In this document: positions 1 to 35,654 of the stretch, piece by piece
Layout: every line of letters starts with the position of its first letter
How positions within the stretch are numbered: position 1 is the first letter of the stretch
Assembly: GCA_003210115.1 (NCBI GenBank)
Contig: QCNM01000008.1
Span: 1-35,654 of the forward strand
Source: SAR116 cluster bacterium AG-426-A06
GTDB lineage: Bacteria; Pseudomonadota; Alphaproteobacteria; Puniceispirillales; Marisalimonadaceae
Reading direction: 5' to 3'
Length of the DNA stretch: 35,654 nucleotides
Made by a program: the position numbers and the translations under genes
The notes under the pieces: generated by a model
Told to the model about the DNA's origin: nothing
The model's database searches: none
Seen by the model: only the letters and a program-made list of their open reading frames with translations

Positions 1-1
1 T

Positions 2-118
2 AATAATATTGAAATAAAAGTTAAGCCCAAACATATTAAAATTGGTACTAAAGTTATTGCAAGAATTGACAATACGGGTGAAAAACCAAGAGTTGTTTTT
101 GATATTGCAAAGGATTAA
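2..118 (+). CDS. DUF35-like OB-fold protein, C-terminal fragment (5' end outside window)
   Basis: An open frame enters from the window edge and ends with TAA at 116-118, giving about 38 residues. The visible peptide is a short run of beta strands with a pattern like IGTKVIARID and a final PRVVFDIAKD, as expected for the end of an OB fold. DUF35 zinc-ribbon/OB-fold proteins bind acyl-CoA and are usually encoded next to a thiolase-like partner with which they form a complex. The next gene here, starting 3 bases after this stop, is exactly such a thiolase. The assignment therefore rests on context plus a short, weakly diagnostic tail. The zinc-ribbon cysteines would lie outside the window. Confidence 0.55.
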   Translation, partial: NNIEIKVKPKHIKIGTKVIARIDNTGEKPRVVFDIAKD

Positions 119-121
119 ATC

Positions 122-1300
122 ATGAATGAAATAAATAAAATAAGAGGTAAAACTGCAGTTGTAGGGTTGGCAGAGGCTGGCTGTGGTGTGACACCAGGTT
201 GGTCAGCAATGGAATTGATGGCGACTGCTGTTCATGATGCGCTTGATGATGCAGGAATAAATTTATCACAAGTTGACGGATTATTTGCAGCAACAGCATT
301 TCACTCAATGGCTGCAATGTCACTATCTGAATATTTAGGTGTAAGACCAAAATTTGCAGACGGTTCAAATATTGGTGGGTCAAGTTTTTTAGCTCATATA
401 ATCACTGCCGCAGTAGCACTTGAAATGGGGTTAATAAATACCGCAGTTATTGCATATGGCTCTAATCAAAGAAGTGCAGGTGGTTTTAAAACAATTTCAG
501 AACCTATGCCCTATGAAGCTGACTATAATCCAAGAATGCCAGTAAGCGCTTATGCCCTTGCTGCACAACGATATTTGCATGAATATGGAGCAAAGAAAGA
601 AGATTTAGCACTAGTAGCTGTATCAGCACGTGATTGGGCTTTATTAAATCCAAGAGCGTATATGCATGACAGAGGGCCTTTGACTATAAATGATGTCATG
701 AGTGCTCGTCCAATTGTAGATCCGTTAGGAAAATTAGATTGTTGTCTTGTTACAGACGGGGCAGCAGCAATTGTCATGACCAGATCTGACAAAGCTAAAG
801 ATTGTAAAAGCACACCAATTTATTTATTAGGTGCAGCTATGGAACATCATCACAGAATGATTTCAGAAATGCCCAATTTAACAAGAACTTCAGCTTTCGA
901 AAGTGGTCAAAGAGCATTTGAAATGTCAGGTTATAATCCTTCAGATATGGATACTATTCAACTTTATGACGCATTTACAATTAACCCCATTTTGTTTCTT
1001 GAAGATTTAGGTTTCTGCAAAAAAGGTGAGGGTAAAGATTTGATTAAAAATATCGGTCCTTCTGGATCTTTGCCTGTTAATACAAGTGGAGGAGGATTGT
1101 CTTGCGTTCATCCCGGCATGTATGGCTTGTTTGTAACTCTTGAGGCTCTAAGACAACTAAGAAACTCAGCTGGTGATGATGTTGGAAAAAGAAAAGAAGG
1201 TGGCTGGCTAAAAGATCCTAAACTTTCACTTGCTCACGGTAATGGCGGAGTTTTATCTAGCCAAGTTACTAATATATGGGGATTAGAAGAAACAATATAA
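122..1300 (+). CDS. Thiolase-like (SCP2-type) protein, probable non-catalytic-cysteine acyl-CoA enzyme
   Basis: A full-length thiolase-fold protein of 392 aa. The N-terminal half reads TAVVGLAEAG, then VDGLFAAT near residue 52, then GGSSFLAH at 85-92. The C-terminal half carries the thiolase loops NTSGGGLSCVHPG (320-332, His330) and AHGNGG (371-376). In classical thiolases a nucleophilic cysteine sits in the loop matching GGSSFLAH. Here that loop holds serines only, so this belongs to the SCP2-thiolase-like group (lipid-transfer or retro-aldol type) rather than a standard acetyl-CoA acetyltransferase. ATG follows an AAGGA ribosome site at 110-114 inside the preceding stop region, so it is probably translated together with the DUF35-like protein. 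Such pairs act in acyl-CoA side-chain or ring degradation. The substrate is unknown. It converges on the signalling operon. Confidence 0.85.
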   Translation: MNEINKIRGKTAVVGLAEAGCGVTPGWSAMELMATAVHDALDDAGINLSQVDGLFAATAFHSMAAMSLSEYLGVRPKFADGSNIGGSSFLAHIITAAVALEMGLINTAVIAYGSNQRSAGGFKTISEPMPYEADYNPRMPVSAYALAAQRYLHEYGAKKEDLALVAVSARDWALLNPRAYMHDRGPLTINDVMSARPIVDPLGKLDCCLVTDGAAAIVMTRSDKAKDCKSTPIYLLGAAMEHHHRMISEMPNLTRTSAFESGQRAFEMSGYNPSDMDTIQLYDAFTINPILFLEDLGFCKKGEGKDLIKNIGPSGSLPVNTSGGGLSCVHPGMYGLFVTLEALRQLRNSAGDDVGKRKEGGWLKDPKLSLAHGNGGVLSSQVTNIWGLEETI

Positions 1301-1317
1301 TTAAATATTTTGTAAAA

Positions 1318-2355
1318 TTAAATACATTCCAAAATTTCTGTTTCTTGGCCACTTTTTAATCTTTTCATTCCAACAGATTTTACATTCACCTCATTTCTGA
1401 CTGTCATATAAGCATCATTAGATATTAAAATTTGGTTTGGTTCTGAGATGTCGCAAATGTTAAATGCAATATTAACATTTTGACCTAATATATCATATTG
1501 TACTGTTTTATCACCAACTGTTCCTGCTACCAACGATCCATAATGTATACCGATATGTAAATCCCAAGGCGTTTCTAAATTTGATGCTATTTCTTTCAAT
1601 TTATAACCACAATCAACACAATTTTTTACAGATTGAGTATCAAAAGATGATAGTCCACTTACAGCTACAATAGCATCACCAACAGTTTTAATTTTTTCTA
1701 ATTTAAACTCTAAAAAGGTATTTTCGAATAATTTTATAATATTTTGTAAAGTCTCGATTACTAACTCAGGTTGGTTTTTTTCACAAAATGAAGTAAAGCC
1801 AACTAAGTCACAAATTAATATAGAAACCTCATCATATCTTCTTGGTCTAACAAATCCTGTTGTTTGTAATTCACTGACGACTGAATTTGGCATTACTGTT
1901 TTAAGAATTTGCTGAGATTTTTTCTTATCAGTTTCTACTTTGTCTAGATAAACTTCTTCTCTATCTCTCATTCCTTTTTTATCTAATGATGCATCAACTC
2001 GTGCTCTTAGTAATGTTCTGTTGAATGGTTTTGTCACAAAATCATCTGCACCATTTTTAATGCATTCAGCTGCTGTATCTACTTCATCAGAGGCTGTAAC
2101 CATTATTACAGGAATATTTCTTTGTACAGGGTTTCCTTTTAATTGTTTTAATACGTCAAGACCACTTATGTCTGGCATCATTAAATCTAGTAAAATTAAG
2201 TCAAATTTAGATTTATTAGCAAGATCTAACGCTTCCTTGCCACATTCTGCTAAAGAAATATTTTCAAAACCATCTCTTTTTAAACTTCTTTCAAGTGTAT
2301 ATCTATTGTCTTCTATATCATCCACTATTAGAATTTTAGCTTCTTTTTTATTCAT
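1318..2355 (-). CDS. Response regulator with class III nucleotidyl cyclase output domain
   Basis: A protein of 345 aa with two domains. Residues 5-125 are a receiver: acidic pair Asp12/Asp13, phospho-acceptor Asp57 in LLDLMMPD, Thr87 and Lys109 in VTKPF. A linker of about 45 residues leads to a class III cyclase domain (about 172-345). Its metal aspartates are Asp183 (ICDLVGFT) and Asp227 (KTVGDA). Lys223 and Asp288 (YDILGQNVN) are the adenine-selecting pair, which favours ATP over GTP. Asn295 is present, but the transition-state arginine of the usual VNxAxR motif is Asn299 here (VNIAFN), so activity may be weak or altered. It is the last gene of the operon, 2 bases after the upstream receiver gene, so it is a likely output of the giant kinase. 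The predicted product is cAMP, made in the cytoplasm. Confidence 0.88.
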   Translation of the reverse strand: MNKKEAKILIVDDIEDNRYTLERSLKRDGFENISLAECGKEALDLANKSKFDLILLDLMMPDISGLDVLKQLKGNPVQRNIPVIMVTASDEVDTAAECIKNGADDFVTKPFNRTLLRARVDASLDKKGMRDREEVYLDKVETDKKKSQQILKTVMPNSVVSELQTTGFVRPRRYDEVSILICDLVGFTSFCEKNQPELVIETLQNIIKLFENTFLEFKLEKIKTVGDAIVAVSGLSSFDTQSVKNCVDCGYKLKEIASNLETPWDLHIGIHYGSLVAGTVGDKTVQYDILGQNVNIAFNICDISEPNQILISNDAYMTVRNEVNVKSVGMKRLKSGQETEILECI

Positions 2356-2357
2356 AA

Positions 2358-2723
2358 TTATAAACCAAGTTGCTTATTAATCTTATTTAACAATCTTTCA
2401 ATATCTACTGGTTTAGTATCATAATCATTACAACCAGCATCAAGGGCTCTTTTTTTATGTTCTTCCATAGCATGTGCAGATAAAGCAATTATAGGAATTT
2501 TATTTAATTCATTTTTACTTTTAATAGTTTTTGTTGCTGTCCATCCATCCATTTTTGGTAAACTTAAATCCATTAAAATCAAATCTGGATTTTCTGAGGA
2601 AGCCATCTCAACTCCCATTTCTCCATCAGTTGCTACAACAATTTCAAAGCCTTTTCGTTTTAATCTTCTAGATAGCATATATACATTATCTTCGTTATCT
2701 TCTACATACAGAATTTTGGTCAT
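2358..2723 (-). CDS. Single-domain response regulator, DivK/CheY-like
   Basis: A receiver domain with no output domain, 121 aa. Key residues are Glu8/Asp9 (acid pocket), Asp52 in LILMDLSLP (phospho-acceptor), Ser82 and Lys104 in YDTKPVD. This pattern is typical of DivK-like shuttle receivers. The frame is open further upstream to 2765, but that start lies inside the kinase gene. The ATG at 2723 is preferred: it follows the kinase stop by one base (TAA-C-ATG), has an AGGACAGG ribosome site, and starts the peptide at MTKILYVED as in other receivers. The gene sits between the hybrid kinase and the receiver-cyclase. It may carry phosphate between them or compete as a phosphate sink. Confidence 0.9.
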   Translation of the reverse strand: MTKILYVEDNEDNVYMLSRRLKRKGFEIVVATDGEMGVEMASSENPDLILMDLSLPKMDGWTATKTIKSKNELNKIPIIALSAHAMEEHKKRALDAGCNDYDTKPVDIERLLNKINKQLGL

Positions 2724-2724
2724 G

Positions 2725-5700
2725 TTAACCTGTCCTTTTAATAACTTTATTAATTTCTTCAGCAATACTCAAAACTGTATCATCTGTTTTATGAATAACT
2801 TTTTCAGTTTCATTTTTCAAAAAGCTTTTATCATTATCGTCTAAATCAGCTCCTGTTAAAACTAAAATTGGGATAGATTTAATTTTTGTATCTTTTATTT
2901 CGCTCAGAAATTCAAAACCATTCATTATAGGCATCATTAAATCAAGAAGAATAATATCTGGTAAATTTTCTTCATTATTTAATTTTATCAATGCTTCTTT
3001 TCCATTAGAAGCTTCAGTGACAATATTACCTTGTTTTTCTAGTATCTCTCTTACTGTAAATCTTAAGTTTTCATCATCTTCAATAATACAAATTTTAAGA
3101 TTTTCACTTTTTCCAATTAATGATTGAATAGAATTAATTAAACGATCTTTTTCTATTGGTTTAGAAACAAAATCAGCTGCGCCTAGAGAAAAACCTTTGT
3201 TTTTTTCATCTAAAATTGAAGCCATTACTACCGGTATTTTTGATACTTCTGGATCTGCTTTTAGTGTTCTAAGAACTGACCAGCCATCCATCTCAGGCAT
3301 TAGAATATCTAAAGTTATCAAATTAGGCTTAATTTTTCTTGCCAATTCAATTCCTTCTTTACCATTATTTGCAATAACTACATTATAAGCATCTTTTGTT
3401 AATTGACGTTTTATTAATTCACTAACAGTTGGATCGTCATCAATAATTAAAATAGTTTTTGCATTTTGATTTTCAATTGAAACTACATTTTCAATTAATG
3501 AGCTTTGGGATAGTTTTTTATTTTTAATATCCTCAGAAGCTCCCAAATAGTCAGCTAGAAAAGACGCAGTAAATGTAGTTCCTTTATTCATTTCACTTTT
3601 TACAGTTACATCACCACCCATCATTATAGCTAATTGTTTAGAAATAGTTAAACCTAAACCTGTTCCTCCATATTTTCTAGTAGTAGAGCTATCGGCTTGC
3701 ACAAAAGAATTAAATAATCTACTCATTTGTTCTTTTGTCATTCCAATTCCTGTATCAGATACTGAGATAGAAATTAAATCACCAGACTTATTTTTCTTTT
3801 TATCAACTTTTAATGTAATTTCTCCTTTCTCGGTAAACTTACAAGCATTTGAAATTAAATTAAGTATTACCTGTTTTACTCTTGTTTGGTCTGCTGTGAC
3901 CATATCTAATTCTTTTTGGAAATTGACGTTTAACTTATTATTATTTTTATTTGCCAATGGTTGAGATGTTTTAACAATCTCATCAATAATAAGTCTAAGT
4001 TCAAAAGTTTCATTAAATAATTCAATTCGTCCAGCCTCAATTTTTGACAAATCAAGAACGTCATTTATCAAGGCAAGTAAATGTTTTCCAGCATTAAAAA
4101 CTCTATCTAGTGGTTCAATAAAATCATCAAGTTCATCATCTAATGCATCCTCTTTAAGCATCTCTGTTAATCCAATAATTGCATTTAAGGGAGTTCTCAA
4201 TTCATGTGACATATTTGCTAAAAATTGACTTTTTGTTTTATTAGCTTCATTTGCTTTTTCTTTTTCAACATCCAATTGTTTAATGGTTATGTTTAGTTCT
4301 TGTTCTCTATTAACTAATTCGGTTATGTTTGAAAATATAGAGAATAATCCGCCATCTTTTAATCGTGTTGAGGTCGCTTGCCATTTCGAGTCATCGAAGA
4401 AAGTTGGTGAGATAAATGTATGTTCTCCAGTTATTTTTTTTCTATTATCTAAAACATTATCGTAAAAATCTTTTTCTGATTTTAAATCATTGAACTTTAA
4501 AAATTTATTTCTTTTCTGAAGTTTAACATAATCTGGATAATGGATAATTTTTTCGTGAGGAATACCTCCTCTTTTCCAAATATTTTTGGCAAAAGTATTT
4601 GCCATTAATAATTTATCATTTTTATCCCACCATGTAATACCATGTGGCATGCTATTTATAGCATCTTGCATTCTTTGTTCAACTTCTTGTAATTTTTGTT
4701 CCATTAATTTTCTTGAATTTATGTTTTCCACTAAGCCATTAAATCGGATAGCATTTCCTTTTTCATCCCAAATAGCTCTACCACGCGTTCTAAACCATTC
4801 CACTTTTTTTGTCTTGTTATCAAACATTTGTCTATGTTCATGGTCAAACAGATGAGTTTTATTTTTGAAATGCTCAACGGTTGCCTTTTTATATGCTTCT
4901 CTATCTTCTTTAAATACTGCATTAAATGCTTCTTCTTCAGAGATTGTTTGTAAAACATTTCGTTTTGAGGGGTGTGTTAAAACAACAGTTTTATTTGATA
5001 TGTCCCAATCAAAAATATATGCATTAATGGCTTCTGCCATTAATAAAAAACGCTTTTCATTTTCTATTAACTTATTTTCATTTTCTTTTAAATCTGTTAT
5101 ATCATCCATAACTTGTGTATATGTATTATCAGATAATTTTGTAAAAAAACCAGCATAAGTATTTCCATTGGTATATTTAGTTTCAAATCTTGATGCACCT
5201 TGTAATTTTTGAATTTCTTTTTCACGTTTTGATATGAATTCGTTTTTGGTCATATCTTTTGGTACTATTAAATCACCACTTTTAATTATTGATTCAACAA
5301 GCTGTTTTCTTGATACTCCATCTTTTAAATTAAAATTATGTAATTTTTTAATATTTTTAATAGCAGTATTGTTTGCATGAATAAGCTTATGGTTTTCATC
5401 CCACAACATGAAAACATTTGGTATCTGATCAATCGCATTAATAAGTTGGCTCATATCTCTTTCTTTTTTCTTTATATCAGAAATATCAGTCCAAACTTGA
5501 AGAAATCCTCCATCATCTAATCTATTAGTTATTCCAAGCAAAGTTTTATCATTTTCAAAATTAGTTTCAAATTTTGTTTCTTTTGCTGTTTGTGAATACT
5601 CTTTAAGTCTATTTTTTAACCATGTTTGAGGATTGATTCCTTTAGGTGGTATTATTTTTTTCTTGTTGATTGCGTGAGAAACCATTTTCTTTCTAGTAAT

Positions 5701-8133
5701 ACCTTTTTTAAGTTCAAACCCAATTTTTTTTTGAAAGTTTCTAGATGCTTTATTAGCCATTATAAGTTCATCTTTTTTATCCCACAAATAAATTTGACTA
5801 GGGGTTAATTCAATTGCATCACTGAGTTGTTTTAGAGATTTTTCATTTTCTTTTAATTTTGTTATATCAGTGACAATTTGTAATGTGCCACCGTCAGGAA
5901 GTCTTGAAGTTGAAACATAATCAACTCCACCATCATCATAAAAAGCTTCAAAAAATTCTTGTCCTTTCAAGGAGTTAAACTTTTTAATTCTTTCTTTAAT
6001 GAATTCTTTTGGTGACAATTTACCGTCTGTTTTGACTAAACCTTTACTCAATAAATTTTCAACTAATTTTATTCTTGAAGCTCCAGGAACCATTTTGAAA
6101 TTTTTGTCTTCATATTTCTCTACAGCTTTTTTATTTGCCATTATTAAGTTATTATTTTTGTCCCAAAGCATCACATCATTTGGAAGAAAATCTATTGCAT
6201 CAACCAACTGCTTAAATTCTTTTTCTTTTTTCTTAACTTCAGTAATGTTAGTTACAATTTGAAGTGTTCCTCCATCAGGTAATCGTTTAGAAATAGCTAA
6301 TGAAGAATTTCCGCTAGAGAACTCAACTTCTCTTCTATCTTCGTCAATTAACTTATCAAAAGCTTTCTTTCTCTCTAAAATAAAATCTTTTGTAGATTGT
6401 CCTTTTTTTGGAAGAAAAACACCTTTTTTAACACCATTTTTCACCATTTCTAATCTTGAGGCTCCTGGTATTAAATTAAAGCCAAGCTTTTTTTGGTCAG
6501 TTCTTGAACTTTGATTTGCCATAACGAGATTATTATTTCTATCCCACAACATAAAAGTATTTGGCATCACATCTACTGCATCAGCAAGTTGCTTCAATTT
6601 TGTTTCTCTATTTTTTATCTCGGTAATGTTTGACCATAACGAAATTGTACTACCGTCATCTAGGCGTGTTTCATTAAACAATAATGTCATTCCATTATTA
6701 AATGCAGTTTCTCTAATTCTTTGACCTCTAAGCTTTTGCCAACTTAATCGTCTTTTCTTCATATGTTGCTCTAAAGAGAGACCTTCCTCAGGTTTAACAA
6801 AACCTTTTTCTTGCATGTGATTTGCTAAATCCTTACGATTGCAACCAATTTTTAAATTAAATTTGAATTGCTTTAAAAATAAAATAGCACTTTGATTATG
6901 AGCTATTAAAAAATCATTTTTATCCCAAAACATTAATCCATTTGGTAAAATGTCAATACCTTTTTTTAATCTCTCTAATTCAGCTTCTTTTTTCTTGATT
7001 TCAGTAATATCTGTAAAAAATTGTAACATACCACCATCGGATAACTTTGTAGCAGAAACAATGTTTATTTTTCCATTATTATGTATATTTTGAAAAGTTT
7101 GATTCCCTTTTAAATTTGCATATTCTTTATTTCTACTATCTAAAAATTCTTTTTTTGTCATTCCATTTGGTGGAAGTATGTGTCCTTTGTAGACAGCATT
7201 ATATGTCATTTTTTGTCTTGTGAGATTTTTATCAAGTTTATTCCCAGAAAATTTCTGAAATCTTTTTTTGGCTTCATCATTACCTAAAATCAACTTATCG
7301 TTCTTATCCCAAACAAGAACTGGTGATGGCAATTCTTGAATTGCAGAATTAAGTTGTTTATTTTCTAATTCTGTCTGCTTAGAAGATGTTATATCTGTAA
7401 ATAATTGCATTATACCACCATCACTTAATTTTATTTCATTCATCAAATATGTAGAGCCATCTTTAGTATTAACTTCATTTGTAGATGTTTTAAGTTTTTT
7501 TCTATCAGAGATTCTTTTCTTAATATATTGTTCTTTTGATTTTTTATCTTTTAAAACGTACGCACCTTTTTTGAGATTATTTTCAAACATATCTTTCCAA
7601 TTAGTTCCAATTTTCACAGAGGGTATTTTCATTTTTTTAAAAACATCATTAATTTTTTTATTTTTTGATATTAGATTATCATTCTCGTCCCATAAAATTA
7701 CTCCAAGTGGAACTTCTTCAATTGCATTAATGAGTCTTTTCCTTTCGGTTTCTTGTTCTATTATTTTTGTAACATTTGTCATTAAAGAGAGGATGTTTCC
7801 AGAAGGCGTGACTGTATCCTTTATTTGAATCCATCTTCCTGTAGGGCCTTTAACGACACATTCTTGAGCTTTTTTTGTTTTTTTGGCTTTCTTGAATTGA
7901 TTAATACGATCCTTGATCTCTTTTTCAGAAACTAGTTTCTTTTTACGTATTTTTTCAATTCTTTCGTAAAAACTTTCTCCTATTATGTAAGGTACATTTA
8001 ATCTGACAAATCGTTTTTCCATGTCAATATTTCTATAGATCAGCTTATCATTCTTATCCCATAATAATATTCCAGTCTCTTCATGATCAAAGGCTTCAAT
8101 TAAACTTTCGGCTATTTGAATATCAATTTCCAT
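2725..8133 (-). CDS. Giant cytoplasmic hybrid histidine kinase with ten tandem PAS modules and two receivers
   Basis: A protein of 1802 aa with no transmembrane segment or signal peptide. The N-terminal ~1270 residues are PAS modules, each marked by a WDxND-like strand with Trp at about 25, 148, 275, 403, 530, 657, 784, 911, 1043 and 1169. Most modules end in a DGG...TDIT cassette. Nine look like PAS_7; the ninth (Trp1043) differs and resembles PAS_3. Then come HisKA with [10 protein letters not shown] (His1310), HATPase with an N box near 1427, DTGIGM near 1462 and [11 protein letters not shown] near 1495, receiver 1 (Asp1609) and receiver 2 (Asp1731). It should sense several cytoplasmic or membrane-derived signals, autophosphorylate His1310 and pass phosphate to its own receivers and the downstream regulators. 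No HPt domain is visible. ATG at 8133 has a GGAGAG ribosome site and starts 1 base after the upstream stop. Confidence 0.95.
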
Positions 8134-8134
8134 A

Positions 8135-8356
8135 TTACTCTCCAGTCAATGGCTTATAATTATTTTTAAGTTTCCTCAATCTATTAGAAAGTTCATAAAA
8201 ACATCCTTTTAAAAATATGTTTGAGGTATTAACCTTTTCATCTAGTTCTTTTTCTATTATTAAAAAAAAAACAAAACGTAGTGTTGAACCATCGTAAAAA
8301 GATGTATTAACATTACAAATAGGCATTAATCCTTTTAATCTATGATTAATAATCAT
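8135..8356 (-). CDS. Small protein of unknown function heading the signalling operon
   Basis: A protein of 73 aa, not recognised. It is judged real because a strong ribosome site (GAGGAG, about 6 bases from ATG) precedes it, the stop is one base from the kinase ATG, and no other gene occupies the stretch. The N-terminal part contains LKGLMPIC, which resembles the LxGLLPIC element found at the ends of some sensor and diguanylate cyclase domains, but the usual following cysteines are absent. The middle is hydrophobic (RFVFFLII) and the C-terminal half is a basic, probably helical stretch ([13 protein letters not shown]). It could be a regulator or partner of the kinase, or a leader peptide that sets kinase translation. 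No function can be assigned. Confidence 0.6.
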
Positions 8357-8598
8357 ATAAACTCCTCAATTTTATTTAAAATTAATTATTTATTAAAAAC
8401 AAGGTTAATAATCATATATAAATTTTATAGATATAATTTTAATAGAACTGCTAAAAAATTTATCAATATGCTTTTAAAGCTTTAAAAACATTTTTCAAAT
8501 TGGTAGAACAATTAAAAATAAAAATTTTAAATTTAAGAAAATCCTTATTATTTTAAGTTAACAAATCTACAATTTGCTTCATTGAGATTTGACTTTAA
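8357..8598. other. 242-base intergenic region, promoter of signalling operon and end of the QOR operon
   Basis: The longest gene-free stretch in the window, almost entirely A/T. It must hold the minus-strand promoter of the signalling operon. A possible but weak pair is TTGATA (complement of 8461-8466) with TAAAAT about 19 bases further on. The 14-base word ttaataatcatata occurs at 8346-8359 (over the start codon) and again at 8405-8418. The end near 8600 holds a hairpin listed separately. No open frame with a credible ribosome site was seen. Confidence 0.5.
8562..8591 (-). terminator. Hairpin downstream of the QOR-like gene, candidate intrinsic terminator
   Basis: An inverted repeat begins 7 bases after the stop codon of the dehydrogenase gene. 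CAAATCT (8562-8568) plus CAAT (8570-8573) pairs with ATTG (8581-8584) plus AGATTTG (8585-8591), with one bulged base and a 7-base loop. The position fits termination of the 10381-8599 operon. The stem is AT-rich and the run of T after it is short and broken, so strength is doubtful. Confidence 0.4.
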
Positions 8599-9570
8599 TT
8601 ATGGGTATAAAACAACTTTACCTTTTGTACCTCTATTTAGTATCTTATCAAGTGCTTTAGAAGCATCTTGAAGTTTAAATTTTTCTTCAATTTGTGGATT
8701 AATTTTTCCATCTTCAAACCAATTAAATAACTCATTCATATTTTCTTTAAATGCATCAGTATTATTTCGAGTAAAAGCACCCCAAAAGACACCCACAATA
8801 TCGAATTCTTTTACCAGTGCAAGATTAATTGGAAATTTAGGAATTTTTCCAGAAGCAAATCCAATGACTAAAATTTTGCCATATCTAGATAGTGCTCTTG
8901 ATGCTTCTTCAAAAAGTTCACCTCCAACAGGGTCAAATATAACATCCACTCCTTTATTATTTGTTAATTCTTTTAATTGGTCTTTTATGTTTTCATAACC
9001 AATTGTAATATCAGCACCTAAACTTTTTGTGTAATTTTGTTTTTCAATTGAAGATGCTGCTGCAATAACTTTAGCTCCCATGATTTTTCCAATTTGAATT
9101 GCAGCAATACCAGTAGAACCTGAAGCTCCTAAAACTACTAAGGTATCACCTTTTTTTAAATTGGCTCTTTGTTTTAGAGCATAATGAGATGTGCCATAAG
9201 CGCATAAAAGTGCACATGCTTGGTCATGTTCCATTTCAATTGGTATTTTGTAAACAGACGTTTTATTAAGAAGATTATATTCTGAATATCCTCCTAACTG
9301 AGATAAACCAGCAACTCTATCTCCAATTTTAAATTCAGTAACTTCTGAGCCTATATTAAATACTTCACCTGAAACTTCCATTCCTGGTGTAAAGGGTACA
9401 GGTGGTTTAAGTTGATATTTACCTTGAACAAGAAGGCCGTCTGGAAAATTTACACCTGAAGAAAAAACTTTAATTAAAATATCATCTGGATTTTTTATCT
9501 CAGGAATATCAACTTCTTTGTAAACCAAAGTATCTAAAGGACCAAAGTTTTCACAAATTATTGTTTTCAT
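8599..9570 (-). CDS. Zinc-independent NADPH:quinone oxidoreductase-like dehydrogenase (MDR family)
   Basis: A medium-chain dehydrogenase/reductase of 323 aa, the usual length for quinone oxidoreductases. The N-terminal GroES-like part contains GVNFPDGLLVQGKY (39-52) and TPGMEVSGEV (61-70). The Rossmann part contains the nucleotide loop LGASGSTG (147-154). The cysteine and histidine ligands of zinc alcohol dehydrogenases are missing, which places it with NAD(P)H-dependent quinone or enoyl/enone reductases. Substrates in this family include quinones, enones and acryloyl-CoA-type thioesters, so in this setting reduction of a ring-cleavage intermediate is plausible but unproven. It is the last of three coupled genes, starting 6 bases after the MaoC gene, and is followed by a candidate terminator. 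Confidence 0.88.
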   Translation of the reverse strand: MKTIICENFGPLDTLVYKEVDIPEIKNPDDILIKVFSSGVNFPDGLLVQGKYQLKPPVPFTPGMEVSGEVFNIGSEVTEFKIGDRVAGLSQLGGYSEYNLLNKTSVYKIPIEMEHDQACALLCAYGTSHYALKQRANLKKGDTLVVLGASGSTGIAAIQIGKIMGAKVIAAASSIEKQNYTKSLGADITIGYENIKDQLKELTNNKGVDVIFDPVGGELFEEASRALSRYGKILVIGFASGKIPKFPINLALVKEFDIVGVFWGAFTRNNTDAFKENMNELFNWFEDGKINPQIEEKFKLQDASKALDKILNRGTKGKVVLYP

Positions 9571-9576
9571 TTTAAC

Positions 9577-10035
9577 TTAAGGAAATACTAGTGAAATTGT
9601 TTCTGCAACAAATGCTAGTTTTTCTTTGGCATCAATTTCCATCTCATAATTATTAATTACTCTATAACCACCATTCTCCATAAAATTCACTTTTTTAATT
9701 TTTCTATGTAAACGTACTCTCGAATCTACTTGAACTGGATTAATAAATCTAATTTTATCACTTCCATAGTTTATTGTTCTACTTGAATTATTTATTTTTG
9801 ATGTTTGAGCTGATAGAACAGGTAATAATGATATCATAAAGTAACCATGAGCAATTGTTTTTCCATCGGGCATCTCTTTTTTCGCTTTTTCAATATCAAC
9901 ATGTATCCATTGAAAATCTCCAGTAGATTTTGCAAATTCATCTATTTTTTTCTGAGTAACTTCAAACCAATCACTTGGAGTTAATGGTTTATCTATAAAA
10001 GTTTCAATTAGTGAAGGGTTATCAATTATAATCAT
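9577..10035 (-). CDS. MaoC-like (R)-specific enoyl-CoA hydratase
   Basis: A hot-dog fold protein of 152 aa, the size of single-domain MaoC/NodN hydratases. The catalytic signature is STGDFQWIHVD, with Asp40 and His45 in the usual Dx4H spacing, followed by IAHGYFMISLLP (61-72). The reaction expected is addition of water to a trans-2-enoyl-CoA, giving an (R)-3-hydroxyacyl-CoA. The frame is open upstream to 10164, but that part overlaps the preceding gene and encodes no family sequence. ATG at 10035 lies one base after that gene's TAA, and the peptide then begins at the normal family N-terminus, so 10035 is chosen. It is coupled to the EthD-like gene before it and the dehydrogenase after it, which suggests a shared acyl-CoA or lower-pathway role. 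Confidence 0.88.
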   Translation of the reverse strand: MIIIDNPSLIETFIDKPLTPSDWFEVTQKKIDEFAKSTGDFQWIHVDIEKAKKEMPDGKTIAHGYFMISLLPVLSAQTSKINNSSRTINYGSDKIRFINPVQVDSRVRLHRKIKKVNFMENGGYRVINNYEMEIDAKEKLAFVAETISLVFP

Positions 10036-10036
10036 T

Positions 10037-10381
10037 TTAAATATACTTATACATAAAATGTGATCTGTCAGAAGTGTGCTCTCTAACTTGTTCGCTCCAT
10101 CTTCCTTTTTCAACTGCAGTTGCCCATTCGGGGCTTTTGACAACATCTGGAGAATTAATTTCATATAAAGCTACAAATTTTTGGTGAGGAGCATCCATAT
10201 TTTTTGTTTCACCAGCAATAGAGAATTGAAAAGGTTCACCTTTTCCTCTTGTTACTTTATTAACGCCAGGCACTTCAAGTAAATACGGAACATGTTCATC
10301 GTCATAAACTTCATTGAACAAATCCTCATATTCAGATTTTACATTCATAGAAACAATAAAAAGATATTTTGAGTCACTCAT
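10037..10381 (-). CDS. EthD-like / dimeric alpha-beta barrel protein
   Basis: A small protein of 114 aa. The N-terminal KYLFIVSMNV strand, the acidic helix around EDLFNEVYDDEHVPYLLEVPG and the later KFVALYEIN strand match the ferredoxin-like dimeric alpha-beta barrel fold of EthD-like and stress-responsive proteins. Related proteins often accompany degradation operons, and some act as small lyases, isomerases or decarboxylases on oxygenated ring products. No single catalytic residue can be named here beyond the conserved His in DEHVPYL. ATG at 10381 has an AAGGA site 7 bases upstream. It heads a three-gene operon and is transcribed divergently from the DapA-like gene, 113 bases away. Confidence 0.75.
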   Translation of the reverse strand: MSDSKYLFIVSMNVKSEYEDLFNEVYDDEHVPYLLEVPGVNKVTRGKGEPFQFSIAGETKNMDAPHQKFVALYEINSPDVVKSPEWATAVEKGRWSEQVREHTSDRSHFMYKYI

Positions 10382-10460
10382 GTTTTTCCTTCTATATGAT
10401 TAATAACAAGATTTAAATATATTCAAAATTAAATCAAAATTAAAGCGATTAAAAGAAATC

Positions 10461-10494
10461 TTGTAAAAAATATCACTCTTACTAAAATATTATT
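10461..10494 (+). promoter_or_regulatory. Candidate promoter giving a leaderless transcript for the DapA-like gene
   Basis: TTGTAA (10461-10466), a 16-base spacer and TAAAAT (10483-10488) form a reasonable sigma-70 type pair. The -10 box ends only 6 bases before the ATG at 10495, so transcription would start at or next to the start codon. No Shine-Dalgarno sequence is present before that ATG, which is consistent with a leaderless message. It lies in the 113-base divergent region shared with the EthD-like operon. In such AT-rich DNA chance matches are common. Confidence 0.35.
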
Positions 10495-11460
10495 ATGTCA
10501 TATAGAAAAAATTTTAAGCTAGAAGGTGTCATCCCGGCAACATTACTTTCATTTAATGATGACATGTCGATTAATGAAAAGGAAAGTAGATCTCATATTA
10601 AATCCTGTGGTTTAACGGATGGGATTACAGCCATAACTGTAAATGGACATTCTTCAGAGATTCATGCTTGCAACTTTAAAGAACAAAAAAGGATTTTAGA
10701 ATTTTCTCTAGAAGAAGTAGGGGATAAGGTGCCAGTTATAAATGGCGTTTATTCTGATGGAAGTTTAGAGGCTGCAAAAATTGCAAGGATGGCACAAGAT
10801 TCAGGCGCATCTGCTTTATTATGCTTCCCTCCTCAAAGTATGAGTATGGGAGGATCACTAAGACCTGAAATGGCAATTGAACATTTTAAAAGAATATCTG
10901 ATGCATCTGACTTACCATTAATATGTTTTAATTATCCATCTTCTGGAGGGTTGTCTTACCCTTTTGAAACCTTATTAAAATTATTTGATGAAGTTTCAAC
11001 AATTAAAGCAATTAAAGACTGGTGTAATGAACCAATGTTGCATGAAAAACACATCAGAGTATTTCAAAATTTACCAAATCCAGTTAATGTGCTGACTACT
11101 CACAGTGCATGGTTAATGTCTTCTCTGGTAATGGGGGCAAGTGGATTATTGTCTGGAGCTGGTAGTGTAATTGCGCCATTACAAGTAAGATTATTCAATG
11201 CAATTAAAAATAATAATTTAAAAGAAGCTAAAGATATTAATGATAAAATATTTCCTTTAGTTCAACTATTTTATAAACCACCTTTTTTAGATATGCATAA
11301 TAGGATGAAAGAGACTTTAGTTATTTTAAATGCAATACAAAGAGCTGTAGTTAGGCCTCCTCTTATGAAATTACCATTTAAAGAAATTGAAGAATTAAAA
11401 AAGACAGTTAACAATATTAATTTAGATAATAAATTAAACTTTGTAAAAACAGTTGCATAA
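10495..11460 (+). CDS. DapA/N-acetylneuraminate-lyase superfamily protein (class I aldolase or hydratase-aldolase)
   Basis: A TIM-barrel protein of 321 aa. The N-terminal substrate-loop region reads TVNGHSSE (48-55), replacing the common GTTGE. The catalytic tyrosine is Tyr147 in CFNYPSS and the Schiff-base lysine is Lys174 in KAIKDW. This shows a working class I lyase centre acting on a pyruvate-type or other 2-oxo substrate. The C-terminus is longer than in true DapA and the substrate loop differs, so lysine biosynthesis is unlikely. A role in cleaving or hydrating a catabolic intermediate is more likely given the surrounding genes. It is the only plus-strand gene in the main part of the window and is convergent with the Mo hydroxylase I FAD gene, 8 bases away. 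The start has no ribosome site (see the leaderless promoter). Confidence 0.85.
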   Translation: MSYRKNFKLEGVIPATLLSFNDDMSINEKESRSHIKSCGLTDGITAITVNGHSSEIHACNFKEQKRILEFSLEEVGDKVPVINGVYSDGSLEAAKIARMAQDSGASALLCFPPQSMSMGGSLRPEMAIEHFKRISDASDLPLICFNYPSSGGLSYPFETLLKLFDEVSTIKAIKDWCNEPMLHEKHIRVFQNLPNPVNVLTTHSAWLMSSLVMGASGLLSGAGSVIAPLQVRLFNAIKNNNLKEAKDINDKIFPLVQLFYKPPFLDMHNRMKETLVILNAIQRAVVRPPLMKLPFKEIEELKKTVNNINLDNKLNFVKTVA

Positions 11461-11468
11461 AAAATTTA

Positions 11469-12293
11469 TTAAATATTTTTAACCGAGCTTAAAATTGTTT
11501 TTTTACCAACTTTTCTTATCAAATCTCTTTTGTAAGTTGCTGAAGCATGTTGATCATCTTCTATATCTAAATTCCAAGCAAAATCATTTAACAATTCGTC
11601 AACAAATTTGAAATTTTTCATATCCCACTCAATTACTGTAGGCTTAGAAGGAATGCCGCCAAGTGTAAATCTAATTTTTTTATTATCGGTTACTACAGCA
11701 AATGAAGCTATAGCATAATCTGAGTATTTTTCTGAAACCTCATTAAATGCGTAACCTGTATCTTCTTTTTTAATAGGCAATTCTAATTTGATAGCTACTT
11801 CATTTGAATTTTTTGAAGTTAAAAGCGGCCCAAGGTAAAAATTATTAGCTGAAATAGTTCTGAGTTCTTTTTTACTTTTTAGATGAATTTTACCATTTAA
11901 AGCTAAAAAACATAAAGGTAGTTCAGATGTGGGGTCTCCATGGCAAATTGACCCTAAAACTGTTCCTCTGGCTCTATGTTGAATTTGACCTACATAAGGT
12001 ATTGATTGATAAATTAAAGGCAATTTACTTTTTAAATCTGACCAATTTTCAAGTTCTAATTGTCTAAATAAAGGGCCAATTTCAATTGTATTGTCTTTTT
12101 TTTCTAATGAAATTACATCTTTTAAAAAATTTATATCAATAATAATTTCAGGGTTTACAATTCTCATATTCAACATTGATATCAAAGATTGACCGCCAGC
12201 AAGAATTTGAGCTTTCTCACCATGAATATCCAAAGCATCAAGCACTTCATTTATTGAACTACTCTTAATATATGTAAAGTTACAAGGTTTCAA
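11469..12293 (-). CDS. Molybdenum hydroxylase I, FAD-binding medium subunit (CoxM/CutM type)
   Basis: A FAD-binding subunit of a xanthine dehydrogenase/CO dehydrogenase family enzyme, 274 aa. FAD contacts are visible in LAGGQSL (31-37) and the RARGTVLGSICHGDPTSELP stretch (107-126), the second a variant of the usual TIGGSxxxADPxxE. It passes electrons from the FeS subunit to an acceptor. The start codon is TTG at 12293: the first residues then align with those of the homologue at 26694 (MKPxxFxY), and TTG overlaps the TGA stop of the large subunit (TTGA), so translation is coupled. It is the last gene of the long minus-strand run. Its FeS partner is probably the gene at 19446-19952. Confidence 0.92.
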   Translation of the reverse strand: MKPCNFTYIKSSSINEVLDALDIHGEKAQILAGGQSLISMLNMRIVNPEIIIDINFLKDVISLEKKDNTIEIGPLFRQLELENWSDLKSKLPLIYQSIPYVGQIQHRARGTVLGSICHGDPTSELPLCFLALNGKIHLKSKKELRTISANNFYLGPLLTSKNSNEVAIKLELPIKKEDTGYAFNEVSEKYSDYAIASFAVVTDNKKIRFTLGGIPSKPTVIEWDMKNFKFVDELLNDFAWNLDIEDDQHASATYKRDLIRKVGKKTILSSVKNI

Positions 12294-15241
12294 ATTTTTA
12301 TACCAAAAACTCTAAAAAGTTTTTTTAAAAATGTTTGATTTGAACTTTTATTTAAAGCAAAAGATTGAAAAATTTGATTAACTAATAATTTTACCGATGA
12401 ATTTATTAATCTGTTACCAACTATCATAATTTTTCCATCTACTTTCGCTCCATAAGAATAAGCTAAAAAACTCTTTTTATTTTTATTAATAATTTCAATT
12501 TTAGCGACCCCATTTCCATTTCCAAGTTCACCCTGACCATTTCCAGCAATTTCAAAAGATTTATTTTGTTTTATTTTTTTTATAGAAACATTGAAGGAAT
12601 ATTCTCCTTTGACTGGTCCAATACTTAATTCAATTATTCCATTTAAATTATTTTTTGTTGTTTCTTTTAAAGATTTACATCCAGGAATAATTGTTTTTAA
12701 ATTTTTAAAATCAAATATTGTTCCCCATAATTTATTTTGATTAATATTTAATTCAAATTCTCCACTTCCATTTATTGGATAGCTTTTGAAATTGATATGT
12801 TTATTTATATGTTTAGGTTTTATTTCATTTTTATTTAAGTTTAAATATTGATGAACTTTTGTATTTGTTAGAGGAAGTTTAACATTTTTAATTTTTAAGG
12901 CGTCTGAGAAAGCGTTAGCAATAGCAACTGGGGTAGACATACAATTTCCTTCTCCAACGCCTTTTGAACCAAGAGGAGTAAATGGACTTGGAGTTTCTAT
13001 ATGAATTATCTCAGGTTCATTAACTTCATATGTTGATGGCAAGTGATAATCCTGAAAGGAACCAGATAAAAAACTTCCATTATCATTATATTTAAACTCT
13101 TCTAAAAGAGATGCACCAACTGCATGTGCATACGCACCATATATTTGACCATTTGCTAGCAGTGGGTTAATAATTTTTCCTGCATCATGTCCTGTAACAT
13201 ATTCATCGATTCTTATCTTGGATGTTATTGGATCAATTTCAATGCCACACACATCAAATACAAAACCATAAGCAAGTGATCCATTAATCTCATCTTTTTC
13301 ATTAGGAGGTCTCAATTTTTCATTACCCCAAAAAACAGTTTCTTTCAAACTTGGATTTAATTTTTCTGGCAAATTTCCAGGAGACCAATGAGGTATTCCA
13401 ACAAGTCTTTTGAAATTAAAGTAATTATCAGAATTTTTTTTGTCATAAACTTTTTCTTTATCAAATAAAATATTTTCACTTTTGCAATTAAGTTGACTTG
13501 CTGCAATTTTTTGTAGTTTTTTCTTTAGATTGTTTGCAGCATTAAAGGCTGAGCCAGCTACAGCTCCAGCAAATCTACTTGAGTAATTTCCTGCAGCTAT
13601 TGACCAAGCATCTTTATGTGTATCGTGAGTTGTGTTAACAAAAACATCATTAATTTTAATTCCAAATACATCAGCAACTATTTGAGACAAAATTGTTTTA
13701 TGACCTTGACCTTGTGGCAAGCTATCACATGTCACATAAACACTTCCTGTTGGACCAATTGAAACACTTGTTGATGCTAATGCTCCTCCTTTATGTCCAG
13801 TTTTTTCTCTGTCTTTATAGGGCAAAGCTGTTGTGACATAACCCATATTTGATATCGAAGGTTCAATTATTGCAGAATATCCAATGCCATAAATTTTACC
13901 ATTTTTAATCGCATTATTTTTTTTCTTCAAAATATTTTTATACGTAGAACTTTTAACAACTTTTCTTATAAGTTTTTGAAAATCACCTGAGTCTAATAAT
14001 GCTCCGGAGGGCGACTTATATGGAAATTGTTTTTTTTCAAGAAGATTAACTTTTATGACGTCAAGTACATTTAAATTTAATTCAACAGCAATTTGATGAA
14101 CTAATCTTTCTAACGCAAAATAATGTTGTGGTCCACCAAAACCTCTGTTCAGACCAGATGGAGTTTTGTTTGTTAATACTACTCTATTTCTACAGCTGAT
14201 ATTTTTTACTTTATATGCACCACTAAGATTTCCATGCATTCTATAAAGTGATGCTGGTTCAGGGGCCCTTGGGTAGGCTCCAACATCATCTATTTGATCA
14301 TAATCTAAAGCTTCAATAAGTCCTTTTTCATTAATACTTGCTCTTAATTTAGTTAACCTTCCTGTTGCTGAAGAAGCGGCCGTGAGATGTTCTAATCTAT
14401 CTTCCACCCAAATTACTTGTTTATTTGAAAGCTTTGAAGCTAAACACGTTAAAATAATCATAGGCATTATAGCTTGTTTTATACCAAAACTTCCTCCAGA
14501 ATCTTCAAAAGATATTAATCTTAGTTTTCCTTCTTCAACTTTAAGTGCACGAGATAGAACAGAGTGTAAACTAAAAGGACCTTGAAAATTTGATTTTACG
14601 TCATAAATTCCGCTTGCGGCATCATATTCACTATGAACAACAAACCCCTCTAGAGGAGTACAACTATTTCTTGGATACTCTATTTCAACTTCAACAATTT
14701 TATGAGATTTTGTAAAAAATTTATTTGGGTTTCCATATTCAAAATTTCTATCACTTACTACATTTGACTTAAAATTTTTTTTATGAACAAATTTGGTTTT
14801 TGTATTAATTGCTTCTTTTATAGAAACAACTGGTTGGTTGACAGAATACTCTACATCAATAAGTTGTAGTGCGTCTTCTCCAACATATCTAGATTTTGCT
14901 AAAATAATGGCTAATGGTTCACCAACGTAATGTACTTCATCAACAGCACAACACCAAGTTTTAAACTCTGTTCTTATTACAGACAATAGTGGGTTTGAAA
15001 TTTTACTAAAATCTTTTCCAGTAATAACACTGTGAACACCTTTGAGTTTTTTTGCTTTCGAAAAATCTATTCTTTTAATTTTTCCAGACGCATGTTCTGA
15101 TCGTAAAACTACTGCGTGAAGAGCGTCAGGTTTAAATGGTGTATCACTTCCAAATTGTCCTTTCCCATTCAGAAGTTTGTCATCTTCTACCCTACTTATA
15201 TTATTTCCAATAAAACAATCAATAGGTTGGTCTTCAAGCAT
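12290..15241 (-). CDS. Molybdenum hydroxylase I, large subunit with fused C-terminal CoxG (SRPBCC) domain
   Basis: A 983-aa protein, about 200 aa longer than normal CoxL/XDH large subunits. Residues ~15-800 are the molybdopterin-cytosine-dinucleotide binding subunit: SGGSFGIK near 251 (Mo-pterin loop), RGFGGPQHYF near 368, QGQGHKTILS, NYSSRFAGA, and the catalytic glutamate Glu764 in GVGEGNC. The AYxCSFR loop of true CO dehydrogenase is absent, so CO is not the substrate. Residues ~820-983 are a CoxG-like domain (GSGEFELN, then IIPGCKSL, GPVKGEYSF and GKIMIVGNRLI). The tail ends in a basic amphipathic segment (FLKKLFRVFGIKI). CoxG is normally a separate protein linked to membrane attachment of CO dehydrogenase. 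The fusion would place this hydroxylase at the membrane (inference). The stop overlaps the TTG start of the FAD subunit. Confidence 0.92.
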   Translation of the reverse strand: MLEDQPIDCFIGNNISRVEDDKLLNGKGQFGSDTPFKPDALHAVVLRSEHASGKIKRIDFSKAKKLKGVHSVITGKDFSKISNPLLSVIRTEFKTWCCAVDEVHYVGEPLAIILAKSRYVGEDALQLIDVEYSVNQPVVSIKEAINTKTKFVHKKNFKSNVVSDRNFEYGNPNKFFTKSHKIVEVEIEYPRNSCTPLEGFVVHSEYDAASGIYDVKSNFQGPFSLHSVLSRALKVEEGKLRLISFEDSGGSFGIKQAIMPMIILTCLASKLSNKQVIWVEDRLEHLTAASSATGRLTKLRASINEKGLIEALDYDQIDDVGAYPRAPEPASLYRMHGNLSGAYKVKNISCRNRVVLTNKTPSGLNRGFGGPQHYFALERLVHQIAVELNLNVLDVIKVNLLEKKQFPYKSPSGALLDSGDFQKLIRKVVKSSTYKNILKKKNNAIKNGKIYGIGYSAIIEPSISNMGYVTTALPYKDREKTGHKGGALASTSVSIGPTGSVYVTCDSLPQGQGHKTILSQIVADVFGIKINDVFVNTTHDTHKDAWSIAAGNYSSRFAGAVAGSAFNAANNLKKKLQKIAASQLNCKSENILFDKEKVYDKKNSDNYFNFKRLVGIPHWSPGNLPEKLNPSLKETVFWGNEKLRPPNEKDEINGSLAYGFVFDVCGIEIDPITSKIRIDEYVTGHDAGKIINPLLANGQIYGAYAHAVGASLLEEFKYNDNGSFLSGSFQDYHLPSTYEVNEPEIIHIETPSPFTPLGSKGVGEGNCMSTPVAIANAFSDALKIKNVKLPLTNTKVHQYLNLNKNEIKPKHINKHINFKSYPINGSGEFELNINQNKLWGTIFDFKNLKTIIPGCKSLKETTKNNLNGIIELSIGPVKGEYSFNVSIKKIKQNKSFEIAGNGQGELGNGNGVAKIEIINKNKKSFLAYSYGAKVDGKIMIVGNRLINSSVKLLVNQIFQSFALNKSSNQTFLKKLFRVFGIKI

Positions 15242-15246
15242 TTAGT

Positions 15247-16026
15247 TTAATTTCCTTTGTAGGAGGGGGGGCGTTTTTCAGAAAAACTCTCCACGCCTTC
15301 TCTGAAATCATTAGAACTTCTTAATCTTCCATATGCTTCGCCTTCAAGATCTATGGAAGTGTGAAGAGTTGCATTTTGAGTTGCATTTAAAACAGATTTT
15401 ATTGTTCGCTGAGCTAATGGAGATACGCTTATAAGTTCTTTAACAATTTTTTGTGTCATGTTTTCAAGTTCAGATTTTTCTACAAGTTCACAAGCAATGC
15501 CTAATTGATAAGCTTCTTCACCAGACAGTCTTTTTCCGCGCATAATAATGTTTTTAGTTCTTGAGATGCCAATCATTTTAGCTAATCTTGCAGATCCTCC
15601 TGAACCAGGTATCATTCCAATTTTCATTTCAGGGAGTGACAATTGAGAATCTTTTGTAACTATTCTAAAATCGCAAGCAAGGGAAAACTCAAAGCCAACT
15701 CCAAAACAATAACCTTGTATTGCAGCAATTACAGGTATTTTAATTTTTTCCGGTGTCATTACATTTTGCGCTAACATTGATAGATCCTCAGGTGTTTCTT
15801 CAAGAAAACCAGAAATGTTTCCGCCCGATGAAAAGTTATCACCATCTGCTCTTAAAACAATTACTCTTATGTTTTTATTTTTATCAAGTTCATAAAATTG
15901 GTTTGCCATTACTTTTCTTTGAGAAAATAAAACTACATTCAAAGGAGGTCTTGACAAAACTATGTCAGCTCTATGGTTGCTTTCATCAATTTCTACTCTA
16001 AATCCATCAAATTTTGATATTTTCAC
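15247..16026 (-). CDS. Enoyl-CoA hydratase/isomerase (crotonase) family protein
   Basis: A crotonase of 259 aa. The oxyanion-hole strand NFSSGGNISGF (64-74), the Glu113 position in GVGFEFSLACDF and the Glu133 position in LPEMKIGMIPGSGG are all present, 20 residues apart as in active hydratases. The N-terminal RPPLNVVLFSQ is typical of a subgroup often found in aromatic-CoA clusters. Crotonases hydrate, isomerise or hydrolyse CoA thioesters. In furoate degradation one of them (HmfE) acts on the product of a molybdenum hydroxylase, which is a possible model here. The start is GTG at 16026 with an AGAGG ribosome site; a nearby ATG in another frame stops at once. The stop is 5 bases before the Mo hydroxylase I large subunit ATG. 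Confidence 0.9.
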   Translation of the reverse strand: MKISKFDGFRVEIDESNHRADIVLSRPPLNVVLFSQRKVMANQFYELDKNKNIRVIVLRADGDNFSSGGNISGFLEETPEDLSMLAQNVMTPEKIKIPVIAAIQGYCFGVGFEFSLACDFRIVTKDSQLSLPEMKIGMIPGSGGSARLAKMIGISRTKNIIMRGKRLSGEEAYQLGIACELVEKSELENMTQKIVKELISVSPLAQRTIKSVLNATQNATLHTSIDLEGEAYGRLRSSNDFREGVESFSEKRPPSYKGN

Positions 16027-16043
16027 AACATACCTCTGTAAAA

Positions 16044-17519
16044 TTATTCTGCAGCTTTATCGCGCTTTATAGGTACATCATATTTACTCATTACTTTATC
16101 AACTACATCTTCAAAATGATTCCAAGGTGTTTCTCTAAAGTTATGATTTCTTATAATAAATGAGGCACCAGCATAAAATTTTTCATATTGTAGTTGTCTT
16201 CCGGCAAATTCTGATCCAACAACATCCCATGCTAATTTAAATAATTTCATTCTATCTAAAGCATTCATTTGAGGTGTTTGAAAATAAGTTTCAAAGTCAT
16301 TTAATAATTCTTTATTTTTCATGACTTTAATACTCGCAGGCATTTGAAACACACCACCACCGCATAAAGTTCTTAATTCATCAATAATCATCGAATAATT
16401 ATCAGTACAAAAATTTAAGGCTGCATACATAATACGCCTATTAAACGTTTTAAAATTTTCTGGCCAATTCTCGGCATTTTCAATTTGTCCATAAATCATT
16501 CCAGAAAGGGTTGACTCTAAAGCTGATATTTTGCCTAGAGTTTCTCTTACAGCAGGAACTTCATCTGCGCCAGTAGCTTTTGCGACTTTATAAAAGAGGC
16601 CAACAATTAATTCCATTTTTGACCAATATCTTACATTAGATTGATGATTTCCATAACAGTGTGCAGGAGTTTTAAAGTATATTTCTCTAGCTTGAATTGC
16701 GTCATCTTTAACAAATATCCTTTCCCAAGGAACTAAAACTTTATCGCACATTACTAGGACATCTGTTTCGTCTTGGTTCCAAGATAAAGGTGCATCAAAT
16801 TGATTGTCATAATGATTTGAAAGAGGTTGTCTCATCCACAAAGATAGTCCATTTGTATTACACGGTATCGCACAGGTTATTGATTGTTTTACTTGGTCAG
16901 GTGCTAAAGGTATCAAATTTCCAATCCAAATTTCATTTGCAAAAATTGCGCTAGTTGCTAGCATTTTCATCCCTGATATGACTACACCTTTATCATTTTC
17001 TAATACCACTGACAAAGTTGGGATTGGCAAATTTCTTTTTTGATAAAACTCAGGATTTCTTGCTGCTTGGGGAGGCACTACAGCGTATGATGCAAAAACA
17101 TCATTTTTCTTCATATATTCATAATAATTAAGTAAGTTACCACTAAATTTATATTTTTCATTGTCAAATATATCTGTATTAGTTGACATGCCAGTAACAA
17201 AACTTGCAACATGATCCATTGATCTTCCCATCATTCCAGAGGTTTGGTCAGCGATGATTTTATGAGCTTTTGAACGTTTCCTTAAGTCATCTTTATTTTT
17301 AGCTTGAATAAACCAGGTAGAAAAAGTCTCTCCGTTTTCTTGATAGGTTAAGTGATCTTGATATTCTTTATTATGTTTTAAATCATAGAGTCCTGCAACG
17401 GTTTTAGCTGCTCTTTTTAATGATGGATGTTTTGTAACATCGGAAACTTTTTCGTCACCGATAAATACAACTCTTCCATCTCGAAGTTGTTCTAAATGGT
17501 CTTTTCCAGTTTTAATCAT
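16044..17519 (-). CDS. HpaB-family FADH2-dependent monooxygenase (4-hydroxyphenylacetate 3-hydroxylase-like)
   Basis: A protein of 491 aa, the normal length for HpaB/PvcC/TftD-type monooxygenases with an acyl-CoA dehydrogenase fold. The family motif GRSMDHVASF lies at 98-107 (Arg99; His103 where many HpaB proteins have Tyr). The C-terminal domain has ELRTLCGGGVFQMPAS and FYAGASFIIRNHNF. The cysteines that bind the iron-sulfur cluster in the related 4-hydroxybutyryl-CoA dehydratase are missing in the 95-105 region, so a monooxygenase is the better call. The expected reaction is hydroxylation of a phenol, hydroxy-heterocycle or its CoA ester, using O2 and FADH2 supplied by a separate reductase. 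No HpaC-like reductase gene is in the window. ATG overlaps the cupin stop by one base (TAATG), with a GAGGA ribosome site. Confidence 0.87.
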   Translation of the reverse strand: MIKTGKDHLEQLRDGRVVFIGDEKVSDVTKHPSLKRAAKTVAGLYDLKHNKEYQDHLTYQENGETFSTWFIQAKNKDDLRKRSKAHKIIADQTSGMMGRSMDHVASFVTGMSTNTDIFDNEKYKFSGNLLNYYEYMKKNDVFASYAVVPPQAARNPEFYQKRNLPIPTLSVVLENDKGVVISGMKMLATSAIFANEIWIGNLIPLAPDQVKQSITCAIPCNTNGLSLWMRQPLSNHYDNQFDAPLSWNQDETDVLVMCDKVLVPWERIFVKDDAIQAREIYFKTPAHCYGNHQSNVRYWSKMELIVGLFYKVAKATGADEVPAVRETLGKISALESTLSGMIYGQIENAENWPENFKTFNRRIMYAALNFCTDNYSMIIDELRTLCGGGVFQMPASIKVMKNKELLNDFETYFQTPQMNALDRMKLFKLAWDVVGSEFAGRQLQYEKFYAGASFIIRNHNFRETPWNHFEDVVDKVMSKYDVPIKRDKAAE

Positions 17520-17905
17520 TAAAATTCCTCATCATTTTTGTAATAATGTAATTCAAACAAAGTACAGCCATTTTCAGATTTAAATGGACCATGATAAACT
17601 CCAGGTGGTCTACATGCATAAGTTGCTTTGTTAAATGTTTTTCCTCCATTGCCTTGTTCATCATTGCCAACAATTAAATCACCAGAAACTAAAAAAACTT
17701 CTTCCCAATGATCATGCACAAAAGGTTCTTTTGTATATACACCTGAATCAAATCTTAATAATCTAGATCTGCTTCCAGTTTTTGTTTCTTCATTTAAGTC
17801 AGATGCTAGGATTTTTTGTTTAATGCCCTCAGGATATCCATAAGGAGTTTCCCAGCCTTCTTCATTAGAAACTAATTCAAATTCAATATGTGGTTTTCGT
17901 TTCAT
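17519..17905 (-). CDS. Small single-domain cupin
   Basis: A protein of 128 aa with one beta barrel. Metal-binding residues fit His64 and His66 in VHDHWEEV with Glu68 or Glu69, and His105 in PPGVYHGPF. This is a metal-binding cupin of the ChrR/acetylacetone-dioxygenase-like size class. Functions in the family range from ring-cleaving dioxygenase to metal-dependent hydrolase or isomerase, so the exact job cannot be told. Its overlap by one base with the HpaB-type monooxygenase suggests that the two act on consecutive steps. A gatekeeping or product-handling role after hydroxylation is a reasonable guess. Confidence 0.8.
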   Translation of the reverse strand: MKRKPHIEFELVSNEEGWETPYGYPEGIKQKILASDLNEETKTGSRSRLLRFDSGVYTKEPFVHDHWEEVFLVSGDLIVGNDEQGNGGKTFNKATYACRPPGVYHGPFKSENGCTLFELHYYKNDEEF

Positions 17906-17929
17906 AATAAGATTATTATAGTTTTGATA

Positions 17930-19453
17930 TTAATTGTCTAGTTCATATTCTCCAGCTAAAATTTTTCTTCTTAAAATTTTTCCTGTTGGAGATTTTGGGA
18001 TCTCTTTTATAAAAACATAAGATTTTGGTCTTTTAAAATTAGATAGATTTGATTTTTTACAAAAGTCATCTAATTCATTAAAATTAATTTTTTTATTACT
18101 TTTTATAAAAGCTGTAACTTTTTGGCCCCACTTTTCATCTTTTAGTCCAACTATTACTACCTCATTAACGTCTGGATGTAATGAAATGACATTTTCAATT
18201 TCTATTGGGAAAATATTTTCTCCACCAGTAATAATCATATCATCAACCCTTCCAGTTACGAACAAATCACCATTTTCGTCATAATACCCTGTGTCTTTGG
18301 TAAAATACCAATCATTAATAATTGAACTTTTGTCAGCATCAGGTCTTTCTAAATAACCTTCAAAAGCTTCATCATTTTTTATATATGCAATAATTTCACC
18401 TTCTTCATTTATTTTTGTTTTAGAATTAATATTTTTAGAATTTATCTTAACAACTCTTATATTTTGGTTTATTCCTGCCTTTCCTGCAGATCCAGGTTTG
18501 TTTAATGCGTTAGGTTCTATTGTAAAGGTATAAATTTCAGAAGAGCCATAATGATTTATTAATTGAGAAGCTGAAAAGCTTTTCTTTATTTTTTTTATTA
18601 ACCCGTCTGTCATTGGTGCTCCAGCAAATCCTAGCTTATGACAGGTTAATAATTTTTCTTTTTTAAAGTAGGGGGAATTTATCAAATCATGATAAAGCGT
18701 AGGAACTAAATATAAAGATGAAATTTTATTTTGATTAATTAACTCTATAGCTTCTTGTGGGTTATATTTAGGTTGAGCAACAAAATTACCATTTACTAAT
18801 GTCATAGATAATAAAGATCTTACACCCATCGTATGATATAAGGGCATCACACCTAAAGTAGCTTCATATCTTTCATATCTATTTTGTGCGATGTGTGCTA
18901 TTGCAGAACTTCTCTCTGCAAAATGAGATCTTGGAACACCTTTTGGTTTACCAGTAGTACCTGAAGTATATAGAACAATTGAACAATCTGTATATTTTGC
19001 TTCTGATGAATCAAATATCACTTTCAAGTTTATCAAACTTTTAAAATTTTCATATTTCGAACTTTGTGAAGATGTAGAAATTTTAATTATAGAATTTGAT
19101 AAATTAGATGATTGTATTTCTTTTTCAGAATAGTCATCGCATATTATGCATTTCGAATTTGAATTGTTTAAAAAAAAATTTATCTCTTCAGATTTCACTC
19201 TCCAATTTATTGGAACTATAACAATTCCAGTTAGTTGACACGCCCAGTGAATTGTACACGCCTCAAACGTATTTGGTAAAAGTGTTATTAACTTATCACC
19301 TTTTTTTAATCCCATTTTTTTAAACGAGATTGCTAAACTTGAAATTTTATTCAACCAATTAGAATAGTTTAGATGTTTGTTTTGATAGGTAATTGCTATT
19401 GCTTCAGGACAACGATCAACTGAAGATAAAAATGTTGTTCCTAAATCAATCAT
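17930..19453 (-). CDS. Acyl-CoA synthetase (AMP-forming), copy 1
   Basis: An adenylate-forming ligase of 507 aa. The P-loop-like motif YTSGTTGKPKG lies near residue 162, NHYGSSE follows in the middle, TGRVDDMIITGGENIFP lies near 400, and the C-terminal catalytic lysine region SPTGKILRR lies near 492. It forms an acyl-AMP and then an acyl-CoA from a carboxylic acid, ATP and CoA. The chain length and substrate are not readable, but two such enzymes in a run of molybdenum hydroxylases, crotonase and monooxygenase point to aromatic or heteroaromatic acid activation. The start ATG overlaps the stop of the FeS-subunit gene by 8 bases. Confidence 0.93.
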   Translation of the reverse strand: MIDLGTTFLSSVDRCPEAIAITYQNKHLNYSNWLNKISSLAISFKKMGLKKGDKLITLLPNTFEACTIHWACQLTGIVIVPINWRVKSEEINFFLNNSNSKCIICDDYSEKEIQSSNLSNSIIKISTSSQSSKYENFKSLINLKVIFDSSEAKYTDCSIVLYTSGTTGKPKGVPRSHFAERSSAIAHIAQNRYERYEATLGVMPLYHTMGVRSLLSMTLVNGNFVAQPKYNPQEAIELINQNKISSLYLVPTLYHDLINSPYFKKEKLLTCHKLGFAGAPMTDGLIKKIKKSFSASQLINHYGSSEIYTFTIEPNALNKPGSAGKAGINQNIRVVKINSKNINSKTKINEEGEIIAYIKNDEAFEGYLERPDADKSSIINDWYFTKDTGYYDENGDLFVTGRVDDMIITGGENIFPIEIENVISLHPDVNEVVIVGLKDEKWGQKVTAFIKSNKKINFNELDDFCKKSNLSNFKRPKSYVFIKEIPKSPTGKILRRKILAGEYELDN

Positions 19454-19952
19454 TTATAGATCTTTTAAACCTATTTGCCATAACTTCTTTAACTGCTTTG
19501 ATTATGCCAGTATAACCAGTACATCTACAAATATTACCACTTAATTTTTTTCTAATTTCTTCATCACTGAGATATTGTTTTTTTTCTAAAAGATATACTA
19601 TTGTTGTTAAAAATCCAGGTGTGCAATAGCCACATTGAAGGGCATGATATTTTTTAAATGCCTCTCTTAAATCATTATATGTACTATTTTCTGATATACC
19701 TTCTATAGTAGTTATTTCACCATTATCTATTTGAGGAGCCAGCATTAAACAAGATCTTACTGGTTCATTATTAAACAATATTGTACATGCTCCACAAATA
19801 CCATGTTCACATCCAACATGAGTACCAGTCATTCCACAATCAAATCTCAAAAAATCACTTAAAAGTTGTCTTGGTTTCACTTGTTTTTGCAATAATTCGT
19901 CATTAAGTTTAAAACTTATTTTTAACCTATTGTCATCATTATAGGTTTTCAT
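19446..19952 (-). CDS. Molybdenum hydroxylase I, [2Fe-2S] small subunit (CoxS/CutS type)
   Basis: A protein of 168 aa with both [2Fe-2S] clusters. The plant-ferredoxin-like cluster uses Cys48, Cys53, Cys56 and Cys68 (GCEHGICGAC). The second, molybdenum-proximal cluster uses Cys107, Cys110, Cys142 and Cys144 (QCGYCTPGF, ICRCTGY). It carries electrons from the molybdenum centre to FAD. It is separated from its probable partners (large subunit 12290-15241 and FAD subunit 11469-12293) by ligase, cupin, monooxygenase and crotonase genes, an unusual order. It is assigned to enzyme I because enzyme II has its own small subunit at 25347. Confidence 0.93.
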   Translation of the reverse strand: MKTYNDDNRLKISFKLNDELLQKQVKPRQLLSDFLRFDCGMTGTHVGCEHGICGACTILFNNEPVRSCLMLAPQIDNGEITTIEGISENSTYNDLREAFKKYHALQCGYCTPGFLTTIVYLLEKKQYLSDEEIRKKLSGNICRCTGYTGIIKAVKEVMANRFKRSIND

Positions 19953-19953
19953 T

Positions 19954-21489
19954 TTAAATACTTTTTTCTTCGTAATTTTGTATTAATTTATATCGCATAG
20001 TTTTTCCAGAACCAGTTCTTGGGATAAAATCAATTTTTTTTACAATATCAGGAATTTTATATTTTGATAACTCATTGGTACAAAAATTTTTAATTTCATT
20101 TTCATTAAAAATTTCACCCTCTTTTAAAATAACAAAAGCAGCTGGAATTTCACCAAGTTCTGAATGTTTTAGTCCAACAACAGCACAATCTAAAATTTTT
20201 GAGTTTTTCAAAATAGCTTCTTCAACTTCTGTCGGGGAAATATTTTGTCCTCCTCGAATAATAATTTCTTTAAGTCTTCCGGTTATTGTAATAAAACCAT
20301 TTAAATCCTGTTTTGCTAAATCTCCTGTATAATACCAACCATTTTTTAAAATTTTATCTGTTTCATTTTCCTTTTTATGATATCCAATCATAACATTTGG
20401 ACCTCTACATATTAATTCACCCTCTTCACCAGGCTTTACATCAAGGTCATTATCATTAACAATTCTTACACTCATGCCAGGTAAAGGCAGACCACATGAT
20501 CCCATGTTTCTTTCTTTGCCAGACCAATTCATCGTGACCATTGTTGAAGTTTCTGTAATTCCATAGCCATCTAAAAGCTCTAAGTTAAAATATTCTTCAA
20601 AATCATAATTTAATTTAGCGGGCATTATAGCTCCAGCAGATACACATTTGTTAATATTATTTAAATTTAAGTTATCTTTTTTTCCGGTCGATAGAAGATA
20701 ATGAAACATTGTCGGAACACCGGGTAGAAAATTAAATTCTTCTTTATTAGTTTTATTAAAAATATCGATAGGTGAAAATTTTGGTAGCAAAAATTCTGAT
20801 GCTCCAGCAGCTAGTATTCCAAGTACACTTAAATTTAATGCATATGAATGGAAAAGAGGTAAAGGTGATAAAACTTTTGAGTTTTCATTTAAACCAGCGA
20901 TTGGCATCCAGCATGATGCTATTACCCAAAGCATTCCCCTTGTTGTAAGTAAAACGCCTTTTGGTTGACCTGTTGTCCCAGAAGTGTAGAGGATATAACT
21001 GGGTTTATTAATATCGTCTTTTAATAAAATAGATTGATGATTTATCTTTCTTATTTTTGTGAGATTTAAATCTGCTTTTTGATCATCAACAGTAATAAAT
21101 TGTATTTCATTTTTTAACTCTAATTGTTTTTTAATTTTATCTTTAATTTCATTTGTCGTGATTAAAATTTTTGTGTTTGAATCGTTCAATTTATATTCTA
21201 TTTCAGATAATGTTGAGTCATAGCTTATAGGAACAACCAAACAACCTAATCGTATAATTGCAAAACAAGAAACAATCCAATTCACTGAATTAGGGAGGAT
21301 TATTGATGCAGCATCACCATAGTTCAGTTTTTTTTCATTGAGATAAAAGGATAAGCTTTTTGTTTCAATATTAAGGTTTTCATAAGAAATCTTTTCTGTT
21401 TGATCAGCATATGCAATTTTATTTTTTAATTCTTTTGACCGTTTTTCAATTAAATCGTTAATTGGCTGGATTATGTCTTTTTTTATCAT
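19954..21489 (-). CDS. Acyl-CoA synthetase (AMP-forming), copy 2
   Basis: A second adenylate-forming ligase of 511 aa with YTSGTTGQPKG near residue 166, LDGYGITETS near 305, GRLKEIIIRGGQNISP near 402 and IPRTGSGKTMRYK near 490. All catalytic motifs are intact. It differs enough from copy 1 in the substrate-binding half to suggest a different acid substrate rather than a recent duplication. ATG at 21489 lies 17 bases after the SDR stop, and its stop lies 1 base before the FeS-subunit ATG, so it belongs to the same long transcript. Confidence 0.93.
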   Translation of the reverse strand: MIKKDIIQPINDLIEKRSKELKNKIAYADQTEKISYENLNIETKSLSFYLNEKKLNYGDAASIILPNSVNWIVSCFAIIRLGCLVVPISYDSTLSEIEYKLNDSNTKILITTNEIKDKIKKQLELKNEIQFITVDDQKADLNLTKIRKINHQSILLKDDINKPSYILYTSGTTGQPKGVLLTTRGMLWVIASCWMPIAGLNENSKVLSPLPLFHSYALNLSVLGILAAGASEFLLPKFSPIDIFNKTNKEEFNFLPGVPTMFHYLLSTGKKDNLNLNNINKCVSAGAIMPAKLNYDFEEYFNLELLDGYGITETSTMVTMNWSGKERNMGSCGLPLPGMSVRIVNDNDLDVKPGEEGELICRGPNVMIGYHKKENETDKILKNGWYYTGDLAKQDLNGFITITGRLKEIIIRGGQNISPTEVEEAILKNSKILDCAVVGLKHSELGEIPAAFVILKEGEIFNENEIKNFCTNELSKYKIPDIVKKIDFIPRTGSGKTMRYKLIQNYEEKSI

Positions 21490-21506
21490 TGAGCTATTCC
21501 AAATTA

Positions 21507-22262
21507 TTAAATCATACTATATCCGCCATTGATGCTAAATGTTTGTCCAGTAATCCACTCAGCATGCTTTGAGCTTAAAAAAATTACCATTGGCGCAACA
21601 TCAGAAGTTTTTCCTAATCTCTTAATTGGATATGATTTTAGTATTTTATCCATATTTTTTTCTAGAATATCATTATCTGTATGAGATGTTTTTACAAGTC
21701 CTAATGATATGGTGTTTACAGTAATAGAATATCTGCCAAATTCCTTTGCAAGTGATTTACCTAATGCAATAGTACCACCTCTTGCTGCAGCTGTTATTGC
21801 TAAATTTGCTTCGCCAATTCTTGAACTGTCACCGACTATATTTATAATTCTACCATCTTGATTATTTATCATTTTTTTTGAAACTAAATGACAACAATAA
21901 ATAGTGCCTTTTAGACTTATATCTATTTGTTTGTTCCAGTCATCAATATTTGTTTCTAAAAATTTTTTAATTTTAGTGAATCCTGCATTATTGATCAAAA
22001 TATCAATATTACCAAAATCTTTGTAGATCTTTTGCAAAACATCTTGAGTTTCATTAAATTTTGAAATATCTAATTTATATGCTCTGGCTTGAACTCCAAA
22101 TTTTTTAATTTCGTTTAAAGTTTCTTCAGCTTGGTTTTCTGACGAGTTATAAGTGAAAGCAATATTTACTTTTTCTGAAGCTAAGCTTAATGCAATTTCT
22201 TTTCCAATATTTTTGGACCCTCCAGTCACTAAAGCTACTTTATTTTTTAATTCAAAATTCAT
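21507..22262 (-). CDS. Short-chain dehydrogenase/reductase family protein with substituted catalytic residues
   Basis: An SDR of 251 aa with a normal cofactor site: TGGSKNIG (13-20), LDIS at 64-67 and NNAG (91-94), and a normal C-terminus (ITGQTFSINGGY). The active site is not normal. Aligning IINIVGDSSRIG with the FabG pattern places Gly144 at the catalytic Ser, Thr157 at the Tyr and Arg161 at the Lys (ITAAARGG instead of YxAAKxG). Ser116 is at the Asn position (DISLKG). Serines 146 and 147 are close by but out of register. It may bind NAD(P)H and act as a non-classical enzyme, or be a regulatory or structural partner. The gene overlaps the Mo hydroxylase II large subunit by 11 bases, so it is probably expressed with it. 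Confidence 0.88.
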   Translation of the reverse strand: MNFELKNKVALVTGGSKNIGKEIALSLASEKVNIAFTYNSSENQAEETLNEIKKFGVQARAYKLDISKFNETQDVLQKIYKDFGNIDILINNAGFTKIKKFLETNIDDWNKQIDISLKGTIYCCHLVSKKMINNQDGRIINIVGDSSRIGEANLAITAAARGGTIALGKSLAKEFGRYSITVNTISLGLVKTSHTDNDILEKNMDKILKSYPIKRLGKTSDVAPMVIFLSSKHAEWITGQTFSINGGYSMI

Positions 22263-24591
22263 TTTTTTCCTTGTTTTTGATTAAAGTATATAATTTGTTA
22301 GGAGTAATTGGAAGTTCAGTAATTTCAATATTGAGATGTTTAAGAGCATCACTCACAGCATTGGCAATGGCACCTGTCGCTCCAATTGTTCCGCCTTCAC
22401 CCATTCCTTTAAATTTCCCTATATTATTTGGTAAAAAATTTTCTAAATGTGAAATAGAAATTTCTGGAACATCAAGTGAATTCGGTATTAAATAATCAGC
22501 TAGTGTTGCTGTTTCTAACTGACCATTTTCGTTATACTTCATCTCTTCAAATAAAGCAGCCCCAATACCTTGCGCAACTCCTCCTTGAACTTGACCGTCA
22601 ACAATCATTGGATTAATTACTTTTCCACAATCCTCAGCTACAACATAATTTTTAATTTTGATTTTAAAAGTTTCAGGATTAATTTTTACAGTTGCTATGT
22701 GAGTTGCTGTAGTACTAGCTCCAAAAATAGGGTCGTAAGATTCAATAAAAATTAAGGGTTTTCTTAATTTTATAGGTAGAGTTTGCATATCGGAGTATAC
22801 AATTCTTGATAATTCTGGAAAACTTAGTTTTTGGTTAGAGTTTTTTTGAGTAATTAAATTATCCTCTATATCAATTTCAGTCTTAGGTACATTTAAAATA
22901 AAAGAAGCAACATTTAGAATATGATTTCTGGCTTTTTTTGAAACTTTTATTGCCGCACCACCAGCTAATGCAGCACTTCTACTAGCATATGTTCCAGTTC
23001 CATGTGTTATTAGAGAAGTATTTCCCTGTTTTATTTTGATTGAGTTTGGTGTAACACCTAAGTGATCTCCAACTACTTGAGATAAAGTGGTTTCTAAACC
23101 TTGTCCATGAGATGCTATACCAAATGTAGCAGAAATACTTCCTGTAGAATCTATTTCTAATATCGAAGTTTCTGACCCTGTGTTAAGAGGCATGCCTGGT
23201 GCAACTGAAATTTTGGAACCTATTCCAGTGAGCTCACCATATGTTGCTATACCAACACCCTCCCATTTTTTTGTTGTTTTAATTTTATCGTAGTCTATTA
23301 AACTTAAAGCTTTTTTTAAACATTCTTCAAAACCTACTTTATCCCAAACTATACCAGAGCCAATTTTATAAGGTTGCTCGTTCTTTCGAATTATATTATT
23401 GAGTCTTAGTTGAGAAGGGTTCATGTTAATTTTTCTGGCTGCCATGTCGACCAAACTCTCAATGACAAATACTGCTGCAGGTCTTCCAACACCTCTATAT
23501 GGTCCAGTAGGTGGCTTGTTAGATGTAATACATTTTACATTTGAATAAAAATTTTTAATCTTATATGGACCTTGTAAAAAACCTGCAACTTGCATTGGTT
23601 CCAGAGCAGCTGTCCAAGGATAAATTGAATATGCTCCAATATCTCCATAAACATTTGAATTTAAGCTTATAAAATTCCCCTTTTCATCTAGTAAAAGTTC
23701 TGCTTCTATTATTTCTTCAAAACCTTGACTGGTTGTTAAAAGGTCCTCATATCTGTCAGATACCCATTTAACTGGGGTTCGTAGTTTATTAGCAATTGCA
23801 ACTACAATCAATTCTTCCATATATAAAGAAGCTTTACCCCCAAAACCTCCTCCAACATCTGGAGCTATTACAGTAATTTGATTTCCATTAATTCCTAAAT
23901 AGGTCAATATTGCGTCTTTTATAATGCCAGGAACTTGTGTCGAAGAATATAGAGTAAGCTCATTAGTTCTTTTGTTTATATCACAAACATATGATCTTGG
24001 TTCCATTGCAAGAGGCGTCTTTCGACCCATTTTAAATATCTTTTTTATACTTATTAATTCATTAAGATTGACATCTTTAATATCACCTTGAGAAAATGTT
24101 CTTTCTAAGATTACATTGGTTTTTAAAGAAGGGTGAACAAAATTTTTAGTTTCATTAGATGCTTTTATTGTATCTATAATTGGTTCTAATTCTTTTAATT
24201 CAATATTGATTAAGCTTATTGCATCCTCTGCTATATATCTATTTTTTGCTACAACTACTGCAATTGGTTCTCCTAGATATCTAATTTTTTTTTTACATAA
24301 AATATGCTGTTTTGTTGGAAGATATTTTTTCATATTTGACTTTGATATAATTGGAGAAATATGTTTCAGATCATCATATAAAAAAATGCCATAAACATTT
24401 TCTAATTTTTTTGCTTCTTCCAAATCTATAGAAATTATTTCACCATGAGAAATCTCGCTCCTTAAAAAAGCGACATGATACATTCCTGGAAAATTAATAT
24501 CTGCTGTGTATTGTCCGTTACCATTTAGTAATCTTTCATCTTCAAACCTCAGAACATTTTTTCCTACATATTTTGTTTTACTTTTATTCAT
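22252..24591 (-). CDS. Molybdenum hydroxylase II, molybdopterin-binding large subunit
   Basis: A 779-aa large subunit of normal size for the CoxL/XDH family. Visible motifs are RFEDERLLNGNGQY at the N-terminus, VGGGFGGKAS near 248 (Mo-pterin loop), GPYRGVGRPAA (second pterin contact), SHGQGLETTLSQ, GTYASRSAALAGG and the catalytic glutamate Glu732 in KGMGEGGTIG. It hydroxylates a carbon, usually next to a ring nitrogen or oxygen or on an aldehyde, using water as oxygen source. The AYxCSFR loop of CO dehydrogenase is absent. Unlike enzyme I it has no CoxG extension. Its FAD and FeS subunits lie just upstream (26694-25347), separated by a lactonase gene with which it is directly adjacent. Confidence 0.94.
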   Translation of the reverse strand: MNKSKTKYVGKNVLRFEDERLLNGNGQYTADINFPGMYHVAFLRSEISHGEIISIDLEEAKKLENVYGIFLYDDLKHISPIISKSNMKKYLPTKQHILCKKKIRYLGEPIAVVVAKNRYIAEDAISLINIELKELEPIIDTIKASNETKNFVHPSLKTNVILERTFSQGDIKDVNLNELISIKKIFKMGRKTPLAMEPRSYVCDINKRTNELTLYSSTQVPGIIKDAILTYLGINGNQITVIAPDVGGGFGGKASLYMEELIVVAIANKLRTPVKWVSDRYEDLLTTSQGFEEIIEAELLLDEKGNFISLNSNVYGDIGAYSIYPWTAALEPMQVAGFLQGPYKIKNFYSNVKCITSNKPPTGPYRGVGRPAAVFVIESLVDMAARKINMNPSQLRLNNIIRKNEQPYKIGSGIVWDKVGFEECLKKALSLIDYDKIKTTKKWEGVGIATYGELTGIGSKISVAPGMPLNTGSETSILEIDSTGSISATFGIASHGQGLETTLSQVVGDHLGVTPNSIKIKQGNTSLITHGTGTYASRSAALAGGAAIKVSKKARNHILNVASFILNVPKTEIDIEDNLITQKNSNQKLSFPELSRIVYSDMQTLPIKLRKPLIFIESYDPIFGASTTATHIATVKINPETFKIKIKNYVVAEDCGKVINPMIVDGQVQGGVAQGIGAALFEEMKYNENGQLETATLADYLIPNSLDVPEISISHLENFLPNNIGKFKGMGEGGTIGATGAIANAVSDALKHLNIEITELPITPNKLYTLIKNKEKNEF

Positions 24592-25350
24592 TTAATTATA
24601 TTCGATTCCTAATTTAAAATTTTGGTTCCATTGCAAATAATCATGTCCACAAATTAAGTTAATTTTTTTTTGAGAAAGTTTCTTAATTTTTTGATAAGAC
24701 TTTAAAAGTTCAGTTTTATTCCAAGCATTTTTAGGAACTTCTTCAAATTCTAAATTACGTAAAAGACTTACAGCGTCAGACGCAATTAAAAATTGATTTT
24801 TGTCTAAATTTACTAAAAGACCAATTGAACCAGGAGTGTGGCCAAAAAGATTAATTGTAACAATTTTAGAATTATTAAAAAAATCAAACTCCTCAGAAAT
24901 TTTTTTTAATCCCATTGGCAAATCCCATTCATTTTTAATATATCCAAATCTTTTTGCATCAGATGAATTAGCTGCGTGAAACTCATTATTATGACAATAA
25001 AATTCAGCATTTGTAAAAAATTCATTACATCCACAATGATCAGGATGTAAGTGTGAATTAATAACAATATCAATATCTGTTGGCTTTATATTTTTTTTAT
25101 TAAGTTCGGAGATTAAATTTATTCCATTCATGTCTTTAGGTTTCATTATTTTTGATAATCCACCCCAGCGTTTTTCTGCGTTGGTTTCAACAGATGGGTG
25201 ACATCCCGTGTCAAATAGTATATTTAAATTTTTGTACTGAATTAGAGTTGATATAACTGGTAATAAGAATTTTTCATCATCTATTATTTCTGGAATAAAT
25301 ATTTTCTTTTTGATTTCAATCTGCCCTGAGTTTAAAAAGAAAAGCTTCAT
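24592..25350 (-). CDS. Metallo-beta-lactamase fold hydrolase, AHL-lactonase/4-pyridoxolactonase-like
   Basis: A protein of 252 aa with a complete di-metal site: His100, His102, Asp104 and His105 (SHLHPDHCG), His171 (FGHTPGS), Asp192 (IASDAVS) and His236 (CGHDYLQW). Size, motif spacing and the TGCHPSVE and GWGGL-like N-terminal pattern (RWGGL at 61-65) match the lactonase branch that includes N-acyl-homoserine lactonases and 4-pyridoxolactonase. Its place inside a molybdenum hydroxylase operon (4-base overlap with the FeS gene, directly next to the large subunit) argues for ring-lactone or enol-lactone opening in catabolism rather than quorum quenching. The substrate is unknown. Confidence 0.85.
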   Translation of the reverse strand: MKLFFLNSGQIEIKKKIFIPEIIDDEKFLLPVISTLIQYKNLNILFDTGCHPSVETNAEKRWGGLSKIMKPKDMNGINLISELNKKNIKPTDIDIVINSHLHPDHCGCNEFFTNAEFYCHNNEFHAANSSDAKRFGYIKNEWDLPMGLKKISEEFDFFNNSKIVTINLFGHTPGSIGLLVNLDKNQFLIASDAVSLLRNLEFEEVPKNAWNKTELLKSYQKIKKLSQKKINLICGHDYLQWNQNFKLGIEYN

Positions 25351-25826
25351 TTAATTCCCTTGTGAGCTAAGATTTCATTTGCAGCTTTAATTATATTTTC
25401 ATAGCCTGTACATCTACATAAATTTCCTGATAATGCCTCTCTAATCTCATTTTCAGAAAATTTAATTTTAGATTTTAGAAGTTCATCAATTATCATTAAA
25501 AACCCTGGTGTGCAAAACCCACATTGAAGAGAGTGATGAGCTTTGAATTTTTCTAAAATATTTCTAGTTTCAGGTTTCTTTTTAAAACTTTCAACCGTTT
25601 CAACTTTTTTTCCATCTAGTTGAACTGCAAATTTAAGACATGATCTTGCTGTTAAACCATCAATTTTTATTGTGCAAGAGCCACAAATTCCATGTTCACA
25701 TCCTACATGTGTACCAGTTAAATTAAGGTTATCCCTCAAAAAATCTGATGCTAAAAGTCTAGCAGGAACCGTTAAATCATATTCAATTCCATTTACTGTA
25801 GTTTTTAGTTGGATTTCATGTGACAT
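25347..25826 (-). CDS. Molybdenum hydroxylase II, [2Fe-2S] small subunit
   Basis: A protein of 159 aa with two [2Fe-2S] clusters: Cys43, Cys48, Cys51 and Cys63 (GCEHGICGSC), and Cys102, Cys105, Cys137 and Cys139 (QCGFCTPGF, LCRCTGY). The frame is open up to an ATG at 25850, but that would add residues absent from the family and overlap the FAD gene further. ATG at 25826 gives MSHEIQLKTTVNG, a normal N-terminus, with an 11-base overlap with the FAD gene. It transfers electrons from molybdenum to FAD in enzyme II. Confidence 0.92.
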   Translation of the reverse strand: MSHEIQLKTTVNGIEYDLTVPARLLASDFLRDNLNLTGTHVGCEHGICGSCTIKIDGLTARSCLKFAVQLDGKKVETVESFKKKPETRNILEKFKAHHSLQCGFCTPGFLMIIDELLKSKIKFSENEIREALSGNLCRCTGYENIIKAANEILAHKGIK

Positions 25827-26694
25827 TTGAAATAACTCTTGAGTAAACACATTTTTTTAACAATTTTTTCAAAAGAGAATCAGATAAATAGTTTTTATAA
25901 TCAACTGACCCATGATTATCATTAACTGGGTTAATTGCCTCAAATAAATCTAATTTTTTGTAGATAGACAAATCTTGATATATATTTTTTCCAGTTAATT
26001 TTTTTTCAATTTTTTCTAATCTTATTATTTTTTCGTCTACACCACCAATTGCAATTCTAGCATTTTTAATAGTTTCGCAATTATCTTCTAATTCTAAAAT
26101 TATACCTGTTTCTACTATCGCGAAATCTCCCTTACGAGAACTGTGCTCTTCAAATGCCCAACAATATTTATTTATTTTTGGTAATGAAACTGAAATAACA
26201 ATTTCATCATCTTCGATGTTTGTAACAAAGTGACTATCAAAAAAATCATTTACCAAAATTTCTCTTTTTTTAAATTTATTTCTCACATTAATTGTTGCAT
26301 TTAATAATGAAATTAATAGGGGCCATTCTGAGGAAGGGTCTGCGTTTACAATACTACCCCCAATTGTTCCTTGATTTCTAATCGTTTGATGAGCTACATA
26401 TTTCAATGCATATGAAATTATTGGAAAAAACAATTTTATCAAATTAGAATTAATAGCATTAGTATGAGTTAAAAGGGAACCTATTTCCAGGCTTGATGAA
26501 CTTTCACTTACAAAATTTAGATCTTTAATATCATTTATATCTAATAGTATGTCAGGCTGACCAAGTCTAAAATTCATAATAGGAACTAAACTCTGTCCGC
26601 CTGCAATGATTTTAATATTTTCTTCAGAATTTAAAATATCAAGTGCACGTTCAAGTGAATTAGCTTTAAAATATTTAAAGTCACTAGGCTTCAT
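25816..26694 (-). CDS. Molybdenum hydroxylase II, FAD-binding medium subunit
   Basis: A CoxM/CutM-type FAD subunit of 292 aa. FAD-binding motifs are intact: AGGQSL (31-36) and the TIGGSIVNADPSSEWP stretch (110-125), closer to the consensus than the corresponding part of enzyme I. The first residues (MKPSDFKYFK) align with those of the other FAD subunit, supporting the start. The gene begins 18 bases after the LivF stop, so the importer and the enzyme look co-transcribed. Gene order FAD, FeS, lactonase, large subunit. Confidence 0.93.
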   Translation of the reverse strand: MKPSDFKYFKANSLERALDILNSEENIKIIAGGQSLVPIMNFRLGQPDILLDINDIKDLNFVSESSSSLEIGSLLTHTNAINSNLIKLFFPIISYALKYVAHQTIRNQGTIGGSIVNADPSSEWPLLISLLNATINVRNKFKKREILVNDFFDSHFVTNIEDDEIVISVSLPKINKYCWAFEEHSSRKGDFAIVETGIILELEDNCETIKNARIAIGGVDEKIIRLEKIEKKLTGKNIYQDLSIYKKLDLFEAINPVNDNHGSVDYKNYLSDSLLKKLLKKCVYSRVISNVT

Positions 26695-26712
26695 AATTAT
26701 AATGAATTAAAG

Positions 26713-27357
26713 TCACTTTAATTTAATTTCACCACGTTCAATTATGAAAGTACGGTCTAACATTTTTTCGTAATGTTTTTCGTTACTTTCTGCAACTAAA
26801 GTAGTAACGCCTTGTTTTTTTAAATTATTTAATATTTCAATAATTCTTTTTGTCAACGCTGGTGCTATACCTTCTGTGGGTTCGTCTAATAATAATAGTT
26901 TCCTACCTACCATAAGAGCTCTTGACAAAGCTATTAATTTTTGCTGTCCACCAGATAAACTTGTTGAAGGCCTATCTTTTAGATCTTTAGCTTCTGGAAT
27001 AATTTTATATATCCATTCAAGTCTTTCATTCCAATCCTCTAAACCGACGGCCCATACAGGTATCATTATATTTTCTTCTGATGACATGGAAGGAATTAAT
27101 CTTCTATCTTCAGGCATATAACCTATTAACATTTGGGCTCTTTTTTCTGAAGGTAGAGTAACTAAATCTTCATTTTCAAAGGCGATCTCTCCAGATTTTG
27201 TTTTAAGAATACCCATAATAGTTTTAAGAAGCGTTGTTTTTCCAGCACCATTTCGTCCAATCAAACCTACCATTTCACCTTGACTTAGGCTAAGAGAGGC
27301 TTTTTTTATAATTCCAACCGGTCCAATATCTACATTAATTTTATTTAGTGACAACAT
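26713..27357 (-). CDS. livF: Branched-chain-amino-acid-type ABC transporter ATP-binding protein LivF
   Basis: An ATPase of 214 aa, about 20 residues shorter than usual LivF. The Walker A is GRNGAGKTT (34-42), followed by YMPEDRRLIPSMSSEENI, the LivF-type stretch after the Q loop. The signature is LSGGQQK and the Walker B is LLLLDEPTEGIAP. At the switch position, where LivF proteins usually have the Gln of VEQN, this one has Ser (VAESN). The protein drives import through LivH/LivM together with LivG. Given the neighbours, the cargo is probably an aromatic or heteroaromatic acid rather than leucine. Confidence 0.92.
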   Translation of the reverse strand: MLSLNKINVDIGPVGIIKKASLSLSQGEMVGLIGRNGAGKTTLLKTIMGILKTKSGEIAFENEDLVTLPSEKRAQMLIGYMPEDRRLIPSMSSEENIMIPVWAVGLEDWNERLEWIYKIIPEAKDLKDRPSTSLSGGQQKLIALSRALMVGRKLLLLDEPTEGIAPALTKRIIEILNNLKKQGVTTLVAESNEKHYEKMLDRTFIIERGEIKLK

Positions 27358-27371
27358 TATAATATCCTAAT

Positions 27372-28118
27372 TTAACCTAAAACATATTGAATGACTTTTT
27401 TATCTTTTAATGCTTGTTTTGGAGGTGCATCGCAAATGATTTGTCCTTGATAAAAAGCCATAACTCTATCAACATACCTTTCAACAATTTCCATATCATG
27501 TTCAACAAAAAGCACAGTTGTCCCACTTTCTTTAAGTGCTGAAATAACAATATCCATTATTCCAAATTTTTCTTCAACCGACACACCAGATGTAGGCTCA
27601 TCTAAAAGTAAAATTTTTGGATTTCCAACAACTGCCATTGCAATATCAAGCAATTTTCTCATTCCCTGAGATAACGTACTAACTACCAAATCTTTTTGCT
27701 TAATTATATTGTATTGCTTTAAAATTTTGTCACATTCTTTTGATAATATATCATCATTTATTGGATCAAGTAACGCTGAGCCACTTTTTTTTGATAATGA
27801 CATGGCAATCATTAAATTTTGCTTAACAGTCATAGACATAAATACTTGACTAACTTGAAATGATCTACATACACCAATATGTGTTGCTTCTCTTGGTTTA
27901 ATTCCGGTTATGTTTTTACCATTAAATTCTATTGAACCACTTGTAGGTTTTAAATATCCTGTGATCATGTTTACAAATACTGTCTTGCCTGCACCATTTG
28001 CACCAATAATACCAATAATTTCACCTTCTTTAACTGATATATTTATATCTTCTGCAGCAATTATTCCTGAGAAAGATTTTTGAAGATTTGTAGTTTTTAA
28101 AATCTCAGTGGTAGCCAT
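27372..28118 (-). CDS. livG: Branched-chain-amino-acid-type ABC transporter ATP-binding protein LivG
   Basis: An ATPase of 248 aa with Walker A GANGAGKTVF, signature LSQGMRKLLDIA, Walker B ILLLDEPTSG and a normal switch histidine (FVEHDM). The LivG-specific region GVCRSFQVSQVFMSMTV follows the first half. The second ATPase LivF starts 14 bases downstream, and LivM ends 1 base upstream. It is part of the LivKHMGF importer that leads into the catabolic genes. Confidence 0.94.
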   Translation of the reverse strand: MATTEILKTTNLQKSFSGIIAAEDINISVKEGEIIGIIGANGAGKTVFVNMITGYLKPTSGSIEFNGKNITGIKPREATHIGVCRSFQVSQVFMSMTVKQNLMIAMSLSKKSGSALLDPINDDILSKECDKILKQYNIIKQKDLVVSTLSQGMRKLLDIAMAVVGNPKILLLDEPTSGVSVEEKFGIMDIVISALKESGTTVLFVEHDMEIVERYVDRVMAFYQGQIICDAPPKQALKDKKVIQYVLG

Positions 28119-28119
28119 T

Positions 28120-29079
28120 TTATTTTTTTTCTTTCTTAAAAGGATTTATTTTTTGAAATAAAGACCATAAGCCACCTGGAAGAAAAAAAATTATTGCTAG
28201 TAATGTTCCTCCAATAATCATTTGCCATGCTTGAGGTGCAAACTCATAAGCATAAGTCCTAATAAATTCAAAAAATATTGCTCCAACAAATGGAGCCAGA
28301 ATATTACCTAAACCAGCCATTATTGTAACAAAAACTAATTCACCAGATACACTCCATAAAACCATAGAGTCAGGATCAACTTGTCCTAGAGCAGCAGCCA
28401 TAAGACCACCAGCGCCTCCTGCTAAACAAGCAGAAATAACATATTTAATGTGAATTGCTTTTTCGACTGAATACCCTAGATATTCGACTCTAATTTCATT
28501 ATCCATAATAGCGGTTGTTAAATGTCCTAAACTTGACCTTAAATATGCATGTGCAAATATTAAAGACAATATAACAACAAATCCTATAAAGTAAAAAAGG
28601 CCAAATCTACCAAGTTCGAACCCAAACATAGTTGAAGGAGAAATCGACATTCCATCTGTTGAACCTAAAAATTCTGCCTTAGCAAGAAGTCCATATAAAA
28701 CCATTGAAAAAGCCAAAGAGAGCATGGCAAAAAATATTTCTCTATATCTTCTTAAAATAAAACCAAGCACAAATCCTAGTAACCCTGCAGCAGCTATTGC
28801 GATTAGAATTCTCAAAAAAACATCCGTTACTCCTAAATATTTTTGCGCAATTGCAACAGCGTATGCGCCAAATCCATAATACAATGCGTGTCCAAAAGAT
28901 ACTAAATTTGTTCTCCACAAGATCATTAATCCAAGAACAGCCAAACCTCTAGACAAACCATACATAAAATTATTTGACATCCATTCTGGTAAAATAAATG
29001 TTCCCAATAAAACAACTATGAAAACAAATCCTATACCAACTTGTATTGTTTGTTCTTTTAAAATACCTTTAAACATCAT
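28120..29079 (-). CDS. livM: Branched-chain-amino-acid-type ABC transporter permease LivM
   Basis: An inner-membrane permease of 319 aa with about 8-10 hydrophobic segments. It has the LivM pattern RTNLVSFGHALYYGFGAYA near residue 55 and a cytoplasmic coupling loop DNEIRVEYLGYSVEKAIHIKY near 192-212 followed by AGGAGGLMAA. It begins with two ATG codons in a row (29079 and 29076). The first overlaps the LivH stop in an ATGA arrangement. It forms the channel with LivH. Confidence 0.94.
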   Translation of the reverse strand: MMFKGILKEQTIQVGIGFVFIVVLLGTFILPEWMSNNFMYGLSRGLAVLGLMILWRTNLVSFGHALYYGFGAYAVAIAQKYLGVTDVFLRILIAIAAAGLLGFVLGFILRRYREIFFAMLSLAFSMVLYGLLAKAEFLGSTDGMSISPSTMFGFELGRFGLFYFIGFVVILSLIFAHAYLRSSLGHLTTAIMDNEIRVEYLGYSVEKAIHIKYVISACLAGGAGGLMAAALGQVDPDSMVLWSVSGELVFVTIMAGLGNILAPFVGAIFFEFIRTYAYEFAPQAWQMIIGGTLLAIIFFLPGGLWSLFQKINPFKKEKK

Positions 29080-29972
29080 ATTTTCCTTGGTTTTGGAGGA
29101 GCAAACAATCCTTCAGGTTTAATTATTAACACTATAGCCATAATAGCATATATAATAAACAACTCTAAGATTGGTGCTTGATGGACGGCAAATGCTCTAA
29201 CTAATCCAACAATTAAAGATCCAATGAGCGCACCTGGAACTGACCCCATCCCCCCAATAACAACAACAGCAAAACTCATAACTACTACATCAATTGCGAA
29301 CCCAGGTGATACAGATATTGTTGGAGCTATATATGCACCGCCTAAAGCTCCAAGCATTCCACCTATAATAAAAGTTATCAAATAAACTTTTGTTACATTT
29401 ATTCCCATAGAAACACTAACTTCTCTATCAAAAATAACTGATTGAAGAACTTTTCCATATTTTGTCTTTTTAAGAAAATACCAACAAATAAAAGCGACAA
29501 TTATTGCAAGTCCAGCAAGTGTAAGAGAATAAACACCTTGAAAAATTCCTCCAACTTCAATGCCACCTAATTCCATAGCAGGGTAATATGGCATAAGAGG
29601 ATCAACGCCAAATACATGTAAAATTAGATCTTCAAGAATCCAAAAAAGTCCAAAAGTTGCAAGTACTATCAAATGAATATCTTCATTATACATTTTTCTT
29701 AAAATAAATTTTTCAATTATATAACCAAAAAAAAGTCCTACAATTATTGCAGATAAGAAAATAGCAAAGTAATATAAAAATGAATTATATTCATTATCTC
29801 CTAAATAAATAATGGAAATTGAAGCTAAATATGCACCCCAAGCAAAAAAACCACCATGAGCTACATTTAATATTTTCATTACACCAAAAGTTATTGTAAG
29901 GCCTAAACTTACAATAAATAAATATGAAGCATAAATTAAGCCGTCTAAAAGAACTGTTATTAAAAATTGCAT
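29076..29972 (-). CDS. livH: Branched-chain-amino-acid-type ABC transporter permease LivH
   Basis: An inner-membrane permease of 298 aa with multiple hydrophobic helices. The family pattern GLTITFGVMKILNVAHGGFF is near residue 24 and the coupling loop REVSVSMGINVTKVY precedes GGMLGALGGAY. The start is 60 bases after the LivK stop. That gap holds a hairpin which may set the ratio of binding protein to membrane parts. Confidence 0.94.
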   Translation of the reverse strand: MQFLITVLLDGLIYASYLFIVSLGLTITFGVMKILNVAHGGFFAWGAYLASISIIYLGDNEYNSFLYYFAIFLSAIIVGLFFGYIIEKFILRKMYNEDIHLIVLATFGLFWILEDLILHVFGVDPLMPYYPAMELGGIEVGGIFQGVYSLTLAGLAIIVAFICWYFLKKTKYGKVLQSVIFDREVSVSMGINVTKVYLITFIIGGMLGALGGAYIAPTISVSPGFAIDVVVMSFAVVVIGGMGSVPGALIGSLIVGLVRAFAVHQAPILELFIIYAIMAIVLIIKPEGLFAPPKPRKI

Positions 29973-29992
29973 TATTTCCTGCTTTGAAAATC

Positions 29993-30018
29993 AGAGGAGA
30001 GTGGCTAAACTCTCCTCT
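29993..30018 (-). terminator. Perfect hairpin between livK and livH (attenuator or mRNA stabiliser)
   Basis: AGAGGAGAG (29993-30001) and CTCTCCTCT (30010-30018) are perfect complements with an 8-base loop. The stem is one of the few GC-containing inverted repeats in this AT-rich window. It lies 14 bases after the livK stop on the transcribed strand and is followed by GATTTTC, a weak T run. Such hairpins after the binding-protein gene commonly cause partial termination or protect the upstream message, giving more binding protein than permease. Confidence 0.7.
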
Positions 30019-30032
30019 AAAATGATGATTTA

Positions 30033-31361
30033 TTAGTTACATTTTCTTCCAGGCATACCAGACTCAACCCATTTTTGAGATATCGCGCCTGCTGGCGGAT
30101 AAATACATGTTGCTGAGTATTTTATAACCTTTTCCATTCCTGGTTCACCTTTTGCTTTATTGTATTTTGTAACACCGTATGCGATAGAGTGAACAGCTTG
30201 ATGGCCATCACCTCTTTTCATTTCAATAGTGTCAGCAAAAGACTCGAATGAAATACCTTTCATTGCAGCAATGACTTGGTCTTGTGTAGGAAATTTTCCT
30301 GCAGCTTTGGCAGCTTTATCCATTCCGATTTTATAAAGCATTACAGCTCTTGCATATTGATAAGAAGGTCCAAGAGGATATGCACCATATCTTTTTTTGT
30401 AAGAATCAATAAACCATTTGTTTAATGGTGTAGTATCATTTCGAACTATTAAACCAACATTACCACGTGTTCCCATTATAACTCCATCAGGAAACTTTTT
30501 GTCGAGAGAATCAACGCCTGAGCCACCTACAGATGACACTAAAATTTTCTTTTGGAAAAAACCTCTTACAAGTGCCTGTAGCATAAATGCTTCAAAGTCA
30601 CCATTCCAAAAACTAGTATGAACTATTTTAGCCTTATCAAGAGATAAAGCAGAGATTTCTGAACCGTACTGACCAGAAAAAAGTTTTGGAAATTGAGGTT
30701 TGCTTGATCCTATAGCACTAGGCATGTACTGAGCCATTCCAAGTTTAAAGAACTTATAAGAATCTTGACCCCATGCATAGTTTTGATTTATTCCAGTATA
30801 CATTTTGTCTGCGGTAGACACTTTACCTTTAAAATATTCGTCAGCAATGTATTTAGCTGCTGCTAGACTGTCACCAACAGCATTACCTTGAGTTCTGAAA
30901 ACATGACTTCTTAGTTTTTCTTCATAAAGTCTTTCAGTTCCACAAGTACTAAAAATTGTAAGCATTTTTACTTCATCAGCTACGGGGCCAATAGCCATAC
31001 AATTTCCTGATGATATATATCCAATCATTGCATCAACATTTTGTTTTTGAACAAAATCTCTAAATAATCCAACTTGTTTTGTTCCACCGCCAGATTCATC
31101 ACTGAATATTGGATTCATAGTTGCGCCAGCAAAACCCTTAGTATTATATGGTGCTGGCATTGTGCCAGAGTTTATAGCGTCAATGACGATTTCAGCACCC
31201 TGTTTAGCTGGAGTTCCAAATGGACCTGCAGCAGGACCTGTTAAAAATGACACCACACCAACTTTTACGGTATCTTTTGCATTTACAGACATAGGTAGAA
31301 CAGAAGCAATTAAACCTGTAATTGCAATTTTACCCAATGTCTTTAAATTTGTTAATTTCAT
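30033..31361 (-). CDS. livK: Periplasmic substrate-binding protein of the Liv-type ABC transporter
   Basis: A type I periplasmic binding protein of 442 aa. The N-terminus has a basic start, a hydrophobic core (IAITGLIASVL) and a signal peptidase I site after VNA at residue 28. No lipobox cysteine is present, so the mature protein is soluble in the periplasm. The mature start DTVKVGVVSFLTGPAAGPFG and the SGGGTKQ and SGNC regions fit the Peripla_BP_6 fold. The protein is longer than leucine-binding proteins (about 370 aa), as is common for homologues that bind aromatic acids, amides or other organics. A strong ribosome site (AGGAGGAG) precedes ATG at 31361. It is the first gene of the long run, followed by a hairpin, and is probably the most highly expressed. 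Confidence 0.92.
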   Translation of the reverse strand: MKLTNLKTLGKIAITGLIASVLPMSVNAKDTVKVGVVSFLTGPAAGPFGTPAKQGAEIVIDAINSGTMPAPYNTKGFAGATMNPIFSDESGGGTKQVGLFRDFVQKQNVDAMIGYISSGNCMAIGPVADEVKMLTIFSTCGTERLYEEKLRSHVFRTQGNAVGDSLAAAKYIADEYFKGKVSTADKMYTGINQNYAWGQDSYKFFKLGMAQYMPSAIGSSKPQFPKLFSGQYGSEISALSLDKAKIVHTSFWNGDFEAFMLQALVRGFFQKKILVSSVGGSGVDSLDKKFPDGVIMGTRGNVGLIVRNDTTPLNKWFIDSYKKRYGAYPLGPSYQYARAVMLYKIGMDKAAKAAGKFPTQDQVIAAMKGISFESFADTIEMKRGDGHQAVHSIAYGVTKYNKAKGEPGMEKVIKYSATCIYPPAGAISQKWVESGMPGRKCN

Positions 31362-31456
31362 TATCTCCTCCTAGTTAAAGACTAATCCTATACTTCAACA
31401 AAACATTTTAATAATCAAGCGCTTCTTTGAATAAAGTTGAATAAATCATAAAAATA
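31362..31456 (-). promoter_or_regulatory. 95-base upstream region of livK, probable promoter of the long catabolic operon
   Basis: This gap separates the BenE-like gene from livK, both on the minus strand. It contains the strong livK ribosome site (AGGAGGAG on the minus strand, near 31365-31373) and an 8-base palindrome AAGCGCTT at 31417-31424 that stands out in AT-rich DNA and could be part of an operator. No convincing -35/-10 pair with standard spacing was found, and no strong terminator for the upstream genes, so read-through is possible. Confidence 0.4.
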
Positions 31457-32605
31457 TTATTTTTCAATAAATTTAGAAACTAAAAAACCAAGTAAAAGTC
31501 CCCAAAATGGGGCACCAATGTTAAATAAGCTAAATTCAGATAATGTTACCAAAAATGTTAATAATGCGCTCAATGCATATTTACTTTTAAAAGAATCAAC
31601 AAAAGATTGTTGTAATACATTTAAAAGCGCAAGTCCTCCAAGGGTTATAATAAATTCTTTTGGCAATTCTTGAAGTAAATTTAAAACAAAAGGAGAATAT
31701 AAACCAAATATTATGCATAAAAATGAAAATATTATTGCAGAAATATATTGATTTTGGGTATTTGGGTTACTTGTTAATATACCAGTTACAGGGCCTGTTA
31801 AACAAGTTGATACAGCACCTAAATAAGCATTAAAAAATGAGCCTAATCCACAATAATATGTAATTTGATTTAAAGGGGGAGTATATTTTTTGTTTTCAAG
31901 TAAGACTATTCCTTGTCCATTTTGAATGAAAATAACTGTTATTATTAATGGAATAGTTAATTCTATTATTGGTTTCAAATTAAATTCAGGCATTGTTAAA
32001 TAAATATTAATCAAACTTATTTCTTTAGTTGAAATATTAATTTTGTGTGTAAAATACATGACTAACAGTCCTGATATCAAACATCCTAAAAGAGGAGGTA
32101 TAGTTTTAATCTTTTTAGATAAAAATAATAAAATGAAAAATGTTAAACTCATTATACTTGCAAGCAACGGGTAAGTGTTTAGAGAATTTATCCAATCAAC
32201 GCAGAAACTCAGAAAAATAGCTGAAACCATTCCCATAACAATCTCTGTAGGTATATTTTTTTTTAAAAAATTAATTATGTTAGTAAAACTAATTACAAAA
32301 AGTAAGAAACTAGATGTTAAGTAAACGCCTACAATTTCATTTAATGAATAATTTTTGAGTGAATAACCAATTAATATAATTCCTGGTATGCTCCACATTA
32401 AAACAAGAGGTTGTTTGTTTTTAAGCGTAAGTATTATGCTAAAAAATCCATTTACAGCAAAGCAACCAAAAAGCCATATAGACACATCTCTTGTGTCAAT
32501 ATTATTTGCAGATGTAATTGAGAGCATAATTGCAACTGGTCCAGAGATAGCAAAAAGAAAAGCAATAAAACTATCAACAAAATTATTTATAATTGAATTG
32601 TTCAT
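31457..32605 (-). CDS. benE: BenE-family benzoate/H+ symporter-like transporter
   Basis: An integral membrane protein of 382 aa with about 11-12 hydrophobic segments. Family marks are AISGPVAIML in the first helix, the MWSIPGIILIG segment, FIQNGQGIVLLE, and the half-site CLTGPVTGILTSNPNTQ. BenE proteins take up benzoate or similar carboxylates by proton symport. Here the partner genes (6-hydroxynicotinate-reductase-like, UPF0280, Mo hydroxylase) suggest a heteroaromatic or related acid. The start lies 12 bases after the UPF0280 stop. The gene symbol reflects the family, not a proven substrate. Confidence 0.88.
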   Translation of the reverse strand: MNNSIINNFVDSFIAFLFAISGPVAIMLSITSANNIDTRDVSIWLFGCFAVNGFFSIILTLKNKQPLVLMWSIPGIILIGYSLKNYSLNEIVGVYLTSSFLLFVISFTNIINFLKKNIPTEIVMGMVSAIFLSFCVDWINSLNTYPLLASIMSLTFFILLFLSKKIKTIPPLLGCLISGLLVMYFTHKINISTKEISLINIYLTMPEFNLKPIIELTIPLIITVIFIQNGQGIVLLENKKYTPPLNQITYYCGLGSFFNAYLGAVSTCLTGPVTGILTSNPNTQNQYISAIIFSFLCIIFGLYSPFVLNLLQELPKEFIITLGGLALLNVLQQSFVDSFKSKYALSALLTFLVTLSEFSLFNIGAPFWGLLLGFLVSKFIEK

Positions 32606-32617
32606 ACCAATTTTATT

Positions 32618-33460
32618 TTAAACCTCTAATAATTTGATTTTTTTATTAAAGTTAATATTAAATTTATGTCCTAAAATTAATATATTGTCTTGAAGGTTAA
32701 TTATAACTGATTTTATTAAATTTTTGCTAATATAATGTTCAGAAATAACTTTCCCCTTTGATATAGCTCGTCTTATTTCATTTTCTGTTAAATTTTCAAC
32801 AGATACAGTTATTAATTTATCATTTAAATCAGTCTCTTCATAAAGATTGTTAGCAGCTGTTTTTTTAACCTTATTTGAATTTTTAAGGTCTATATTATTG
32901 CCGATTATTGTCGCAGCAGCATCTGCTACTGAAGCTTTTTCAGCGATTACTGTAACGCTATCAGCTATTCCCATTGAAAAGCTTCTTCCTTTCCATCCAG
33001 ATGTAGCTATTCCTCCAAAACCAGCAATATCAGAATATTCAATAACACAAACTGTTTTGCCACTAATACTGAAATTAAATTTCTCATTTTTAGAAATGTA
33101 TAAAGAGATGTCTCCACCATTATTTATATAAATTTTGTTTACTTTAAATTTTTCTAAAACTTTCAACAAAAGCAACTCAGATATTGATCCTGCAACTGAT
33201 GCCATCGGTGTAATAAAATTAGGTAAAAATAATTTAGTAGATTCAAACATTGTATTTGCAATATCACTTACGAATTTATTTTTTTGAGAAGTTGGCTTTT
33301 TTAGCGTTTCAATTTCAAGGCTTAAATCTTTTAGAAATTTTGATGAATATTCACAGATAAGATCATAAATTTCTTTTTTTTCTGAAGAAAAGACCTCAGC
33401 TATAATGTTTGTGGGGCCATTTTCAATAAATAATTTGTCATCTTCAATTAATGATTTCAT
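32618..33460 (-). CDS. UPF0280 family protein (ApbE-like fold)
   Basis: A protein of 280 aa matching the UPF0280 pattern: GPTNIIAEV near the start, ITPMASVAGSISE in the first third, INNGGDISLY in the middle, GWKGRSFSMGIADSVTV, and the SVADAAATIIGN segment. UPF0280 proteins share the fold of ApbE, which attaches FMN covalently to proteins, but their own activity is not established. The start overlaps the stop of the 6-hydroxynicotinate-reductase-like gene by one base (TAATG). An assembly or flavin-loading role for that reductase is therefore a good hypothesis. Confidence 0.9.
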   Translation of the reverse strand: MKSLIEDDKLFIENGPTNIIAEVFSSEKKEIYDLICEYSSKFLKDLSLEIETLKKPTSQKNKFVSDIANTMFESTKLFLPNFITPMASVAGSISELLLLKVLEKFKVNKIYINNGGDISLYISKNEKFNFSISGKTVCVIEYSDIAGFGGIATSGWKGRSFSMGIADSVTVIAEKASVADAAATIIGNNIDLKNSNKVKKTAANNLYEETDLNDKLITVSVENLTENEIRRAISKGKVISEHYISKNLIKSVIINLQDNILILGHKFNINFNKKIKLLEV

Positions 33461-34899
33461 TAATCATCTTCTAAAACTTTCTTATCTTTACCGTATTCGC
33501 CACCATTTAAAAAAATATCTTTTATGGTTCTAATGTCATCTACATGTCCGCCAAGATTTTGATAGTTTTCTTTTGTTAATGTGAACTCTAATGGTGCGAC
33601 AATTGCAGGTGTTGGAACATAACCAAATGCGTTTTCAGGCATATCAAGCACATTCACCATAAAAGTAATACCTCCTCCAGGCCATATGTATGGAGAAGCA
33701 CCACCTGAGGTTAGTTCAGTTTTCTTGTTTTGTATTGATTTTGTTAGTTTAACAGGATTTTTTGTAACACCTGATCTTAATGATCCTCCCGCACCTCCAA
33801 CAAATAAAACAGTACATAAAGCTGGTTCACAATTTTCTTCAATTAATTTAACAGTATCTACGAGTTTGTTAGGAAATGGTTGTTTTTGTGGGATGAGTTT
33901 CTCGTCCAATATGTAGTATGAGTATTCTTCACCAGTAGTAGATACCATTAAAAGAGACAATCCTGGTTTTGCACCTTTTTTTTCATTCCAACTTTTTAAT
34001 ATAGTTAGAGGATCTGTGATATCAGTGCCTCCCCATCCTGAGCCAGGGTTAGCAACTTGAAAATATCTTCCTGGAGTGGATCGACGTCCATTAATAGAAA
34101 TTCCAGTACTTTCCCAACCTAACACTTTTCCAGCTTGATGTTCAGAAACAACTGCAGTTATATGATCATCGACTATAACAACTTCATCAACTAAACCTCT
34201 CCATTGAGATGCAAACATTCCAACTGTAGCTGAACCGCAACCTACTCTCATTTTATTTTCTTTAACATCATTGATGATGGGAGGTTTTCCAGCTTGAACA
34301 ATTATTTTTGAACCATTATCTATCGTTAATTCAACTGCCTCTTTATTACAAAGAGTCATTATAACTTCACATGTCATTTTTCCTTCAATTTTGGAGCTGC
34401 CTGTTAAATGATCAACGCCTCCAAGTGACATCATTTGAGATCCGTATTCACTTGTCATAACGTGTCCAACAGATTCACCATTATATCTGACAATGTCTCT
34501 TTCAGATCCAATATGTCTATCCGTATCTACCTTAATTTTTACACCACAATACGAAAATATTGCTTCCGTAACAATTGTCACAAAATCAATATTATCAATT
34601 TTTCTATTAAATATAAATGGTGCAGGCTTATAATCAGGATATGTAGTTCCGGAACCAATAGCAGTAATAAAAATATCTTTATCCGGAATTATCTTTCCAT
34701 CCCAATCTTCATTTAAAAAGGGTTTAATTTTCATTCCATTTTCTATACATTTATTTAAAATTACTAAAGGGTCTAATCTAATGATTTGACCATTTTTATT
34801 TGCATATCTATCACATGCTCCAGATTTTCCTTCAGCTATGTAACACATAACAGGACATGCATCACATCGTATTTTTTCAGGTTTATTATTTTGATCCAT
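33460..34899 (-). CDS. 6-hydroxynicotinate reductase-like iron-sulfur protein
   Basis: A protein of 479 aa. It starts with a four-cysteine Fe-S motif, Cys12, Cys15, Cys19 and Cys29 (RCDACPVMCYIAEGKSGACD). Glycine-rich loops follow: GSGTTYPDY, SLGGVDHLTG, RVGCGSATVG, NPGSGWGGTD and VGGAGGSLRSG. A conserved end PTPAIVAPLEFTLT follows. This layout is that of proteins annotated as 6-hydroxynicotinate reductase after the Eubacterium barkeri enzyme, which reduces the ring of 6-hydroxynicotinate with ferredoxin. The marine homologue's substrate is not known. It follows a Mo hydroxylase large subunit with a 14-base overlap, matching the E. barkeri order of steps (hydroxylate, then reduce), and is coupled to UPF0280. 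Confidence 0.82.
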   Translation of the reverse strand: MDQNNKPEKIRCDACPVMCYIAEGKSGACDRYANKNGQIIRLDPLVILNKCIENGMKIKPFLNEDWDGKIIPDKDIFITAIGSGTTYPDYKPAPFIFNRKIDNIDFVTIVTEAIFSYCGVKIKVDTDRHIGSERDIVRYNGESVGHVMTSEYGSQMMSLGGVDHLTGSSKIEGKMTCEVIMTLCNKEAVELTIDNGSKIIVQAGKPPIINDVKENKMRVGCGSATVGMFASQWRGLVDEVVIVDDHITAVVSEHQAGKVLGWESTGISINGRRSTPGRYFQVANPGSGWGGTDITDPLTILKSWNEKKGAKPGLSLLMVSTTGEEYSYYILDEKLIPQKQPFPNKLVDTVKLIEENCEPALCTVLFVGGAGGSLRSGVTKNPVKLTKSIQNKKTELTSGGASPYIWPGGGITFMVNVLDMPENAFGYVPTPAIVAPLEFTLTKENYQNLGGHVDDIRTIKDIFLNGGEYGKDKKVLEDD

Positions 34900-35654
34900 T
34901 TTTACTAATCTCTATCGCCTCTAAAATCCTATCTGGCAGTGCAGGTAGTTTTGTAATAATTGCTCCAGTAGCATTTCTAAGTGCATTCATTATTGCAGGT
35001 GCCGTTGGGATTAAAACATGTTCACCAAGGCCTCTTGCACCAAAAGGTCCTTCTGGATCATTTTTTTCTATTAACATTGATTCAATTTCAGGAACATCTC
35101 CGATAGATGGAATTAAATAATCATGAAGATTTTCAGTTTTTGAAGGAATATACTCTTCCATCAAAGCAAAACCTATCCCTTGTGCAATTCCTCCTTCAAT
35201 TTGGCCTTCAGCAAGAAGTGGGTTTATTGTTTTTCCAAGATCATGTGCAGCTGTTATTTTATCAATTTTTAATAAGCCGAGTTCAGTGTCTACTGTAATC
35301 TCTGCCATCTGAGCTCCATATCCATAAACTGCATAAGGTATTCCTTGTCCATTTTCATCTAAGGATGTAGTTGGTGGGTCATATGTTTCTTCAGCAACTA
35401 TAACATAATTATTTTCAATTATTTGAAGTACACTTAAATCAATTTTTTGTCTCTTCCCTTGATTGGAAATTATTATTTCATTTTTTTCGATTGTAATTAA
35501 AGAGTCATTTCCCATATTACTAAGTCTGAGTATTTTAGACCTGAGTTTTAATCCTGCATTATACGCAGCTTTTCCGGTTACATAAGTCTGTCTAGAAGCT
35601 GAAGTTTTACCACAATCAGGGGTTAAAAATGTATCAGGACTAACTAGGTCTATA
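34886..35654 (-). CDS. Molybdenum hydroxylase III, large subunit, C-terminal part (5' end outside window)
   Basis: The frame is open from the right edge of the window to the stop at 34886. The part beyond the apparent ATG at 35515 is also coding: it reads SPDTFLTPDCGKTSASRQTY, a strongly conserved stretch before the last third of XDH-type large subunits. Further on are YGYGAQMAEI, AAHDLGKTINPLLAEGQIEGG, and the catalytic glutamate in ARGLGEHVLI. So this is the C-terminal ~255 residues of a third molybdenum hydroxylase, not a small separate gene. Its FeS and FAD subunits are not visible. The stop overlaps the start of the 6-hydroxynicotinate-reductase-like gene, so the two are translated together. 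Confidence 0.92.
   Translation of the reverse strand, partial: IDLVSPDTFLTPDCGKTSASRQTYVTGKAAYNAGLKLRSKILRLSNMGNDSLITIEKNEIIISNQGKRQKIDLSVLQIIENNYVIVAEETYDPPTTSLDENGQGIPYAVYGYGAQMAEITVDTELGLLKIDKITAAHDLGKTINPLLAEGQIEGGIAQGIGFALMEEYIPSKTENLHDYLIPSIGDVPEIESMLIEKNDPEGPFGARGLGEHVLIPTAPAIMNALRNATGAIITKLPALPDRILEAIEISKNGSK

Follow-up and report, generated by a model that had tools for sequence, protein, structure and literature searches.

The closest described system is the furoate operon hmfABCDE of the Cupriavidus basilensis HMF14 type, which combines a CoA ligase (HmfD), a three-subunit Mo hydroxylase carrying a CoxG fusion (HmfABC) and a crotonase (HmfE), with small gene overlaps and with Liv- or BenE-type importers nearby. 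Reference hmf operons were chosen by gene content, not through a characterised sequence, and gene order was treated as typical of, not as defining, membership of hmfABCDE. UbiD and UbiX genes lie beside the reference operons of Cupriavidus and Paraburkholderia, together with a GMC oxidoreductase in the latter, and the gene content of the references agrees with the hmf descriptions in excerpts of two papers (PMC6678421; PMC12064950). Two further systems share elements with the locus studied here. The clusters of flavin reductase, HpaB, cupin, amidase and DUF2848 genes of Caballeronia NK8 and Thioclava also have an HpaB-cupin pair, with the same Arg-His-Tyr (R-H-Y) residues, and 4-hydroxyphenylacetate 3-monooxygenase HpaB has the same fold and triad arginine. 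In the Thermus enzyme (TtHpaB), the residues R100, Y104 and H142 are crucial in substrate binding according to a passage of a review (PMC10816480).

The window, i.e., the whole stretch of 35,654 nucleotides that was analysed, is the entire contig C8 of a 1.33 Mb genome (G000) that is 57% complete and split into 111 contigs. The nearest named relatives comprise genomes of the SAR116 cluster, a name that leads to the order Puniceispirillales in the NCBI taxonomy, and a single alphaproteobacterial genome; they share 94-97% identity with the window in HpaB. Every function that a preliminary description had named for positions 11469-21489 was matched by Pfam and NCBIfam, with the genes on the minus strand. 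The CoA ligase, the three-subunit Mo hydroxylase and the crotonase do occur in one block, and the added HpaB monooxygenase (16044-17519) and cupin (17519-17905) are both present. That description implied a single ligase, but the block holds two, namely the HmfD-type ligase at 17930-19453 and a second ligase at 19954-21489 that turned out to belong to another module. The features of the window are listed below.

10495-11460, plus strand: DHDPS-family protein, divergent from the block (PF00701; 59% homolog beside hmf in G328)
11469-12293, minus strand: HmfB-type FAD subunit of enzyme I (Pfam FAD_binding_5; 36% to the Dinoroseobacter hmf FAD subunit)
12290-15241, minus strand: HmfA-type Mo large subunit of enzyme I with fused C-terminal CoxG (Pfam; full-length alignment; HmfA clade)
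15247-16026, minus strand: HmfE-type crotonase (46-58% to seven hmf crotonases; HmfE clade support 100)
16044-17519, minus strand: HpaB-fold flavin monooxygenase of the R-H-Y kind (Pfam HpaB_N and HpaB; nearest structure Thermus HpaB)
17519-17905, minus strand: small cupin, conserved partner of HpaB (Cupin_7, 26.6 against a cut-off of 27, just under)
17930-19453, minus strand: HmfD-type acyl-CoA ligase (48-51% to seven HmfD-position ligases; tree support 99-100)
19446-19952, minus strand: HmfC-type 2Fe-2S subunit of enzyme I (Fer2_2; assigned by position)
19954-21489, minus strand: second acyl-CoA ligase, not HmfD, cassette II (24-27% to HmfD sequences; occurs solely with cassette II)
21507-22262, minus strand: SDR oxidoreductase, cassette II (Pfam; 48% homolog beside hmf in G321)
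22252-24591, minus strand: Mo hydroxylase II large subunit, cassette II (with quinoline 2-oxidoreductase, 98/94; 49% homolog beside hmf in G321)
24592-25350, minus strand: metallo-beta-lactamase-fold, lactonase-like protein, cassette II (Pfam Lactamase_B)
25347-25850, minus strand: 2Fe-2S subunit, cassette II (Pfam)
25816-26694, minus strand: FAD subunit, cassette II (Pfam)
26713-31361, minus strand: Liv-type ABC importer with two ATPases, two permeases and a binding protein (Pfam)
31457-32605, minus strand: BenE-family transporter (PF03594)
32618-35653, minus strand: module III, with UPF0280-like protein, 6-hydroxynicotinate-reductase-like protein and Mo hydroxylase III cut by the contig end (tblastn)

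The block differs from hmfABCDE in that its genes run C-D-[cupin-HpaB]-E-A-B and not in the uninterrupted A-B-C-D-E order. It is quite probably an hmfABCDE furoate operon in rearranged form, carried by a SAR116-type genome that is available in fragments. Chance is excluded because the large subunit, the ligase and the crotonase each fall in the hmf clade on separate trees, and because the block is kept in 14 SAR116-type relatives, one of which was seen in part. Scanning the window for Rfam families and for tRNA genes gave no matches.

Enzyme I, its ligase and its crotonase

The large subunit of enzyme I is 44-46% identical over its whole length, CoxG included, to six proteobacterial hmf large subunits. 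The CoxG domain (PF06240) forms residues 827-962 of the protein; all six of these references show the same fusion, and in Geobacillus CoxG is a separate gene. The closest full-length plasmid matches belong to operons ordered large subunit, FAD subunit, 2Fe-2S subunit, ligase and crotonase. In a 44-row tree, from which near-duplicate SAR116 rows had been dropped, the large subunit was placed inside the HmfA clade with an SH-aLRT of 100, and a 27-row mixture-model tree gave the same placement with a bootstrap/SH-aLRT of 100/100. The outgroups were 4-hydroxybenzoyl-CoA reductases above the NCBIfam cut-off (six rows in the larger tree and two in the smaller), CoxL including 1n5w (four and two rows, respectively), a fragment of E. 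coli XdhA and the quinoline oxidoreductase 1t3q, and all of them fell outside the HmfA clade; the partial Mo large subunit III of the window was kept out of all trees. The preliminary description had proposed that enzyme I hydroxylates a CoA ester, a view that a grouping of its large subunit with free-substrate enzymes would have contradicted. The large subunit stood apart from the quinoline, CoxL and XdhA types, which were the free-substrate types sampled, as the nicotine-type 7dqx and an isoquinoline-type enzyme are absent from these trees. Besides, an assignment as 4-hydroxybenzoyl-CoA reductase was rejected on an equivalog score of 299 against a cut-off of 994.6 bits and on its separate clade, an assignment as CoxL on a score of 345 against 991 and on its position outside the HmfA clade, and an assignment to the quinoline type on the position of 1t3q.

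The two partner enzymes were likewise compared with hmf sequences by phylogeny, as that description had suggested, and the ligase at 17930-19453 was found in the HmfD clade and the crotonase in the HmfE clade. The crotonase is 25-30% identical to E. coli CaiD, PaaF and PaaG and has both glutamate positions of the family, which we take to be catalytic. The ligase at 19954-21489, with its 24-27% identity to HmfD sequences, was rejected as HmfD. Placement in the HmfA clade and the presence of HmfD and HmfE partners together support hydroxylation of a heteroaroyl-CoA by enzyme I as the best inference, with furoyl-CoA itself as a putative substrate.

Gene junctions are also shared with hmf operons: hmfA and hmfB overlap by 4 nt in the window, the same as in L031, L032, L033, L034, L036 and L063, and hmfC and hmfD overlap by 8 nt, the same as in L031-L034 and L063. 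The 2Fe-2S subunit at 19446-19952 remains with the hmf block in relatives without cassette II; it was assigned by position because its pairwise identity is nearer to the 2Fe-2S subunit of cassette II (52%) than to one HmfC (45%). UbiD (HmfF) was found in none of the 58 genomes of the family. Hence the FDCA branch is absent, and the HMF/FDCA upper pathway was ruled out. HmfF is dispensable for furoate itself, and P. pseudoalcaligenes is also described without it in an excerpt of PMC6678421.

Distribution and residues of the HpaB-cupin pair

The locus is a variant of the hmf operon, and the conserved HpaB-cupin insertion is the part of real interest. Between hmfD and hmfE, the window has a cupin gene and an HpaB gene, and so have 13 of the 13 SAR116-type relatives that show this stretch; in the fourteenth relative (G006) the contig begins within HpaB and continues with the crotonase, large and FAD subunit genes. 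Outside SAR116, HpaB or cupin genes were found between ligase and crotonase in none of the 13 complete alphaproteobacterial hmf blocks. These 13 are the loci with all five hmf functions among 25 examined, out of 27 places with HmfA-like large subunits of which one is the window and another, a fragment in G199, was left out. Six annotated plasmid hmf operons are likewise without the insertion. A furoate operon with a flavin oxygenase and a cupin in its middle is unlike the other furoate operons examined.

HpaB orthologs with at least 78% identity occur in 17 of the 58 family genomes, namely in the same 16 that have an hmfA ortholog and in G061, whose contig ends within HpaB; the 16 co-occurrences are not independent events, owing to shared ancestry. 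With G056, which has a 35% HpaB of the amidase-linked type, the number of family genomes with an HpaB rises to 18. The genome scan for HpaB gave 37 loci, of which 14 have an hmf block and 23 do not, the latter being 58-75% identical in HpaB. In these 23 non-SAR116 loci with a window-type HpaB, a cupin was present in 16 and DUF2848 in six, and an hmf large subunit was found in none within the examined flank, which is short on several contigs. The cupin is near HpaB in SAR116 and in most of the other loci. Two environmental contigs titled Bordetella parapertussis (L089 and L092) carry the HpaB-cupin pair, and their titles seem mislabelled.

Compared with the NK8 and Thioclava clusters, the SAR116 block has an HpaB only 35% identical to the amidase-linked ones and contains none of the amidase, DUF2848 and reductase genes. 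A flavin reductase was not found in the 57% complete host genome; a PF01613 protein is present in 51 of the 58 family genomes. DUF2848 was not found in these 58 genomes, in a search that had no positive control match. Elsewhere this domain recurs by HpaB-cupin pairs of both types (L063, L064, L065, L084, L085, L087, L091, L097 and L100).

By sequence (214 bits) as well as by fold, Thermus HpaB is the nearest solved structure to the window HpaB. At the sites of TtHpaB R100, Y104 and H142, the window protein has R99, H103 and Y145, i.e., the tyrosine and histidine of the triad are exchanged. This R-H-Y arrangement was observed in 24 of 24 aligned rows, comprising the window, 20 of the 23 non-SAR116 relatives (the partial genes L109-L111 being left out of the alignment) and three amidase-type proteins from Caballeronia, Thioclava and G056, and two phenol hydroxylases of the same alignment have R-Y-H. 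The HpaB of L154, which is from another clade and lies beside an HmfA-like gene, has R-F-H as read by eye. Since Arg-His-Tyr stands where phenol hydroxylases have Arg-Tyr-His, the window kind of HpaB is probably not a phenol hydroxylase. A true 4-hydroxyphenylacetate hydroxylase was rejected on the same residues and on a score of 305.5 against an equivalog cut-off of 480.2 bits. The AlphaFold model of HpaB, with a mean pLDDT of 78, supports the fold only. For the cupin, the predicted fold (pLDDT 89.6) has acetylacetone dioxygenase 3bal as its best solved match, with a TM score of 0.66, a match not close enough to assign a reaction, and its profile gave no match to solved structures at E 0.01. 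Caballeronia NK8 has an amidase-linked HpaB-cupin pair roughly 5-8 kb from hmf, such a pair is also close to hmf in G328, and pyrrole 2-carboxylate monooxygenase is listed in HpaB-type group D in an extract of PMC6165268. On these grounds some heteroaromatic acid is a likely substrate of HpaB, with the reservation that the two HpaB types are only 35% identical.

Proposed route and competing readings

The chemistry of the proposed route is carried over from published hmf work and from general knowledge of Mo hydroxylases, family membership being given by phylogeny. The product of the HmfD-type ligase would presumably be 2-furoyl-CoA or a closely related heteroaroyl-CoA with a five-membered ring. 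On this thioester, enzyme I (11469-12293, 12290-15241 and 19446-19952) would hydroxylate ring C5 with oxygen taken from water, and the HmfE-type crotonase would carry the 5-hydroxy/oxo product towards 2-oxoglutarate and CoA. The HpaB-cupin pair may feed this route from the side with the help of O2, in that HpaB would hydroxylate a second electron-rich five-ring acid, e.g., pyrrole-2-carboxylate, and the cupin would perhaps open that second ring. This side entry for a pyrrole-2-carboxylate-like acid is put forward tentatively. The complete picture, in which a merged SAR116 operon for five-membered heteroaromatic acids would join a Mo/water route on furoyl-CoA to a flavin/O2 route on a second ring, both leading to 2-oxoglutarate, is rather unlikely to hold as a whole.

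If the route holds, a mostly uncultured ocean lineage gains furan-type acids as a concrete candidate carbon source; if the merged picture holds as well, the R-H-Y HpaB with its cupin would represent a new type of heteroaromatic oxygenase across Proteobacteria. In any case, a widespread HpaB-cupin pair with an exchanged pair of active-site residues is marked as an enzyme of interest. In the literature searched, which did not include the main hmf survey (Donoso 2021) and so does not establish priority, SAR116 and furoate were not mentioned together in any paper, and no paper combined SAR116, xanthine dehydrogenase and aromatic. Among papers on two of HpaB, cupin and furoate, no title was about furan breakdown, and searches on DUF2848 and on marine furan use gave nothing usable.

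The native substrate could instead be a different heteroaroyl-CoA, derived from a substituted furoate, from pyrrole-2-carboxylate or from thiophene-2-carboxylate, with HpaB and cupin catalysing an obligatory step of the same linear pathway. The constant presence of both genes inside the SAR116 operon fits this reading. So does the large-subunit tree, in which the closest sisters of SAR116 HmfA are members of the HmfA clade without HmfD or HmfE neighbours (91/98 in the 27-row tree, below the level starred by the program), one of which (L154) adjoins an HpaB of another kind. Because L153 and L154 belong to the HmfA clade without such neighbours, phylogeny does not settle between furoyl-CoA and a related five-ring acyl-CoA. 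However, HmfD and HmfE types are both kept, as in the operons known for furoate, and no gene indicates a particular other ring, so that we hold this alternative to be possible, if on the unlikely side. The HmfA/B/C-like enzymes of L153, L154 and L155, all without HmfD or HmfE neighbours, adjoin another ligase.

It is less probable that HpaB and cupin serve some unrelated function and are merely carried along, having been caught in the hmf operon of a single lineage. Genomes of beta- and alphaproteobacteria do contain orthologous HpaB-cupin pairs unaccompanied by hmf, but the position of the pair is kept across three genera, and HpaB has changed more slowly than the large subunit, the window and genus g4 sharing 80-81% identity in the former and 58-60% in the latter. 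That enzyme I might be a free-substrate Mo hydroxylase of the quinoline or nicotine type is very improbable: generic domain matches do not tell the types apart and 1t3q is its second-best structure by sequence, yet its tree placement and operon content speak against it, and it is enzyme II, not enzyme I, that groups with quinoline oxidoreductase. Equally hard to maintain is a radical enzyme of the 4-hydroxybutyryl-CoA-dehydratase type acting on a CoA ester. It shares the fold of the HpaB-family protein and is matched through 1u8v and 6vjr, but these matches (76 and 51 bits) are much weaker than the 214 bits of Thermus HpaB, and the conserved motif near residue 99, in which two ligands of the dehydratase cluster presumably lie, contains no cysteine.

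Cassette II, transporters and flanking genes

Cassette II is separate and optional, and we infer that it would act as a second module to ligate, hydroxylate and open a related ring. It is present in 7 of the 13 relatives readable at this place and cleanly missing in the other six, which have 21-68 nt from the 2Fe-2S gene to the ABC ATPase gene. Enzyme II groups with quinoline 2-oxidoreductase on long branches but is set apart from it by its association with a CoA ligase, an SDR and a protein that resembles lactonases. For this lactonase-like protein, the top NCBIfam model, an AttM-type lactonase, scored 110 bits and so falls short of the 390-bit cut-off for an equivalog call. In G321 and G414, from another family of the class, the FAD and 2Fe-2S subunits, Mo enzyme II (49%) and SDR (48-50%) directly follow hmfE; the link of cassette II to hmf is therefore not private to SAR116. 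Between the window and G057 (window 19446-34899), identity is 97-100% from the 2Fe-2S gene of enzyme I to the hydroxynicotinate-reductase-like gene, with 80-96% from the second ligase to the FAD subunit, a pattern that suggests homologous recombination within the cluster.

The Liv binding protein is 50% identical to one beside hmf in G328, a locus that also has the DHDPS homolog and a hydantoinase pair, and only 25% identical to its hmf-adjacent counterparts in L033 and L034. A BenE gene lies beside hmf in Paracoccus yeei (27% identity to the window BenE) and, according to a section of PMC6678421, in P. pseudoalcaligenes. With identities of 25-27% to hmf-adjacent proteins, the transporters are linked to hmf by kind and not by orthology, except for the match in G328. 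The tblastn matches of module III are annotated as 6-hydroxynicotinate reductase, with up to 65% identity and with UPF0280 and Mo enzyme neighbours, and the 6-hydroxynicotinate-reductase-like protein itself matched no Pfam or NCBIfam model. Beyond module III, SAR116 relatives have a hydantoinase A/B pair, as do Roseobacter plasmids with the same set.

On the other side, the DHDPS-family gene adjoins the block in many SAR116 relatives. Further out, positions 1318-8133 beside the cluster encode a hybrid histidine kinase of 1802 aa with multiple PAS domains, together with a receiver protein and a protein that combines a receiver with an adenylate/guanylate cyclase; these possibly act as a sensor of the cluster's substrates. 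In G047 (L061, 7536-13050), BoxB and BoxC (equivalog above cut-off), a benzoate-CoA ligase family protein and an alpha/beta hydrolase are encoded beside the hmf block, and two genomes of the same SAR116 genus (G012 and G022) have genes of similar size in the same order as this Box set.
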